Notes under the pieces: model-generated
The model's input: only the letters and a program-made list of their open reading frames with translations
Told to the model about the DNA's origin: nothing
Database searches by the model: none
Part shown: in pieces, positions 1 to 64,000 of the stretch
Numbering within the stretch: position 1 is the stretch's first letter
Layout: each line of letters begins with the position of its first letter
DNA from: Pseudomonadota bacterium
GTDB taxonomy: Bacteria > Pseudomonadota > Alphaproteobacteria > Sneathiellales > Sneathiellaceae
Reading direction: 5' to 3'
Assembly (NCBI GenBank): GCA_024743055.1
Contig: JANSXH010000009.1
Location: 124,001 to 188,000 of the forward strand
Length of the DNA stretch: 64,000 nt
Made by a program: the position numbers and the translations under genes

Positions 1-73
1 AACAAACCCTATAATTCAGAACTCGCCGATTATTATAGGCCTAATCAGCTATTGTTAAAGTGTTCAATCGATA

Positions 74-424
74 TTAACGCCAAGCATTCTTAATGTGATG
101 CGGCAATCTAAAAATAGATGTCACCAACAACGCATCGAAGCGAATATTAAAAGACTCGAATTTTGACTTTTCCATGACAAATGCCTCCATGGCTCTTTTC
201 ACACGCTGTTTCTGGAATGGACCAATTGAATAGAGAGCATCTATCATCGTTCGCCTGGTTTTTACCTCGATAGCGGCAAGAGTCTTCCCCTTGCTGGCGA
301 TGATATCGATCTCACCGAAGGGCTTGCGATAGTGACGCGCAATGATGTGATAACCCTTTAGACGTAGATAAGCTGCTGCATATTTCTCGGCCAATTGGCC
401 ACGCATATGGGCACGCTGCCTCAT
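74..424 (-). CDS. yraN: YraN/UPF0102 family endonuclease-like protein
   Basis: Small protein of the UPF0102 (YraN) family, which has a restriction-endonuclease-like fold; its cellular role is not firmly established. The core GEIDIIASKGK followed by IEVKTRR gives the D...E-x-K arrangement of that fold. I chose the ATG at 424 (116 aa) because family members usually begin shortly before the RGxxAE segment. The frame stays open upstream to a TTG at 496 (140 aa), which lacks a clear ribosome-binding site. It is divergent from the LppC-like lipoprotein gene. In many alphaproteobacteria rsmI sits between these two genes, but here it does not. The family assignment is firm; the start is uncertain. 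Confidence 0.85.
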   Translation of the reverse strand: MRQRAHMRGQLAEKYAAAYLRLKGYHIIARHYRKPFGEIDIIASKGKTLAAIEVKTRRTMIDALYSIGPFQKQRVKRAMEAFVMEKSKFESFNIRFDALLVTSIFRLPHHIKNAWR

Positions 425-575
425 TTTCTTGAGCTGTTGACTGGATTTTCTTGCCAAATTGTCGCCCCAGTTAAATGTTTCACTTGTCCTAGGCAAACTA
501 TTTGCTTGCCCGCCACAACACGGTTACCTAATCTCTAGTTATAAAATCTTGTGTCGGTCTAAGGGAATAAGAACA

Positions 576-2042
576 TTGTTTTCCATCAGTGAAGCAGTCT
601 TGAAAAAGGACCGACCCAGGCAGCAATTATTCAAAAATAGTTGTGTCGTAATCCTTTTGTCATTGCTGATAACAGGGTGCCAGCCTGCTCCTGTTCGGGA
701 TAGCGCAGAAGAAAAAGAAGAACTAGCGAAGATCGATCCAGACTCGACAGGCGCGAAGGATCTAGAAGATCTGCTACAAAAGACTCCCTCAACAGAAGAT
801 CTCTCGAATACGCCAACGGTCGATCCGCTGATGCGCCTGGTGGAACCCTCAGCGCCTGTTATCGGAGTTAAAGCTCCCTACCCTGCGTATTCCAACCCGA
901 TTAAAATCGCGATTTTGCTTCCTCTAACTGGCCAGCATGAAGCCATCGGAAACGATCTTTTAAAAGCCGCAAATTTGGCCTTGTTCGACCTGGAGAACAG
1001 ACAGCTAGAACTCATGCCTTATGACACCAAGGGGACGGAGAGAGGTGCCGAGAGTGCAGCTGCAGAAGCGCTTGTTGAAGGTGCGGAACTTATTCTAGGT
1101 CCCTTGTTTTCTTCCTCGGTTCCTGCCGTGCGACGTCTTGCAATCCCACGAGATGTCAATGTTGTCACCTTTTCCACAGATACGTCGGTCGCTGGGGATG
1201 GCGTCTATATGATGGGCCTCACGGTAGGACAACAGATCAACAGAATCATGGAGTTTTCCTATCGTCAGGGATTACTTAATTTTGCAGTCCTGGCACCAGA
1301 CACCCCCTATGGCGATGCGGTTATTAACAATGTGTATATGGCCAGTGATGATCTGGGTTTGACTGTCGACAAGGTCATGCGTTACCCCGTATCGATTGAG
1401 GCTGGCTCTCAGGAGTTGCACGAGATCGCAAAAATACTAGGTGACTATGCTGAGCGACAAAAGCAGCTTGAGGAAGAGATCAAGCTATATGAAAAGGAAA
1501 CCGATGACGCGTCAAAAGCCTATGTAAAGCGGCTTGAAAAAATGGATACTTTCGGTGAGGTGTCTTTTGATGCCCTGATTATTCCTGAGGGTGGGGGTCG
1601 TTTGAAGGAACTGGCACCACTACTTTCCTATTATGATATTGATCCGGAAGTTGTTCAATTCATTGGAACAGGTCTCTGGGCAGATCGCTCCTTGTCAACG
1701 GAACCGGCTCTGGTCGGTGGTTGGTTCTCCGCCCCTTCGCCTGAGAATTCAAGTGCTTTTCAGCAACGCTTTTCTCAGGTTTATGGCTATGCCCCGCCGC
1801 GTATCGCAAGCTTGGCCTATGATGCTATGGCACTCGCAGGTCTGTTAGCTCAGGATCCGCCAGAGACCCGGTTTGACAGGATCGCTCTTGAGAATATTAA
1901 CGGCTTTACGGGTTATGACGGGATCTTCCGATTCCCGGAAGATGGTGTGGCCGAGCGGGGCCTGGCGATTCTCGAGGTTGGTCAATCTGATCTGTTGATG
2001 CTGGAGCCGGCTCCACAAAGTTTTGATCAACTGCTGAACTAG
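576..2042 (+). CDS. Penicillin-binding protein activator, LppC/LpoA-like lipoprotein
   Basis: Periplasmic-binding-fold lipoprotein related to LpoA/LppC, which in enterobacteria activates a penicillin-binding protein. A lipobox LLITGC follows a hydrophobic stretch and a basic N-terminus, so it is probably exported and lipidated. The ligand-binding-like domain starts near IKIAILLPLTG and runs to the end (IASLAYDAMALAGLL, then GYDGIFRF). The longest frame begins at an ATG at 459, but that puts about 60 residues before the hydrophobic core. A TTG at 576 preceded by AAGGGA (488 aa), or a TTG at 600, gives a normal lipoprotein signal. Its stop overlaps the convergent hemW stop. Whether it activates a PBP in this organism is inference from the family. 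Confidence 0.85.
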   Translation: MFSISEAVLKKDRPRQQLFKNSCVVILLSLLITGCQPAPVRDSAEEKEELAKIDPDSTGAKDLEDLLQKTPSTEDLSNTPTVDPLMRLVEPSAPVIGVKAPYPAYSNPIKIAILLPLTGQHEAIGNDLLKAANLALFDLENRQLELMPYDTKGTERGAESAAAEALVEGAELILGPLFSSSVPAVRRLAIPRDVNVVTFSTDTSVAGDGVYMMGLTVGQQINRIMEFSYRQGLLNFAVLAPDTPYGDAVINNVYMASDDLGLTVDKVMRYPVSIEAGSQELHEIAKILGDYAERQKQLEEEIKLYEKETDDASKAYVKRLEKMDTFGEVSFDALIIPEGGGRLKELAPLLSYYDIDPEVVQFIGTGLWADRSLSTEPALVGGWFSAPSPENSSAFQQRFSQVYGYAPPRIASLAYDAMALAGLLAQDPPETRFDRIALENINGFTGYDGIFRFPEDGVAERGLAILEVGQSDLLMLEPAPQSFDQLLN

Positions 2043-3223
2043 TCCCTCAGTAATTCGGGTAACAAGCTGTTGAGGACTAATCGTCCTTGATCCGTTGCCC
2101 TCAGTCGGGATGCGTCCAGTTCCAGCAGCCCTCCCTCGATCAGTCGCAATAGGCGTTCAGGGTCTGTGATCTCGGACAGCGGTCTCCCAACGGCACTTTC
2201 AAAGTTCTTGAGCCAGACCCCTTCGTTCAACCTTAGACCCATTAACACTAGCTCCTCCGCCCTGCCAATGTCGCTTCCAAGAGTCACCTCCTGCTCGGTC
2301 CCATGGTTTTGGTTTTCCACAGCTTGCAACCAGCCTTCCGGCCTTTTTATTTGTTGAAAAGCGGTCCGTCCTTGCGCCAAGTTCAATCTACCATGTGCCC
2401 CCGGACCAATGCCCAAATACTGACCATACCGCCAGTAGGTCAGATTATGTCGGCATTCATATCCGGGTCGAGCATGGTTTGAAATCTCATAAGCTGGACG
2501 GCCAGCCTCTGCACAGATCTCCTGGGTTACGTTAAAAAATTCCTCCGCCACTTGCTCTTCAGGTATTTGGAATTCTCCGCGGCGTACAGCGCCCGCAAAT
2601 CCGGTATTTGGTTCAATCGTCAACTGATACAGAGATAAATGATCACCTGCGAGCTGCAGTGCCCTGTCCAAGTCGCCCTTCCAAGCCTCGATTGACTGAC
2701 CTGGCAGTGCATAAATCAGATCAAAGGAAATATTTCCAAACACCTGCCGTGCTAGTTCAATAGCCCCTAGAGCCTCCTTCGCCGAGTGTTCACGCCCTAG
2801 AAATTTTAGCTGCAAATCATCAAGGGATTGGACTCCGATGGACAGTCTATTGACGCCTGCTAACCGATATCCGGCAAAAGACTCAGATTCCACAGACGTT
2901 GGATTAGCTTCCAAGGATATTTCAATATTCTCAGCAAACGGAAAATGCTGAGCAGCGCCCTCAATAAGAGCCTCTACTGTAGACGGCGCCATCAAAGACG
3001 GTGTACCGCCTCCAAAAAATATGCTGCTCAGAGGGGTTTTGGGGAGCTGATCAGCAAAATACTTAAGCTCTTGCAACAAAGCATGAGCCCATTTGTCCTG
3101 ATCAACAGCCTCCCTTACATGGCTATTGAAATCACAATACGGACATTTCTTCCGGCAGAAGGGCCAGTGGAAATAGAGCCCGAAACCGGGATCTGGAGCG
3201 TCATTGAGAGGTAAAGCAGGCAT
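2039..3223 (-). CDS. hemW: HemW-type radical SAM protein (heme chaperone)
   Basis: Radical SAM protein of the HemW family (formerly annotated as oxygen-independent coproporphyrinogen III oxidase), thought to act in heme delivery or insertion. The CX3CX2C cluster motif is visible as C23, C27 and C30 in [14 protein letters not shown]. It is followed by FFGGGTPS and the IGVQSLDD strand typical of the family. HemW proteins lack the extra N-terminal cysteine of true HemN, consistent with this sequence. The length of 394 aa is normal. It is the last gene of the rph-rdgB-hemW operon, and its start overlaps the end of rdgB by 23 bases, which suggests coupled translation. Confidence 0.92.
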
Positions 3224-3824
3224 CGATTAATTGTTTGAACGCACGAGCCCGATGGCTAATGGAATGCTTCTTCTCCGGATCCATTTCAGCAAATGTAATA
3301 TCCGAACCCTGCGGGACGAAGACCGGATCATAGCCAAAGCCCTTGTCTCCTCTAGGCGGCCAGACCGAATGACCATCGATACGACCCTCAAAACTTTCAG
3401 TATGCCCATCCGGCCAAGCGAGGGTCAGGGCGCAGATGAATGAGGCTTTTCGGTCTTCGGCGGTTTCGGCGCCAGCTTTTTGCAGTGCTTGTTCCACCTT
3501 TTCCATAGCAACGGAGAAATCTTTGTTTGGCCCAGCCCAGCGCGCCGAAAAAATCCCCGGATCGCCATTTAACCGATCAAGGGCATATCCTGAATCATCA
3601 CTAAGACTGACCAGACCCGACGAACGAGCTGCTGCGAGGGCTTTGATTTCAGCATTGGCAATGAAGCTGTCGCCATCTTCAATGGGTTCCGGCAAATCCA
3701 GATCCGCAGCAGAGACGGGTTCTACACCAAATTCCTCCAGCAAGGCCCTTATTTCCCTTACCTTGCCAGGATTATGGCTGGCGACAACCAGTTTTCCGCC
3801 TTCAAATTTGCGATGACCAGTCAA
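3201..3824 (-). CDS. rdgB: XTP/dITP diphosphatase (RdgB/HAM1)
   Basis: Non-canonical purine nucleoside triphosphate pyrophosphatase, which hydrolyses dITP and XTP and so keeps deaminated purines out of DNA and RNA. Family signatures are the N-terminal [13 protein letters not shown], the central [10 protein letters not shown] with metal-binding acidic residues, and [11 protein letters not shown] near residue 160, ending with SHRARAF. The length of 207 aa matches the family. Its ATG overlaps the rph stop codon (ATGA), so it sits in a tightly coupled operon between rph and hemW, a common alphaproteobacterial order. Confidence 0.95.
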
Positions 3825-4537
3825 AGGCCGAGCGCTTGGCGCTGCAGGGCACAGAGCTCCTGAACACCCTTCTTGGCCAGCCCAAAGAGGGATCCGAATT
3901 GATCTTCCGAGAACGGATCCTCTTCCGCCGTGCCTTGAATTTCAATGATTTTTCCATCAGATGTCAGCACAAAATTGGCGTCTGCCTGGGCATTGCTATC
4001 CTCGGGATAGTCCAGATCCAATACCGGTGTTCCATTGTACAAGCCACAGGAGACTGCCGCGACTTGTCCTTTCATGGGCACTTCAAGGATTTTTCCCTGT
4101 TCAACGAGCTTGTCGAAAGCTTGATACAGTGCCACATAGGCGCCGGTTATGGACGCCGTTCTGGTTCCGCCATCCGCCTGGATAACATCGCAATCGACAG
4201 TAATCTGCCGTTCACCAAAGCCTTCAAAATCAACCAGAGCCCTCAAAGAGCGGCCAATTAGCCGTTGAATCTCAACAGTGCGGCCCTGTTGCTTACCCCG
4301 CGCCGCTTCCCGGCCCATGCGGGATCCGGTCGAACGTGGGAGCATGCCATATTCGGCTGTTACCCAGCCTTTGCCTGTGTTCCGAAGAAAGGGTGGCACA
4401 CGGTCTTCGACGCTTGCGGTACACAGAACATGAGTGTCACCACATTTGATGAAACAAGACCCTTCGGCATTCTTGGCATAGCCAGGCTCGAGGATAACGT
4501 CACGCAATTGGTCAGGGGCACGGCCAGAGGGGCGCAT
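3821..4537 (-). CDS. rph: Ribonuclease PH
   Basis: Phosphorolytic 3'-5' exoribonuclease that trims tRNA 3' ends. The protein begins [14 protein letters not shown], the expected N-terminus, and carries [15 protein letters not shown] and the C-terminal [10 protein letters not shown] region. I set the start at the ATG at 4537 (238 aa, the usual length) with AAAGGA upstream at good spacing; the longer open frame to 4615 adds 26 non-conserved residues. It is the first gene of rph-rdgB-hemW and is transcribed away from hrcA. Confidence 0.95.
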
Positions 4538-4662
4538 AAAAATTCCTTTACATTGGTTGGCAAATTTGGCCCCTTGTACCTGTTGGACCAGATTGACGCA
4601 AGCATCCCGCGTCACTACATTCCTGAATACCGTATGCTATTGCAGGTTTATGCTGAAAAAGA

Positions 4663-5691
4663 ATGACCATACAAGAACTGAATGAACGAAGCCGGACCGT
4701 CTTCCGGGACATAGTGGAAACCTATGTTCAAACCGGGGAACCGGTCGGATCACGGACGCTTTCTCGTATCAGTCAGCTAGATCTGTCCCCTGCCTCAATC
4801 CGCAATGTCATGGCGGATTTGGTGGATGCGGGACTGTTATATTCACCGCATACTTCCGCTGGGCGCTTGCCAACACAAATGGGCCTGCGCCTCTTTGTCG
4901 ACGGGATTCTCGAGATTGGAAACCTGACGGAAGAAGAACGGTCCGATATCAAGGCCCGTTGCGCCGTTGACGGTCGAAATCTGGAAGAAGCCCTGACCGA
5001 AGCCTCATCCATGCTTTCCGGGCTTTCAAACTGTGCCGGTATGGTCATCGCCCCAAAAAGTGACAGCCCCATCAAACAGATAGAGTTTGTGCGCCTTGGC
5101 ATCGACAAAGCCTTAGTCATCATCGTTACCGCCAATGGCATGGTTGAAAATAGAGCCATAGAACTACCGCAAGGACTAAGCGATGCCTCCTTACAAGAGG
5201 CCACGAACTATCTGAATGCCCGCCTTGCCGGCAAAACCCTGCAGGAGATGAAGAGCGACATTCAGACCGAGCTGGATTCGCATCAAGCTCAGCTCGATCA
5301 ACTGACGCAGGATCTCATCGCCAATGATATTGCCAGCTGGGGCGGAGGGGAAACTCTTATAGTTCGAGGACATGCAAATTTGCTGCAAGATGTCCAAGCC
5401 CTTGAAGATCTTGAAAAAATCAAAGAACTTTTTGACACATTGGAAGCGAAAAAGGAGCGGGTAAAGCTATTGGAATTGGCGGAAGGCGGTAGCGGCGTCA
5501 AAATTTTTATTGGCTCAGAGAACAATCTTTTCTCGCTTTCCGGCACATCAATGATTATTTCTCCGTACCAGAACAGCCAAGATCAGATAGTCGGCGCCGT
5601 TGGAGTGATCGGACCGACACGTCTGAACTACGCCCGCATTATTCCCGTAGTGGATTATACGGCGAAAATCATTGGCAGAATGATAGACTGA
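4663..5691 (+). CDS. hrcA: Heat-inducible transcription repressor HrcA
   Basis: Repressor that binds CIRCE elements, in this class mostly at groESL, and is titrated by GroEL. The N-terminal winged-helix region is recognisable (SRTLSRISQLDLSPASIRNV, then HTSAGRLPTQMGLRLFVD), and the C-terminal part ends with VVDYTAKIIGRMI. The length of 342 aa is normal. It is followed 23 bases later by grpE, the usual hrcA-grpE pair. I found no CIRCE inverted repeat (TTAGCACTC with its partner) upstream of hrcA, grpE or dnaK in this window, so its target probably lies elsewhere. Confidence 0.95.
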   Translation: MTIQELNERSRTVFRDIVETYVQTGEPVGSRTLSRISQLDLSPASIRNVMADLVDAGLLYSPHTSAGRLPTQMGLRLFVDGILEIGNLTEEERSDIKARCAVDGRNLEEALTEASSMLSGLSNCAGMVIAPKSDSPIKQIEFVRLGIDKALVIIVTANGMVENRAIELPQGLSDASLQEATNYLNARLAGKTLQEMKSDIQTELDSHQAQLDQLTQDLIANDIASWGGGETLIVRGHANLLQDVQALEDLEKIKELFDTLEAKKERVKLLELAEGGSGVKIFIGSENNLFSLSGTSMIISPYQNSQDQIVGAVGVIGPTRLNYARIIPVVDYTAKIIGRMID

Positions 5692-5714
5692 GGAAAAAAG
5701 TAGGAAAAGCCAGG

Positions 5715-6353
5715 ATGAACGAAGCAAAACAGACGCCAGAGGAAAACAAGGATCCCGCTGAGCACGCGGCCGATACTCCTGCGTCGGAGACTGGTGAAGA
5801 AGCACCGTCAATTGCCGAGAAGGGCGAAACGGATTTCGGCGCAGAGGTTGACCCACGCCTTGAAGAGCAGCAGGCTGAAATTACCGGCCTAAAAGACAAG
5901 CTCCTTCGGGCGATGGCAGAAGTCGAAAACATGCGGCGGCGAGCTGAAAAAGAAAAGGAAGATGCCCATAACTATGCCATAACAAAATTCGCTCGCGACG
6001 TTCTGGCAGTTTCTGATAATTTGCAACGGGCCATACAGAGTATCCCGGCGGAAGCTCGCGCAAATGAGGACGTCAAAGCGGTAGTGACAGGGGTCGAAAT
6101 GACCGAGGCAGAGCTGCTGAGTACCCTTGAAAAGCACAAAATCACGAAAATCAGCCCTGAGGGCAAAAAATTTGACCCGAATCTTCATCAGGCAATGTTC
6201 GAGATAGAGAATCCAAGTGTTGAGCCGGGAACCGTAATGCAAGTTGTCCAGCACGGATATCTGATCGCTGACAGGCTCTTGCGACCGGCGATGGTCGGGG
6301 TTGCCAAAGGCGGCCAGAAAAAATCTGACGTCAGTGTCGATGAACAGGCCTAA
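5715..6353 (+). CDS. grpE: Nucleotide exchange factor GrpE
   Basis: Exchange factor that releases ADP from DnaK. The N-terminal 55 residues are acidic and low-complexity. A coiled-coil region follows (LKDKLLRAMAEVENMRRRAE), then the beta domain signature near the end (VMQVVQHGYLIADRLLRPAMVGVAKG). The length of 212 aa is typical for alphaproteobacteria. A Shine-Dalgarno-like AGG precedes the ATG. It is probably co-transcribed with hrcA, and a strong hairpin just after its stop is a likely transcription terminator. Confidence 0.96.
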   Translation: MNEAKQTPEENKDPAEHAADTPASETGEEAPSIAEKGETDFGAEVDPRLEEQQAEITGLKDKLLRAMAEVENMRRRAEKEKEDAHNYAITKFARDVLAVSDNLQRAIQSIPAEARANEDVKAVVTGVEMTEAELLSTLEKHKITKISPEGKKFDPNLHQAMFEIENPSVEPGTVMQVVQHGYLIADRLLRPAMVGVAKGGQKKSDVSVDEQA

Positions 6354-6363
6354 ACCGGCGTAA

Positions 6364-7236
6364 CTATAAAAATGGGGAGCTGTGGTCATGGTTTTTGACC
6401 GCGGCTCTTACTTTTGAGGGTGATTGCACTGCATAACAATACACGCATCCATGAGGGCAAGTGTCATAACTGCCAATATCCCGGGAGCTGATGCAGAGGC
6501 ACCCATCCCTGTTTTTCTGCATCCCTGCCAAACGGGTTTCACAGCCGACTTTACTTAGGCGGTCGCCATCAATACAAGCCGCACCCCGGATGTCAGAGGT
6601 TTCAAGATACGGTTGCGTGCAAAGCGTCAGGCGCATGCCCGATTCTTTAGCAGACTTCTGCATCCAGGCTACCATCTCTTTCTTACGTGATATGGACGGA
6701 TCCACAAATCCGACAGGGTGCCGAGCTTCCAGTTGAGCAAGGTTTCGTTTTGTCTTGGCATAAAGTTGGGTAAAGGAGACAGTTACCTCATTTACCGCTC
6801 CCGCCAATTGACGGGCAAGCCGCTGGAAATTTTTTTTGTGATAAGCTTCAGGCGTCAGCTCAGAGAAAAAAATCGGATCATACCGCCAAACAACCGCATG
6901 CGGTCCATATCTATCACTCAGGTCTCTAATCTGTTGAATGGCAAGGGCGTCATCAATGACAGAGCGCTCAATCGGTTTAGGGTAACCAGTAACGGTAAAT
7001 TGAAAATAGAAAGGAAAATGCTTTTCAATTTTTTCCGACAGGACAGGTAGAAACGGCGCGGCGTTCCGGGTCCAGAAAACAAAGGCGTCAACATCGGCGG
7101 AAGAGATGGAAAGACGGCTTAGCTTGTTGTTGTAGGGGTTTCGGACATCCACAAAACCATGATCTAGCCGATTACGAAACCAATCGCCGTAGAACGCTGG
7201 GATGTCGGTTTTGTAGCTGGCTGAAATTACGGTCAT
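6364..7236 (-). CDS. DUF1848 family protein with C-terminal radical-SAM-like cysteine motif
   Basis: Member of the DUF1848 family; function unknown. The N-terminal part has ISASYKTDIPAFY and AFVFWTRNAAPFL, then FYFQFTVTGY and AVVWRYDPIFF, typical of the family. The protein is cysteine-rich at its C-terminus (C232, C246, C248, C260, C264, C267), and CPHGCVYC gives a CX3CX2C pattern like that of radical SAM iron-sulfur proteins, but at the far end of the protein instead of near the N-terminus. It is followed upstream by rarD on the same strand (38-base gap), so the two may be co-transcribed. An iron-sulfur cluster is inference. Confidence 0.85.
   Translation of the reverse strand: MTVISASYKTDIPAFYGDWFRNRLDHGFVDVRNPYNNKLSRLSISSADVDAFVFWTRNAAPFLPVLSEKIEKHFPFYFQFTVTGYPKPIERSVIDDALAIQQIRDLSDRYGPHAVVWRYDPIFFSELTPEAYHKKNFQRLARQLAGAVNEVTVSFTQLYAKTKRNLAQLEARHPVGFVDPSISRKKEMVAWMQKSAKESGMRLTLCTQPYLETSDIRGAACIDGDRLSKVGCETRLAGMQKNRDGCLCISSRDIGSYDTCPHGCVYCYAVQSPSKVRAAVKNHDHSSPFL
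6377..6407. terminator. Hairpin between convergent grpE and the DUF1848 gene
   Basis: A 12-base-pair stem (arms 6377-6388 and 6396-6407, two G-U pairs) with a 7-base loop lies 23 bases after the grpE stop. It is followed by TTACTTTTG on the plus strand; on the minus strand the arm is followed by CCCCATTTTTAT. It could end transcription in both directions. The hairpin lies inside the last codons of the convergent DUF1848 gene. The stem is seen directly; terminator function is inferred. Confidence 0.65.
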
Positions 7237-7274
7237 ATCACACCTCGATACCGCCTATCTCACCTCATTCTGTT

Positions 7275-8234
7275 TTATTGTGCTACCCGTTTTCTGTTCC
7301 GGTATCCATCGACGCTGTAAATGATCAGGCCAAGCCAAATCAGCCCAAAGGCCAATAGACGGGACTGATCGAAGGGCTCATTATAAAGATACACAGCAAT
7401 GACAACATGCATGGTTGGCGCCAGATATTGAAGGACACCGATTGTCGTCAGCTTCAAATAGCGGGCGGCGGTGGCAAACAGCATCAGGGGCATAGCCGTG
7501 ACGATGCCGGTTCCAAACAACAGAAGGATACTCTCTGCCTCATACCGAAAACCAGGTCCAAAGGTAACGCCGGCAATCTCCGGATCTGCCGTAAAGCTGA
7601 GGTAAAGTAAGAATCCTAGAGCCAGAGGTAACATCAAGGTCGTTTCAACTGCCAAGCCCACCGCAGAATCTGTGGGCGTTTTCTTTCGTAAAAGGGCATA
7701 AAACCCGAAGGAAAAGGCAAGAACCAGGGAAACCCAGGGCAAAACACCTGCTTGAATGGTCAGAAGGGTGACAGCAACGATAGCCAACAGCACTGAAACA
7801 GTCTGCCATCTATTCAAGCGCTCCCCTAGAAAAACCATCCCCAGCATAATATTGACCAGTGGATTTATGTAATATCCAAGGCTCGCCTCCAGAATCCGGT
7901 CATTATTAATGGCCCAGATAAATGTCAGCCAGTTTCCACCGATGAAAATTGTCGTCATAAGAAAGACACCCAACCGTTTCCGATCCCGGAAAATGGTCAG
8001 GAACTCATTGAATTTCTTAGTAAAAGCAATAATCAGAAGGACAAATACGATCGTCCAAACAACTCGGTGAGAAATGATTTCAAGCGGCGAAACATGAGAC
8101 ACCCATTTGAAATAAATGGGAGCAACGCCCCACAAAATAAAGGCGGCAAGTGCGCTCGTAAGCCCCCGCACTTCATCAGCTGAAAAAAGAGAAGACGCTG
8201 ACTTACCGGAACCCGATGGGATTGAAGACGCCAA
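7275..8234 (-). CDS. rarD: RarD-type EamA/DMT permease
   Basis: Inner-membrane transporter of the drug/metabolite superfamily, RarD subgroup, with about ten hydrophobic segments (FILWGVAPIYFKW, later GVLQYLAPTMHVVIAVYLYNE). The substrate is not known for most members; the chloramphenicol-sensitive name is historical. The start is a TTG at 8234, supported by a strong AGGGGGG a few bases upstream and by the lack of any ATG before the first membrane segment. The length of 319 aa is slightly longer than average because of a serine-rich N-terminal 20 residues. It is divergent from dnaK. Confidence 0.9.
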   Translation of the reverse strand: MASSIPSGSGKSASSLFSADEVRGLTSALAAFILWGVAPIYFKWVSHVSPLEIISHRVVWTIVFVLLIIAFTKKFNEFLTIFRDRKRLGVFLMTTIFIGGNWLTFIWAINNDRILEASLGYYINPLVNIMLGMVFLGERLNRWQTVSVLLAIVAVTLLTIQAGVLPWVSLVLAFSFGFYALLRKKTPTDSAVGLAVETTLMLPLALGFLLYLSFTADPEIAGVTFGPGFRYEAESILLLFGTGIVTAMPLMLFATAARYLKLTTIGVLQYLAPTMHVVIAVYLYNEPFDQSRLLAFGLIWLGLIIYSVDGYRNRKRVAQ

Positions 8235-8390
8235 AGTCCCCCCTATTTTTGTTTGGCTTCAATCTATTACATCTAGCAAACAGCCCGGGCAGGGTAAAGG
8301 AAACTTCCTGCATATCTGCCATGCAGTGTGGTTTCAAAGGCATATGGGCCTAAAAATTGTCCATATAGTCTGATCATGCCTATTCCAACC

Positions 8391-8421
8391 CTTGCACTCT
8401 ACCTGTTTCGCACATATATAA
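8391..8421 (+). promoter_or_regulatory. Candidate sigma-32 promoter of dnaK
   Basis: About 95 bases before the dnaK start, CTTG (8391-8394) is followed 18 bases later by CATATATAA (8413 onward). This resembles the alphaproteobacterial heat-shock sigma-32 pattern CTTG-N17-CYTATNT with one mismatch and one extra spacer base. The position in the rarD/dnaK divergent region suits a dnaK heat-shock promoter. It was recognised by eye only. Confidence 0.45.
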
Positions 8422-8512
8422 ACGTCGAATAAATTTTCACTGTTTTTAAGCCCGGGGGTCACTGTGGTGCATGAAATGGCCGCTCTGATCTGCCAATGTA
8501 GAAGAGGATACG

Positions 8513-10441
8513 ATGGCTAAAGTAATTGGAATTGACTTAGGAACGACCAACTCCTGCGTCGCCGTAATGGATGGCAAGGACGCGAAGGTGATCGAAAATT
8601 CCGAAGGCGCACGGACAACTCCGTCCATGGTTGCCTTCACTGAAGACGGCGAAAAACTCGTCGGTCAGGCCGCCAAACGCCAGGCGGTAACCAACCCTGA
8701 AAATACCTTGTTCGCTGTGAAGCGTCTGATTGGTCGTCGGTTTGATGACAAGACGACGCAAAAAGACAAGGATATGGTCCCCTACAGCATTATCAAGGCG
8801 GATAACGGCGACGCCTGGATTGAAGCGCGTGGCGACAAATATTCACCAAGCCAGGTTTCTGCCTTCATTCTTCAGAAGATGAAGGAGACTGCAGAAAGTC
8901 ATCTCGGCGAAAATGTGACACAAGCTGTGATCACGGTTCCGGCCTATTTCAACGACGCCCAGCGTCAGGCCACCAAGGATGCCGGTAAAATTGCCGGTCT
9001 TGATGTTCTACGTATCATCAACGAGCCGACAGCGGCCGCCCTTGCTTACGGGATGGATAAAGAAAACCAGACGGTTGCTGTTTTCGATTTGGGTGGTGGT
9101 ACTTTTGACGTCTCCATCCTGGAAATCGGCGATGGCGTTTTTGAAGTTCGCTCAACCAATGGGGATACCTTCCTCGGTGGGGAAGATTTCGATTTGACGC
9201 TGGTTGACTATTTGGCCGATGAGTTCAAGAAAGAGCAGGGTATCGACCTGCGCTCTGACAAGATGGCTCTGCAGCGTCTGAAGGAAGCCGCAGAAAAAGC
9301 GAAAATTGAGCTTTCATCTTCTCAGGCAACCGAAATCAATCTGCCTTTCATTACGGCAGATGCGTCCGGTCCGAAGCATATGCAGTTGAAGCTGACCCGG
9401 GCTCAGTTCGAAAACCTGGTGGAAGATCTCATCAAGCGGACATTGCCTCCCTGTGAGAAAGCGCTGAAAGATGCCGGCCTACAAAAAGGCGAGATCGACA
9501 ATGTCATTCTCGTTGGTGGAATGAGCCGGATGCCCAAGGTCAATGAAACTGTGAAGACCTTCTTTGGATGCGAGCCTCATAAAGGTGTGAACCCGGACGA
9601 GGTTGTCGCCATGGGTGCTGCTATCCAGGCTGGTGTTCTGCAGGGTGACGTGAAAGACGTACTGCTTCTTGACGTGACCCCGCTATCTCTTGGTATCGAA
9701 ACTCTTGGTGGTGTTTTCACCCGCCTGATCGATCGGAATACGACTATTCCAACCAAGAAGAGTCAGACTTTCTCGACCGCTGAGGACAATCAGCAGGCCG
9801 TGACCATCCGGGTATTCCAGGGTGAGCGTGAAATGGCTGCTGACAACAAGCTTCTCGGTAACTTCGACTTGACGGAAATTCCAGGCGCACCGCGCGGTGT
9901 CCCGCAAATTGAAGTCACTTTCGATATTGATGCTAATGGTATCGTCAATGTTTCGGCTAAGGACAAAGGCACCGGCCGCGAACAGAAGATCCAGATCCAG
10001 GCGTCAAGTGGTTTGAGCGAAGCGGATATTGATCAGATGGTCAAGGATGCCGAAGAGCATGCTGCCGAAGACAAGGCCCGTAAAGAAAAGGTCGAAGTGG
10101 TTAATCAGGCTGAAAGCTTGATCCATACCACCGAGAAAACACTTGCCGAAGCCGGCGACAAGGTTGAAGACGACGTGAAGGCCCCGATCGAGGAAGCCAT
10201 GACGGCGTTGAAAGAAGCCAAAGACGGTGACGACATCGACGACATCAAAGCCAAAATGGACGCTTTGCAAGCAGCCTCCATGAAACTGGGTGAAGCACTT
10301 TATGCCCAGTCTCAGGCGGAAGCTGAAGGTGAAAGTGGTGATACTGACGAGGGTTCATCTGAAGAAACCAGCGAAAGTTCCGATGATGACGTGGTTGACG
10401 CCGACTTTGAAGAGGTCGACGAAGACAAGAAAGACAAGTAA
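8513..10441 (+). CDS. dnaK: Molecular chaperone DnaK (Hsp70)
   Basis: ATP-dependent Hsp70 chaperone of the cytoplasm, working with DnaJ and GrpE. The ATPase domain is clear: [18 protein letters not shown] at the N-terminus, [15 protein letters not shown] near residue 195, and [12 protein letters not shown] near 335. The substrate-binding domain follows ([17 protein letters not shown]), then a helical lid and an acidic tail ending [13 protein letters not shown]. The length of 642 aa is standard. A Shine-Dalgarno AGAGGA precedes the ATG. dnaJ follows after about 100 bases that hold a strong hairpin. Confidence 0.98.
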
Positions 10442-10486
10442 GGATATATTAGGGGTGACCCGGTATTGTCCTTGTCCTTGAATGTA

Positions 10487-10521
10487 CCGCTCCGGTGAGG
10501 TGAAAATCCTTGCCGGAGCGG
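10487..10521 (+). promoter_or_regulatory. dnaK-dnaJ intergenic stem-loop
   Basis: A perfect 9-base-pair inverted repeat (CCGCTCCGG, 10487-10495; CCGGAGCGG, 10513-10521) extends inward by about five weaker pairs to a short A-rich loop. It stands 24 bases before the dnaJ ATG. There is no clear T-run after it, so it looks more like an mRNA-stability, processing or attenuation element that sets dnaJ below dnaK than a full terminator. The structure is seen; the function is inferred. Confidence 0.7.
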
Positions 10522-10544
10522 AATTTCGTTGAGTGATAGATGTT

Positions 10545-11681
10545 ATGGCGAAGCGCGACTACTACGAAATCCTTGGTGTTGACAGCAATGTAGATGACAC
10601 CACCCTCAAATCCGCTTACCGCAAGCAGGCGATGAAGTATCACCCGGACCGTAATCCCGGGGACTCAGCGGCGGAAGCCTCATTTAAAGAAGTCAACGAA
10701 GCCTATGAAGTCCTTAAGGACCCGCAAAAAAGAAGTGCCTACGATCAGTATGGACATGCTGCCTTTGAACAGGGCGGACCTGGTGGTGGTGCCGGCTTTG
10801 GGGGCATGGGCGGCGGTTTCAGTGATATTTTCGAAGATCTGTTCGGCGATTTCATGGGTGGCCAGCAAGGCGGCGGTGGTCGCAGCCGTCAAACTCGTGG
10901 CTCGGATCTGCGCTATAATCTCGAGATTTCCCTCGAAGATGCCTATTACGGCAAACAGATGGAAATCAAGATTCCAACCACTATCGAATGCGAGAGTTGT
11001 GAGGGATCCGGCGCCGAAGCTGGTTCAGAGCCCGTAACCTGTCAGACTTGCCAGGGACACGGAAAAGTCCGTGCGCAGCAAGGTTTCTTCACCATTGAAC
11101 GCACCTGCCCCAATTGTCAGGGTCAGGGTCGCATCATTGAGAATCCATGTAAAACCTGCCGGGGAGAAGGCCGCACCCAGAAGGAAAAAACTCTCTCCGT
11201 CAATATTCCTGCCGGTGTCGATGACGGCAACCGTATCCGCCTTTCAGGCGAAGGAGAAGCAGGTATGCGGGGAGGCCCGACGGGTGATCTCTATATTTTC
11301 CTCGCTGTCGACGATCATCGAATTTTCCAGCGGGACGGACAGAATATACACTGCCGCGTCCCCATTCCCTTCACCGTTGCAACCCTCGGAGGGGATATCG
11401 AAGTCCCGACCCTGGACGGCGCCCGCGCCAAGGTTTCAATTACCTCCGGGACACAGTCCGGTCGCAAATTCCGCCTCCGCGGAAAAGGCATGCCGGTGAT
11501 GAATTCCCACAGCCATGGTGACATGTATATTCACACAATTGTGGAAACGCCCGTCAACCTGACCAAACGCCAAAAGGAACTGCTCAAAGAGTTTGAGGCT
11601 GAAGGCAAAGGAACCCATAGCCCCGAATCTGAAGGTTTCTTCTCTCGGGTGAAGGATTTTCTAGCCGATTTGAAAGACTGA
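10545..11681 (+). CDS. dnaJ: Molecular chaperone DnaJ (Hsp40)
   Basis: Type I J-protein that stimulates the DnaK ATPase and binds unfolded substrates. The J domain carries the HPD motif (YHPDRNPGD). It is followed by a glycine-rich segment, four zinc-binding CxxCxGxG repeats ([32 protein letters not shown]) and the C-terminal substrate domains. The ATG at 10545 gives the expected [13 protein letters not shown]-terminus (378 aa); a GTG at 10533 would add four residues. It is co-oriented with dnaK, and dapB follows after 74 bases. Confidence 0.97.
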
Positions 11682-11755
11682 TACGCCGCCAATTCCAACT
11701 CGCCTCAAATAGGCATCTATGATACATCTCCTTCAAAATTTAGGGGAATCTCCGC

Positions 11756-12568
11756 ATGAGTGATCTGAAAATAGGTATTGTCGGCTGTGCCGGCCGCATG
11801 GGACGCATGCTGGTCAATCAAGTTGCCGGGACGAAAGGCTGCTCAGTTTGTGGCGGTACCGAACCAGCTGGTTCCTCAGCAATTGGCGAAGACATCAACG
11901 CCTTGGCTGGTCTTGAATCAAGTGGCGTCACAGTTACAGACAGCACCGACGACTTGTTCAATACATCCGACGTCGTCATCGATTTCACAGCACCTGCAGC
12001 CTCTGTTGCCCATGCGAAACTTGCAGCGAAGAGCGGCACTACCTTGGTAATCGGTACTACGGGCATCAGCAATGAAGAGCAGGCTGAGATTTCAGCTTGT
12101 GGTGAGGAAACGGTTATCATCCAAGGCGCCAATATGAGCCTCGGGGTAAATCTTTTGGCTCAACTCACTAAGAAGGTCGCAGAGCTTTTGGATGATGACT
12201 TTGATGTTGAGGTGCTTGAAATGCACCATCATCACAAGGTGGATTCGCCCTCCGGAACGGCTTTACTACTTGGCAAAGCCGCCGCGGAAGGCCGCCAAAT
12301 AGATCATGATAGAGTGGCCGATCGGGGCCGCGACGGTATCACCGGTGCCCGAAAAAAAGGCGATATCGGTTATGCGGTATTGCGGGGAGGCAATGTGGTC
12401 GGAGAGCATACAGTGATGTTCGCCGCAGATAATGAGAGGATTGAAATCACCCATAAAGCAGGTGACAGATCCATTTTCGCGCGCGGTGCCGTTCGGGCGG
12501 CCTTGTGGTCCAAAGGAAAACCCGCTGGAAATTACGACATGATGGACGTACTTGGCCTTGGCGATTGA
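11756..12568 (+). CDS. dapB: 4-hydroxy-tetrahydrodipicolinate reductase
   Basis: NAD(P)H-dependent reductase of lysine and diaminopimelate biosynthesis. The N-terminal Rossmann motif is IGIVGCAGRMGRML. The catalytic and substrate-binding signature is EMHHHHKVDSPSGTALLLG near residue 160. The length of 270 aa is normal. dnaJ-dapB adjacency is common in alphaproteobacteria. The last 37 bases overlap the 3' end of the convergent DUF2244 gene. Confidence 0.96.
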   Translation: MSDLKIGIVGCAGRMGRMLVNQVAGTKGCSVCGGTEPAGSSAIGEDINALAGLESSGVTVTDSTDDLFNTSDVVIDFTAPAASVAHAKLAAKSGTTLVIGTTGISNEEQAEISACGEETVIIQGANMSLGVNLLAQLTKKVAELLDDDFDVEVLEMHHHHKVDSPSGTALLLGKAAAEGRQIDHDRVADRGRDGITGARKKGDIGYAVLRGGNVVGEHTVMFAADNERIEITHKAGDRSIFARGAVRAALWSKGKPAGNYDMMDVLGLGD

Positions 12569-13056
12569 AGATGGCCGCCTTTGCGATAGGTATCCAAGGC
12601 CTCCGCTAAAATTTCACGCACCTGTTCCTTTTCCTCTTCTCCGAGGAAATACCCGATCTCATAAATGCGACCGCGGTTGGTCAGCCATAACTTGCCTTTT
12701 TGCAGAACGATCCTCGACCAGTAGGCCTGAATCTCTTCGCGAACGGATTGCCCATTTGAAGCAATACGGGTGATCTGAACCATATCGTGATTAATCTCAA
12801 CGATTTCACGGCGACGTGCAGCCCGAAAATTTAGCTGGAAGGCGCCATAGATCAACAGAACATCAAGGCCAAAGAACCCAAAGACCGGCCAGGCCCCAAT
12901 AGCCCAGAAAAAAGCGCCGGCGACGAAGCTAACAGCGGTGACCGCGGACATCAAAATGATAAACCCGACACGCGATAAACTCTGGCTTGGATGCAGAGAC
13001 ATGTAAAAGGACCCTGTACTGCCACTACCTATAGGCTTGTCATGAGTGGATTCCAC
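12532..13056 (-). CDS. DUF2244 domain membrane protein
   Basis: Integral membrane protein of the DUF2244 family, function unknown. It has two adjacent hydrophobic segments (VGFIILMSAVTAVSFVAGAF and AIGAWPVFGFFGLDVLLIYG, residues about 30-70). A soluble domain follows, with LNFRAARRREIVEI and a YWSRIVLQ segment typical of the family. The chosen start is a GTG at 13056 (174 aa) preceded by AAAGGCGG; an ATG at 13002 is an alternative. It is convergent with dapB and overlaps its last 37 bases. It is divergent from nth. Confidence 0.82.
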   Translation of the reverse strand: MESTHDKPIGSGSTGSFYMSLHPSQSLSRVGFIILMSAVTAVSFVAGAFFWAIGAWPVFGFFGLDVLLIYGAFQLNFRAARRREIVEINHDMVQITRIASNGQSVREEIQAYWSRIVLQKGKLWLTNRGRIYEIGYFLGEEEKEQVREILAEALDTYRKGGHLQSPRPSTSIMS

Positions 13057-13131
13057 ATCGCCGCCTTTCTTAGCCTTTCAAAACACAATTTGATTATTGC
13101 GAATAAAGGGGGCCTATGCCAATAACATAGA

Positions 13132-13767
13132 ATGAAAAAAACAGAAATCAGTGAGTTTTTTCGCCGTCTCGAGGAAAACAACCCGGAACCAAAGGGGGAG
13201 CTCGACTATGTGAACCCCTTCACCCTGCTGGTCGCGGTTGTCCTGTCAGCCCAGGCGACAGATGTCGGTGTCAATAAAGCGACGGGTCCCCTTTTTGCCA
13301 TTGCCGATACTCCAGAGAAGATGCTGGCTCTTGGCGAAGACACAGTACGAGACTACGTGAAATCCATCGGGCTTTATAAGACTAAGGCAAAAAATGTCAT
13401 TAAACTGTGTGAAGCGCTCATCCGAGACCACAATTCAGAGGTCCCTCAAACTCGGGAAGAGCTTGAAAAATTAGCCGGTGTTGGCCGCAAAACAGCTAAT
13501 GTTGTGCTGAATATAGCGTTCGGCCATCCAACGATTGCGGTCGACACCCATTTGTTTCGCTTGGGAAATCGCACCGGGCTCGCCCCCGGAAAAACACCCC
13601 TCGAGGTCGAGAAGAAGCTGGAAAAACGCATTCCCAAGGAATATCTGAGGCACGCTCACCACTGGCTAATTCTGCACGGGCGTTATGTTTGCAAAGCTCG
13701 CAAACCGGAATGTACTGTCTGCATCGTCTCCGATTTATGTCGTTTTAAAGGAAAAACTGTCGCCTGA
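13132..13767 (+). CDS. nth: Endonuclease III (DNA glycosylase/AP lyase)
   Basis: Base-excision repair enzyme removing oxidised pyrimidines. The helix-hairpin-helix GVGRKTANVVL supplies catalytic Lys120. The conserved Asp138 is in AVDTHLFRLGNRTG. The C-terminal 4Fe-4S motif C187-X6-C194-X2-C197-X5-C203 is complete. The length of 211 aa is normal. The strongest Shine-Dalgarno in the leader (AAAGGGGG, 13106-13113) is about 20 bases from this ATG and better placed for a four-codon upstream frame that ends two bases before nth. Confidence 0.96.
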   Translation: MKKTEISEFFRRLEENNPEPKGELDYVNPFTLLVAVVLSAQATDVGVNKATGPLFAIADTPEKMLALGEDTVRDYVKSIGLYKTKAKNVIKLCEALIRDHNSEVPQTREELEKLAGVGRKTANVVLNIAFGHPTIAVDTHLFRLGNRTGLAPGKTPLEVEKKLEKRIPKEYLRHAHHWLILHGRYVCKARKPECTVCIVSDLCRFKGKTVA

Positions 13768-13792
13768 AGACCGGCCCGAATGGAACTTCAGG
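13763..13792. terminator. Weak hairpin between nth and the NTF2-like gene
   Basis: Inverted repeat CCTGAAG (13763-13769) and CTTCAGG (13786-13792) with a GC-rich loop lies across the stop codons of the two convergent genes. No good T-run follows on either strand. It could be a modest bidirectional terminator or chance. Confidence 0.35.
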
Positions 13793-14204
13793 TCCTGATT
13801 AATTCATTTTCTTCAATGACTTGTTTTAATAATGCACTGTCCAGATATGCAGTGATTGCCGTAATCTGTTTGTCTTCAGAAAAATGAATAACCCAGCAAT
13901 ATTCATTATGGTAAGGCATTCCATTGAGAGCCGTGAGAAAGGATTTGAGTTCGACTATTGCCGTAAGGCCGTCAATATAAACTGCCTCCAACTGCAGCTG
14001 TATGCCACCTTTTAAAACTGCTGTTAAACGATTAAAGGCACCGTCCAAATATTCTTGTTTGCTTTTGAAGGTGCCGGCCAGTGGATGGGTTCCCTTTACC
14101 GTCCAATGAATATCCTCGACCAATCGATCCATAAACTTTTCCGGCTGGCCATTTGCCATGTAATCGAAAAGTTCTTCCACATCCGCTCGTGTAATTACAG
14201 ACAT
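13788..14204 (-). CDS. NTF2/SnoaL-like fold protein
   Basis: Protein of 138 aa with the look of a SnoaL/ketosteroid-isomerase-like cone fold: an N-terminal helix (ADVEELFDYMANG), then DIHWTVKGTHPLAGTFKSK and a beta-rich C-terminal half ending AYLDSALLKQVIEE. Many relatives are small enzymes or ligand-binding proteins, but the family gives no specific function. It is convergent with nth, and 34 bases separate its start from the stop of the lipoprotein gene on the same strand. The specific role is unknown. Confidence 0.75.
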   Translation of the reverse strand: MSVITRADVEELFDYMANGQPEKFMDRLVEDIHWTVKGTHPLAGTFKSKQEYLDGAFNRLTAVLKGGIQLQLEAVYIDGLTAIVELKSFLTALNGMPYHNEYCWVIHFSEDKQITAITAYLDSALLKQVIEENELIRT

Positions 14205-14238
14205 GGTCGTCCTCCAAAGTTTTCAGGTGTAAGTCGTC

Positions 14239-14733
14239 TTACGAAGCCGGATTGGCGAGGAATTGATCTTCTGCTCCAACCTCACGAAGATGATCGTTAA
14301 AACACTGCTTGCTGTCGATACTGTTCTGAGACGCCACATCTCGTCCATTGATAGCGATATGATTGACCATTAATCCCTGCCCGCTTCCATTCGGAAAGAA
14401 AAACAGGTTAAGAGCACAGCCATCCGCTAAATATTGCCAAACCTCCGCCGGCTCGTCTTTGCGCAAGAGATGAGGCTGACCAAAGGCTGTTTCGATTTCC
14501 TTTGGTGTCTTGCCGATAAGTATCTCAGGCTCCAGTAAAACGCGAGGTTTTACCGAGATGACAACTGGGGCCGTATTCAACGGTTTGCTTGCAACATTTG
14601 AAGACGGTTGTGTTTGAACCTCTGGCTCTTTTACCTCAGGTTTTTGCGGGCTCACCGTCGTGATTTTCGATCCGCTCGTACAGGCCGCCAGGACAAACAC
14701 CAGTCCGATACTCAACAAAAACAACCGTATCAT
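14239..14733 (-). CDS. Putative lipoprotein of unknown function
   Basis: Secreted lipoprotein: the N-terminal MIRLFLLSIGLVFVLAAC has a basic start, a hydrophobic core and a lipobox LAAC. A proline- and valine-rich linker follows. The C-terminal domain (ILIGKTPKEIETAFGQPHLL, then EVWQYLADGCALNLFFF) resembles the beta-strand arrangement of SmpA/OmlA-like small outer-membrane proteins, a weak similarity seen by eye. Its ATG overlaps the stop of the EI24 protein gene, so the two are translationally coupled. Confidence 0.75.
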   Translation of the reverse strand: MIRLFLLSIGLVFVLAACTSGSKITTVSPQKPEVKEPEVQTQPSSNVASKPLNTAPVVISVKPRVLLEPEILIGKTPKEIETAFGQPHLLRKDEPAEVWQYLADGCALNLFFFPNGSGQGLMVNHIAINGRDVASQNSIDSKQCFNDHLREVGAEDQFLANPAS

Positions 14734-15422
14734 CAGACCATCACATTCTTACCGGCTGGCTTACTGCCGGCACGTTTCTTATACAGATGAACCATAGCCG
14801 CCGTGGCAACGATCGGTGTGATCAGGTTAACGATGGGAATTGTCAGGCAAAATGCAACGGCGATACCCATCAAATAAAGCTCTATCGCATTGGTTTTTCT
14901 GAGTCGGGTCACTTCTGTCTCGTCATGATGGCGGATTGCCACCATCTGAAAATACTCCCGGGAAATCAGATACCCATTGAGTAGGTAGTAGACGAACAGA
15001 TTGATGACCGGAATAAAGTAGAGAGGCAACACGACAATATTGCAAATCAGCACCAGCCCAAGGAATTTCACGGCGTCCCAGATACTGGACAGAATAGGGA
15101 TATCATGGGCTTTCTCATCGCCTGGATAGTGTTTTTCCTCAACCGCTTCCGAAATGTCATCAAGAAACAGTCCTATAAGCGCACTGATCACCAAGGGAAA
15201 AAGAAAAAACCCACCCAGAATGAAGCCGAGACCAGTCAGAAAGCCGACGACCGTATTGACCCAGTCCCATTGGAAATTTGGTACATAGGAAGAAAAGGCC
15301 GCCGTTGCACCAAACCCCAGAAGGATGAAAACTCCGACGGTCAGTGCCAAGGCTTTTAGCAGAACAGACCTGAAGGCCGGGTCCCCCAGCTGCCCAATAG
15401 CCATATTGATTGCAGAAAACAA
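14733..15422 (-). CDS. EI24-domain (CysZ-like) membrane protein
   Basis: Multi-spanning inner-membrane protein of the EI24/CysZ family. It has four or five hydrophobic segments, the charged LFLDDISEAVEEKHYPG loop and the conserved LPLYFIPVINLFVYYLLNGYLISREYF region, here near residues 135-160. CysZ transports sulfate in enterobacteria, but this subgroup has not been assigned a substrate. The start is a TTG at 15422 with AGAGGG upstream (229 aa); the ATG at 15404 lacks a ribosome-binding site. It is followed by a coupled lipoprotein gene. Confidence 0.82.
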   Translation of the reverse strand: MFSAINMAIGQLGDPAFRSVLLKALALTVGVFILLGFGATAAFSSYVPNFQWDWVNTVVGFLTGLGFILGGFFLFPLVISALIGLFLDDISEAVEEKHYPGDEKAHDIPILSSIWDAVKFLGLVLICNIVVLPLYFIPVINLFVYYLLNGYLISREYFQMVAIRHHDETEVTRLRKTNAIELYLMGIAVAFCLTIPIVNLITPIVATAAMVHLYKKRAGSKPAGKNVMV

Positions 15423-15501
15423 GCTACGCCCTCTTTTCTTTCAGTCTGAAAATACGCTCTTTCATGTATGTGTTCTCTACCAAAAGTGCAACTGTCCTGT
15501 T

Positions 15502-16923
15502 TTAGCTTGGATTTTTCGGAGCGATGGGAACGGCTCCTGCATAGTCATGATCTCTTTCAAATGCATAGGCTGCCTGCAGAACAACATCCTCACGGCTATT
15601 TGGCGCCATGATTTGCAATCCAACCGGCAGGCCTGACTTTGTGAATCCACACGGAATAGAGATAGACGGACAGCTTGTGATCGTCAGAAGATATGTCATG
15701 GCAAGCCAGGCAACATAATTGTCAAACTTCTCCCCGTTCACTTCTTCCAGATAGCGGATTGTATGATCAAAAGGAGGCACCATTACGGTCGGACAAATCA
15801 GTAGGTCATATTCTGTGAAGAAACTGGCTACCCTCTGATACAGAGCACCCTGTTCCCGATGGGCTCTACCGATTTCCTCTCCAGTCAGGTTCATACCCTT
15901 CTCGATGTTCCAGATCACTTCCGGTTTCAGCTGATCCTTCTTGGTCTCGAGTTTCGGGGCATGGCTCGCGGCGAATTGAGCAGCCCGTAGCACTTGAAAT
16001 ATGTCATGGCCGCCGGACAGATCAAAACAGTCTTCTTCAACACTGTCACAATAGGCTGCAAAATCTTTCGCCGCCTTCGCGCATATTTCGGCCACTTCCG
16101 GATCAATGGGGCATTGTCCGAGATTGGCGCTGTAGGCTACTTTGCCAAATTTCGGTATGCTTTTCAGGCTATCCGTATAGGAAATGTCCGGTGCCGGCAG
16201 GCTCATAGGATCCATTGTGTGATGACCGACCATGGCGTCAAGCATCAGAGCAACATCCGGTACAGTCCGGCCCATGGGGCCTTCCACTGAACTGACGGTA
16301 AAAGGAAGTCCCGACGGACCATGCGGCACTCTTTTCGGTGAGGGCCTCAGACCGACAACACCAGAAAAAGCTGCGGGAATGCGAAGGCTGCCGCCCATAT
16401 CACTACCTTGAGCGAGCCAGACCTGACCTGCGGCAAGAGCCGCTGCCGATCCTCCTGAAGAGCCGCCAGGTGTCATATCCGTGTTCCATGGGTTCTTGGT
16501 TGTCCCAAAAACATCATTGAAGGTCTGCGCGCCAGCACCAAATTCGGGCGTATTGGCCTTGGCTACGACAATACCGCCCCGCTCTTCCAAACGCTCAACC
16601 ATAATATCCGAATGCTCGGCGATATCATCAGCATGGATAAGAGATCCCATCGTAAACCGTACATCCTTGACAGGCGTTAGGTCCTTAATCGCAATTGGCA
16701 GGCCATGTAAATGGCTGTCCCCGCGATCAGTGGATCCTGATTTTTCAAGATCAGCTGCATGGTCCCGAGCACGATCAAGGCATAAGGTAGGAAGAGCGTT
16801 GATATGGGGATTGGTTTCCGCGATCCGCTTCTCGGCTACATCGATAAGCTCACTCGGGGATACCTCTCCCGACTTAAGCAATGCGACGACTTCTGTGGCC
16901 GTCATTTCATATAATTCTGCCAT
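15502..16923 (-). CDS. Amidase signature family hydrolase
   Basis: Amidase of the amidase-signature family, hydrolysing an amide of unknown identity. The catalytic triad Lys-cisSer-Ser is visible: Lys80 in LPIAIKDLTPV, Ser155 in TPGGSSGGSAAALA, and Ser179 in SDMGGSLRIPA. The length of 473 aa suits a stand-alone amidase. GatA is less likely because no gatC or gatB is adjacent and the C-terminal half is not GatA-like. It stands alone on the reverse strand, 79 bases upstream of the EI24 gene and divergent from the PfkB-family kinase. Confidence 0.88.
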   Translation of the reverse strand: MAELYEMTATEVVALLKSGEVSPSELIDVAEKRIAETNPHINALPTLCLDRARDHAADLEKSGSTDRGDSHLHGLPIAIKDLTPVKDVRFTMGSLIHADDIAEHSDIMVERLEERGGIVVAKANTPEFGAGAQTFNDVFGTTKNPWNTDMTPGGSSGGSAAALAAGQVWLAQGSDMGGSLRIPAAFSGVVGLRPSPKRVPHGPSGLPFTVSSVEGPMGRTVPDVALMLDAMVGHHTMDPMSLPAPDISYTDSLKSIPKFGKVAYSANLGQCPIDPEVAEICAKAAKDFAAYCDSVEEDCFDLSGGHDIFQVLRAAQFAASHAPKLETKKDQLKPEVIWNIEKGMNLTGEEIGRAHREQGALYQRVASFFTEYDLLICPTVMVPPFDHTIRYLEEVNGEKFDNYVAWLAMTYLLTITSCPSISIPCGFTKSGLPVGLQIMAPNSREDVVLQAAYAFERDHDYAGAVPIAPKNPS

Positions 16924-17025
16924 ATCTACTAGATCGCAAAAAACCAGCCGTTTGTACAGCCTTCCCTTGCCCTTGCACAGTCAAAGACTATACTCCGCGG
17001 ATTAGGAACGAGTACTGGGAAAGAC

Positions 17026-18024
17026 ATGACTGACCGCAAATTTGACACGACCTGCATCGGAAATGCCATCGTTGATGTGATTGGAAAGGCGACGGACGAT
17101 TTTCTTGCGGTGGAGGGGCTTACGAAAAGTTCCATGATGCTAATTGATATGGAGCGGGCTGAGGATCTTTATTCCAAAATGGAACCTGCTCTGGAAATGT
17201 CGGGCGGGTCGGCTGGCAATACAGCCGCCGGGGTTGCGTCACTTGGCGGAAAAAGCGCCTATGTTGGCAAGGTCCGGGATGACCAGTTAGGGGCCATTTT
17301 CAGCCATGATATCAAGGCCATCGGCGTATCGTTTGAAACAGAGAAAAGTACTTCTGGGGCGGCCACAGCCCGCAGCCTCATCCTTGTAACACCGGATGCT
17401 CATCGGACTATGAATACTTATCTCGGTGCCTGTATTGAGATAGGACCCGAAGACATCGACCCGGACGTCATTGCCGGATCGAAGGTAACCTATATGGAAG
17501 GGTATTTGTGGGACCCGGAAGGAGGCAAGCAGGCTTTTCGCAAAGCCGCAGAGATATCCCATGCTGCCGGGCAGCAAGTCTCCCTGACCCTCTCCGATCC
17601 TTTTTGTGTTGATCGTTATCGCGCAGAATTTCTGGAATTCATGGAGCATGGAGTGGATATACTATTTGCCAACGAGGACGAAGTGAAATCACTGTATGAA
17701 ACAGATGATTTCAATACCGCCTTGCAAGCCGTGCGTCAGGACGTGGATATCGCCTGCCTGACCCGCAGCGAAAAAGGATCTGTCATCGTCTCAAATTCAG
17801 ATGTCTATGAAATTGCCGCTGAATCAGATATCGATGTCGTTGATACGACAGGTGCGGGAGATCTGTTTGCGGCCGGCTTCCTCTTTGGATATACCAACGG
17901 GCGCAGTCTGGCAGAAAGCGGCCGCATCGGATCAATTGCCGCGGCAGAAGTAATAAGTCATTATGGAGCTCGCCCGGCGGAGAACCTAAAAGATCTGGTT
18001 GAAAGGCAACTATCTGCCGCATGA
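17026..18024 (+). CDS. PfkB-family kinase, probably adenosine kinase
   Basis: Ribokinase/PfkB-family sugar or nucleoside kinase. The N-terminal signature is MSGGSAGNTAAGVASLGG-like (about residue 60-77), and the C-terminal PfkB signature DTTGAGDLFAAGFLFG carries the anion hole and catalytic Asp. This subgroup in alphaproteobacteria is usually called adenosine kinase, but the substrate has not been read from the sequence. The length of 332 aa is normal, and GGGAAAG precedes the ATG. The adenylate cyclase gene follows after 24 bases, probably in one operon. Confidence 0.85.
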   Translation: MTDRKFDTTCIGNAIVDVIGKATDDFLAVEGLTKSSMMLIDMERAEDLYSKMEPALEMSGGSAGNTAAGVASLGGKSAYVGKVRDDQLGAIFSHDIKAIGVSFETEKSTSGAATARSLILVTPDAHRTMNTYLGACIEIGPEDIDPDVIAGSKVTYMEGYLWDPEGGKQAFRKAAEISHAAGQQVSLTLSDPFCVDRYRAEFLEFMEHGVDILFANEDEVKSLYETDDFNTALQAVRQDVDIACLTRSEKGSVIVSNSDVYEIAAESDIDVVDTTGAGDLFAAGFLFGYTNGRSLAESGRIGSIAAAEVISHYGARPAENLKDLVERQLSAA

Positions 18025-18048
18025 AACCAGGCAAGTGGCGAAAAATAT

Positions 18049-19770
18049 ATGGCTGAAATAGAGCAAGCTGTTAAGCGCAAAGCCTCTTTCCTGCAATATT
18101 TAGGGGCGGATAAACTTCGCCTGTATAGCGGCATTGTCCTGATGGTGTTTCTCGCCAGCCATTTGCTCAATCACGCTTTGGGCCTTATTTCACTTGATGC
18201 CATGGAAGCTGGACGAACCGTCTTTCTCAGTGTTTGGAGAAGCGATCCGGGCACTGCCCTGTTTATGGTAGCTCTTATTCTCCATGTCGCTCTTGTTTTC
18301 ATTAAACTTGTTATGCAGCGGTCCGTTCGGCACATTCCCAAAAAAGAAATGCTTCAAATCCTGATGGGATTGGCTATTCCGCCGCTCCTGATTTTGCATG
18401 TCATTGGAACGCGGGTCGCTCATGAAATATATGGTGTTCATGACAGCTATGCCTTCGTGCTCTTCAGCCTATGGATTGCAGCACCCATTCAGGCTTTGGT
18501 TCAAAGTTTTGCTCTCGTCTTTGCCTGGGTGCATGGATGCCTGGGATTGCATTTCTGGCTCAGGCTCAAGCCCTGGTACAGTCAGGCCCTGCCATATCTT
18601 TATACAGTTGCCTTGGCCCTCCCGATTCTGGCGCTAAGTGGATTTATCAATGGTGCCAATGAAGTTGAGGATCTGTATGCGGATGCCGCCTGGCGAGACG
18701 CTTTCTTTGCCAGTCTAAATCTTCCAGATAACCTGGTGAGCTGGGCCTATACCACTCGGGATATCGGGTTGCGAGGCATGCTCGTTGCCCTGGTGATACT
18801 GGGGCTAAGCAGAGTTTTCTGGGTTATACATTTCAAGCGCAAGAAATTGATTACAGTCAGTTATCCGGATGGCAGCACAGTTGCCGCGCCTCCTGGCAGC
18901 ACTCTTCTGGAGATCAGCAATCTCGGGAACATTCCGCATGCCTCAGTCTGCGGAGGCCGCGGAAGATGTTCAACCTGCCGGGTTAAAGTGCTGGAAGGTG
19001 CGGAAAGTCTGACGCCCCCGAGTGACCGGGAAATTGCGGTCCTAAACCGGGTTGGTGCGACTGCGGGAACGCGCCTTGCCTGTCAGCTGAAGCCCGAGAA
19101 TGACTTAACCGTCGTTCCGTTGCTTCCTTCAAAATCAACCCCTCAGCAGGCCTTTGGCCAGCCAGGTTACTTACAAGGCCAGGAACGGGAAATTGCCATC
19201 CTGTTTGCGGATTTACGTTCCTTCACGAAATTCTCGGAACAGAAACTGCCCTATGATGTGGTTTTCGTCATCAACCAGTATTTTCGGCATATGGGCGAAG
19301 CCATTGAAGCAAGTGGCGGGCATCTCGATAAATTTATTGGCGACGGCGTCATGGCACTATTCGGCCTTGAAGATACACCGGAAGTCGCCAGCCGAAGGGC
19401 TCTTGAAGCCGCTCGCGCCATGTCAGCAGAGCTGGAAAAGATGAACCATAACTTGAAGTCTGACCTTCCAAGTCCTCTCAAGATCGGTATCGGAGTGCAT
19501 ATCGGTCAGGTCATTGTCGGGAAGATGGGATATGGAGCTGCTACCTCCGTGACGGCGATAGGCGATGCGGTCAACACCGCCAGCCGCCTTGAAGCTCTGA
19601 ACAAGGAATTTGGCAGTCAGCTGATTTTCTCCAAACAAATTGCAGAAAAATCCGGTCAAGAATTTCCGGACCTGGAGCACAAGGAAGTCATGATCCGTGG
19701 TCGGGACGAACCACTAACTGTATATATTCTTGAGAACGCTCAGCATTTAGGCAGTAAAGAAACAGTCTAA
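18049..19770 (+). CDS. cyaC: Membrane class III adenylate cyclase with diheme-type anchor and 2Fe-2S domain (CyaC-like)
   Basis: Three-part protein of 573 aa. Residues 1-262 hold about six membrane segments with histidines H38/H42, H79, H117 and H162, like the diheme-B anchor of succinate dehydrogenases. Residues about 265-360 form a ferredoxin domain with C301, C307, C310 and C345 (CGGRGRCSTC). Residues about 380-565 form a class III cyclase: metal ligands D388 and D432, adenine-pocket K428 and D506, plus N509 and R513. All key residues are intact and specify ATP. The layout matches Sinorhizobium meliloti CyaC, a quinone-responsive redox-regulated adenylate cyclase. It probably reports respiratory redox state as cAMP. 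Confidence 0.9.
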   Translation: MAEIEQAVKRKASFLQYLGADKLRLYSGIVLMVFLASHLLNHALGLISLDAMEAGRTVFLSVWRSDPGTALFMVALILHVALVFIKLVMQRSVRHIPKKEMLQILMGLAIPPLLILHVIGTRVAHEIYGVHDSYAFVLFSLWIAAPIQALVQSFALVFAWVHGCLGLHFWLRLKPWYSQALPYLYTVALALPILALSGFINGANEVEDLYADAAWRDAFFASLNLPDNLVSWAYTTRDIGLRGMLVALVILGLSRVFWVIHFKRKKLITVSYPDGSTVAAPPGSTLLEISNLGNIPHASVCGGRGRCSTCRVKVLEGAESLTPPSDREIAVLNRVGATAGTRLACQLKPENDLTVVPLLPSKSTPQQAFGQPGYLQGQEREIAILFADLRSFTKFSEQKLPYDVVFVINQYFRHMGEAIEASGGHLDKFIGDGVMALFGLEDTPEVASRRALEAARAMSAELEKMNHNLKSDLPSPLKIGIGVHIGQVIVGKMGYGAATSVTAIGDAVNTASRLEALNKEFGSQLIFSKQIAEKSGQEFPDLEHKEVMIRGRDEPLTVYILENAQHLGSKETV

Positions 19771-20144
19771 GAGGCTTCCATGCCTCGAGCCATGCTACCT
19801 TCCTTGATTTTCTGACCGCCCATAATATGGACGTGAAAATGCGGGACGAGTTGACCGGCATTAGGACCATTGTTGGTCACTACTCTATATCCGCCTTCGT
19901 GCAGCCCCTGATTTCTGGCTATCTCTCCAACCTTCTGGAAAAAATGCCCGACCTCTTCCGGGCTGCCATTGGTGGCGAAATCATCCATGTCGATATAAGG
20001 ACGCTTCGGAATGACGAGGATATGCACTGGCGTTTTGGGTTGGATGTCGTTAAACGCCAGAATGCCTTCGTCCTCATAGACAGTGGCATTCGGAATTTCA
20101 CCCCGCAGTATTTTGGCAAAAATATTTTCGTCATCATATGCCAT
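19767..20144 (-). CDS. hinT: HIT family nucleotide-binding protein (HinT-like)
   Basis: Histidine-triad hydrolase acting on adenosine 5'-phosphoramidates and related nucleotides. The triad HFHVHIMGG gives H102, H104 and H106, and the N-terminal NIFAKILRGEIPNATVYED is the standard HinT start. AGGAAA precedes the ATG. It is the last gene of the his operon, 11 bases after hisE, a common alphaproteobacterial arrangement. Its stop overlaps the convergent cyclase stop by four bases. Confidence 0.93.
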   Translation of the reverse strand: MAYDDENIFAKILRGEIPNATVYEDEGILAFNDIQPKTPVHILVIPKRPYIDMDDFATNGSPEEVGHFFQKVGEIARNQGLHEGGYRVVTNNGPNAGQLVPHFHVHIMGGQKIKEGSMARGMEAS

Positions 20145-20155
20145 TACAGTTTCCT

Positions 20156-20491
20156 CTACTCTTGTGTCCTAGACGCTTTTTCGGTGAGACCGGATATCCC
20201 TTCCCTTTCCGCCAGTTTGGCATAAACCTCTTCAGGGTCAATATCTGCGTTGGCCCATAAAACGGTCAGATGATAGAGCAGATCTGCACTTTCAGAGACG
20301 ATATCCTGATGCTTTTCCTGCACGGCAGCCAAGGCAAGCTCGACAGCTTCCTCCCCTAGCTTTTGAGAAATCTTTTCCGTTCCCTTCGCATAGAGCTTTG
20401 CGGTATAGGAACTGTCAGGATCTGCAGTTTTGCGCCCCGACACTGTTTCGTAGAGCATGTCGAGGACGGCCGATCCAATTTGACTGGTCAT
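20156..20491 (-). CDS. hisE: Phosphoribosyl-ATP pyrophosphatase
   Basis: Second enzyme step of histidine biosynthesis, hydrolysing phosphoribosyl-ATP to phosphoribosyl-AMP. The MazG-like helical signature includes SYTAKLYAKGTEKISQKLGE and EESADLLYHLTVLW-type residues (ESADLLYHLTVLWAN). It is a stand-alone HisE of 111 aa, not fused to HisI. The Shine-Dalgarno TTAGGAGA precedes the ATG. It sits ten bases downstream of hisF. Confidence 0.95.
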   Translation of the reverse strand: MTSQIGSAVLDMLYETVSGRKTADPDSSYTAKLYAKGTEKISQKLGEEAVELALAAVQEKHQDIVSESADLLYHLTVLWANADIDPEEVYAKLAEREGISGLTEKASRTQE

Positions 20492-20500
20492 GATTTTCTC

Positions 20501-21259
20501 CTAAAGTCTCACAGGAATGCCTGCAGCCTGCATTGCCTGCTTCGCTTCCCCGATCGTGTGTTCGCCGAAATGAAAAATGGAAGCCGCCAATACAGCTGAG
20601 GCATGCCCGTCCACAACACCTTCCGCGAGATGCTCAAGTTCGCCGACACCGCCAGATGCGATCACCGGTATCTGAACCGCATCGGCAATGGCCCTTGTCA
20701 GTGGTAGGTTGAAGCCAGCGCGGGTTCCGTCCCGATCCATAGAGGTGAGGAGTATTTCACCCGCACCATAAGCTTCCATTTTCTTTGCCCATTCAATGGC
20801 ATCGATGCCGGTCGCTTCGCGGCCGCCATGGGTGAATATTTCGAACTTATCAGGGCCGGTCTGTTTGGCGTCAATGGCGACAACGATGCACTGACTGCCA
20901 AATTGCTCGGCGGCCTCCCGTACAAATTCAGGGCGTTTGACGGCAGCGCTGTTGATGGAGACCTTGTCAGCCCCGGCGAGCAATAGTTTCCGTACATCTT
21001 CAACTTCGCGAACCCCACCGCCGACAGTCAACGGCATAAAGCATTGCTCGGCAGTTCGGCGCACCACATCATAAATGGTATCGCGATTGTCGGAGGTGGC
21101 CGTTATATCCAGGAAACACAGCTCATCGGCTCCTTGTTCATCATAGATGCGAGCCTGCTCCACCGGGTCTCCGGCATCTACCAGATCGACAAAATTTACA
21201 CCTTTGACAACCCGTCCGTCCTTGACATCGAGACAGGGAATAACACGGGATTTAAGCAT
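20501..21259 (-). CDS. hisF: Imidazole glycerol phosphate synthase, cyclase subunit
   Basis: Cyclase half of the HisH-HisF enzyme, a TIM barrel that turns PRFAR and ammonia into imidazole glycerol phosphate and AICAR. The first strand [19 protein letters not shown] has the catalytic Asp, and the second catalytic Asp is in the [11 protein letters not shown]-type strand. Phosphate-binding loops ([19 protein letters not shown]) are present. I set the start at the ATG at 21259 (252 aa) with GCGAGGTGA before it; a GTG two codons upstream is the alternative. It follows hisA with a short overlap or gap. Confidence 0.96.
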
Positions 21260-21986
21260 ATTCACCTCGCGCCAGCTTCAGAGCCTCTGCCGGATCAATG
21301 CGGCCATCATAGAGGGCACGGCCAATGATAACGCCTTCGATCCCGCTCTCTTCAACCGCCCTAAGGATTTTGATGTCCTCGACCGAGGCAACACCACCGG
21401 AGGCAATCACTGGAATGGAGACAGCTGCGGCCAGGTCCCGAGTTGCCTCGACATTCACACCCTGCAAGGCTCCGTCCCGATCAATATCCGTATAGATTAT
21501 GGCCTCCACCCCTGCATCTTCAAATTTTCTGGCGAGATCAAGGGCGGTTGTGCTGCTGGTTTCAGCCCAGCCTTCGACAGCAACCTGGCCGTCACGAGCA
21601 TCAATCCCAACGGCGATATGGCCTGGAAACAGTTTGCAGGCTTGCTTGACGATTTCAGGATCGCGCAGGGCTATGGTCCCGAGAATGACCCGGCCGAGGC
21701 CCTTTTCGAGCCAGAGCTCAATGGTCTCTATATCGCGAATACCACCACCCAGTTGAGTCGGCAGTTTGGTTGCCGCGAGGATGCTTTCAACAGCTGCCGC
21801 GTTGACTGGCTTTCCCTCAAATGCCCCATTGAGATCCACTAGATGCAACCGTTCAAAACCGGTGGACTGAAAGGACCGGGCCTGAGCGGCGGGATCCGTA
21901 TTAAACACTGTCGCTGCGTCCATTTCACCGCGTAGCAAACGAACACAGTTACCGTCTTTCAGGTCAATTGCTGGATACAGGTTCAT
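21252..21986 (-). CDS. hisA: ProFAR isomerase (phosphoribosylformimino-AICAR-P isomerase)
   Basis: TIM-barrel isomerase of histidine biosynthesis, opening the ProFAR ribose ring. The N-terminal [19 protein letters not shown] contains the catalytic Asp, and [16 protein letters not shown] contains the second. Phosphate loops are QLGGGIRD and VIASGGVAS. The length of 244 aa is normal. It lies between the embedded acetyltransferase gene and hisF, overlapping hisF slightly. Confidence 0.96.
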
Positions 21987-21989
21987 AGG

Positions 21990-22538
21990 TCAGCCGAGAT
22001 CCTTCAGGTCTTTTTTATAGTAATAGCCATCGACATAATCTGTGCCATTCCAGGCATAATTTTTCTTCGTCGCCCAGCGTTCATAACCGCTGCTTTCAAT
22101 CAGGGAGATCGCCGCCGTCTGAGTCTCTCTGACATCCACCTCGAGAATCTTGAAGCCCTGTTCCTGTGCACTTTTTTCGATAACCGACAGCAATCCGATG
22201 GCCAAACCGTGGCCACGAGCATAGGGAGCTATGAAGAATGTCGCGATTTGGGCAATATGGCCTCCCGCCTCGTTATTGGGAAATGGCTTCAAGAGTTGAC
22301 CCGATCCAACGATACGGCCTTCAAGACGGGCGCAATAAAGTTCCCGCACCGGCACCATCAAAACACCTTTCCAGAAGGATTCCTGGACCGAGCGCCGGGG
22401 CGGTTTGAGCCAGCCAAAGCCGTTGCCATCAACAATGGCTTCTTCCGCCGCTTCACAAAGATCGTCCAGATCGGACTGATCAAATTCCTCGATGGCCTCG
22501 ATAACCGGCTGTTGGATATTTCTGCTGCTGTCTGACAT
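21990..22538 (-). CDS. GNAT N-acetyltransferase embedded in the his operon
   Basis: Protein of 182 aa with the GNAT acetyl-CoA-binding motif A (IATFFIAPYARGHGLAIGLL, residues about 95-115) and a C-terminal LEVDVRETQTAAISLIESSGYERW segment typical of the fold. The substrate is unknown. It lies one base after hisH and three bases before hisA, so it must be translated from the his mRNA. This suggests a histidine-linked or housekeeping role, but the sequence does not show one. Confidence 0.85.
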   Translation of the reverse strand: MSDSSRNIQQPVIEAIEEFDQSDLDDLCEAAEEAIVDGNGFGWLKPPRRSVQESFWKGVLMVPVRELYCARLEGRIVGSGQLLKPFPNNEAGGHIAQIATFFIAPYARGHGLAIGLLSVIEKSAQEQGFKILEVDVRETQTAAISLIESSGYERWATKKNYAWNGTDYVDGYYYKKDLKDLG

Positions 22539-23180
22539 CTAGGGTGCCCATTTCAAAAAATTTGTGAGAAGTTGCAAGCCGGTTTCCTGGCTTTTCTCCG
22601 GATGAAACTGTGTCCCGACCATATTGTCGCGTCCGATGATAGACGTGACTGGACCTCCATAATCAACGGTTGCCAGGATCTGAGACGGATCTGCTACTGT
22701 CATCTGATAACTATGTACAAAATAAGCATGCTGGCCATTTTTTAAACCCTTCAGGAGGACATGGTCCGAACAAAGATCGAGCTCATTCCATCCCATATGC
22801 GGGATCTTCAGGTCTTTGTCTTTAGGCTCTAGTTTGACCACCTCCCCGGATATCCAGCCGAGGCCATCCGTGGTGCCGTGTTCAATGCCCCGGTCCGCCA
22901 TCAACTGCATACCAACGCATATACCGAGAAATGGCCGGCCCTTGTCAAGCACGGCTTCTTTCAAAACGTCGACCATGCCGCTGACACCATCCAGGCCAGC
23001 CTTGCAGGCTTTGAAGGCGCCGACACCCGGCAAGACAATACGGTCCGACTTCAGAACCCTTTCCGGATCGCTGGTGACGACAATCTCGGTCGACAAACCC
23101 GCCTCACGGACCGCCCTTTCAAAGGCCTTCGCCGCAGATCGCAGATTGCCGGATCCGTAATCTATTATGGTTAGTTCCAT
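22539..23180 (-). CDS. hisH: Imidazole glycerol phosphate synthase, glutaminase subunit
   Basis: Class I glutamine amidotransferase that supplies ammonia to HisF. It begins [19 protein letters not shown]. The nucleophile Cys is in [11 protein letters not shown], and the His-Glu pair is in [12 protein letters not shown] near the C-terminus. The length of 213 aa is normal. It is separated from hisB by 113 bases that contain a strong hairpin, so it may have its own promoter or be attenuated relative to hisB. Confidence 0.95.
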
Positions 23181-23249
23181 GCTCTATAACTATCGGCCTG
23201 CCCCGATCAAAAACCAGGCACGGCCTCACTCACTTAAACGAAAACGCAA

Positions 23250-23282
23250 AAGATGCGGTCCGGCCAGCGGGCCCTGCATCTT
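23250..23282 (-). terminator. Hairpin between hisB and hisH
   Basis: On the minus strand, a perfect 7-base-pair outer stem (AAGATGC/GCATCTT) encloses a GC-rich inner stem (GGCCC region) and is followed by TTTGCGTTTTCG. This could be a rho-independent terminator or attenuator just after hisB. No histidine-rich leader peptide is evident next to it. The structure is seen; the function is inferred. Confidence 0.55.
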
Positions 23283-23293
23283 GATGGACCCAG

Positions 23294-23893
23294 TTAAAGG
23301 CTCCCCCCGAGGACACCTTTGGTGGACGGTACCGCATTCGATTTTCGGCTGTCTATCTCCACAGCGTCTCGAAGGGACCGTGCCAGGGCTTTAAAACAGC
23401 TCTCTACGATATGATGGTTATTTTCACCATAGAGATTCTCCACATGCAGGGTGATGCCGGCAGCCTGAGCAAAAGCCTGGAACCACTCCTTGAACAGTTC
23501 CGTATCCATCTCGCCAAGCTTGTCGCGGCTGAACCCGACTTTCCAGATCAAATAAGGCCTATTGGAAATATCCATGGAAACCCGGGTCAGGGTTTCATCC
23601 ATGGGGATATGGGCGGAGGCATAGCGACGGATGCCCTTCATATCGCCGATTGCCTGGGAAAAAGCCTCGCCAATGGCGATGCCGGTATCTTCTGTCGTGT
23701 GGTGATAGTCGATATGCAAATCGCCCTTTGCCTTGACTTTAAGGTCCATCAGGCTATGGCGTGACAACTGCTCCAGCATATGATCAAGAAATCCGATTCC
23801 GGTACTGATTTCATAGACACCAGTGCCATCGAGATCTAGCCATACATCAATTTCTGTCTCGTTTGTTGCGCGCTGAACGCTACCTTCACGCAT
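23294..23893 (-). CDS. hisB: Imidazoleglycerol-phosphate dehydratase
   Basis: Manganese-dependent dehydratase of histidine biosynthesis. Metal-binding histidine motifs are [18 protein letters not shown] and [19 protein letters not shown]. It is monofunctional (199 aa), without the phosphatase domain of enterobacterial HisB. The ATG at 23893 has GGAAGGAACAGG directly upstream; a TTG at 23914 would add seven residues. It is the first gene of the his cluster. Confidence 0.96.
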
Positions 23894-23940
23894 ACCTGTT
23901 CCTTCCGGGTGCAAGTTATGGTCCCCAACTCCTTGGCGTG

Positions 23941-23969
23941 GATATAACAGGAACCCGTTCAGAATCCAA
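23941..23969 (-). promoter_or_regulatory. Candidate housekeeping promoter of hisB
   Basis: On the minus strand TTGGAT is followed after 17 bases by TATATC, a loose match to a sigma-70-type promoter, 48 bases before the hisB start. It was recognised by eye; single-site matches like this are often chance. Confidence 0.3.
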
Positions 23970-24004
23970 GTTTTACGGTGCGACTAACCTGGAAAGTCCA
24001 TTCT

Positions 24005-24259
24005 TCAGACGACAGTTGGCAGTTCGTTGGATTGCACGGGGCTGGCAGTAAGATCCGGTTGCGCGTCTGAAGTGGATTTAGCCGTTTTTTCTTTGATCAG
24101 CCTTTCAGCGCAATCCAGGGCAAATCCAATTCTGTCAGAGAGTTCATGAAAGCTCCCTTCTTGTGCATCCAAATGAATGTAGCTCAGGATCTCAAATATT
24201 GCCCTGAGGTTGGAGGCGCTCTCGTCCGCGTTTGTTTTTGTCGCTATGTCATTCGCCAT
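24005..24259 (-). CDS. Small hypothetical protein (84 aa)
   Basis: I do not recognise this protein. It is 84 residues, with a mostly helical central part (SNLRAIFEILSYIHLDAQEG, then LSDRIGFALDCAERLIKE) and a polar, probably disordered C-terminal third. There is no signal peptide or membrane segment. An AGGGGAAC ribosome-binding site stands at good distance before the ATG, which argues that it is real. It lies between hisB and hslV, divergent from hslV. Confidence 0.6.
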   Translation of the reverse strand: MANDIATKTNADESASNLRAIFEILSYIHLDAQEGSFHELSDRIGFALDCAERLIKEKTAKSTSDAQPDLTASPVQSNELPTVV

Positions 24260-24441
24260 AATTTGTTCCCCTGGATTGGACTTGAATCAGAGTTAAAGAC
24301 GTGCCTCGACTTGTTTTGTGACACCTTTTGTTAGCGCTTATTTCCTCCCTGTCCTATACGTCATGCCCCATTGCACCTTGACCCACGCGCCAAAATGTTT
24401 ACATGGTCAGAGCAATCGAAATAATTACAAAAGAAGTAAGC

Positions 24442-25002
24442 ATGTCAGAAAATCCTCCGAGTTGGCGCGGCACTACAATTCTGTCCGTCCGTAAGAACGA
24501 CACTGTCGTTGTCGCCGGTGACGGCCAGGTATCCCTTGGCCAAACCGTCATTAAAGGTAACGCGAGAAAGGTCCGCCGCATTGGCACTTCTCAGGACGTG
24601 ATTGTCGGCTTTGCGGGTGCTACCGCCGATGCCTTTACCCTATTTGAGCGGTTGGAAGGAAAACTGGAGCAACATCCGGGAAATCTGACCCGTGCTTGCG
24701 TTGAGCTCGCCAAGGACTGGCGGACAGATAAATTCCTGCGGCGACTGGAAGCCATGATGGCGGTCGCCGATAAAGACGTTTCCCTTATCCTGACAGGAAA
24801 CGGGGACGTATTGGAGCCCGAAGATGGTATAATCGCTATCGGATCAGGGGGTAACTATGCATTGGCTGCTGCTCGCGCTCTTGTCGATCGGGAAGATATG
24901 GAAGCAGAAGATATCGCAAAGAAGGCACTGAACATCGCCGCGGAAATCTGCGTCTACACGAATGAAAATATCATAATTGAAAGTATCAAGAAAAATGTCT
25001 GA
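24442..25002 (+). CDS. hslV: ATP-dependent protease subunit HslV
   Basis: Peptidase subunit of the HslUV (ClpQY) protease, a double hexameric ring with an N-terminal threonine nucleophile. The mature N-terminus is most likely at [10 protein letters not shown] after the short WRG propeptide, as in other alphaproteobacterial Hsl[24 protein letters not shown]-type core residues (about 25-45) and the [17 protein letters not shown] segment identify the family. The ATG at 24442 gives 186 aa; an upstream ATG at 24403 is less like the family. It overlaps hslU by eight bases. Confidence 0.95.
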
Positions 25003-26305
25003 TTTATCGCCTCGTGAAATTGTCTATGAGCTGGATAGACATATTATCGGCCAATCGGATGCCAAAAGATCGGTCTCAATAGCTCTGCGCAACCGCTGGC
25101 GGCGTCAGCAGCTGGAAGAAGGTTTGCGCGAAGAAGTCCTGCCGAAAAATATTCTGATGATCGGACCGACCGGTGTCGGCAAGACGGAAATTTCAAGACG
25201 CCTCGCCAAGCTAGCCCATGCGCCGTTTCTGAAAGTCGAAGCAACCAAATTCACTGAGGTCGGTTACGTTGGCCGGGATGTTGAGCAAATCATCCGTGAC
25301 CTGATTGAAATTGCTATCAATATGGTCCGCGAAGATCAGCGCAAGCAAGTTGTCGCCAAGGCAGAGCTTGCAGCGGAAGAGCGGGTTCTCGACGCCCTCG
25401 TCGGCGAGAAATCCTCTAATGATACCCGCCAGAAATTTCGCAAGATGCTGCGCGAGGGTCAATTGGATGACAAGGAGATCGAGCTGGAACTAATCGATAC
25501 AGGGAATGCTGGAATGCCGTCCTTCGATATTCCCGGAATGCCGGGCGGTCAGATTGGCATGCTGAACCTAAACGACATGCTGGGCAAACTTGGCGGACAA
25601 CGGACCAAACCGAAAAAACTCTCCGTAAAGGACAGCTACAAGGTTCTGATTGACGAGGAAAGCGACAAGCTTCTCGATGAAGATACTGTGGTGCGTGAAG
25701 CTATTGAGCTGGTGGAGAACAACGGTATCGTCTTCCTTGATGAAATAGACAAGATCTGCGCTCGCAGTGACCGTCAGGGAGCGGATGTCAGCCGTGAAGG
25801 CGTCCAGCGGGATTTGCTGCCGTTGATTGAGGGCACCATAGTCAGCACTAAATATGGAACGATCAAGACGGATCACATCCTATTTGTGGCCTCCGGGGCG
25901 TTTCATATCGCCAAGCCCTCGGATCTTCTACCCGAACTGCAAGGTCGCTTGCCAATCCGGGTGGAACTCAGGGCCCTGACAAAGGAGGACTTCAAACGGA
26001 TCCTGACTGAGCCTGAAGCCAGCCTGATTAAGCAATATATTGCCTTGCTAGCAACAGAAAATGTGACTTTGAATTTCACCGATGATGCCATCGAGGAAAT
26101 CGCCACCATTTCCGCTGAGGTCAATGCTGCCGTTGAGAATATCGGTGCCCGTCGTCTACATACGGTTCTCGAGAGAGTATTGGAAGATATCAGCTTTACC
26201 GCGACGGACCAGGACGGAGACACCATCGACATTGATGCGGCTTATGTCAAAGAGCATCTGGGCGAGCTGGCCACCAATATGGATCTGTCCAAGTTTATTC
26301 TCTAG
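24995..26305 (+). CDS. hslU: ATP-dependent protease ATPase subunit HslU
   Basis: AAA+ unfoldase of the HslUV protease. It begins [20 protein letters not shown]. The Walker A is [16 protein letters not shown], and the Walker B is [10 protein letters not shown] after the inserted I domain, which is rich in MPG residues around 175-195. The C-terminal sensor regions and ending ([12 protein letters not shown]) are typical. The ATG at 24995 (436 aa) overlaps the hslV stop; a TTG at 24977 would add six residues. A strong terminator follows. Confidence 0.97.
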
Positions 26306-26319
26306 CCCGGTTTTAGGAA

Positions 26320-26372
26320 GACGGCGCCGAATGAGATCATCAGTCATTCGGTGCTGTCCTTTCCTGATTTTT
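26320..26372 (+). terminator. Rho-independent terminator after hslU
   Basis: A 15-base-pair stem with two or three G-U pairs (arms 26320-26334 and 26344-26358) has a 9-base loop. It is followed by CTTTCCTG and a run of six T at the end of the region. It ends the hslVU transcript, and it stands 14 bases after the stop of the convergent NIPSNAP gene, so it may also serve that strand. Confidence 0.8.
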
Positions 26373-26704
26373 TAAAAGAAAGTCCTGCCTCCGAAACCCT
26401 CAAAGCCACTTGTTGTTTCGGTCACGTCCGCCTCAAAATGAGCGATCATCGGCATTACCAAAGGCTCGATACGCTCGTTCCATACGGGCCCATTGTAGAA
26501 ACTATCCTTGATCCGTTCACGCTCTTCTAGAGAGGTAAATGCTCGCATCCAATGAACTTTGTCAGGATTTTCCAGATCCCGCAAAGGTCCAAATACCAAC
26601 ATGCCCGCCTCGCGCAAAGCAACGCGATTCTCTTTTTCGAAGAACTCTATAAACTCCTCGCGACGATCAGGTTTTAACGTGTAGTGACGGATTTCAATAA
26701 TCAT
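26372..26704 (-). CDS. NIPSNAP family protein
   Basis: Protein of 110 aa with the dimeric alpha-beta-barrel NIPSNAP fold: the N-terminal IIEIRHYTLKPDRREEFIEFFE, then VHWMRAFTSLEERERIKDSFY and W-N-E-R in the last helix. The family has no firmly known bacterial function. AAGGTGGG precedes the ATG. It lies 52 bases downstream of the crotonase-family gene on the same strand, so the two may form an operon. Confidence 0.88.
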   Translation of the reverse strand: MIIEIRHYTLKPDRREEFIEFFEKENRVALREAGMLVFGPLRDLENPDKVHWMRAFTSLEERERIKDSFYNGPVWNERIEPLVMPMIAHFEADVTETTSGFEGFGGRTFF

Positions 26705-26756
26705 GTCTTGTGACCCACCTTTGAATGGCCCTTCTCATGGCCATGTAAGTCTCCCA

Positions 26757-27512
26757 TCATTTCCCGATGAAATTAGGAGCGCGCTTCTCTGCAAGAGCCT
26801 GCCGTCCTTCGACAAAGTCCTCCGATTGCAGACAGATTTTCTGCCGTCCTCTGGCTTCTTCCAGATTGAGCTCCCCACGGCTGATATCGTTCAATGTCGA
26901 TTTCATCCCCTTTAGGCTGAGTGGGGCGAGTGCTTTTAAGTCCTCGGCAAGCTGGCGCGTGCGACCTTCAAGAGCGCCTGCATCTACCAGGTAATCCAGA
27001 AAACCAATAGATTTCAACTCTTCAGCATTCATCTTCTCTGCCGCCAGAAAAAACCTTTTAGCCGGGCCTAACCCAATCCTCGCGACCGCTCTGGCCAAGC
27101 CTTTTGGCGGATAGTGAATACCTATACGGGCAGGTGGAATAAAGCAGCTCATCCCGCTTACTCCAATCCGGAAATCACAGGCTAACGCCACATCGGTACC
27201 CCCACCGTAAACGCCACCGTTGAGCGCGCAGATAGTGGGAAAGGGTAGGTTTTCGATGACATCTGTCAGCATTTCCAGAGGGTTCTCATCAAAATTATAT
27301 CGCCCGAGCTCGCCAAGATCCGCGCCGGCACAAAAACTTTTGCCTTTGCCAGTAAGAATCCCCACCCGGATATCGCTTTGAGTGGAATGCCCCATCAGTC
27401 CTTCTCGTAATTCCTGCATCATCTGTGGATTGAGCACATTATGTTGCTCTGGACGATCCAGGACGACGCTTAGTGTGGCGTTTTCAACGGTGATATGAAA
27501 AGATGAAGTCAT
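26757..27512 (-). CDS. Enoyl-CoA hydratase/isomerase (crotonase) family protein
   Basis: Crotonase-fold enzyme acting on an acyl-CoA thioester. The oxyanion-hole segments are visible (SFCAGADLGEL at about 59-69 and ALNGGVYGGGTDVALACDFR at 96-115). The acidic residues used by true hydratases are not both present: the GGG segment is followed by T-D where C-E is usual, and the second position lies in a PPARIGIHYPP stretch where P-E-I is usual. It may therefore be an isomerase, hydrolase or other family member. The ATG at 27512 (251 aa) with AGGA upstream replaces a longer frame reaching 27638. Confidence 0.83.
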   Translation of the reverse strand: MTSSFHITVENATLSVVLDRPEQHNVLNPQMMQELREGLMGHSTQSDIRVGILTGKGKSFCAGADLGELGRYNFDENPLEMLTDVIENLPFPTICALNGGVYGGGTDVALACDFRIGVSGMSCFIPPARIGIHYPPKGLARAVARIGLGPAKRFFLAAEKMNAEELKSIGFLDYLVDAGALEGRTRQLAEDLKALAPLSLKGMKSTLNDISRGELNLEEARGRQKICLQSEDFVEGRQALAEKRAPNFIGK

Positions 27513-27623
27513 ATGGTGTGGTCCTGAGGTTATTAGTTTTTGCCTGTGTAACATGGGCACAAGAAGAAAACAAAGACTGCACCCTAGTTTATGAAATGTG
27601 AAATTTTCAGGAAATCGAGTGCA

Positions 27624-28475
27624 ATGAGTATGCGGCATCTCAGAATGGGTCTGGACACGATTTTAGGGTACCGCAAACAGGGTTTCTTTATCCCGTATCG
27701 ATATGCGGATAGCCTGCCGTCAGAGCCAGAACAAAAGACCTATAAAGCCCTTGAGAAAAAAATGAGTAATTCCTCAATTACTTTTTCAAATATGCTCAAG
27801 AGTCTGGAAGACTATAAGACGGAGTTTTCAAATTTCGGGCAGCTCCCACCTCCTGAACCGAGATGGGAACAGGATTGGTTCCCGCGCCTCGATGCCGCTG
27901 TTGCCTATGCAATGATCCGCCAGGTATTCCCGAAAAGAGTGATTGAAGTTGGATCCGGTCATTCAACCCGATTTATGGCCCGAGCAATCAAAGACGGTAG
28001 GCTGGAAACCCACTTTACCGCCATCGATCCAGCACCGCGTGCGGCCATAGAAGCCCTGCCCATTGAAATTATCCCGAAGACCCTGCATGACGCGCCACCT
28101 GAGGTTTTTCAAGCCCTTGAAGCTGGGGATATTCTGTTTATCGATTCAAGCCATATCGCCATGCCAGGAACCGATGTGGACAGGCTGTTTCTAGAGATCA
28201 TTCCTGCCCTCCCGGCTGGCACCTTTATCCATATTCATGATATTTTCCTCCCCGATGGCTATCCAAATGATTGGGAATGGCGCGGTTATAACGAGCAGCA
28301 GGCGGTCGCACCGATGGTTTTGTTTGGAGGTTTTGAGCTTCTATTTGCCAGCCAATTTGTCACGAGCCGAATGCAGACTGAATTGACCAACTCCATTGTT
28401 GCCTCTCTCCCTTTTATGGACGGGGCGTTTGAGACAAGTCTGTGGCTAAAGAAATCGGAGATCACGCATATATGA
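27624..28475 (+). CDS. Class I SAM-dependent methyltransferase family protein
   Basis: Predicted methyltransferase with a Rossmann-type motif I (RVIEVGSGHSTRFMARAI) and a motif with an acidic residue after the next strand (HFTAIDPAPRAAIEAL). ILFIDSSHIAMPGTDVDRLF and FIHIHDIFLPDGYP follow, as in the Methyltransf_24-like group. The substrate is unknown. I chose the ATG at 27624 (283 aa) because AGGA lies about 10 bases before it; the frame also has an ATG at 27591. It is divergent from the crotonase gene and lies 45 bases before the second cyclase gene. Confidence 0.78.
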   Translation: MSMRHLRMGLDTILGYRKQGFFIPYRYADSLPSEPEQKTYKALEKKMSNSSITFSNMLKSLEDYKTEFSNFGQLPPPEPRWEQDWFPRLDAAVAYAMIRQVFPKRVIEVGSGHSTRFMARAIKDGRLETHFTAIDPAPRAAIEALPIEIIPKTLHDAPPEVFQALEAGDILFIDSSHIAMPGTDVDRLFLEIIPALPAGTFIHIHDIFLPDGYPNDWEWRGYNEQQAVAPMVLFGGFELLFASQFVTSRMQTELTNSIVASLPFMDGAFETSLWLKKSEITHI

Positions 28476-28520
28476 ACTCTTGTGTTTTTAAACTGCTGAA
28501 TTAAGGCGCATATTCCTGAC

Positions 28521-29870
28521 ATGTTTCAGCAAATCAAAAAAACCATTTTAGGAGATGAGATCGAGGGTCAACTTCCGGGTCGGGTAAAGGATGCTATTGC
28601 CCGCCAGCAATCCCAATCAGAAGTGCTGATTGCCTGGGTACAGGTGTTTATCGTTATCACCTTCTCCTCCCTCTATGGCTTGTCGCCAAAGACATTTGCA
28701 GCCGATACCATGTTTGCGCCGGTTCCTTACGCCCTGGTTGCCTATGCAATTTTCACAATCCTGAGATTGATCCTTGCCTATACCAACAAAATCCCGGCCT
28801 GGTTCCTATCTTTTTCGGTGGTTGCCGATATCGTCTTGTTGATGTTTCTGATCTGGAGCTTTCATGTCCAGTATGAGCAGCCAGCGTCCTTTTATCTGAA
28901 GTCCCCTACATTGCTTTATGTGTTCATCTTTATCGCACTAAGAGCCCTGCGCTTTGAAGCATGGTACGTACTGCTAGCTGGCTTTTCGGCGGCTGCGGGC
29001 TGGATGGTTCTGCTCGGTTACGCCGTGTTCTGGGACGATGGCATGTCCCAGGTTACCCGGGACTATGTCGAATTCACTATGTCCCACAAGATCCTGTTAG
29101 GGGCCGAGTTTGACAAGGTCATCAGCATCATTGTTGTCACTTTGATCATGGCCTTAGTCATTGTTCGGGCCCGCCGCCTGCTGGTCAATTCCGTGGCGCA
29201 GGCGACAGCGGCAGAAGATCTTTCCCGGTTCTTTTCCCCTGAGATTGCTGATCAGATTACCCATTCAGAAGGCTGGATCGAGCCTGGCACAGGAGAGGCC
29301 AGAAATGCCGCAATTCTGCATTGCGACTTGCAAGGGTTCACCAAGCTCTCCATGGAAAGACCCGCCAATGAGGTCATCTCGTTGCTTGCAGAATATCAGT
29401 CGCGCCTGGTCCCCATTATTCAGCGCCATGGCGGGACAATCGACAAGTTTCTGGGTGACGGCATTTTGGCGACTTTTGGCGCAGCTGTGGCTACAGATCA
29501 CTATGCCTCCGACTGTTTGAATGCCATGGAGGACCTCATGGATGAAGCCGCTCTGTGGTCTCGAGACCGGGAAGCGGCCGGTAAAAATGGCATGACAATC
29601 CGATTTACCTCCGCTGTCGGCCCCATTGTGTTCGGCGCTGTGGGAGATGACAGTCGCCTTGAATATACCGTGATTGGAGAACCCGTAAATCTTGCCGCCA
29701 AGCTGGACAAACACGCCAAGGATGAGCAAGCCAACGCAGTGACCACAAGCGAGGCGGTGGAAGTAGCTAGAATTCAGGGATATGAACCCCGCAAGTCACT
29801 TGAAACCCGTGCCTCAAGAGATGTCGACGGCGTCTCCGGCACTGTTGATCTGGTGATCATAAAAAGCTGA
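28521..29870 (+). CDS. Membrane adenylate/guanylate cyclase-domain protein
   Basis: Protein of 449 aa with about six hydrophobic segments in residues 35-216 and a class III cyclase domain from about 260 to 425. The metal-binding Asp269 (CDLQGFT) and Asp313 (FLGDG) and the base-contacting Lys309 are present. The second base-contacting residue is Glu387 (IGEPVN) instead of the usual Asp, and the phosphate-binding Arg is replaced by Lys394 (AAKLDK); Asn390 is kept. It may make cAMP at low rate or be regulatory. It follows the methyltransferase gene and is convergent with the ABC permease genes. Confidence 0.87.
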   Translation: MFQQIKKTILGDEIEGQLPGRVKDAIARQQSQSEVLIAWVQVFIVITFSSLYGLSPKTFAADTMFAPVPYALVAYAIFTILRLILAYTNKIPAWFLSFSVVADIVLLMFLIWSFHVQYEQPASFYLKSPTLLYVFIFIALRALRFEAWYVLLAGFSAAAGWMVLLGYAVFWDDGMSQVTRDYVEFTMSHKILLGAEFDKVISIIVVTLIMALVIVRARRLLVNSVAQATAAEDLSRFFSPEIADQITHSEGWIEPGTGEARNAAILHCDLQGFTKLSMERPANEVISLLAEYQSRLVPIIQRHGGTIDKFLGDGILATFGAAVATDHYASDCLNAMEDLMDEAALWSRDREAAGKNGMTIRFTSAVGPIVFGAVGDDSRLEYTVIGEPVNLAAKLDKHAKDEQANAVTTSEAVEVARIQGYEPRKSLETRASRDVDGVSGTVDLVIIKS

Positions 29871-29872
29871 AA

Positions 29873-29893
29873 AAGTAGACGCGACGTCTATTT
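29873..29893. terminator. Short bidirectional hairpin after the cyclase gene
   Basis: A 9-base-pair stem with one G-U pair (AAGTAGACG / CGTCTATTT) has a three-base CGA loop. It lies between the convergent cyclase and ABC permease genes and runs into the permease stop. It is A-rich on one side and T-rich on the other, as expected of a small bidirectional terminator. Confidence 0.45.
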
Positions 29894-31072
29894 ATAAGGA
29901 TCCGCGGCGTCCCGCAGTCCGTCACCTAAGAAGTTAAAGGCCAACACCACGAGGATAACCGGCACCACCGGATAAATCAGCCAGGGCGTCGTCGCCACTG
30001 CGTTGATATTGGTTGTCTCATTGAGCAACACACCCCAGGAGGTGATTGGCGGCCTAAGTCCAAGACCGAGGAAGGAAAGTGCCGTTTCCCCCAGGATCAT
30101 GCTGGGCACGGCAAGGCTGGCACTGGCAATCAGATGGCTGGCAAAGGAGGGTAATAGATGGCGGCCGATTATGCGCTTAGGTTTTGCCCCCATAAGTTGT
30201 GCTGCGGTACAGAAATCCTCTTCGCGCAAGGATAGGAATTTCGATCGCACGGCACGCGCTAACCCAGGCCAATCGAGCAGCCCTAAAATAACTGTCAGCC
30301 CAAAAAATACTAAGATCGGCGACCAGGTCACCGGCAGGGCAGCCGACAGGGCCAGCCATAACGGAAGCTGAGGAAGCGATTTCAGGAGCTCAATCACCCG
30401 CTGGATCACGTTATCGATCCAGCCGCCATAATATCCGGAAATACCGCCCAAAATGATGCCGAGTGTGAAACTGATGGTAATCCCGATCAGACCGATGGTC
30501 AGGGAAATGCGGGTTCCGTAGATAATTCTGGAAAGAATATCGCGGCCAAGTCTGTCTGTGCCCAGCCAGAAAAAGGTTGCCCGCCGCTTGTCCGCCGCAC
30601 ATACAAGATGGGTCGAGGCCTCAAACATCCCCCAGAATTTATATTCGTCCCCTTTACAGAAGAAGCGCAACGGATAGACCTGTTTCGGATTGACCTCATA
30701 TTCCCGTTTCAGTGTTTCCCGGTTGAGCCTCTGTTTATACCCGTACACAAAAGGCCCGACAAACTCCCCGTCATGAAAGAGATGAATGGATTGCGGTGGC
30801 GCAAAGATGAACTTGGTATGCCGTGTGTGCAAATCGTAGGGTGCAAGAAACTCAGAAATCAAAATTGACAGATAAAAGAGCAGGAGCACGATACCACTAA
30901 TGACAGCGACCCTGTGGCGGCGAAACTTCCACCACATCATCTGCCATTGAGAGGCCATGTAAAACCGTTCCTGTTCCGGAGATAGAACTTCTACGGAATA
31001 AGGATCAAACGGTTCCTTGGAATGCCAGTGCTCCAGACGCTGATCTTTGTTCTGTCCGGTGGTATCCGTCAT
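29888..31072 (-). CDS. yejE: Oligopeptide-type ABC transporter permease (YejE-like)
   Basis: Inner-membrane permease of a peptide-type (family 5 substrate) ABC importer, DppC/YejE class. A cytoplasmic N-terminal region contains WWKFRRHRVAVISGIVLLLFY, then a long periplasmic loop (residues about 70-165). The membrane domain follows, with EAA-like coupling loop AAQLMGAKPKRIIGRHLLPS. LGTDRLGRDILSRIIYGTR is the class signature. The length of 394 aa and the large loop fit YejE better than DppC. Its ATG overlaps the YejB-like stop by four bases. Confidence 0.9.
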   Translation of the reverse strand: MTDTTGQNKDQRLEHWHSKEPFDPYSVEVLSPEQERFYMASQWQMMWWKFRRHRVAVISGIVLLLFYLSILISEFLAPYDLHTRHTKFIFAPPQSIHLFHDGEFVGPFVYGYKQRLNRETLKREYEVNPKQVYPLRFFCKGDEYKFWGMFEASTHLVCAADKRRATFFWLGTDRLGRDILSRIIYGTRISLTIGLIGITISFTLGIILGGISGYYGGWIDNVIQRVIELLKSLPQLPLWLALSAALPVTWSPILVFFGLTVILGLLDWPGLARAVRSKFLSLREEDFCTAAQLMGAKPKRIIGRHLLPSFASHLIASASLAVPSMILGETALSFLGLGLRPPITSWGVLLNETTNINAVATTPWLIYPVVPVILVVLAFNFLGDGLRDAADPYK

Positions 31073-32097
31073 TTTGTCGCCCCCCCGGACAAGCGAATGC
31101 GTGGATCCAATACTGCGAGAAGTATATCGGAAATAAACATTCCGATCACCGTCAGAAGGGCCAAAAACATAAGAAGCGATCCGGCCATATACTGATCCTG
31201 GTTCTGTAGTGCTTCAAGCAATAACGGGCCAACAGTCGGTAGGCTGAGAACCATACTGACGATTACAGATCCTGAAATCACATCCGGCAACAAATTTCCG
31301 ATATCCGCAATAAAGGGATTTAGAGACATGCGGATGGGATACTTGACAAGCGCTTTCAACCGGGGAACGCCCTTTGCTTTCGCTGTCGTCACATATTGTT
31401 TCTGTAATTCATCCAGCAGATTTGCTCTTAAGCGCCGGATCATAGAGGCTGTCCCACTGGTGCCGATAACGATAACAGGAATGATCATATGATCGACAAT
31501 AGACAGGAACTTATCGAAGCTCCAAGGCTGATCTATATACTCATCATCCATCAAGCCGCCGATGGAGATACCGAAATAAACATTGGCATAATAGAGCATG
31601 ACCATGGCGAGCAAGAAATTTGGCGTTGCCAGACCGAGATAGCCTATTAATGTAAATCCATAATCACCGATGGAATATTGACGGGTTGCCGAATAGACTC
31701 CTATGGGAAAAGCGACCACATAAATAAACAAGATGGTTGAGAAATTGACAGCAAAAGACAGCAACAGCCTGTCTCCTACCACCTCGCGAACGGGAAGGTC
31801 ATAGGCAAAGGACTGCCCCCAATCCCCTTGCAGCAGGCCGGAAAATCCGTCAGGGCCCGGCCATAAACCCATCCAGATCGCATATTGTTCGATCAGCGGT
31901 TTATCGAGAGAATACTGCTCCCGATAAAACGCGATTTTTGCCATGGCAGAGGCGGACTCGCCTTGGGATTTTAGTTCTTCAAGCTGGTTGGACAGGTAAT
32001 CACCAGGGGGCAACTGAATGATAATGAATGTCAGAATACTGATCACCAACAATGTCGGGATCATCACCAGTACTCTGTGAACAAAATAGGTAAACAT
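31069..32097 (-). CDS. yejB: Oligopeptide-type ABC transporter permease (YejB-like)
   Basis: Partner permease of the peptide importer, DppB/YejB class. The N-terminal YFVHRVLVMIPTLLVISILTF is the usual first membrane helix. The coupling loop YVTTAKAKGVPRLKALVKYPIR and the SGSVIVSMVLSLPTVGPLLLEAL stretch are characteristic. The length of 342 aa is normal. It is coupled to yejE by overlap, and it lies 158 bases after the substrate-binding protein gene, a gap in which I see no clear hairpin or promoter. Confidence 0.9.
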   Translation of the reverse strand: MFTYFVHRVLVMIPTLLVISILTFIIIQLPPGDYLSNQLEELKSQGESASAMAKIAFYREQYSLDKPLIEQYAIWMGLWPGPDGFSGLLQGDWGQSFAYDLPVREVVGDRLLLSFAVNFSTILFIYVVAFPIGVYSATRQYSIGDYGFTLIGYLGLATPNFLLAMVMLYYANVYFGISIGGLMDDEYIDQPWSFDKFLSIVDHMIIPVIVIGTSGTASMIRRLRANLLDELQKQYVTTAKAKGVPRLKALVKYPIRMSLNPFIADIGNLLPDVISGSVIVSMVLSLPTVGPLLLEALQNQDQYMAGSLLMFLALLTVIGMFISDILLAVLDPRIRLSGGATK

Positions 32098-32255
32098 TCA
32101 GCCCTGTCCTGCGCGGAGCTTGTTTTTGGCCCCAACTCTTATCATTTGCGCATTGTTCACTTAAAAATACGCTGTCGTCAACATACCGCCCGCGATTTCA
32201 ATAAAATGCGAGAAATTATGCATCGGCCTGAGCCAATGCTATCGGTGATACCTGC

Positions 32256-34154
32256 CTAATTATCAAACCAGAACAAGTCTGGATGATAAATGCCAAACTG
32301 CGCCCCGGGATTCCAATTGAAAATTGCCTCCTGCGGCACATTCTTCAAGTCATCCTTGACGACAATTGGCTGCAGAATTCCTCCCACCACGCCGATCGTG
32401 AATTGCTGATCGACATGTATCTGAAGCATCTGCTTCCAGATATCGGCTTTCTCAGTTTCATCTGTCGTCAAAAGCCATTTTTCATATAATGCCATCAGTT
32501 CTTGGGCTTCCGGCAAATCGGCGGCCTCACCTGATTTTCCTTTAGTCTCGAAATACTGACCCCATTTCGGCCATTGATAACTTATCTGAGAGGTTGGAGC
32601 GCGGGTTGCCGGGCTGCTATCTGCGTTCGGGATGCCATCTTCAAACCCGGACCACACTGACATCACTGTTTCCCCTGAAAAGATACGATTGCGGAATACG
32701 GCCCGCTGAGATGGCTTGGTAAATACCGATATACCCAGCTCCTTCCAAGAATCATCAATCAGTTCAAGAATATCAGACTGTTCCGTGTCCTCTCCTGCTG
32801 TTTCAATGACGACAACAAGTGGCTCTCCATTCGGAAGCAGCCGGTTTCCATCGTCATCCCTTTTGGTGAGCCCCATTTCATCCAGCAATTCGTTTGCCTT
32901 GTCTTGATCAAGGGTAGCCCATTTTGTCCTCAATTCCTCAGTATAGAAGGGACTCTGGCTCTGAACGGAATTATTCCCCTCTACTGCAAGTCCGAAGAAC
33001 AGGGTGTCATTGATTTCTTCCCGATCAATTCCAAGGGATAGTGCCCGACGGAACCGTGGATCCCGCATCAGGCCACGCCACATTTCATCCTCACTATTCA
33101 GGTTGGGATAAAGGACAAAATGCGAGCCCCGGACCGTTGGCCATAACAGTGTTTTATAGTGGGAGCGTTCCTCTCCCTCTTTGAGGAAAGTCGCGTCCTG
33201 TAACTGCAGGCCGCGGGCCTGTAAATCAACGTCCCCCGACGCTGCTTTTGCCGCGATCAGTTTGCTTTCCGATACTGTGAAGATTAAGCGATCAATATAG
33301 GGAAGTTGCCGTCCCTCCGGGTCGGTACGATGAAAATACGGGTTCCTTTCGCCAACAAAACGCGTCGCTGGGGAAGACGTGGTATTCCGCCAGGGCTGTA
33401 AGGTCGGCAGTTTGGGATTGTCAAATTTATACAAATTATCGAGCCGGTTATGCTCCGAGGCCCAGGCTTTGAGCTTGATTTTCTGTATTTTGTTCAGCTT
33501 CGACTGGTCAATATATTTTATATGATACTTTTTCAGATAATGAGCCGGCCGGTAAATTAGCAAAGGTGAGGCCGCAGCGAGCTGAGGCAGAAAATTCGGA
33601 TTTGGAACGGACCAGGAATAGACAATAGTTTGCGCATCCGGGAAAGTGACATTGGGCGCCTCTCCATTCACTAGGACACTTGCTGGGGGTCCCGCTGGAG
33701 ACAGCTTTTCATTATTGGCGACATCTTCCCACCAATAGCGAAAATCTTCAGTTGTGAATGAATGCCCGTCTGACCACTTATGCCCTTTGCGTAGTTTCAG
33801 AGTAAAGATGCGCCCTTCCTCGACATCAATGGATTCCAGAATATCCGGCGCGATTTCCAGGTCCCTTGTATAGCCAACCAGACGCGCGTATCCATAGACG
33901 AACATTAACTTCACGTCGGACGGATTTCCGATCAACGTGCGGAGCTCTCCTCCATATTGACCGACCGTCTGATCATCAGCCGGTCTGACGACCAACGGAG
34001 TTTCCGGCACTCTTTCTGCCATCGCTGGGAGCGCACCGCTTTCAACCTTCTCCTTTAAGAAAGGAATCTCGAGCGCATTTACATTCGATGATACAAGGAC
34101 CGTGAGACTACATAGTAATAGTACAGGCCATTTTTTTAATAACCCGATCGTCAA
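32256..34154 (-). CDS. yejA: Extracellular solute-binding protein, family 5 (YejA-like)
   Basis: Periplasmic substrate-binding protein of an oligopeptide-type ABC importer. A Sec signal peptide is evident at the N-terminus (LLKKWPVLLLCSLTVLVSS, then VNALE cleavage region). Family 5 features include YTRDLEIAPDILES, FTLKLRKGHKWSDGHSFTTED and the RRALSLGIDREEIN segment. The length of 632 aa is typical of YejA-like proteins, which take up peptides, in some bacteria including microcin C. The actual ligand cannot be read. Its ATG overlaps the yejF stop by four bases. Confidence 0.9.
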   Translation of the reverse strand: MTIGLLKKWPVLLLCSLTVLVSSNVNALEIPFLKEKVESGALPAMAERVPETPLVVRPADDQTVGQYGGELRTLIGNPSDVKLMFVYGYARLVGYTRDLEIAPDILESIDVEEGRIFTLKLRKGHKWSDGHSFTTEDFRYWWEDVANNEKLSPAGPPASVLVNGEAPNVTFPDAQTIVYSWSVPNPNFLPQLAAASPLLIYRPAHYLKKYHIKYIDQSKLNKIQKIKLKAWASEHNRLDNLYKFDNPKLPTLQPWRNTTSSPATRFVGERNPYFHRTDPEGRQLPYIDRLIFTVSESKLIAAKAASGDVDLQARGLQLQDATFLKEGEERSHYKTLLWPTVRGSHFVLYPNLNSEDEMWRGLMRDPRFRRALSLGIDREEINDTLFFGLAVEGNNSVQSQSPFYTEELRTKWATLDQDKANELLDEMGLTKRDDDGNRLLPNGEPLVVVIETAGEDTEQSDILELIDDSWKELGISVFTKPSQRAVFRNRIFSGETVMSVWSGFEDGIPNADSSPATRAPTSQISYQWPKWGQYFETKGKSGEAADLPEAQELMALYEKWLLTTDETEKADIWKQMLQIHVDQQFTIGVVGGILQPIVVKDDLKNVPQEAIFNWNPGAQFGIYHPDLFWFDN

Positions 34155-36043
34155 GTCGCAAACTCCTTCATATTCGTATTTTCTTCGACCCGGACATAAT
34201 GCCCTCCCCCGATATCCATCATGACCGGACTGCTATCGCTGTCCACCGTAAACGGTTGTGGCCATAGCTCGGGATTAGATGCTTTTTCCTCAACAAGATT
34301 TGAGAAATCCAATCGATGATTTGGATCTGGCTCCGGAACAGCCGCCAGAAGCCGTTTTGTGTAGGGATGAACCGGATTATTGAAAAGAGCCGCCTTCGGC
34401 GCCGTTTCTACTAGTTTTCCCTTGCACATCACGGCGATCCGGTCCGCGATATAATCAACCACTGCCAGATTATGGGAGATAAACAGGTAGGTCAGGCCCA
34501 GCTCGGCCTGAAGATCTTTCAACAAATTCAGGATCTGAGCTTGAATAGAGACATCCAACGCCGATACCGGCTCATCACAAATCAAAAGATCAGGCTTCAA
34601 TGCCAGCGCCCTGGCGATACCAATACGTTGCCGCTGGCCACCAGAAAAAGAATGAGGATATCGGCGCAGGAAACGGATGTCCAGCCCGACCAGTGTCATA
34701 AGCTCTTTTACAGTCTCTTCCCTCTCGGCAACCGTTCCCACATTATGGATAACCAAGGGTTCTGAGATAATGTCAAAGACGGTCATACGCGGGTTTAAGG
34801 AAGAAAACGGATCCTGAAAGATGAACTGTACTTTATTGCGAAAATCAAAAAGCGCATCGCCCTTTAAGGCCAAGACGTCAACTTCCTGACCTCGATCATT
34901 ATAAGTGACCGACCCTTCTGTCGCAGAGATAGCTCTCAGGATCATCTTGGATAAGGTCGTCTTTCCACATCCGGATTCCCCGACCAGCCCCAGACATTCT
35001 CCGGGGCGAATAAAGAAATCGACGTTATCCACCGCCAGCACTTCTCCGCCCGGCTTGGATCCAAACAGGGAAGATTTACGGGTATAAAATCTCTTGGACA
35101 AGCCATCAACCTGCAAGATCGGCTTATCGTCGGCTTCGGATATTTGCCTTGGATTAGCCTGTTCAAGAAACCGGCTATCCTTGTCCCGCTTTATCTCACG
35201 AATAGGAGTCAGCCGTTCTCCGGGCTCCATATTGAACCTAGGAATAGCCCGCATCAATGCCTTCAAATAAGGATGGCTTGGCGCCTTGAAAATATCATCA
35301 AGGGTCCCCTGCTCCATGATTTTGCCGTGATACATCACGACAATTTCGTCTGCCATACTGGCGACAACACCAAGATCATGGGTAATCATCAGGATGGCCA
35401 TACCCAGTTGTTTTTGCAGATCCTGCATCAGGCTGAGAATTTGCGCCTGGATCGTTACATCCAGAGCCGTTGTCGGCTCATCGGCAATTAACAAGGCTGG
35501 CTTGCAGATCATTGCCATGGCAATCATCGCCCGCTGCCGCAATCCGCCTGAAAGCTCAAACGGGTAGGTATGAAAGGCTGCTTCCGGGTCTGGAAATCCG
35601 ACCAAGCGCAGCATATCGATGGAAACCTTCTCGCCTTCTTCCTTGGTCTTCTTATGATGGAGATGCAGCGCTTCGGAAATCTGGTTTCCGATTGTATGAA
35701 GCGGCGACAATGAAGTCATCGGCTCCTGAAAAATAATCGACATTCGCCCGCCGCGAATGCTCCTCATCTCCTTGCTATCCGGTTTGAGTTTGGCGATATC
35801 ATAAAAGACGCCAGACTTGTCGGGGTCAAAAAATAATATTTCACCAGCCGTAATCCGCGCCGGTTTTGGCAGGATCGACATAATCGCCTGACTGATCACT
35901 GATTTACCTGATCCGGACTCCCCAACCAGCGCGACGGTCTTGCCTTCAGGAATCCGAAAGCTTACGCCGTCAACGGCTTTTATCGTGCCTTCTGCAACCC
36001 GAAATTCCACTTTCAAGTCTCTGACAAGCAGCACATTTGCCAT
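34151..36043 (-). CDS. yejF: Dual ATP-binding subunit of oligopeptide ABC transporter (YejF-like)
   Basis: Cytoplasmic ATPase with two complete nucleotide-binding domains in one chain of 630 aa. The first Walker A is GESGSGKS at residues 41-48, with signature [15 protein letters not shown] and Walker [13 protein letters not shown]. The second Walker A is [10 protein letters not shown] near residue 353, with signature [15 protein letters not shown] and [12 protein letters not shown]. The C-terminal [16 protein letters not shown] is the oligopeptide-type extension. It pairs with the YejA/B/E-like proteins downstream. Its ATG overlaps the PH-like protein stop by one base. Confidence 0.93.
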
Positions 36044-36573
36044 CAGCCCAGATATCCTCTTTCAGCTGTCGGCTCATTTTGGAAATGGGCGATGCCCAGG
36101 GCCTGCAAATTCCGTCGGGTGGACGGATCAAATGACAGCCCGTTCTTGCGAGCGCCCGAATACAACTGACGGACAAGCTTTTCAAAATCGCTTATTGTGG
36201 AATCAATGCTCAATCGAAATCCCTTACTCTTTATTTTGAGATGCATCCAGCCTGCTTCCCGATCACGACGTGTCGAGTAATAGCTGAGCTTGAAGCCTCC
36301 CAACTCCTCCCACCTTATCGTTTTTTCAGCATACCATTTGAATGGTTGTCTGACGCATATTCCGGTATCGCTTAATTCTATGTGCGAAAAATGACGAAAT
36401 ACGGTTCTTATTCCATAGCAAAAAAACACGACAAATAAAAATATCAACAAATAGACAATGACAGATGTCGGGTTCAACAACAAGAGCGGAACCAAGGTTA
36501 GTATTATTCCCAAAATTGCCCTTACATAGCTTCCAAACAGGCTTTGAAAAGAGTAAGAGAAGGATTTAACCAT
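36043..36573 (-). CDS. Membrane protein with PH-like domain, unknown function
   Basis: I do not recognise a specific family with certainty. The 176-residue protein has two adjacent hydrophobic segments (residues about 15-58: AILGIILTLVPLLLL and VIVYLLIFLFVVFFCYGI). A soluble beta-rich domain follows (HIELSDTGICVRQPFKWYAEKTIRWEELGGFKLSYY), which resembles bacterial PH-like domains seen by eye. It sits between the deacetylase-like gene (51-base gap) and yejF (one-base overlap), so it belongs to the same transcript as the importer. Confidence 0.65.
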   Translation of the reverse strand: MVKSFSYSFQSLFGSYVRAILGIILTLVPLLLLNPTSVIVYLLIFLFVVFFCYGIRTVFRHFSHIELSDTGICVRQPFKWYAEKTIRWEELGGFKLSYYSTRRDREAGWMHLKIKSKGFRLSIDSTISDFEKLVRQLYSGARKNGLSFDPSTRRNLQALGIAHFQNEPTAERGYLG

Positions 36574-36624
36574 CCGTTTTCAGCCATAACATCGCGATTT
36601 TACTACTTTATTATGTTTTGATTA

Positions 36625-37392
36625 CTATTCTATATTATCATTAAGGGCGACACCTGTTCGTAATGGTACCCACCTTACGCTTTCATGTTCCGTTAAAAAT
36701 GACAATAAGCGGAAAATAGACGCCCAAATTTCTTCATCATGGACCAAATGATGCGTCAGCAAGCCCGTGGGCTCGTCTTTTAAAATACCGTTTTTTCGGC
36801 GCGCCCGCAAATGATTCAGGGCCTTGTCCACCAGCATATCATCTTCAACGGGTCTTCGGTTGTTGCGCCAATCTATGACATCAACATGGGTATTAATCTC
36901 TAGAAGACCTTTCTCAGGGTAAATCTCCGCGCGGGGTTGATACCGAGAAACGGCCAAATAGTTAAGCTGGGCCAATGAAGAGAGAGTAGCGGATCCAATT
37001 CTGTTCCAGGGAGGCACAAATACGGGGTAAAACTGGTCCTTAAAGATGTCTGACAGAATACCCTTCCCGGCTTTAATGGACTGGATGATATCGTCCTGGT
37101 CCCGCGTATCCGGAAACTCAGATTTCTTATCACCTTCCGGTGCAAAGTTAAGATGCTGAAATCCATGTTGCACGATGGTGCAACCGTCCAGATGGTCTAG
37201 CAAGGCGGGGCTGGCCCGCTCAGGAATGATTGCGAGGGTAAGCGGTATGTCAAAGTGGTTTCGCAGGCTAACAAGGCGATCAAGGGCAGAAGTCGGCTCC
37301 GTCAGGTCGTCATCCCGCCACCAGAAAGTAGCGATATTACCTTGCTCTTTCCAGATATTGAGTTCCTCAACGAGATCTGATAGCTGAGCCAT
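36625..37392 (-). CDS. Polysaccharide deacetylase-like (NodB-fold) protein
   Basis: Predicted carbohydrate esterase 4-type fold, 255 aa. The N-terminal FWWRDDDLTEPTSALDRL supplies the acidic residues. IVQHGFQHLNFAPEG supplies the two histidines, as in the H-x4-H zinc motif. PVFVPPWNRIG and the C-terminal LLTHHLVHDEE complete the fold. There is no signal peptide, so it probably acts in the cytoplasm on a nucleotide-linked or lipid-linked sugar, not on an exported glycan. It overlaps the end of the glycosyltransferase gene by one base. Confidence 0.82.
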   Translation of the reverse strand: MAQLSDLVEELNIWKEQGNIATFWWRDDDLTEPTSALDRLVSLRNHFDIPLTLAIIPERASPALLDHLDGCTIVQHGFQHLNFAPEGDKKSEFPDTRDQDDIIQSIKAGKGILSDIFKDQFYPVFVPPWNRIGSATLSSLAQLNYLAVSRYQPRAEIYPEKGLLEINTHVDVIDWRNNRRPVEDDMLVDKALNHLRARRKNGILKDEPTGLLTHHLVHDEEIWASIFRLLSFLTEHESVRWVPLRTGVALNDNIE

Positions 37393-38552
37393 TAGTTATT
37401 CCCGTACCAAGTCTTGATCAGGTCTACGGTTCGGGAGGCCCCGTCAACGTCGATTTCTGCCGTCGCTGGCGGGCCTGACAAAGCTTCCGTTACCATAGAG
37501 GCGAGCTTTTCCGGTGTCAGTCCTTCCTCATCAGCGATTTTCAGAACGCCTTTTTCCGCCAGAAGCCGAGCCCTCAAAGTTTGCTCTGTTTCGAGCCCGC
37601 CTGCATAGGGAACAATAACGGCGCGACATTTCGCATACAGTACTTCCATGACCGTGTTATATCCGCCCTGGCTAATGGAGAGATCGCAATTCATCAGAAG
37701 GGTTGTAAAATCCTTGCGTGCCCGTTCCACGATAACGCCTGTTGGCGCTAGGGAGCTGAGTTCCTCAAAGACTTCGTTTTCCACCGTGGCCCCGACCATG
37801 ACCCGCCAGGTCTTGTTCTTTGCGGACGAGAGTTCCCTCGCCTTCATGGCCGTCTTTAAGAGATTTGTACCAACCGCACCGCCGCCACTAGAGACAATGA
37901 CTTCTCCGGCTCCCGGCGCATCATTTCCACCCTTAACCCCGGTCCGATCGACGACATAGCCAGTGTAGTTTATTTTGTCTTTTATTCGGCTGGTGTGGGG
38001 AAAGGTTTCATCCAGGGAAATAAGTTCCGGGTCGCCATGGACGAGGACATGATCAAAATATTTCTCCACCAAACCCAGCATCTCATCGTTCCGTCCAGGC
38101 TTTGTCTGGGCCACCAGAATATCACGCACAGAGGAAACGATCAGCGGCTGAGGGTTGGCCCCTTTCGCCGCCTCAAGCAAAGGAACCAGCTCGAACCTCA
38201 TTTGTCTGCGTCCAAACGGAAACAACTCGAAAATCAGGATATCTGGCTGAACTTCCTCCCATAGCTCCAAAAGAACCGCAGCTCTTTTTTCCCGCCAGCC
38301 ATCGTCAATCTGTTGCCCTTCTTCATCCACCAGTACTTTGAAATAAAGATCGGTCGCCCGGGTCGCTGGCAGTTGAACAAGCCTTGCGCCGCCGAGATCG
38401 ACATCAATTTCATGACCGCCTGACACAACAACGACATCAAATTCTGCTCGCATCAGGTTGCGAGTTAAAGTCGCGGTCCGACGGAGATGGCCTATCCCAA
38501 GCAAATGCTGAACATAAAACAGGATTTTTGGGGATCGCTCACTCACACTCAT
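37392..38552 (-). CDS. Predicted glycosyltransferase (COG4671-like, GT-B fold)
   Basis: Protein of 386 aa with a MurG/GT28-like two-domain fold. The N-terminal KILFYVQHLLGIGHLRRT has the glycine-rich loop of this group. The C-terminal domain has EVIVSSGGGAVGTNLLKTAM and the acceptor-nucleotide region NCDLSISQGGYNTVMEVLYAKCRAVIVPYAGGLETEQ (about 290-325). Donor and acceptor are unknown. Its start overlaps the histidine phosphatase stop by four bases. Confidence 0.83.
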   Translation of the reverse strand: MSVSERSPKILFYVQHLLGIGHLRRTATLTRNLMRAEFDVVVVSGGHEIDVDLGGARLVQLPATRATDLYFKVLVDEEGQQIDDGWREKRAAVLLELWEEVQPDILIFELFPFGRRQMRFELVPLLEAAKGANPQPLIVSSVRDILVAQTKPGRNDEMLGLVEKYFDHVLVHGDPELISLDETFPHTSRIKDKINYTGYVVDRTGVKGGNDAPGAGEVIVSSGGGAVGTNLLKTAMKARELSSAKNKTWRVMVGATVENEVFEELSSLAPTGVIVERARKDFTTLLMNCDLSISQGGYNTVMEVLYAKCRAVIVPYAGGLETEQTLRARLLAEKGVLKIADEEGLTPEKLASMVTEALSGPPATAEIDVDGASRTVDLIKTWYGNN

Positions 38553-39133
38553 AAATTTTCCAAACTGATATTTAGTTGTTCTGCCTTAATTTGCTTCGTG
38601 TCGCTGACAGAAAACAGATGGGCTGCGGACCAGTCAATCTTTTCCGCAAATGGCTCTTTCATGTCCCAGCCAAAACTGAGCGCCAGGATCGCCCGAATGA
38701 CCCCTTTATGGGTCACGGCTATGGTATCCTCTTGCAATTCCGCAATCCAAGGCCTCAATCGCTCCATGACCTGGGCAGGACTTTCGCCATGGGGAGGGGT
38801 CATGTTGAAACCCCTTGCCTCATTCTCTGACATCTTCGGGCCGAGCTCCGCTCGTAATTCTGGGAGGCGCTTTCCTTCCCAATCTCCCCAATCCATCTCT
38901 ATCAGCGTTTGCTCAAGCCGTGGGTCGCTGGCTTTTAGAAGAGCCGCGGTTTCGCGGGCGCGCTTAAGGGGGCTTGTGACACATCTGAAAGTATTGAACT
39001 TTGAGGGGATTTGCCGCGATTCAAGTTCCGCAATCCCCTCGGAACACAATTCGATATCCTGCCGTCCCTGAATTCTCTTTTCCAGATTCCAGGTGGTTTT
39101 GCCGTGGCGTAGAACAAGGAGCCGGGTCATCAC
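38549..39133 (-). CDS. Histidine phosphatase family protein
   Basis: Phosphoglycerate-mutase-like histidine phosphatase of 194 aa. The catalytic motif LVLRHGKTTWNLEKRIQG begins at about residue 6, with the phosphohistidine at His10. The acid-base Glu region is QTLIEMDWGDWEG, and the second His is in IAVTHKGVIRAIL. It may remove phosphate from a sugar phosphate in the surrounding glycan pathway, an inference from neighbours. The gene overlaps its neighbours by four bases on both sides. Confidence 0.87.
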   Translation of the reverse strand: MMTRLLVLRHGKTTWNLEKRIQGRQDIELCSEGIAELESRQIPSKFNTFRCVTSPLKRARETAALLKASDPRLEQTLIEMDWGDWEGKRLPELRAELGPKMSENEARGFNMTPPHGESPAQVMERLRPWIAELQEDTIAVTHKGVIRAILALSFGWDMKEPFAEKIDWSAAHLFSVSDTKQIKAEQLNISLENL

Positions 39134-40263
39134 TTAGCCACCGAGAGTTGGGATTTGAGAATGTCCACTGCATGGGTCATAGATCTTTCTTCCACCACAA
39201 ACCGTCGGGCGGCCTCAGACATTTGAGAGCGTCGTGATGAGCTATATAGCAATTTATCTATATAGGTTGCAAAGGCCGCACCGTCCCCTTCAGGTGCTAA
39301 CAATCCTGTCTCTCCGTCCAGGACAACATCCGGAACCCCCCGCACATGGCCGGCAACAACTGGTAAGCCGCAACATTGAGCTTCGAGAAATGCCATGCCA
39401 TAGGCCTCACCAGCGGCAGGCCAGACATAGAGATCTGATGCACTGTAAACAGCTGCCAGCTGCCCCAATTGCAAGGTCCCGAGATACACGGCCTTTTCAC
39501 CCAGAACCGAAAGAACTCCTTCTACTTCCTGCCGTTTTTCGCCATCTCCAACGACGATAAGTTGCCAGTTATCGAATTTCAATCGGGCAAGGTTTTGGCC
39601 CAATTCTCTGTAAGACTGCATTTTATCACCGGATCTCATCATGGCGACAGATAGGAGATTGATCCTGTCTTTAAGACCACCAGCTTCCTCAATCGCCTGA
39701 CCCACGTCATAGGTCCTATCCATTGCCGCAAGAAAGGGATCCACATCCAAGAAGGGAGGAAGATAAACCAGGCGATTTTCAGGCCCAATCAACGGTGCCA
39801 GGCAAGCACCGTCCAAGGTAGTCATGTGAAAGACGCAATCAGCTGCCCGGATGGCCTGCTCCGCCCCTTCATACCCCATATGCCAGGGACCGTTGAGCTG
39901 CTTAGGTGCGTGACTGGCCTCCGCAATATAATAAGGTATATCGAAATACTGGCAGATGGCGGGGCCGATCCAGTCCGGCGCCTTGTGATAGACGTGATAT
40001 GTGAACCAGGCTTCCGGAACTTCCTCAGGAGAAGCCGACCACCGCTTAATCAGCCTAGCCACCTCGGCCTCTGAATTATCGCGCATTCCTTGCTGAATTG
40101 CCTGATCACCTGTTTTATCGAAAGTCCTTAACTTCGACGCGAGCTCCACGCTATATCCAGCCTGTGTTAGGGCCGCCATCAACAATCTCGCCATCCGTCG
40201 ATCACCGGATGGAACGTCATGATCCGGCGGCTTCATTGGAGCGTAAAAAGCAACTCTCATCAT
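39130..40263 (-). CDS. Glycosyltransferase family 4-type protein
   Basis: GT-B glycosyltransferase of 377 aa. The N-terminal RVAFYAPMKPPDHDVPSGDRRMARLLMAAL is characteristic of a subgroup found in alphaproteobacteria. The nucleotide-sugar binding region includes SDLYVWPAAGEAYGMAFLEAQCCGLPVVAG with the E-x7-E pattern (residues about 285-315). Donor and acceptor are unknown. It is coupled by overlap to both adjacent genes. Confidence 0.88.
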   Translation of the reverse strand: MMRVAFYAPMKPPDHDVPSGDRRMARLLMAALTQAGYSVELASKLRTFDKTGDQAIQQGMRDNSEAEVARLIKRWSASPEEVPEAWFTYHVYHKAPDWIGPAICQYFDIPYYIAEASHAPKQLNGPWHMGYEGAEQAIRAADCVFHMTTLDGACLAPLIGPENRLVYLPPFLDVDPFLAAMDRTYDVGQAIEEAGGLKDRINLLSVAMMRSGDKMQSYRELGQNLARLKFDNWQLIVVGDGEKRQEVEGVLSVLGEKAVYLGTLQLGQLAAVYSASDLYVWPAAGEAYGMAFLEAQCCGLPVVAGHVRGVPDVVLDGETGLLAPEGDGAAFATYIDKLLYSSSRRSQMSEAARRFVVEERSMTHAVDILKSQLSVAK

Positions 40264-41555
40264 TATGCCACTGACGTAGAGGCTGGGGAATGCACCCCTA
40301 ACTTGGTCAGCAACGATTGATTGACGATCGTTGAATCAAACTTGTTGCGGAGATAGTCATCGCCCGCGTCAGAAAGTGATGTCCGCATTTCAGGCGACTG
40401 GCAAAGAGCTTGCAAAGCCGTTGCCAAGGCTGCCGGGTCCCGCTCTTCAACAAGCAACCCGGTTTTCCCGTCAACAATCAACTCCGGAATTGCTGAAACG
40501 TTGGTGGACAAGACAGCAACCTTCTGACTCTGCGCTTCCATGAGGACATTCGGCAATCCGTCCCGATCCCCATCCTCAGCAATTCTGCTGGCAAGCACAA
40601 AAACATCTGAACTCCGCAAGGTCTCGATCACCTGCTGCTGTGGCTGAGCACCAAGCCATTCTATTCGATCTGATATCCCGAGAGTATCTGCCAGTTCCCT
40701 CAATTTCTCCAGCAGCGGGCCGCCACCGATATGTGTGAATTGCCAGTTCAATTCAGGCGGTAAGTCAACAAGCGCATGCAGAAGATCATCATAGCCTTTC
40801 TTTTTTACAGCCCTGCCCACCGAGACAATCTTTACCGGATCAGATGTGTCTGATCCGTCTCGACTATGATCCCTTGAAGAAAGTTTCGGAAATCTGGACA
40901 GGTCCAGCCCATGATACATGAGTTCAATTTTGTCAGGGTCAGCGGCGAGTTTTTTTAGATAAGCTGCGTTAAAGGACGTACAGGTCACCAACCAATCGAT
41001 ATCTTGAAGTTTCTCTTTCAATTCCCATTCCGGGCTTGTCCAGATGTCCTTTGCATGGGCAGAACAACTCCAGGGTAAATCCCTGATAATCGCTGCATAA
41101 CGGGTCACGGACGCCGGCGTGTGCAGAAAATGCGCATAGAGGCTGCCGATTTCATCGGGCAATTCTTCTGCCAGGACGAGCGCCTGACCAAATCGCCTGA
41201 CCCGGTTCGGGGTCAAATCCCGCCGAAGGTCTTTAAGCCATATTTTCCGCGCGACACGATATCCTTCCCTCTTCCTCACCGACCACCAGGCCTTTAGGAC
41301 CCGCAAGGGCTCCTGATAGAGATATTCGGGCAAATAAGAAACCGGAGCAGTTATCTCATTGTGAATTGGGTGTCGGGCTTTGTCAGTCGGGTGGCGGAGC
41401 GAGATAAACTGCATTTTCACGCCATTGTTCTGAAGGAACAAGAGCTCTTGTGCAATAAAGGTTTCAGAAAGGCGTGGATACCCCTTCAAAACAACTGCAA
41501 CCGTATCATTTCTTAACGGTGAGCTCAGCTTAAATCTCCTGAATGGATAGAGCAA
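40263..41555 (-). CDS. Glycosyltransferase (colanic-acid-type GT4)
   Basis: GT-B glycosyltransferase of 430 aa. It begins FRRFKLSSPLRND, then VAVVLKGYPRLSETFIAQELLFL, the start seen in GT4 enzymes such as those of colanic acid and other exopolysaccharide clusters. The donor-binding part has VSVGRAVKKKGYDDLLHAL and VFVLASRIAEDGDRDGLPNVLMEAQSQKVAVL with the E-x7-E-like pattern. It is the first gene of the reverse-strand glycan operon and is divergent from the ABC-exporter-like gene. Confidence 0.88.
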   Translation of the reverse strand: MLYPFRRFKLSSPLRNDTVAVVLKGYPRLSETFIAQELLFLQNNGVKMQFISLRHPTDKARHPIHNEITAPVSYLPEYLYQEPLRVLKAWWSVRKREGYRVARKIWLKDLRRDLTPNRVRRFGQALVLAEELPDEIGSLYAHFLHTPASVTRYAAIIRDLPWSCSAHAKDIWTSPEWELKEKLQDIDWLVTCTSFNAAYLKKLAADPDKIELMYHGLDLSRFPKLSSRDHSRDGSDTSDPVKIVSVGRAVKKKGYDDLLHALVDLPPELNWQFTHIGGGPLLEKLRELADTLGISDRIEWLGAQPQQQVIETLRSSDVFVLASRIAEDGDRDGLPNVLMEAQSQKVAVLSTNVSAIPELIVDGKTGLLVEERDPAALATALQALCQSPEMRTSLSDAGDDYLRNKFDSTIVNQSLLTKLGVHSPASTSVA

Positions 41556-41607
41556 ATCACAGGCTCTTTGTTACGGTGTGAGTCATCAAATATCAACACA
41601 CAAAAGC

Positions 41608-41628
41608 GAAAGCCATAAGTTTGCTTTC
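41608..41628. repeat. Inverted repeat in the glycan/ABC divergent promoter region
   Basis: GAAAGC (41608-41613) and GCTTTC (41623-41628) form a perfect 6-base inverted repeat with a 9-base spacer. It lies in the 213-base region between the first glycosyltransferase and the ABC-exporter-like gene. A second, looser pair, GTGTG (41576-41580) and CACAC (41597-41601), lies beside it. Either could be an operator. The rest of the region shows nothing I recognise. Confidence 0.35.
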
Positions 41629-41768
41629 TCATATATTTCGTGTTCATGGTTACGTTATCAGTCGAATTTCCTCCTTGCAGCGACAGGACAAACTATGAAA
41701 AAGTACTTATCTTCGTTATGTATGAACCCGGAAATAGTCCCGATCGAAGGCTGAGCAGGCGACAATTA

Positions 41769-44423
41769 ATGGAACATAGTATTTACAAGTATATTCTGCG
41801 CTACAGTAAGAAGCAGCAGATCATACTGACTTTGATGGCCATTACGTCGTTTCCGTTTCTTTACGTTTATCTTCAGATTCCGGCCCTTATAATTGACCAA
41901 GCTATTCAAGGAAATGATATCTCCTTTCCTGTGGAATATATGGGGATCGAATTTGATCAGTTGGAGTTCCTGTATCTGACTGTTGGCTTGTTCCTGTTAC
42001 TTGTGGTTGCCAACCAATCCTTCAAATACATGATCAATGTGTATCAGGGTGTATCCGGTGAGAGGATGCTGCGGCGGCTCCGCTATGAGCTTTACAGCCG
42101 AATTCTGCGCTTCCCGATGCCGACCTTCAAGAAGAAAAGCTCGGGCGAGATCATTCCGATGGTCACTGCAGAGGTTGAGCCCCTTGGCGGCTTTATCGGT
42201 GAGGCCTTTGCCTTACCCATATTCCAGGGCGGCTATTTGCTGGTTATTATTACTTTTCTTCTGGTCCAGAACTGGATCATGGCCCTGGCTGCGATCGCCC
42301 TTTATCCGCTACAAGCCTATTTCATTCCCATACTACAGAAGAAGGTGAACCTGCTCGGGAAAGAGAGGGTTCGTCTGGTGCGTGTTCTGTCCGACCAGAT
42401 CGGGGAAACGGTCAATGGTGCGGAAGAAATCCATGCCCATGATGGCTCGAACTTCATGCGCGCCAAGTTTTCCAGCCAGCTCAACAAGATCTATACGGTC
42501 CGCTACCGGATATATATCCTCAAATTCATCGTCAAATTCCTCAACAATTTTATTCAGCAACTGGGTCCGTTCTTCTTCTATGCCATTGGCGGTACCATGG
42601 TTATTAACGGCACATTGGAAATTGGTGTGCTGGTTGCAGCGATTGCAGCCCACAAGGAAATGGCTGCGCCTTGGAAAGAGCTTCTCGCTTATTACCAACG
42701 ACGCGAGGATGCACGCATTAAGTATGAACAGGTTGTCGAGCAGTTTGAGCCAGCAGGAATGCGCGATGAAAGCAACCAGTTGGAAGAGCCAGATACCATT
42801 CCCAATCTCACGGGTGAGATGGTTGGGAATAATATTGTTCTGGCAGATGACACAGGCTCGACCCTTCTAGAAAGCCTGAATGTGAGATTTCGCCTGGATG
42901 AACGGGTAGCGGTTGTCGGTCCTGCTGGTTCCGGCCGTGAGGCTCTCACACATGTTTTGGCCCGAATAATTGACCCGGACAGAGGCCAAGTTTCAGCCGG
43001 CGACATAGATCTAGTCAAAGCACCCGAGGCAATCGTAGGCCGCCGCATCGCCTATGTCGGCCAGCATGGATATGTTTTCAACTCAACGCTCGGGGACAAC
43101 TTGTTCTTTGGCCTCAAGCATCGCCCGTTGCATGAGATTGACTATGATGGCGAAGAAAAAAGCGCCCGTGAAAACTATATTCGCGAAGCAAAGCTAACCG
43201 GTAATTCCGTCGATGACGCCGAAGCCAATTGGCTGGATTATGGCCTCGCCAGCGTCTCGGAAAATGGCGGACTGGATTCCCGGGCGCTTGAAGTTCTGGA
43301 AATGGTGGACTTAAGCGAAGATGTTTACCAATTGGGTCTGCGAAGCACTCTGGATCCGGAAGAGGCACCTGAAGCTGCCGACTTGATCCTGTCCGCCAGA
43401 AAGCGCTTTTTTGAAAAACTCGAAGCAGACCCGAGCCTTAAAAACATGATCGAGGCGTTCGAAGAAGACAAATATAACACCAATGCAACTCTTGCCGAAA
43501 ACTTGCTTTTTGGCACCCCCGTAGGCACCGCGTTTGACCTCGACCGGATGGCAGAAAATGCTTACGTGCAAAAAGTCATTGAGGACGCGGATTTAACCGA
43601 AACTTTCCTACGCATGGGATATCAGGTTGCGACATTGATGGTCGAACTGTTTGCCGGATTGCCGCCAGATCATGAATTCTTCCAGCTTTACGGCTTTATC
43701 TCATCCGAGGAGCTTCCGGAATACCAAGCGATGATCAGCCGCATTGATTGGGATCATCTGGATCAACTTCGTGATGAAGATCGTTTAAGGTTCATGTCCT
43801 TGCCCTTCAAGGTTATTCCCTCCCGACATCGTCTCGGCGTTCTTACCGATGAGATTCAGGAAAAAATCGTTCAGGCTCGGCATAAATTCGCGGAAAGTCT
43901 GCCCGAAGAGTTGCAGGGAAGCGTCGCCTTTTTTGAAGAAGATGCCTACAGCGCTGCGACAAACCTTCAGGACAACATTCTGTTCGGCAAGATCGCCTTT
44001 GGATATGCACAGGCCGCCGAAAAAATTGGTTCGCTACTATCGACCGTTGTCGATGAAATGGATCTGAAGCGGATCATCATTGGTGTGGGTCTTAACTTTC
44101 GGGTGGGAACAGCGGGCGCCCGGCTTAGTGCAACACAGCGGCAGAAACTGTGCTTGGCGCGCGCCATTATAAAACATCCTGACGTCCTCATCCTTAACCA
44201 GGCCACCTCCTCATTTGATGCGGCAACGGAGCAGAAACTCATGGGAAATATCCTTAAGGAGTTCGATGGCCGCTGCCTGGTTTGGTCTTTGGATCACGCT
44301 GATAAGACAAAAGACTTCGATAACGTTCTAATATTAAAAAGTGGAAGAGTAGCGGAATCAGGTCCTCCTACGAAATTGACGACTGATAGCCTCCAGTACA
44401 AAGAAATGCTGGCGGGCTCCTAG
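41769..44423 (+). CDS. ABC-exporter-like membrane protein with degenerate ATPase motifs and a large insertion
   Basis: Residues 1-330 are a type I exporter membrane domain with six segments. The single nucleotide-binding domain is altered: Walker A is GPAGSGREA with Arg390 in place of Lys, the signature is LSATQ (786-790) in place of LSGGQ, and Walker B reads VLILNQA with Asn810 and Gln811 in place of Asp-Glu. The Q-loop Gln432 and H-loop His843 remain. Between 449 and about 727 lies an acidic, helical insertion carrying two further copies of the post-Q-loop N-L-x-x-N-L-L-F-G-like segment. The reading frame is intact. The start at 41769 gives MEHSIYKYILRYSKKQQ; ATGs at 41640 and 41718 lack good ribosome-binding sites. 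It may not hydrolyse ATP normally. Confidence 0.88.
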   Translation: MEHSIYKYILRYSKKQQIILTLMAITSFPFLYVYLQIPALIIDQAIQGNDISFPVEYMGIEFDQLEFLYLTVGLFLLLVVANQSFKYMINVYQGVSGERMLRRLRYELYSRILRFPMPTFKKKSSGEIIPMVTAEVEPLGGFIGEAFALPIFQGGYLLVIITFLLVQNWIMALAAIALYPLQAYFIPILQKKVNLLGKERVRLVRVLSDQIGETVNGAEEIHAHDGSNFMRAKFSSQLNKIYTVRYRIYILKFIVKFLNNFIQQLGPFFFYAIGGTMVINGTLEIGVLVAAIAAHKEMAAPWKELLAYYQRREDARIKYEQVVEQFEPAGMRDESNQLEEPDTIPNLTGEMVGNNIVLADDTGSTLLESLNVRFRLDERVAVVGPAGSGREALTHVLARIIDPDRGQVSAGDIDLVKAPEAIVGRRIAYVGQHGYVFNSTLGDNLFFGLKHRPLHEIDYDGEEKSARENYIREAKLTGNSVDDAEANWLDYGLASVSENGGLDSRALEVLEMVDLSEDVYQLGLRSTLDPEEAPEAADLILSARKRFFEKLEADPSLKNMIEAFEEDKYNTNATLAENLLFGTPVGTAFDLDRMAENAYVQKVIEDADLTETFLRMGYQVATLMVELFAGLPPDHEFFQLYGFISSEELPEYQAMISRIDWDHLDQLRDEDRLRFMSLPFKVIPSRHRLGVLTDEIQEKIVQARHKFAESLPEELQGSVAFFEEDAYSAATNLQDNILFGKIAFGYAQAAEKIGSLLSTVVDEMDLKRIIIGVGLNFRVGTAGARLSATQRQKLCLARAIIKHPDVLILNQATSSFDAATEQKLMGNILKEFDGRCLVWSLDHADKTKDFDNVLILKSGRVAESGPPTKLTTDSLQYKEMLAGS

Positions 44424-44440
44424 GAAAAGGGAGACATTCG

Positions 44441-44896
44441 GTGAGCTTAAAAGAAGAAGTTGAAATTCTGAGGCAAATTCCATTATTTGCCAAAATTGAA
44501 CCCTCCAAGATCAAATTGCTGGCCTTTACATCTGAGCGCCTGACGTTTCAGCCTGGAGATTTTCTCTGCAAACAAGGGGACATTGGTGACGCGGCCTATT
44601 TTATTATGGCTGGCGAAGCGGATGTCATTGTTGATACGCCTTCAGGCCCTTTGACCGTTGCCACACTTGGGAAAAATGATGTGGTTGGGGAAATCGCTAT
44701 CCTGATTGACATACCGAGAACTGCGACCATTCAGGCGGCGACAGAACTGACAACTCTTCGAATTACCAAGGATGTGTTTTTCAGGATGGTCACTGAGTTT
44801 CCTGAAATGGCGGTCGAACTTATGAGAGTTCTAGCGGAGCGCCTAGTCCGCACGACGGAAGAACTTCAGAAGGCCAAGGAAGAAAATCATTCTTAA
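44441..44896 (+). CDS. Stand-alone cyclic-nucleotide-binding domain protein
   Basis: Protein of 151 aa consisting of a single cNMP-binding fold and a C-terminal helix, without a helix-turn-helix, so it is not a CRP-type regulator. The phosphate-binding cassette is well kept: GEIAILIDIPRTATI with Gly83, Glu84, Arg93 and Thr94, which argues for real cAMP or cGMP binding. The start is a GTG with AAAAGGGAG upstream. It lies 17 bases after the ABC-exporter-like gene, almost certainly co-transcribed, and probably acts with that protein. This pairing is the basis of the main hypothesis for the window. Confidence 0.9.
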   Translation: MSLKEEVEILRQIPLFAKIEPSKIKLLAFTSERLTFQPGDFLCKQGDIGDAAYFIMAGEADVIVDTPSGPLTVATLGKNDVVGEIAILIDIPRTATIQAATELTTLRITKDVFFRMVTEFPEMAVELMRVLAERLVRTTEELQKAKEENHS

Positions 44897-44967
44897 ACAT
44901 GGCGCCCGGCCGGTTTTCCTGATAATTGAGCGGAAATCTCCATTATCACCGTAACCGGACCATGCTG

Positions 44968-46065
44968 ATGAAAATAGGAATTCCGAAAGAGATCAAACCG
45001 CAAGAGGGGCGTGTCGCGCTTCTCCCCGAGCAGGTCGCACAGCTTGTAACGGAGGGCAATGAGGTCTTTGTTCAGTCGACTGCCGGGCTTTTGTCCGGCG
45101 CATCAGACATCAATTACTCCAAAGCCGGTGCAATCATCTGTGCAGCAGCGGAGGAGGTATTTGCCAAGGCAACCCTGATCGTAAAGGTTAAGGAGATCTT
45201 GCCTGAGGAATTCGGGCTTCTGCGTAAAGACCACATCCTTTTGACAAATATCCATTCCGCCAATGACAAACTGCAGCTAGATCATCTTCTTGACGTGGGA
45301 CTGACGGCAATTGCCGCAGAAGATACCCATCAATTTGGATCCCCAAACTGCCCACTGGCCGGAGAAGTTGGTGCCTTCGCCGGTGTCCAGCTCTCTCTTG
45401 CCCAAAATGGCGGAACCGGTCGTCATTTCATGGCTCATTTTGGCGCTCCCACAGCCAAGGCAATCGTTATTGGTCTCGGTCATGTAGGCAGAGGCGCGCT
45501 TAGAACACTGTTGTCTCTTGGTGTGGATGTTGTTGGTCTCGATATCAATCCTGGCGCCCGCAAACAGGCAGCCTTGGACTGGCATCAGGCCAATCTCACT
45601 GTTGGTGATATTCCGGACCTTGAGGACCATTTAACTGACGCGGATATGATTTTCAATTGCGTCATGTGGCCAAAACATCGGGAAGATCATCTCATCAGTC
45701 GTGAGGATCTTGGGAGCCTGAAACCAACGACAATCATCGTCGACATTTCCTGCGACGAAGGCGGAGCCATTGAAACCAGCCGACCGACAAGCTGGGAAGA
45801 TCCGGTGTTCGTTGAAGGCGGTATCCGGCATTTTTGCGTCGCAAATATTCCGGGCGCCGTGCCGGTCACAGCATCTGCCGGGTATGCTACAGCCCTTCTT
45901 CCTCATATCAAATCCATCGCCAAACACGGGGTACTTGAGGCTTGCAAACAGGATCCTTGGCTAGCTCGAGGGCTGAATTGCGTCGAGGGCGTTTTGACCT
46001 TGGAAGAGGCGGCACGGGTCCAAGGTCGGGACTTTACCCCCACCGAAGTAATCTTGAACGGATAG
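44968..46065 (+). CDS. ald: Alanine dehydrogenase family protein
   Basis: Member of the alanine dehydrogenase/PNT family, which converts L-alanine, NAD and water to pyruvate, ammonia and NADH. Catalytic and pyruvate-binding residues fall at the classical positions: Arg15 (EGRVALLP), Lys75 (IVKVKE) and His96 (NIHSAND). The conserved Asp is in DISCDEGGAIETSRPT. The NAD-binding strand is AIVIGLGHVGRGAL with Asp192 for the ribose. The region around 95-165 differs from typical Ald, so the substrate could differ. The ATG at 44968 gives 365 aa; earlier starts at 44962 and 44926 exist. ampG follows after 16 bases. Confidence 0.8.
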   Translation: MKIGIPKEIKPQEGRVALLPEQVAQLVTEGNEVFVQSTAGLLSGASDINYSKAGAIICAAAEEVFAKATLIVKVKEILPEEFGLLRKDHILLTNIHSANDKLQLDHLLDVGLTAIAAEDTHQFGSPNCPLAGEVGAFAGVQLSLAQNGGTGRHFMAHFGAPTAKAIVIGLGHVGRGALRTLLSLGVDVVGLDINPGARKQAALDWHQANLTVGDIPDLEDHLTDADMIFNCVMWPKHREDHLISREDLGSLKPTTIIVDISCDEGGAIETSRPTSWEDPVFVEGGIRHFCVANIPGAVPVTASAGYATALLPHIKSIAKHGVLEACKQDPWLARGLNCVEGVLTLEEAARVQGRDFTPTEVILNG

Positions 46066-46081
46066 CAGAGAAAGGAGCGTT

Positions 46082-47383
46082 ATGAGCAACTGGCTGAACG
46101 CTCTCTCCGTTTATCGTGATCGGCGCATCATTGCCATCACCTTGCTAGGTTTTTCTTCCGGCGTTCCATTATTGCTGACCGGCAGCATTCTGCAGGCCTG
46201 GCTGACCCAGGAAAATATCGATCTGACATCCATTGGTCTGTTAGCTCTTGTCGGGATCCCCTATGCCATAAAGTTCCTCTGGGCGCCAATTATTGACAAT
46301 ATAAAGCTGCCTGTTTTGTCAAATTTGCTGGGCCGCCGTCGCAGCTGGTTGATCCTGCTGCAATCCTTTTTGATCCTGGCGACCTTGGCCCTGGCCTTCA
46401 GCGACCCCAAACAGAGCCTTCTTTATGTCACCCTTGCGGCGATCGTTGTTTCTTTTGCCTCTGCTTCTTATGACATCGTTGTTGACGCCTTTAGAATTGA
46501 AATTTGCGATGAGAAAAACATGGCCGCCGGCGCCGCGACCTACGTCTACGGATATCGTGTCGCCATGTGGTTGACAGGTTTCAGCAGCTTCCTGATCGCT
46601 GATTTTTTCAATTGGACTATTGCTTATATTGTCATGGCCGCTTTTATTCTTGTTGGTACTGTCACAGTATTGGCAACCCGCGAACCAGCAAAAGAAGGTT
46701 TAAGGACAGGCGTAGTTCTGGAAGACAAGAAACAGGACTATCTGACCTGGATCCGCCATTCCGTCATTGATCCGTTCCTTGATTTCATGGGCAAACCACA
46801 ATGGCTGATCATTCTGCTATTTACGGTTCTCTATAAATTCGGCGATAGCCTTGCCGGTGCCATGACCAACCCCTTCTATCTGCAAACGGGATTTACCCTG
46901 ACCGAAATCGCGGAAATCGTTAAAACATTCGGGACCGTTGCAACTTTTACCGGGCTGTTCATTGGCGGATGGCTGCTTGCCGTTTCGACGATGTATCGCG
47001 CGCTCTTTATCTGTGGCCTTCTTCAGATGTTCTCTAATCTGATGTTTTCCGCTCTCGCCTATATCGGTAATGATCTGAGTTTTTTGGCTCTGACCATTGC
47101 CATAGAAAATGTGGCGGGCGGCATGGGAACGGCTGTTTTTGTGGCCTATCTTTCCAGTTTATGCAATGTCTCTTACACCGCCACTCAATATGCCTTGCTG
47201 ACCTCCCTTACGGCAGTAGCCAGAACAACCCTGGTATCCCCTTCCGGATGGTTGGTGGACCGAGTTGGATGGTTTGAATTTTTCCTCATCACAACAGTGG
47301 CAGCTCTCCCCGGATTATTGCTACTATGGTGGCTGTCACGGGCGCAGCCATTGTCCGATGGCACTGAAGAAAGAGCCGCTTAA
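46082..47383 (+). CDS. ampG: AmpG-like muropeptide MFS permease
   Basis: Major facilitator superfamily protein of 433 aa, about twelve membrane segments, like AmpG, which imports anhydro-muropeptides for peptidoglycan recycling. The N-terminal LLGFSSGVPLLLTGSILQAWLTQENIDLTSIGL and the VGIPYAIKFLWAPIID loop with LLGRRRSWL are family hallmarks. TAVFVAYLSSLCNVSYTATQYALLTS occurs in the second half. GAGAAAGGAG precedes the ATG. It lies between ald and the acyl-CoA ligase gene, with gaps under 20 bases. Confidence 0.88.
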   Translation: MSNWLNALSVYRDRRIIAITLLGFSSGVPLLLTGSILQAWLTQENIDLTSIGLLALVGIPYAIKFLWAPIIDNIKLPVLSNLLGRRRSWLILLQSFLILATLALAFSDPKQSLLYVTLAAIVVSFASASYDIVVDAFRIEICDEKNMAAGAATYVYGYRVAMWLTGFSSFLIADFFNWTIAYIVMAAFILVGTVTVLATREPAKEGLRTGVVLEDKKQDYLTWIRHSVIDPFLDFMGKPQWLIILLFTVLYKFGDSLAGAMTNPFYLQTGFTLTEIAEIVKTFGTVATFTGLFIGGWLLAVSTMYRALFICGLLQMFSNLMFSALAYIGNDLSFLALTIAIENVAGGMGTAVFVAYLSSLCNVSYTATQYALLTSLTAVARTTLVSPSGWLVDRVGWFEFFLITTVAALPGLLLLWWLSRAQPLSDGTEERAA

Positions 47384-47401
47384 GAGCTCCGAGGAGGAAA
47401 C

Positions 47402-48928
47402 ATGAATATTGCCAAACTGCTGGAGAGGACCGCCAAAACCTATCCGGACCATCCCGCGCTCGCCCACGGTACGGATATAGTTGCTACCTATCGACAGTTT
47501 GCAGCTGAAACCGTCTCGCTCGCCCATGCATTACGTCATGAGCTCGGGCTTGAGAAAGGCGATCGGGTTGCTTTGATCATGAAGAACCATCCGGAATACT
47601 GGATATCCTTATTTGCAACCTGGCATGCAGGACTAGTGGCAGTACCCGTTAACGCCAAGCTGCATATCAGCGAATTCCAGTATATCCTTGAAAACTCCGA
47701 CAGCCGTCTTGTTTTCGCAACGGCAGAGCTTGCCGATCAGATCACCCCCCTTAAACAGGAACTACCAGCACTCGAGACAATCCTCTCGGTTCATGAGGAG
47801 TCCTATCAGTCATTTAAGACGGGACCAGCTCTTGATCTTCAAGATGCAGATCCCGATGATCTCGCCTGGCTATTCTATACGTCTGGCACGACTGGGAAGC
47901 CAAAAGGCGCCATGATCAGCCATCGGAACATCCTGATCGCCACCCTCAGCCATCTGGCAGACCTTGCAGCTCTGGAGCCAGGAGATGCAGCCATACATAC
48001 AGCGCCGCAAACCCATGGCTCTGGTTTCACCGGCATTCCCACCATCGCCAAAGCCGGCATTCAGGTTACACCATTGAGCGGAGGGTTTGATCCGGCAGAG
48101 ACCCTGGAACTCATCAGCCACTTTCCCAATTCCTGTTTTTTCTTCGCCCCGACCATGATCCACCGTCTCATCTCCAGCCCAGCATTCGAAGGTGCGGATA
48201 CCAGCAATCTGAAGGTCATCGTTTATGGCGGCGGTCCCATGTATGAAGCAGATATCCGCCGAGCCATCGATGCGTTAGGGCCAAAATTTGCCCAGCTTTA
48301 CGGTCAGGGAGAAGCCCCCATGACCATCACCGGTCTGTCCACGTCTCTCATCAAAGACGAAAATCATCCAAGGCGTAGCGAAATACTTGCCTCCGTCGGT
48401 ACGGTCAGGACCGATGTAGAAGTACGGATATTTGATGAGGACGATAAACCGTTGCCGGTGGGTGAGATCGGTGAAGTTGCTGTCCGGGGTGATGTGGTTA
48501 TGCTGGGCTACTGGAAAAACCCAGAAGCCACAAAGGAAACTTTGCGGGGTGGGTGGCTGCATACGGGTGATATGGGGTGCTTTGATGAAGAGGGCTTCCT
48601 AACCCTGAAAGATCGATCAAAAGACATGATCATTTCCGGTGGGACCAATATCTACCCGCGAGAAATCGAAGAAGCCCTTTTGACCCATCCGTCGGTCGAA
48701 GAAATTTCAGTTGTCGGCCGATCCCATCCCGACTGGGGAGAAGAGGTCGTCGCTTTTGTTGTATCAAAGCAGGGCGATCCGGCAGAACCCGAAGAGCTGG
48801 ATCGGCATTGCTTGAGTCAAATCGCTCGCTTCAAGCGCCCTAAAGAGTATTTCTTCGTCTTAGAATTGCCGAAGAACAATTATGGCAAGGTCTTGAAAAC
48901 CGAGCTTCGCGAGCGACTGGAAGCCTAA
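47402..48928 (+). CDS. AMP-dependent acyl-CoA ligase/synthetase
   Basis: ANL-superfamily adenylating enzyme of 508 aa, forming an acyl-AMP and then an acyl-CoA. The P-loop is YTSGTTGKPKGAM (about residues 159-171). The later motifs are GWLHTGDMGCFDEEGF, KDMIISGGTNIYPREIE and the C-terminal catalytic Lys in NYGKVLKTELRERL. The chain length and the acid used cannot be read. The Shine-Dalgarno GAGGAGG directly precedes the ATG. It is the last gene of the ald-ampG operon and overlaps the convergent acetyltransferase stop by four bases. Confidence 0.9.
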   Translation: MNIAKLLERTAKTYPDHPALAHGTDIVATYRQFAAETVSLAHALRHELGLEKGDRVALIMKNHPEYWISLFATWHAGLVAVPVNAKLHISEFQYILENSDSRLVFATAELADQITPLKQELPALETILSVHEESYQSFKTGPALDLQDADPDDLAWLFYTSGTTGKPKGAMISHRNILIATLSHLADLAALEPGDAAIHTAPQTHGSGFTGIPTIAKAGIQVTPLSGGFDPAETLELISHFPNSCFFFAPTMIHRLISSPAFEGADTSNLKVIVYGGGPMYEADIRRAIDALGPKFAQLYGQGEAPMTITGLSTSLIKDENHPRRSEILASVGTVRTDVEVRIFDEDDKPLPVGEIGEVAVRGDVVMLGYWKNPEATKETLRGGWLHTGDMGCFDEEGFLTLKDRSKDMIISGGTNIYPREIEEALLTHPSVEEISVVGRSHPDWGEEVVAFVVSKQGDPAEPEELDRHCLSQIARFKRPKEYFFVLELPKNNYGKVLKTELRERLEA

Positions 48929-49518
48929 GACTGCTCCTCAATCATGTAGGTAAGGTTGGATTTCACAGCGGGCCACTCCCCAGCGATGATGCTGTAGACA
49001 CAGGTATCCCGCAGCGTACCATCCTTGGCGATCATGTGATTTCGAAGAATTCCATCAAGTTTGGCGCCGAGTCTTTCTATTGCCCGACGGCTCTTACGAT
49101 TGTGGAAATGAGTGCGAAATTCGACCGCATTACAGCCAAGTTCCTCAAAAGCATGGGTAAGGAGAAGTTTCTTGCATCTAGTATTGAGGCCTGTCCGCTG
49201 TACAGATTTGGCATACCAAGTGGAACCAATCTCAACCCGGCGTCCCGTTTGATCAATATTCATATAGGTCGTCATGCCAACAGCTCGTCCGGATTTCCTG
49301 TCGATCACAGTGAACGGCAGCATGGAGCCTGCCTCCTGCTGCGCCATTCGCTTCTTGATCTCTCCCTCCATCTCTTCAGCTGAAGGAACCAGCGTGTACC
49401 AAAGCTTCCATAGCTCTCCGTCTTCTGTCGCCTCTTTTAGGTCCGCTTCATGGGAAGGCTCAAGCGGTGCCAATTGCACCATCTCGTCTTCAAGGGTTAT
49501 CGGTGTAATCCAAGTCAT
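48925..49518 (-). CDS. GNAT N-acetyltransferase (RimJ/RimL-like)
   Basis: GNAT-family acetyltransferase of 197 aa. The fold is recognised from PLEPSHEADLKEATEDGELW, then VGMTTYMNIDQTGRRVEIGSTWYAKSVQRTGLNTRCKKLLL and RTHFHNRKSRRAIERLGAKLDGILRNHMI, the RimJ/RimL-type layout. The substrate is unknown; related proteins acetylate protein N-termini or small amines. The ATG at 49518 is preferred over a GTG at 49530. The 201 bases between this gene and the next ABC gene show no structure I recognise. Confidence 0.82.
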   Translation of the reverse strand: MTWITPITLEDEMVQLAPLEPSHEADLKEATEDGELWKLWYTLVPSAEEMEGEIKKRMAQQEAGSMLPFTVIDRKSGRAVGMTTYMNIDQTGRRVEIGSTWYAKSVQRTGLNTRCKKLLLTHAFEELGCNAVEFRTHFHNRKSRRAIERLGAKLDGILRNHMIAKDGTLRDTCVYSIIAGEWPAVKSNLTYMIEEQS

Positions 49519-49719
49519 CGCAATATCCACTCAGGTAATAAATTAGCTGAAACCTAAAAGCATTTCAGTGCCCTTCGAAAGGACCAATTGCAGAAAAACA
49601 CCAGTGCCTGAAAGAATGCCAAGGGCTACTCTAAATTGGATTGCACCTAATGTCCTGATCTATAGAATAAGAGATCTTACGACCTTTCCCGCCTGTCTCA
49701 CCATGTCCGGACATTAACA

Positions 49720-50622
49720 ATGAACGCGCCAGCTATTATTGCCGCAGTGGATCTTAAAAAGAAATATGATGATCTTGAAGTCGTCAAGGGTATCAATTTT
49801 TCTGTTGAGCCCGCGCAATGCTTTGGGCTGCTTGGGCCAAACGGAGCGGGTAAATCGACAACAATGCGCATGATCATGGGGCTTTCAGATGTGACGGAAG
49901 GAAGCCTGGAAGTATTTGGTGTACCGGTTCAAAAGATGACCCGGAATATCAAGGCAAAAATTGGTCTGGTTCCTCAAGAAACCAACCTTGATCCTGACAT
50001 TAGCGTTGTTGAAAATCTCGAAACATTTGGGCGTTATTTTGCTCTTCCTTCTGCACTGATATCTGAACGGGTTCCGAAGCTGCTTGAATTTATGCAACTG
50101 ACGGAAAAGGCCCGAGCGCCCGTCATGGCGTTATCTGGGGGCATGCAACGGCGACTCGTTATTGCCAGAGCCCTTATTGGAGAGCCGGAACTGGTAGTTC
50201 TTGACGAACCAACAACAGGCCTGGATCCCCAGGCACGGGTGCTGATCTGGAAACAGCTGCTGGCTCTTAAAAAGCAGGGGAGAACCCTGTTGCTCACAAC
50301 CCATTACATGGATGAGGCACAGCGACTTTGTGACCAGATCATCGTCATCGATGAAGGAAAGATACTTGATCAGGGCACACCACAGCAATTGATAGACCGC
50401 CATGTCAAAGGCCATGTGTTTGAAGTTCAGAAACCAGATTTAGCGAAATCAACTGATGGCAAATGGGATCAGGAAGATATCGGAGATTCAGTATTGTATT
50501 TTGTTCGCTCCACTCAGGAGTTTATTGCTGACCTTCCGGAAAATGCCGTGTATTTGCATCGCCCTGCCAATTTGGAAGACGTGTTTCTCCGTCTAACCGG
50601 GCGGACATTGAGGGAGAATTAA
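49720..50622 (+). CDS. ABC-2 type transporter ATP-binding protein (NodI-like)
   Basis: ATPase of an ABC-2 exporter, 300 aa. Walker A is GPNGAGKST (residues about 40-48), signature LSGGMQRRLVIARAL, Walker B LVVLDEPTTGLD, and the H-loop is TLLLTTHYMDEA. The DrrA/NodI-type C-terminal part ends PANLEDVFLRLTGRTLRE. NodI is the nearest named relative in layout, but nothing here indicates nodulation; such pairs are widespread in Proteobacteria. The permease gene starts four bases after the stop. Confidence 0.9.
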   Translation: MNAPAIIAAVDLKKKYDDLEVVKGINFSVEPAQCFGLLGPNGAGKSTTMRMIMGLSDVTEGSLEVFGVPVQKMTRNIKAKIGLVPQETNLDPDISVVENLETFGRYFALPSALISERVPKLLEFMQLTEKARAPVMALSGGMQRRLVIARALIGEPELVVLDEPTTGLDPQARVLIWKQLLALKKQGRTLLLTTHYMDEAQRLCDQIIVIDEGKILDQGTPQQLIDRHVKGHVFEVQKPDLAKSTDGKWDQEDIGDSVLYFVRSTQEFIADLPENAVYLHRPANLEDVFLRLTGRTLREN

Positions 50623-50626
50623 TGCC

Positions 50627-51403
50627 ATGCAAATGCCGGGCACAAAATATGTGTTAGCTGTTTCAGGGCGCCAATATAGCGTCTGGAAAAAATTTATCGG
50701 CTCTTCCATGGCCTCCAATGTGGCTAACCCGATCTTATTCCTGTTCGCCTTTGGATTCGGGTTGGGTCAGTTCATAGATGCCATGGATGGTATGAGCTAC
50801 CTGACCTTTGTTGTGGCAGGAATGATCGCCTATTCCGCTGCTTTTTCTGCCAGCTTCGAGACGACAATTGGATCATTTACCCGTTATTTCACCATGGGGA
50901 ATTGGGATGCCATTCTCTCCACACCTGTGACTCTAACAGAATTGTTGATGGGAGAAGTACTATGGGCTGCCGCCAAGGCCCTGATCTCTTCGGTCACCGT
51001 ATTGGTTGTCGGCTGGGTTTGGGGGGGCGTCCCATCTCTATCAGGCGCTTTATTAGCTTTGCCAATTGTCTTTTTGGCGTCGATCTGTTTCGCCTGCGTA
51101 GGATTGGCCGCCACGGCCTATGCCAAGGGCTATGAGTTTTTCAGCTATTTTTTCACCTTTTGGGTGACGCCCATGTTTGTCTTTTGCGGGGTGTTTTTTG
51201 AGATCAGCCGATTCCCGGAGGTGATCCAGTACATCGCCTGGGCCTTTCCAATGACCCATCTTGTTGCGGCCATTAGGCCCATGTCTGCGGGTCTACCGAT
51301 CGATCTTACGATGCTGGCCCTGCATTCAGCCTATATCTTGATCATCAGTGTAATCGCGTTCGTCGCCGCAAATCGCAAAATGCGACAGCGGCTCTATGAC
51401 TAG
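50627..51403 (+). CDS. ABC-2 type permease (NodJ-like)
   Basis: Inner-membrane permease of 258 aa with six hydrophobic segments. The family features are GSSMASNVANPILFLFAFGFGLG near the start, the TYAKGYEFFSYFFTFWVTPMFVFCGVFF stretch and a loop FPEVIQYIAWAFPMTHLV characteristic of NodJ-type ABC-2 permeases. The substrate is unknown. The gene follows its ATPase directly, with the Shine-Dalgarno AGGGAG inside the end of that gene. Confidence 0.9.
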   Translation: MQMPGTKYVLAVSGRQYSVWKKFIGSSMASNVANPILFLFAFGFGLGQFIDAMDGMSYLTFVVAGMIAYSAAFSASFETTIGSFTRYFTMGNWDAILSTPVTLTELLMGEVLWAAAKALISSVTVLVVGWVWGGVPSLSGALLALPIVFLASICFACVGLAATAYAKGYEFFSYFFTFWVTPMFVFCGVFFEISRFPEVIQYIAWAFPMTHLVAAIRPMSAGLPIDLTMLALHSAYILIISVIAFVAANRKMRQRLYD

Positions 51404-51407
51404 GCGA

Positions 51408-53672
51408 TTACTGCGCAGCTTCGTGGGCGGCCAGGGCAGCCATGTTTACGAGGTCTGAAACGGTCGCGCCGATGGGTACAATCTGAACCGGCTTTGAAAG
51501 GCCAACAAGCAGCGGCCCAATAACCTTGCTTTCGCCAAGGATAGGCATCAGTTTTGACGCGATATTGGCGGAATGCAATCCCGGCATTACCAGGACATTG
51601 GCAGGGCCGGACAGACGACAAAACGGATACATGGCCATTAATTCTTCATTCAATGCCACATCTGCCGACATATCCCCGTCATATTCAAAATCCAGCTCTT
51701 CTTCATCCAGCAGGCATACAGCCTCGCGAATCCGATCCGACGTCACATGTTGGGGATTTCCAAAATTCGAATAGGACAGCATCGCAACCCTTGGCTCATG
51801 GCCAAGTCGCCTGGCAACCTCAGCTGCTTCCTTTGCGATGGAGACAAGCTCATCCGCATTCGGCAATGTGGTAACCGTTGTATCCGCCATAAAAACAGTT
51901 CGGTCCCGGCCGACAATCACGGACACGCCAATGACCCGCTTGCCTTCCATTGGCTCGATTACTTTCTGAATTTCCTTAAAGGCCACAGAAAAACGGCGCG
52001 TTACGCCGGTTAAAACGGCATCCGCATCGCCCATGGCGACCATACAGGCCGCGAAGATATTCCGATCCCGATTGACCAGACGCACACAATCACGGAACAA
52101 ATATCCCTGTCGCTGGAGGCGTTCAAAAAGGAAGTTATGATATTTCTCGCGATCTGCCATCTCGCTGGCATTGTAGATTTCCAGGCTATCCACCCCTTCA
52201 ATCCCAATCTCTTCCATAGTCTTGCTAATTTCCGCCTCGCGGCCTATCAGGACAGGAATACCGTAGCCAGCTTTTTGAAATTCAACAGCTGCTCGGATGA
52301 CTTTTTCTTCTTCCCCTTCAGCGAATACAACGCGTCTTGGCGTTGCCCGCACTTCATCCATGATCAATTGCAAGGATCCTGCAGTCGGATCGAGACGGGC
52401 TCGAAGCTCATTCCGATACGCGTGCTCATCAATGATTGGGCGGCGCGCAACGCCGGAATCCATCGCTGCCTTGGCGACAGCCGTCGGCACATGGCTGATC
52501 AGGCGGGGATCAAAGGGGACAGGAATGATGTATTCCGGCCCATACACAGGGCGCTTGCCTTTATAAGCGGCAGCGACCTCATCCGGCACATCTTCTCGAG
52601 CCAGTTCCGCAAGCGCTTCCGCCGCGGCAATTTTCATCTCTTCATTGATGGTCGTTGCGCGAACGTCGAGGGCACCTCGGAAAATATAGGGAAATCCCAG
52701 AACATTATTTACCTGATTCGGAAAGTCTGAGCGGCCTGTCGCCACAATGGCGTCATTTCTAACTTCAGCAATTTCCTCAGGCCGAATTTCCGGATCCGGA
52801 TTGGCCATGGCAAAAATGATCGGCTTGTCCGCCATTGATTTGACCATGTCCTGGCTGACAGCATCTTTTACGGACAGACCCAGAAAAATATCCGATCCAA
52901 CCATAGCCTCTTCAAGAGTTCTTGCCTCGGTCTCAACAGCATGAGCGGACTTCCATTGGTTCATCCCCTCTTCCCGACCCTGATAGATAACCCCTTTGGT
53001 ATCACAGAGAATGGCATTGTCATGAGGCAGGCCCATGGCCTTGATCAGCTCAAGGCATGCAATAGCCGCGGCCCCAGCCCCGTTGACGACAACTTTCACG
53101 TCTTTAAGATTTCGATCTGTCAGATCAAGAGCATTGATAATACCAGCTGCGCAGATTATGGCCGTACCATGCTGGTCGTCATGGAAAACCGGAATATCCA
53201 TATCTTCGCGCAGGCGCTGCTCAATAATGAAGCATTCCGGCGCTTTGATATCTTCCAGATTTATGCCGCCAAAGCTTGGGCCCATTAATCGGACGCTATT
53301 TACAAACTCATCGACATCTTCCGTATCCAATTCAAGATCAAAACAATCCAAATCCGCGAAACGCTTGAACAGAACTGCCTTACCTTCCATAACTGGCTTG
53401 GATCCGAGGGCACCAAGATTACCCAAGCCCAGGACAGCAGTTCCGTTTGAAATCACGGCAACCCGGTTGCCTTTGGTTGTAAAATCATAGACAGATTCGG
53501 GATCCTCTGCGATGGCAAGGCATGGGGCCGCCACACCTGGCGAATAGGCCAGTGACAGATCATGCTGCGTGGCCACTGCCTTTGTGGCAATAATTTCCAG
53601 TTTTCCCGGTTTGCCTTGCGCGTGGTAGCGCAAAGCCTCGTCATACTGGCTGGAATCCCGTTTTTCACTCAT
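51408..53672 (-). CDS. maeB: NADP-dependent malic enzyme with phosphotransacetylase domain
   Basis: Large MaeB-type malic enzyme, 754 aa, converting malate to pyruvate and CO2 with NADPH. The catalytic half (1 to about 400) has LAYSPGVAAPCLAI with the catalytic Tyr, GTAVLGLGNLGALGSKPVMEGK with the catalytic Lys, and EDIKAPECFIIE and FHDDQHGTA metal and catalytic residues. The NADP-binding motif GAGAAAIACLELI follows. The C-terminal half (430-754) is a phosphotransacetylase-like domain that acts as an allosteric domain in such enzymes. It is divergent from mutS. Confidence 0.95.
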   Translation of the reverse strand: MSEKRDSSQYDEALRYHAQGKPGKLEIIATKAVATQHDLSLAYSPGVAAPCLAIAEDPESVYDFTTKGNRVAVISNGTAVLGLGNLGALGSKPVMEGKAVLFKRFADLDCFDLELDTEDVDEFVNSVRLMGPSFGGINLEDIKAPECFIIEQRLREDMDIPVFHDDQHGTAIICAAGIINALDLTDRNLKDVKVVVNGAGAAAIACLELIKAMGLPHDNAILCDTKGVIYQGREEGMNQWKSAHAVETEARTLEEAMVGSDIFLGLSVKDAVSQDMVKSMADKPIIFAMANPDPEIRPEEIAEVRNDAIVATGRSDFPNQVNNVLGFPYIFRGALDVRATTINEEMKIAAAEALAELAREDVPDEVAAAYKGKRPVYGPEYIIPVPFDPRLISHVPTAVAKAAMDSGVARRPIIDEHAYRNELRARLDPTAGSLQLIMDEVRATPRRVVFAEGEEEKVIRAAVEFQKAGYGIPVLIGREAEISKTMEEIGIEGVDSLEIYNASEMADREKYHNFLFERLQRQGYLFRDCVRLVNRDRNIFAACMVAMGDADAVLTGVTRRFSVAFKEIQKVIEPMEGKRVIGVSVIVGRDRTVFMADTTVTTLPNADELVSIAKEAAEVARRLGHEPRVAMLSYSNFGNPQHVTSDRIREAVCLLDEEELDFEYDGDMSADVALNEELMAMYPFCRLSGPANVLVMPGLHSANIASKLMPILGESKVIGPLLVGLSKPVQIVPIGATVSDLVNMAALAAHEAAQ

Positions 53673-53704
53673 TGAATTGCGTTCCTGTTTTTCGTCTCGA
53701 GAGT

Positions 53705-53739
53705 TTTGCCATAAAAATTACGACAAACCTGTTGGCAAA
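53705..53739. repeat. Inverted repeat in the maeB-mutS intergenic region
   Basis: Perfect 7-base inverted repeat TTTGCCA (53705-53711) and TGGCAAA (53733-53739) with a 21-base spacer, in the 93-base region between the divergent genes. It could be an operator for a dimeric regulator or chance. No other structure is obvious in this short region. Confidence 0.35.
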
Positions 53740-53765
53740 GCCCCATGCTATGGTAGTTTTCCCCC

Positions 53766-56435
53766 ATGCCTACCCTAGTCAAAACCAAGTCGCAACCGAA
53801 TAAAACCGTTACCCCCATGATGGCGCAATATCTGACCATCAAGGAAGACCATCCTGACAGCCTATTATTTTACCGGATGGGCGATTTTTATGAGCTGTTT
53901 TTTGCCGATGCAGAAGTTGCCTCTGCCGCCCTAGATATTGCCTTGACCAAAAGGGGAAAGCATGACGGAAACGATATTCCCATGTGCGGGGTTCCTGTTC
54001 ATGCAGCAGACGGTTATCTGCAAAAGCTGATCCGAAAAGGACATCGCGTTGCTGTTGCCGAGCAAACAGAAAGTCCAGCGGAGGCCAAAAAGCGCGGCTA
54101 TAAATCGGTTGTCGCACGGGAGGTGGTGAGGCTCGTTACACCTGGAACGCTAACCGAGGAATCGCTACTTGATGCGCGGGCTCATAATTTCCTGGTCGCC
54201 ATTGCAAGGTCCGGTAAGGACTATGCGATCGCTTGGCTGGATATCTCGACAGGAGAGTTTTTTGCCTCAACGACAGAGCGAAACGAGATCGGCGCACAGA
54301 TTTCAAGACTGAACCCCGGCGAAATTCTGATGTCAGACAGATGGCTCGATGATGAGGATTTTTCCGAGCTCACGGACGATTGGGGCAAAGCCCTTACACC
54401 ACTTCCCTCTGTTCGATTTGACAGCCAGAACGGTGAGAGACGACTCAAATCCCTTTTTGATGTTGCCACCCTGGATGTGTATGGCGCATTTGAACGCTCA
54501 GAGCTCGGTGCCTGCGGGGCACTTGTTGACTATGTAGAGCTAACCCAAAAAGGCAAATTTCCGCTCATTAAGCCGCCACAGAAACTCTCTGCATCCGATG
54601 TCATGTCCATTGACGGTGCGACTCGCCGTAACCTGGAACTTATCCGGACCATGTCTGGTGAGAAAAAAGGCAGCCTGCTGTCTATAATTGACCGGACAAT
54701 TACTGGTGCGGGTGGACGTAAGCTCACTGCCGATCTGTCGAGCCCACTGACCAAGCCTACTGCCATTCACCGAAGATTGGAAATGGTGACCTATTTCGAG
54801 CAGAGTTCAGCTAAACGGGAGGCTTTGAGAGATATTCTCCGGCGATGCCCAGACATGGAGCGTTCCCTTTCCCGCCTTACCTTGGGCCGCGGAGGACCTC
54901 GCGACATAGCCGCCATTCGCGACGGTCTGGCAGAAACCGCAAGTCTTCGGTCCGCTCTAACAGCGGAGAACCTCGAAACCTTGCCATCCGGCCTCCAGGA
55001 TACAGCAGGGCAACTCGGTGCTCATGGCGAAATTGTTGAGCAACTAACACGATCTCTAGCGGGGGATTTGCCGTTGCTCGCACGAGATGGCGGGTTTATT
55101 GCCAAGGGGTATCGCGCCGATCTGGATGACTTGCGCGCCTTACGGGATGAAAGCCGCCGCCTTATCGCCAACCTACAAGCACAATATGCAGAACATGTAA
55201 ATGTGCCTTCGTTGAAGGTAAAGCATAATAATGTCCTTGGTTATTTTATCGAGATCACACCCCGATTCGTCGACAATATGAGTGAAGACTTCATTCACCG
55301 CCAGACAATGGCTAACGCGGTCCGTTACTCCACTGTGGAACTTGGAGAGCTGGAGGATAAGATTTCCAGAGCTGCGGACCGGGCCCTTGCACTTGAGCTG
55401 ACATTATATGATGAGCTTGTCTCCCAAATCATTGGCTCGGGAACAGAAATCCTAAAAGCTGCCGGAGCCATGGCCATATTGGATGTTTCTGCAAGCCATG
55501 CCCAATTGGCGACAGAATGTAGCTACTGCCTTCCTTTAGTTGATGATAGTTTGGCTTTCGAAATAACTGATGGCCGTCATCCTGTCGTAGAGGCAGCTCT
55601 TACCGCCGCTGCCGATAGCCCGTTCGTGGCGAATGACTGTGTGTTGAATACAGAGCAAAGACTTTGGCTCCTCACTGGACCCAATATGGCAGGTAAAAGT
55701 ACGTTTCTCCGACAAAACGCCGTGATCACTATCCTGGCTCAGATCGGATCCTATGTCCCTGCTCGGCAAGCTCATATCGGCGTGGTTGACAAATTATTCA
55801 GTCGTGTGGGCGCAGCGGATGATCTGGCCAGAGGTCGGTCCACTTTCATGGTTGAGATGGTGGAAACCGCCACCATTCTTAACCAGGCCAGCCCAAAGTC
55901 ACTGGTCATCCTTGACGAAATCGGACGCGGAACCGCAACCTTTGACGGATTGTCCATCGCCTGGGCAACCGTTGAAAATCTTCATGACGTCAATAAATGT
56001 CGAGCTTTGTTTGCCACCCACTATCATGAGCTAACAGCTCTTGGGTCCAAGCTCGAGGCTCTGTCAAACCACAGCATGCGGGTGCGTGAGTGGAAAGGTG
56101 ATGTTGTGTTCCTGCATGAAGTTGGAGAAGGATCGGCAGACAGATCCTATGGCATCCAGGTAGCTAAATTGGCCGGATTACCGAAAGCTGTCGTAAAACG
56201 AGCTGAATCAGTCCTCGAAGCACTTGAGAAAAAGGACCAGACCTCTGCTTCAACCCGTCTCGCCAATGATTTGCCGCTTTTTTCCAGCATTCTCGAAGAA
56301 ACCGCGTCACCGCAACCTTCAGAAATTTCTTCAAAGGCATTGGAAAGACTTGGCGACATCAGCGCAGATGATCTCTCACCAAGAGAGGCTTTGGAACTGA
56401 TATATGAGTTAAAGGAATTAATGTCACAGGATTGA
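53766..56435 (+). CDS. mutS: DNA mismatch repair protein MutS
   Basis: Mismatch-recognition ATPase, 889 aa. The mismatch-contacting Phe-x-Glu is F41-Y42-E43 in [12 protein letters not shown]. The core and clamp domains follow ([24 protein letters not shown]; the clamp [14 protein letters not shown]). The Walker A is [20 protein letters not shown] near residue 640, and the [21 protein letters not shown] box and H-T-H-Y-like FATHYHELT complete the ATPase. The C-terminal helix ending ([15 protein letters not shown]) is the MutS dimerisation segment. The ATG at 53766 is preferred. Confidence 0.97.
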
Positions 56436-56516
56436 TCTAGAAGGTGACAAGCGTTCCGCATGTCACTAATCTGACGAAGAATTTGGGAAAAAGAACAACA
56501 AAAATGGAGAATTTCT

Positions 56517-57287
56517 ATGTTTGATCTATCGGGAAAGACAGCGATTATCACTGGGTCCAGTAAAGGGATTGGCAAAGCAATTGCGGAGCAAATGGCCAAG
56601 GCCGGCGCCAAGGTCACGATTTCCAGCCGTAAGGCAGATGTCTGTGAAGAGGTAGCCGCAGAGATTAACGCAAGCCTTCCCGACGGAAGTACGGGAGAAG
56701 CCGTTTCTATTCCCTGCAACATAAACTCCAAGGAGTCCTTACAAAATCTTGTGGATGAGACTCGCAAAAAATTTGGAGATATCCATGTCCTTGTCTGCAA
56801 CGCAGCTCTCAACCCCTATTTCGGCCCCTCAAGTGGTATTCCGGATGAGGCATTTGACAAGATCATGGCTAGCAATATCAAATCCAACCATTGGCTTTGC
56901 AATATGGTTCTTCCGGAAATGAAGGCTCGCAAAGACGGCGCGATTATCATCGTTTCTTCCATTGGCGGCCTTAGGGGTTCTGCAGTATTGGGTGCTTATT
57001 CCATTTCTAAAGCAGCTGATATGCAACTGGTACGTAATCTGGCAGTGGAACATGGCGCCGATAACATTCGTGTAAATGCCATCGCTCCCGGACTGATCAA
57101 AACAGACTTCGCCCGTGCGCTTTGGGAAAATCCTGAAATCCTGAAAAGGGCCGAGGCGCAGGCGCCACTAGGTCGAATAGGGATGCCCGATGAAATTGCC
57201 GGTGCGGCTGTGTTCATGGCCTCCGATGCCGGAACGTTCCTCACAGGACAAACCCTTACCATTGATGGTGGCCAGACAATCTCCTGA
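56517..57287 (+). CDS. SDR family oxidoreductase
   Basis: Classical short-chain dehydrogenase/reductase, 256 aa. The cofactor motif TGSSKGIGKAIAEQ occupies residues 12-25. The active site is Asn120, Ser148, Tyr161 and Lys165 (YSISK). The C-terminal FLTGQTLTIDGGQTI is the usual family ending. The NNAA motif appears as CNAALNP. The substrate cannot be read; many relatives reduce 3-oxoacyl groups or oxidise secondary alcohols. It lies 81 bases after mutS. Confidence 0.93.
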   Translation: MFDLSGKTAIITGSSKGIGKAIAEQMAKAGAKVTISSRKADVCEEVAAEINASLPDGSTGEAVSIPCNINSKESLQNLVDETRKKFGDIHVLVCNAALNPYFGPSSGIPDEAFDKIMASNIKSNHWLCNMVLPEMKARKDGAIIIVSSIGGLRGSAVLGAYSISKAADMQLVRNLAVEHGADNIRVNAIAPGLIKTDFARALWENPEILKRAEAQAPLGRIGMPDEIAGAAVFMASDAGTFLTGQTLTIDGGQTIS

Positions 57288-57293
57288 CTTTCG

Positions 57294-57923
57294 TCAAACT
57301 CCGAAAGCCATTTCGTCATAGACCAGGTTCGCCGCCACAAGAAACATGATGGCGGCGACCAGGCTATCGAGGACACGGGCGCCGGTAACAGTTCTCATCA
57401 GTGGCCGAAGTGCTCTCGCCCCATATCCAAGGCTGAAGAACCAGAAGAATGAGGCTGTGATTGCACCGGCAACAAAATAGACGCGCTGATCCATCTCATA
57501 TCCTGAGGCAATGCTGCCCAGCAGAACCACGGTATCAAGATAGACATGAGGATTGAGGAATCCGAACGCTAGCGTTAGGATGATCGCCTTCTTGGCGCTT
57601 GAAATCACCGGATCGCCTGTGGATGGTGCAGTCATTACTGGCCAAATCACCCGCCTTAAGGATAGCAATCCGAAAACCACCAAAAACGCAGCGCCGCCCC
57701 ATGTCGCCCAGGGAACAAGCCAAGGGACAGTCGCAATCAGGCTGCCAAGTCCGATAGCGCCGACAAGAATAAGGGAGGCGTCAATACAAGCTGACAATAG
57801 GCAGACAATGAAGATCTGATCCTGAGCAACACCCTGTCTGAGTACGAAAAGATTTTGGGCGCCAATCGCGATGATCAGGCCTGCGCCGATCAGGGCCCCG
57901 TTTGCGAAAGCAAATAAATACAT
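57294..57923 (-). CDS. LysE/ArgO family amino-acid exporter
   Basis: Membrane exporter of 209 aa with about six hydrophobic segments. The N-terminal GALIGAGLIIAIGAQNLFVLRQGVAQ is characteristic of ArgO/LysE arginine and lysine exporters, followed by ACIDASLILVGAIGLGSL and GFLNPHVYLDTVVLLGSIA. The substrate is inferred from the family. It is convergent with the SDR gene (six-base gap), and its start is five bases after the DUF1801 stop on the same strand. Confidence 0.9.
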   Translation of the reverse strand: MYLFAFANGALIGAGLIIAIGAQNLFVLRQGVAQDQIFIVCLLSACIDASLILVGAIGLGSLIATVPWLVPWATWGGAAFLVVFGLLSLRRVIWPVMTAPSTGDPVISSAKKAIILTLAFGFLNPHVYLDTVVLLGSIASGYEMDQRVYFVAGAITASFFWFFSLGYGARALRPLMRTVTGARVLDSLVAAIMFLVAANLVYDEMAFGV

Positions 57924-57928
57924 TGACG

Positions 57929-58351
57929 TTAGCCGACAGGCACCTTTCGACGGTGATAGGTGAGGGCCGCGGCAATGAACTCCCTGAGTTCTTGTTCAGG
58001 CACAGGCTCTTCAAGCTTGAATAACAGGGCACGCGTGCCACTATAATTAAAACTGTCTGGGTAAGTTTGCTTAAATTCTTCTATCAGGCGGGTCTGGCAA
58101 TGAACATATAGGCCATAGCTGCCCTGTTCCTTTGCCGGCGCGAGCCGGATTGTTGTTCCGCTTTTGCTGACAGGAGTCAGATAACTTGGAACCCCCCATT
58201 TAAGAGTTTCTTCTATAGGGCCAACTTCTTCGAGCCCTGAGGCGGTTTCAAACACCATTTGGCGCAAAGCCAAGAGTTTTGAGCGCATTTCTTCGGGAAA
58301 TGCCTTGTAAGCAGCCGCCACACTGAAGTCCTGAATATCGTATTTCTTCAT
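57929..58351 (-). CDS. DUF1801 domain protein
   Basis: Protein of 140 aa with the DUF1801 (YdhG-like) fold: EEMRSKLLALRQMVFETA, then ETLKWGVPSYLTPVSKSGTTIRLAPAKEQGSYGLYVHCQ, features seen in this family. No function is established. It is five bases upstream of the LysE-family gene, so the two are probably one transcript, and it is divergent from glnD. Confidence 0.83.
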   Translation of the reverse strand: MKKYDIQDFSVAAAYKAFPEEMRSKLLALRQMVFETASGLEEVGPIEETLKWGVPSYLTPVSKSGTTIRLAPAKEQGSYGLYVHCQTRLIEEFKQTYPDSFNYSGTRALLFKLEEPVPEQELREFIAAALTYHRRKVPVG

Positions 58352-58385
58352 CTAACGAAGACATCTCCCAGATTGCTCTTAGGAC

Positions 58386-58416
58386 TTTAAAGCCAAAATA
58401 TCCTAATTTTAAAGCC
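58386..58416. repeat. Pair of direct repeats upstream of glnD
   Basis: TTTAAAGCC occurs at 58386-58394 and again at 58408-58416, 22 bases apart, about two helical turns. It lies in the 164-base region between the divergent DUF1801 and glnD genes. The spacing would suit a regulator binding one face of the DNA. No other structure is evident in the region. Confidence 0.35.
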
Positions 58417-58515
58417 TTTAACGCAGAATTTTGATAAACAAAGGCTAAATAGAGTGATGGGTAACCGTAAAAAGCTGGATCGTCCAATTCAAGGCTGGTC
58501 CAAACTGGGTTTTAA

Positions 58516-61305
58516 ATGGAAAAGATTCCGAACCGTAAAGAGATTATAGACCGCAAAAAAGTTGTTTCTGCCATTGCGGAACTGACCGAGAAACACGCGC
58601 CGCAAAGTCTGGATTTCAGGAGTGCCCTGCTAAACTTGCTAAAATCGAGCCTTGCAGAAGGCGACGCTGTAATAAAGGCCCGGTTTTTGGGAACAAACAA
58701 GGGCAGGCCTGCCATGTATGCCCGTTGCTTCCTTGTTGATCAGCTGGTACGGACCATCTATGACGCAGCGACCCAATATATCTATCGCTTAAGCAATCCC
58801 ACGCCAGAGGAAAAACTATCCATCGTCGCAGTTGGCGGATATGGACGAGGTGAGCTCGCGCCCTACTCTGATATCGATCTTTTATTCTTGTTTCCCTATA
58901 AACAAACGTCTTGGTGTGAGCAGATTATTGAATTTGTTCTGTATCTTTTGTGGGACATGGGTCTAAAAGTCGGCCATTCCACTCGTAATGTAGATGAATG
59001 CATTCGTCTTGCTTCAAAAGACATCACAATCCAAACCGCTCTTTTGGAAGCGCGCCATTTATGGGGTGATCAGGATCTGTTTGCAGAAATGCGGCACAAA
59101 TACATGAAGGATATTGTTGCCGGAAACAGCAAAGCGTTTATCGAATCCAAATTACAGGAGCGGGATGAACGTCATGAGAGGTTCGGGAATTCCCGCTATG
59201 TGGTTGAGCCGAACATCAAAGAAGGCAAAGGAGGCCTCAGAGACCTTCAAACCCTGTTCTGGATTGCGAAATTTGTCCATGGCACAACAGAAATATCACG
59301 ACTGGTGGAACTGGGCGTCTTTACCGAGAAAGAGCGCAAACGCTTTACTCAGGCCTCTAACTTCCTGAGGACCGTTCGCTGCCATCTCCACTATCTGGCC
59401 AATCGACCGGAGGAACGCATTACCTTTGATATGCAACCAGAGTTGGCGCAGCGTTTGGGATACAAGGACCATGCCGGAACTCTTGGGGTTGAGCGCTTCA
59501 TGAAGCACTATTTCCTGGTTGCAAAAGACGTTGGGGACCTAACCCGGATTTTTTGCGCCAATCTGGAAGCGGAGCAGCAAAAGAAAAACAGGCTGCCGAT
59601 CCCGAGATTTGGCCTCGGAAAGCGCAAACTCAAAGGGTACCTGGTTGAAAGCGGCAGGTTAAATGTTCAGAATGATGATGACCTGAAGAATTCACCCATC
59701 AGAATGTTGGAGTTGTTTCATCTGGCCCAGGACAAGGGGCTGGATGTTCATCCTAATGCCTTGCGCCTGATCCGTCAGGATCTCAAACTGATCAATCGTA
59801 AGCTCAGGGTGGATCCTGCCGCCAATAAGCTGTTCCTGGAGATGATGACCAGCACCAAGGATCCGGAAACTACATTGCGCCGCCTCAATGAAGCCGGTGT
59901 GTTTGGACGATTCATTCCGGATTTCGGTCGGGTCGTCGCTCAGATGCAACATGACATGTATCATGTCTATACGGTAGATGAGCATACGATCCGCGCCATT
60001 GGTATCCTCTCACAGATTGAGGCCGGACTTCTGGAAAACGAGCATCCGCTTTCTCACAAAATCATTCCGAAAATACTCTCCCGCAATGTCTTGTATTGTG
60101 CTGTTCTCATTCATGACATCGCTAAGGGGCGCGGTGGTGATCATTCTATTCTTGGCGCGGAAGTTGCCGAAAAACTCTGCCCTCGTCTTGGTCTATCCGC
60201 CTCTGAAACCGAGACCGTAGCCTGGCTCGTCCGTTATCATTTGACCTTCAGCAATTTTGCCTTCAAGCGTGACATTGCCGATCCCAAGACGGTTGAGGAT
60301 TTTGTCAAGATCATCCAAAGCCCGGAGAGACTTCGGCTTCTCCTGATCCTGACAGTGGTGGATATCCGTGCGGTCGGACCCAACGTCTGGAACGGCTGGA
60401 AAGGGCAGTTACTGCGCGAGCTTTATTATGCCAGTGAGACAGCCCTCACCGGCGGCCATATCTCCGAAGGGCGGGAAGAGCGGGCCAAACAACAGCAAAT
60501 CCTTCTCGGCGAGCAGCTTAAAGGTTGGAAAAAAGCGGAAATCGCCCGCCACGTAGATCGTTTTTATGAATCCTACTGGATCGCGACTAACAGCGATGAT
60601 CAAAAGTTCCATGCCGGTCTGATGCGCAAGGCAGACAAAAACAAGGCTTTGTTCACCATTGAAGCCAAAAGTGACCCCTTCCAGTCCATCACCGAAGTCA
60701 CAGTCTATACCGCGGATCATCCGGGCCTTTTCGCGCGCATTACCGGGGCCATGGCCATTACCGGTGCCAATATTGTCGACGCCAAAATCCATACAACAAC
60801 CGACGGCATGGCCCTCGATACCTTCTTCATTCAGGATTCAGAAGGTAAAGTCTATGACAAGGGCGGGCGCATGAAAAAGCTCCGGGCGGCTATTGAGGAT
60901 ACTTTGCAAGGCGCTCGTCGCCCTCATGTGGAAATTGTTGATCGCCAGAAATCAAGCCTGCCAAGCCGCACAAGGATTTTCAAAGTCCCGCCGTCCGTCC
61001 TTTTAGATAACAAGGCCTCCAATACGCATACTGTGATTGAGCTTCGTGGGCGGGACCGACCGGGACTGCTGGCCGATCTTTCCCGCACTCTGTTCACTCT
61101 TTCATTAAGTATTTCCTCGGCCCATATTGCCACCTACGGAGAACGGGCAGTGGACGTGTTTTATGTCAAGGACAGCTTTGGCTTAAAAATCACAAATAAA
61201 GTGAAATTGGCAAATATCGAAAAGAAACTACTGCAGGCCATTTCGGAGACTAAAACCCAGCCGAAGAAGGAGACCAAATCAAAAAAGGTGGCGGCGGCGA
61301 GCTAA
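58516..61305 (+). CDS. glnD: Bifunctional [protein-PII] uridylyltransferase/uridylyl-removing enzyme
   Basis: Nitrogen sensor that uridylylates and deuridylylates PII proteins in response to glutamine. The nucleotidyltransferase motif GGYGRGELAPYSDIDLLFL is near residues 107-125. The HD hydrolase domain has LIHDIAKGRGGDHSILG near residue 533. Two C-terminal ACT domains begin near VYTADHPGLFARITGAMA and ELRGRDRPGLLADLSRTLF and bind glutamine. The length of 929 aa is normal for the class. A lysine-rich tail follows. glnD-murJ-trpS is a common alphaproteobacterial order. Confidence 0.97.
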   Translation: MEKIPNRKEIIDRKKVVSAIAELTEKHAPQSLDFRSALLNLLKSSLAEGDAVIKARFLGTNKGRPAMYARCFLVDQLVRTIYDAATQYIYRLSNPTPEEKLSIVAVGGYGRGELAPYSDIDLLFLFPYKQTSWCEQIIEFVLYLLWDMGLKVGHSTRNVDECIRLASKDITIQTALLEARHLWGDQDLFAEMRHKYMKDIVAGNSKAFIESKLQERDERHERFGNSRYVVEPNIKEGKGGLRDLQTLFWIAKFVHGTTEISRLVELGVFTEKERKRFTQASNFLRTVRCHLHYLANRPEERITFDMQPELAQRLGYKDHAGTLGVERFMKHYFLVAKDVGDLTRIFCANLEAEQQKKNRLPIPRFGLGKRKLKGYLVESGRLNVQNDDDLKNSPIRMLELFHLAQDKGLDVHPNALRLIRQDLKLINRKLRVDPAANKLFLEMMTSTKDPETTLRRLNEAGVFGRFIPDFGRVVAQMQHDMYHVYTVDEHTIRAIGILSQIEAGLLENEHPLSHKIIPKILSRNVLYCAVLIHDIAKGRGGDHSILGAEVAEKLCPRLGLSASETETVAWLVRYHLTFSNFAFKRDIADPKTVEDFVKIIQSPERLRLLLILTVVDIRAVGPNVWNGWKGQLLRELYYASETALTGGHISEGREERAKQQQILLGEQLKGWKKAEIARHVDRFYESYWIATNSDDQKFHAGLMRKADKNKALFTIEAKSDPFQSITEVTVYTADHPGLFARITGAMAITGANIVDAKIHTTTDGMALDTFFIQDSEGKVYDKGGRMKKLRAAIEDTLQGARRPHVEIVDRQKSSLPSRTRIFKVPPSVLLDNKASNTHTVIELRGRDRPGLLADLSRTLFTLSLSISSAHIATYGERAVDVFYVKDSFGLKITNKVKLANIEKKLLQAISETKTQPKKETKSKKVAAAS

Positions 61306-61344
61306 AGCTGCTCAGGATCCTGTCCGATTTGTCGAGGGGTATGT

Positions 61345-62901
61345 ATGAGTTTGATTAAATCAGTCGCGACCGTTGGCGGCTATACCATGGTAAGCCGGGT
61401 TTTGGGTTTCCTGCGGGATATCCTGATGGCGACAGTTTTGGGGGCAGGACCCGTAGCAGACGCTTTTTTTGTCGCCTTTCGTATCCCGAATATGTTCCGA
61501 CGGTTAGTAGCAGAGGGAGCTTTTTCCGCAGCTTTCGTACCGATGTTCGCGCGCCGATTGGAAGCGGAGGGTAAGGAAATTGCACTGGAGTTTGCCGGTC
61601 ACAGCCTTAGTATTCTGGTCGGCTTCCTGCTGATTTTCTCCGCTTTGTTCATGATCTTCATGCCCTTCATGATGCAGTATCTGGCGCCGGGCTTTGCTGT
61701 TGACGGCGATCGTTTTGCCTTAGCTGTTGACTTTACTCGTATCACTTTCCCTTATCTGACGGCCATGGCGATTGTCGCCCTTCTCGGCGGGATGCTGACC
61801 GCCTTTTATAAGTTCGCCGCCATGGCAGCTGCGCCGATCCTTCTCAACATTATCCTTATTGGCTGCTTGCTCGCAGCCATGGGAAAAATGGAGCCGACAG
61901 TAGGACTGATGCTGTCTTGGGGTGTCGCCGCCGCTGGGCTGGCCCAAGTGATCTTCCTAATTATTGCTTGCCGCCGTGAAGCTATCCAAATACCAATCCG
62001 TGCTCCGCGCCTAAACGCAGATGTAAAGCGTCTGTTGAAATTGATGCTGCCCGGCGCCCTCGGGGCAGGGGTCATGCAGATTAATATCCTGGTCGGCACC
62101 ATCATCGCTTCCTTTCTGGCGACAGGTTCAATTTCCTATCTTTATTATGCAGACCGGGTCTATCAGTTGCCGTTAGGTGTTATAGGTATCGCCGTTGGAA
62201 CAGCATTGCTACCGTTGTTGTCGCGGCAGATTCGGGCGGGAGAGGAACGCCTCTCTATCATCAGTCTTAACCGGGCAATCGAGCTTTCCATGCTTCTCAC
62301 CTTGCCGGCCGCTGTCGCCCTGATGGTCATCCCGGAACAGATCACTTCTGTCCTGTTTCAACATGGAGAGTTCAGCGCTGCGGACAGTTTGAAAACGGGC
62401 GCCGCGCTGCTCGCCTTCTCCTCCGGTCTGCCCGCCTATGTACTTGTGAAGATTCTCGCTCCCGGCTTTTTCGCCCGGGAGGATACAACTTCACCCGTCG
62501 TCGTCGGTGTTCTTGCCATGATCACCAATGTTGTGCTGAGCCTTATCCTTATCGGCTCATTTTCACATGTCGGCATTGCAATTGCGACTTCCCTGTCCTC
62601 CTGGCTCAATGCCCTGATCCTGTTTGCTCTGCTGATCAGGCGGGGACACTACCAAACGGATAGCAGATTGCTCCGCCGCCTGTTCGGCATGATCATCGCC
62701 AGCGCCATTATGGGGGCTGCATTATGGTTTGCCCGGGATCTGCTAACGGCAGAATTCGATGGAGATCTGATGACTCGGATTGTCGCCCTTGCCTTGCTCG
62801 TCGCCCTAGGCGGCGGGCTCTATGCCATCGCTGCCCTAATCACTGGCGCCGCCTCCCTTGCAGACCTGAAATCGATGTTGCGAAAGCGGAATGGAGGATA
62901 A
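61345..62901 (+). CDS. murJ: Lipid II flippase MurJ
   Basis: Inner-membrane flippase (MviN/MurJ) that moves lipid II across the membrane for peptidoglycan synthesis. It has about fourteen membrane segments in 518 aa. The opening TVGGYTMVSRVLGFLRDILMA, then FRIPNMFRRLVAEGAFSAAFVP with the conserved basic residues of the cavity, and SYLYYADRVYQLPLGVIGIAVGTALLPLLS are diagnostic. GAGGGG precedes the ATG. It lies 39 bases after glnD and upstream of trpS. Confidence 0.96.
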   Translation: MSLIKSVATVGGYTMVSRVLGFLRDILMATVLGAGPVADAFFVAFRIPNMFRRLVAEGAFSAAFVPMFARRLEAEGKEIALEFAGHSLSILVGFLLIFSALFMIFMPFMMQYLAPGFAVDGDRFALAVDFTRITFPYLTAMAIVALLGGMLTAFYKFAAMAAAPILLNIILIGCLLAAMGKMEPTVGLMLSWGVAAAGLAQVIFLIIACRREAIQIPIRAPRLNADVKRLLKLMLPGALGAGVMQINILVGTIIASFLATGSISYLYYADRVYQLPLGVIGIAVGTALLPLLSRQIRAGEERLSIISLNRAIELSMLLTLPAAVALMVIPEQITSVLFQHGEFSAADSLKTGAALLAFSSGLPAYVLVKILAPGFFAREDTTSPVVVGVLAMITNVVLSLILIGSFSHVGIAIATSLSSWLNALILFALLIRRGHYQTDSRLLRRLFGMIIASAIMGAALWFARDLLTAEFDGDLMTRIVALALLVALGGGLYAIAALITGAASLADLKSMLRKRNGG

Positions 62902-63024
62902 CCGGTTGACGAGGCAGTGATCCCCTGCAATAACCGCGTTTCATTTTTACCTTTTACTCCTGCTCCGGCGATGTCATTAAGATGATCGCGATTTCGGAGC
63001 TCGTGTCCAAAGCGAGGAGCTGTC

Positions 63025-64000
63025 ATGTCACGAATTTTTTCCGGCGTTCAACCTACCGGTAACCTGCATCTGGGAAACTATCTGGGGGCCATACGCAATT
63101 TTGTCGGCCTGCAAAAAGACTATGAATGCATCTATTGCGCCGTCGATATGCATGCCATCACCGTCTGGCAGGACCCAGCAGATCTGCGCAGCAATACTCG
63201 GGAAGTCGCAGCCGCCTATTTGGCTGCCGGTGTCGATCCAAAAAATTCCATCATATTTGCTCAAAGCACAGTGCCTGCCCATGCAGAGCTTGCCTGGATC
63301 TTTAATTGCGTCGCCCGTCTTGGATGGCTTAACCGAATGACCCAGTTCAAGGAGAAGGCGGGTAAGAACCGCGAAAATGCCTCTCTGGGACTCTATGCTT
63401 ATCCGTCCCTGATGGCGGCGGATATCCTTGCCTACAAAGCAACTCATGTGCCGGTTGGTGAGGATCAGAAGCAACATCTCGAACTGACCCGGGATATTGC
63501 ACAGAAATTCAACAACGATTACGGAACCGATACATTTCCTATTGTTGAGCCACTGATCTTCGGAGAGGCCACCCGGGTCATGTCTCTGAGGGACGGGTCC
63601 AAAAAGATGTCAAAATCCGATCCGAGTGATTATTCCCGTATCACCTTCACCGATGATCGGGATGCTATCGCCCTCAAACTACGCAAAGCCAGGACAGATG
63701 CAGATCCGCTTCCCGACAATGAGAAAGATCTGGAGGATCGGCCTGAAGCCGCCAATCTGGTCGGGATTTACGCCGCCCTATCAGAACAGACCCGCCAAGA
63801 TGTACTCAAGGAATATGCCGGGGCACAATTCTCGACGTTCAAGCCGGCTCTAACGGAGTTGGCTGTTGATAAATTCGGCCCCGTTGGAGAAGAAATGAAA
63901 CGTCTGATGGATGACCCAGCCCATGTGGACGCTATCCTAAAAGACGGAGCTGAACGCGCTAGCGCCCTGGCAGAACCGGTGATGAAAGAGGTAAAGGAAA
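63025..64000 (+). CDS. trpS: Tryptophanyl-tRNA synthetase, 3' end beyond the window
   Basis: Class I aminoacyl-tRNA synthetase joining tryptophan to tRNA-Trp. It begins [23 protein letters not shown], with the HIGH-like motif as HLGN. The KMSKS motif is present as [11 protein letters not shown] at about residues 192-202. About 325 codons are within the window and the frame is still open at the right edge, so the C-terminus is missing. GAGGAG precedes the ATG. It follows murJ after 123 bases. Confidence 0.95.

What the first reader, a model, noticed from the sequence alone, without database searches (positions are those of the whole stretch)
41769..44896. ABC-exporter-like protein with a systematically degenerate ATPase, paired with a stand-alone cNMP-binding protein
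In one intact frame the Walker A Lys is Arg390, the signature LSGGQ is LSATQ, and the Walker B Asp and catalytic Glu are Asn810 and Gln811, while the Q-loop Gln and H-loop His remain. A full-length open frame with complete membrane domain argues against a decaying pseudogene. The next gene, 17 bases on, is a bare cyclic-nucleotide-binding domain with an intact phosphate cassette (Glu84, Arg93) and no DNA-binding part. A cAMP-gated, non-hydrolysing or alternative-energy transporter or membrane regulator would be new. The motif changes are seen directly; the joint function is inference.
Basis: partly seen in the sequence, partly recalled or inferred. Interest (0 to 1): 0.8.

Follow-up and report, generated by a model that had tools for sequence, protein, structure and literature searches.

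The report
Motorless ABC exporter with cyclic-nucleotide sensor
A membrane protein built like a pump has lost the parts that burn ATP yet is kept alongside a small cyclic-nucleotide-binding protein in many related bacteria, usually beside sugar-polymer genes, so it probably works as a signal-controlled gate or scaffold instead of an ATP-driven pump.

Summary
The window (a Sneathiella genome) encodes an 884-aa ABC-exporter-like protein (ABC*) lacking the catalytic ATPase residues; 17 bases on lies a stand-alone cyclic-nucleotide-binding (CNB) protein. ABC*'s ~300-aa NBD insert is found in 131 of 385 sampled Alphaproteobacteria genomes (three weakly). Of 141 aligned members none keeps more than 4 of 7 canonical catalytic residues, yet selection is purifying. 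The CNB phosphate cassette is nearly invariant (Glu 133/137, Arg 137/137). CNB is adjacent in 128 of 147 loci and fused in 7; both genes occur in 121 of 385 genomes, one alone in 14. Glycosyltransferase genes lie alongside in most loci; the Sinorhizobium counterpart sits in the published 'PPP' surface-polysaccharide region, where transposon hits (and hits in cyaA) reduce antibiotic tolerance. Best reading: an ATPase-dead, cyclic-nucleotide-regulated membrane gate or scaffold for surface-glycan assembly. ATPase loss and pairing are well supported; gating, ligand and substrate are inferred. No description of this family was found in the papers searched.

The parts
41769..44423 (+). ABC*: ABC-exporter-like protein, 884 aa, with degenerate ATPase and ~300-aa NBD insert
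42918..42941 (+). degenerate Walker A GPAGSGRE (Lys to Arg390, Ser/Thr to Glu391)
43053..43070 (+). Q-loop YVGQHG (Gln432 present here; 40 of 140 relatives)
43059..43112 (+). repeat copy 1 of the post-Q-loop motif (residues 431-448)
43113..43988 (+). insert within the NBD (residues ~449-740), helical in the models, near-constant length
43458..43514 (+). repeat copy 2 (FEEDKYNTNATLAENLLFG, residues 564-582)
43932..43988 (+). repeat copy 3 (FEEDAYSAATNLQDNILFG, residues 722-740)
44124..44144 (+). degenerate signature LSATQRQ (residues 786-792)
44181..44210 (+). degenerate Walker B DVLILNQATS (Asn810, Gln811)
44295..44297 (+). H-loop His843 (12 of 140 relatives keep His)
44441..44896 (+). stand-alone cyclic-nucleotide-binding (CNB) protein, 151 aa
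44687..44731 (+). intact phosphate-binding cassette GEIAILIDIPRTATI (Glu84, Arg93)
40263..41555 (-). divergent GT4 glycosyltransferase; a relative (E <= 1e-8) in 88 of 126 loci outside Sneathiella
39130..40263 (-). GT4 glycosyltransferase; a relative in 85 of 126; 44% identical to the S. meliloti GT4 that by gene order probably is SMb21252
38549..39133 (-). histidine phosphatase; a relative in 77 of 126
37392..38552 (-). GT28-type glycosyltransferase; a relative in 88 of 126
36625..37392 (-). polysaccharide-deacetylase-like protein (no Pfam hit of its own; 34% identical to the annotated S. meliloti deacetylase); a relative in 61 of 126
36043..36573 (-). small membrane protein (two hydrophobic segments); a relative in 32 of 126
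29888..36043 (-). peptide-type ABC importer operon (two permeases, binding protein, double ATPase), syntenic in Sinorhizobium, Rhizobium and Azospirillum; membership in the system uncertain

Best explanation
ABC* is a conserved pseudo-exporter: an ABC-exporter membrane domain whose nucleotide-binding domain can, by its motifs, no longer hydrolyse ATP. The domain carries an internally repeated Q-loop/helical coupling segment and works with a cyclic-nucleotide-binding partner that is encoded next door or fused. Shown by sequence: the catalytic decay, the insert, the pairing, the intact cNMP cassette and the glycosyltransferase neighbourhood. Inferred: cNMP binding to the partner shifts the paired NBDs and so opens, closes or organises the membrane domain, which gates or scaffolds assembly and translocation of a surface glycan (the PPP type of Sinorhizobium). 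Energy would come from glycan synthesis, a gradient, or none. Steps by likelihood (my judgement): ATPase dead ~0.93; functional pair ~0.9; surface-glycan pathway ~0.75; cNMP control ~0.6; substrate conduit rather than scaffold ~0.5.
For: 0 of 141 members keep more than 4 of 7 catalytic residues; 0 of 141 have a Gly-Gly signature; the Mg site is Glu/Asp in 117 of 140. Five ordinary exporters of the same genome keep Walker A Lys and Ser/Thr, SGGQ/E, Asp-Glu and His. Purifying selection: dN/dS 0.03-0.35 in the 23 of 25 close pairs where dS could be estimated. CNB cassette Glu 133/137, Arg 137/137. CNB adjacent 128, fused 7 of 147; 6 of the 8 genomes searched that lack an adjacent copy have one elsewhere; ABC* 131, CNB 125, both 121, neither 250 of 385. 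Insert repeats: E = 3.6e-13 and 7e-17 against 0.0097-0.73 in 13 controls. Glycosyltransferase neighbours and a gene-for-gene match to the S. meliloti region. Insertions in nine genes between smb21252 and smb21271, and in cyaA, reduce phazolicin tolerance (PMC10128002, section 12 part 1 and Table 1 passage). Class III cyclase within 1.8 kb on the same strand in 7 of 147 loci.
Against: No binding, ATPase or transport data exist. The text I read does not list which nine S. meliloti genes are needed, so ABC* and CNB are placed among the candidates by position only. cyaA may act through transcription, as its authors suggest, and the independently made cyaA mutant changed little (MIC 0.74 against 1.47). 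Lys or Arg survives at Walker A in 134 of 140, so nucleotide binding without hydrolysis is possible; one member (L109) keeps Lys, Thr, Asp and Glu with LSGAQ and Arg for His and might retain some activity. 38 of 126 loci show no GT4_430 relative in the stretch held, and the one Ruegeria-type relative inspected lies among housekeeping genes. Cyclase adjacency is rare and its distance limit was set after looking. G376 has CNB beside cluster genes but no ABC* match.
Confidence: 0.6

Rival explanations
1. ABC* is the degenerate half of a heterodimeric exporter and a canonical half-exporter elsewhere in the genome supplies one working ATP site.
For: Degenerate halves are common in type I exporters (review PMC7756269, only the abstract start in the listing seen; rest recalled). 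The genome has at least five canonical exporters.
Against: A working composite site would need the Gly-Gly signature of ABC* (recalled principle), which is absent in 141 of 141. Among neighbour families printed for 8 or more loci I saw, by eye, no second exporter-type ABC gene. The S. meliloti region shows an importer-type ABC operon besides ABC*.
Confidence: 0.12
2. ABC* still binds ATP without hydrolysing it and acts as an ATP-level sensor; the CNB protein is a structural subunit.
For: Walker A Lys or Arg is kept in 134 of 140; the NBD core is predicted with high confidence.
Against: The Mg-coordinating residue is replaced by an acid in 117 of 140; S. meliloti has Gly at the Lys position; the CNB cassette, not the P-loop, is the near-invariant ligand site.
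Confidence: 0.13
3. ABC* is an unconventional but active ATPase in which substitute residues do the chemistry.
For: Glu at the Walker B catalytic position survives in 73 of 140; L109 and L156 keep K, S/T, D and E.
Against: No consistent substitute pattern; canonical and non-canonical states interchange 4 to 20 times on the tree, depending on the position.
Confidence: 0.06
4. ABC*, CNB and cyclase form a Pycsar-like anti-phage effector.
For: The CNB domain scores against Pycsar effector models (best E 5e-17); a cyclase lies close in a few loci.
Against: CNB domains are broadly alike (recalled); a cyclase is close in only 7 of 147 loci; mostly single-copy, syntenic occurrence with glycan genes.
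Confidence: 0.03
5. Decaying pseudogene.
For: Catalytic residues lost; one copy away from a contig end (L069) was seen only as a 432-aa frame, not examined further.
Against: No stop codons inside any listed match; dN/dS well under 1 in the pairs measured.
Confidence: 0.01

Closest known systems
Type I (ABCB/MsbA-like) ABC exporters
   Same: ABC_membrane Pfam domain and RecA-like NBD core; structural matches to TAP1, HlyB, TmrAB and Atm1
   Different: catalytic motifs lost; ~300-aa internally repeated insert; CNB partner
NBS-degenerate heterodimeric exporters (TM287/288, TmrAB)
   Same: non-canonical catalytic motifs in one subunit (recalled)
   Different: here the signature is degenerate too, and no partner was seen
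SUR1/SUR2 and CFTR (recalled)
   Same: ABC-exporter frames turned into a channel regulator or a channel
   Different: those keep at least one ATP site and have no cNMP-binding partner domain
SbmA/BacA (SLiPT) peptide transporters
   Same: ABC-exporter-type membrane domain that works without ATP hydrolysis (abstract start of PMC13316013 seen in the listing)
   Different: they lack NBDs (recalled); ABC* keeps a conserved pseudo-NBD
Cyclic-nucleotide-gated membrane proteins (MloK1, SthK; recalled) and c-di-GMP-gated glycan synthases (BcsA; recalled)
   Same: a second-messenger domain controlling a membrane conduit
   Different: different membrane folds; here the sensor pairs with an ABC pseudo-exporter
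S. meliloti PPP (phazolicin-protecting polysaccharide) region
   Same: counterparts of three glycosyltransferases, the deacetylase, ABC*, CNB and the importer
   Different: described by genetics; in the parts read I saw no mention of a dead ATPase or the CNB pair
Bacteriocin-type export operons with cNMP-domain proteins (TIGR03896)
   Same: cNMP-binding protein associated with ABC export genes; model matched by CNB at 41.1 bits (cut-off 161.05)
   Different: well below cut-off; those exporters have working ATPases (recalled)

Membership tests
ATP-driven ABC exporter | ABC_membrane domain | tested here: met
   PF00664 at 92.3 bits, cut-off 28
ATP-driven ABC exporter | Walker A Lys and Ser/Thr, Q-loop Gln, LSGGQ, Walker B Asp, Glu, His | tested here: not met
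   2 of 7 scored residues in the window protein (Gln, His); at most 4 of 7 in 141 members
ATP-driven ABC exporter | ATP hydrolysis | not testable with these tools
   needs purified protein
NBS-degenerate heterodimer subunit | canonical signature available to the partner's Walker site | tested here: not met
   0 of 141 with Gly-Gly
NBS-degenerate heterodimer subunit | canonical partner gene nearby | tested here: inconclusive
   no such neighbour family seen by eye in the clusters printed; a distant gene is not excluded
Cyclic-nucleotide-binding domain protein | PF00027 with phosphate-binding Glu and Arg | tested here: met
   67.4 bits, cut-off 27.5; Glu 133/137, Arg 137/137
Crp/Fnr transcription factor | C-terminal DNA-binding domain | tested here: not met
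   only PF00027 found at E <= 0.001; 151 aa
PPP-type surface polysaccharide cluster | matching glycosyltransferase set with ABC* and CNB | tested here: met
   three glycosyltransferases 42-56%, deacetylase 34%, ABC* 38%, CNB 58% identical to S. meliloti
PPP-type surface polysaccharide cluster | the glycan itself | not testable with these tools
   called as-yet-uncharacterized in PMC10128002
Pycsar defence | adjacent pyrimidine cyclase with CNB effector | tested here: not met
   cyclase close in 7 of 147 loci only; nearest in the window is 11.9 kb away; cyclase type not determined

The most novel reading that the evidence does not exclude
A new kind of signalling membrane machine: an ABC exporter that has exchanged its ATP motor for cyclic-nucleotide control, with the pseudo-NBD and its repeated coupling segments relaying cNMP binding to the membrane domain, so that surface-glycan export or assembly in many Alphaproteobacteria is gated after translation by a second messenger and not powered by ATP at the exporter.
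Probability: 0.42. Interest if true: 0.92.

Novelty: new variant of a known kind. Interest (0 to 1): 0.8.

Why it matters
ABC exporters are defined by their ATP motor. A widespread family that keeps the body, discards the motor and keeps a cyclic-nucleotide sensor would show a route from pump to signal-gated device in bacteria. It would also give a mechanism for an uncharacterised surface polysaccharide linked to tolerance of a peptide antibiotic in rhizobia, and a possible direct, non-transcriptional target for bacterial cAMP or cGMP in genomes with many cyclases (19 matches in this one). The gene pair makes the question testable in Sinorhizobium.

Tried and rejected
Pseudogene: rejected. Heterodimer with a canonical partner: disfavoured. 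Defence system: weak model matches only. A profile of the insert region searched against solved structures gave 243 matching sequences; in the 60 shown, the best stretch lay at one or the other end of the profile, the ordinary NBD parts. The full-length model is of moderate quality (pLDDT 72.5, pTM 0.60); the NBD model is good in its core (blocks above 90) and weaker in the insert. Structure searches returned, in the top 50 shown, ABC proteins and one ABC-containing KATP complex, so the insert's own fold is unresolved. The two cyclases in the window are not good evidence (19 in the genome). Paper searches by description, by locus tag and by 'inactive ABC transporter' phrases listed no title or abstract start that describes this family (listings were capped at 20 rows, of 753 papers); the library holds CC-licensed papers only. 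Four genomes have CNB without an ABC* match (G025, G175, G271, G376): G025 is 86% complete and has glycosyltransferase relatives beside CNB; G376 has deacetylase, small membrane protein and importer ATPase relatives beside CNB; G175 and G271 have a more distant CNB (44-46%) with none of the glycan genes in 17 kb but a weak cyclase match about 3 kb away.
Full report
WHAT IS THERE. The frame at 41769-44423 encodes 884 residues with an ABC exporter membrane domain and an NBD that Pfam sees in two pieces. Two things were missed. The Mg-coordinating Ser/Thr after the Walker A Lys is Glu391. And about 300 residues are inserted between Q-loop and signature: 402 residues from Walker A to signature, against 104 in five ordinary exporters of the same genome, which keep Walker A Lys and Ser/Thr, SGGQ/E, Asp-Glu and His (seven loci, two of them second views of the same genes). 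The second gene, 44441-44896, is a bare cyclic-nucleotide-binding domain. The genome is a Sneathiella by kinship: the closest relatives, up to 82% identical, are Sneathiella records. The genome itself holds one ABC*.

HOW WIDESPREAD. With the insert alone as query, 131 of 385 sampled Alphaproteobacteria genomes match (E <= 0.001), mostly one copy each; three of the 131 (G022, G154, G331) match weakly, and some matches are fragments at contig ends. A 40-row profile found 32 of 398 genomes in a phylum-wide sample at E <= 1e-10 (some shared); all but one, a partial match to the ordinary NBD part, were of the same class (how many of the 398 lie outside the class is not shown). In another class of the phylum, 2 of 229 matched at E <= 1e-12, both of one genus and with CNB next door. 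Named carriers on plasmid records (261 records, many of them strains of one species) include Rhizobium 144, Sinorhizobium 80, Ensifer 9, Azospirillum 5, Ruegeria 5 and Sulfitobacter 4.

THE MOTOR IS GONE FAMILY-WIDE. I extracted 153 ABC* frames, the window's included, and aligned the 146 of at least 700 aa; leaving out five weak relatives gives 141 with the window. Of seven catalytic positions (Lys, Ser/Thr, Gln, second signature Gly, Asp, Glu, His) the number that are canonical per protein is 0 in 14, 1 in 49, 2 in 51, 3 in 22, 4 in 5, more in none. Excluding the window row (n = 140): Ser/Thr to Glu/Asp in 117; Walker B Asp kept in 16; His kept in 12; Gln kept in 40; Lys kept in 77, Arg in 57; Glu kept in 73. 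No member has Gly-Gly in the signature (0 of 141), and two have K, S/T, D and E together: L109, with LSGAQ and Arg for His, and L156. These two are the likeliest to keep some activity. On a FastTree tree rooted with the weak relatives, parsimony puts the non-canonical state at the root for all seven positions; the rooting is an assumption. Close pairs show dN/dS of 0.03-0.35 in 23 of 25 pairs; in two pairs dS could not be estimated. One copy away from a contig end, L069, was seen only as a 432-aa frame and not looked at further.

THE INSERT IS AN INTERNAL REPEAT. Its length is near constant (273 or 274 residues in 97 of 141, measured from residue 448 to 722; range 230-345). Profile-profile comparison gives E = 3.6e-13 for residues 546-690 against 691-800 and 7e-17 for 500-600 against 660-760. 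The first segment (415-545) matches the other two at 1.8e-7 (over 22 columns) and 2e-6. Thirteen controls (five membrane-domain blocks, eight column shuffles) gave 0.0097 to 0.73. Each copy carries a variant of the motif that normally follows the Q-loop ('YNxNATxAENLLFG' in copy 2). So the segment that in exporters couples NBD to membrane domain (recalled) appears to have been copied, giving three degenerate copies. In the 60 of 243 solved sequences shown, matches sit at the ordinary NBD ends of the profile. AlphaFold2 models (19 sequences; full-length pLDDT 72.5, NBD part 77.6 with core blocks above 90) show an ordinary NBD core and a helical, less certain insert.

THE SENSOR IS INTACT AND TIED TO THE MOTORLESS EXPORTER. 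In 147 loci (window and weak relatives excluded; contig-end fragments included) CNB is adjacent in 128, fused to the C-terminus of ABC* in 7, oddly placed in 1 and not found in 11; the median gap is about 27 bases. Of the 11, three end at a contig edge near the gene (L047, L054, L113). I searched the genomes of the other eight: six carry a 49-69% identical CNB elsewhere, one 63%-complete genome has only a 30% match, and one has none at E <= 1e-10. Across 385 genomes: ABC* in 131, CNB (E <= 1e-30) in 125, both in 121, ABC* alone in 10, CNB alone in 4, neither in 250. The phosphate cassette keeps Glu in 133 of 137 and Arg in 137 of 137, window included. The fused and split forms need a single change on the tree. 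The five weak relatives are all fused, with a looser cassette.

THE NEIGHBOURS POINT TO A SURFACE GLYCAN. In 126 loci outside Sneathiella, many of them short contigs, relatives at E <= 1e-8 of the divergent genes occur: GT4 (40263-41555) in 88, GT28-type in 88, GT4 (39130-40263) in 85, histidine phosphatase in 77, deacetylase-like in 61, small membrane protein in 32. The two GT4 genes may cross-match, so these are upper figures; a stricter clustering groups 53 and 61 loci for the two GT4 genes and 48 for the GT28-type. Of the three window genes downstream of CNB, relatives occur in 0, 0 and 5 of 126. In the core set only ABC* (five hydrophobic segments by a simple scan) and the small protein (two) look membrane-embedded. 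In S. meliloti RCAM1750 the counterparts lie together: peptide-type ABC importer, a 'hypothetical' protein with glycosyltransferase similarity, GT4, a GT28-type gene not in that gene table but seen at that place in strain 1021, methyltransferase, ABC*, CNB (annotated 'Crp/Fnr family transcriptional regulator'), FkbM methyltransferase; further up are a deacetylase, another GT4 and a class III cyclase. Identities to the window: 56, 42 and 44% for three glycosyltransferases, 34% deacetylase, 38% ABC*, 58% CNB, 49-66% for the importer. R. leguminosarum shows importer, three glycosyltransferase genes, ABC* and CNB in a row. Azospirillum B510 has a methyltransferase, an ABC* of 1047 codons (fused-sized) and the importer, without glycosyltransferases in the 20 kb shown.

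LITERATURE. Travin et al. 2023 (PMC10128002; I read section 12 part 1, passages found by term, and one part of the reference list) report that nine genes between smb21252 and smb21271 are needed for an uncharacterised surface polysaccharide, named PPP. Insertions there reduce phazolicin fitness; mutants in smb21252 and smb21265 have MIC 0.18 against 1.47 ug/ml; cyaA, strongly depleted in the screen, has 0.74, which the authors call a small change. Zou et al. 2017 (PMC5498481, passages) name smb21247 a sugar deacetylase, smb21248 an aminotransferase and smb21249 a sulfotransferase, and report Clr-dependent, possibly indirect, activation of genes in the nodP2-smb21248 cluster. The same three genes stand in that order; counting on from smb21249 puts a GT4 at smb21252 and ABC* and CNB at about smb21267-smb21270, inside the interval. 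This is my inference, since the text seen does not list the nine genes. PMC10315480 (passages) says seven of the nine rise during myxobacterial attack. No listing showed a paper describing the dead ATPase or the pair (searches in Tried and rejected).

CYCLASES. A class III cyclase domain lies on the same strand within 1.8 kb of ABC* in 7 of 147 loci (L138, L175 upstream; L124, L127, L136, L079, L184 downstream, past CNB). From 454 cyclases in about 136 Mb over 32 genomes (sums made by hand) I would expect about 0.8 by chance. Three of the seven belong to one family and the distance limit was chosen after looking, so this is suggestive only. Four of them (L138, L127, L136, L124) match the cyclase of the S. 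meliloti region strongly (E 2.3e-80 to 2.3e-55).

MECHANISM AND JUDGEMENT. ATPase loss, functional pairing and selection are well supported; the glycan pathway is supported by synteny plus published genetics of the same region; cNMP gating of the membrane domain is the inference that best joins a preserved sensor to a preserved body without a motor. ABC* should not be filed as an ATP-driven transporter: the defining motifs were tested and not met. It may still work like a transporter, as SbmA-type proteins show that this membrane fold can move substrates without ATP (abstract start only).

Noticed in passing
L225:10578-13287 (S. meliloti 1021 pSymB, NC_003078.1): In the 1021 reference record the ABC* gene reads in two frames, while the records of strains 2011, Rm41 and RCAM1750 have one intact 903-aa frame. 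Either a sequencing error or a strain-specific break; it matters for anyone testing the gene in strain 1021.
   Followed up: partly
window 29888-36043: A peptide-type ABC importer operon (two permeases, binding protein, double ATPase) is syntenic with ABC* in Sinorhizobium, Rhizobium and Azospirillum; whether it serves the same pathway is unknown.
   Followed up: partly
window 18049-19770 and 28521-29870: Two class III nucleotide cyclases in the window; the genome has 19 matches to PF00211, so proximity alone means little.
   Followed up: yes
L185-L189: A divergent relative of roughly 1,000-1,060 aa, fused to a CNB domain with a looser cassette and multi-copy in some genomes (G154 three matches, G331 two); Ruegeria and Sulfitobacter plasmid records carry similarly weak matches, and the Ruegeria one inspected sits among housekeeping genes.
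   Followed up: partly
L223, L224 (genomes G947, G830): Two genomes of another class of the phylum carry ABC* (46-47% identical) with adjacent CNB (52-53%), which suggests horizontal transfer or a binning error.
   Followed up: no
L226:13387-13851: The CNB protein is annotated 'Crp/Fnr family transcriptional regulator' in S. meliloti RCAM1750 although, at 154 aa, its 1021 counterpart shows the same bare CNB layout.
   Followed up: partly
L239 (genome G376): CNB lies beside deacetylase, small membrane protein and importer ATPase relatives, but no ABC* was matched in that genome; a useful test case for what CNB does alone.
   Followed up: no
   Followed up: no
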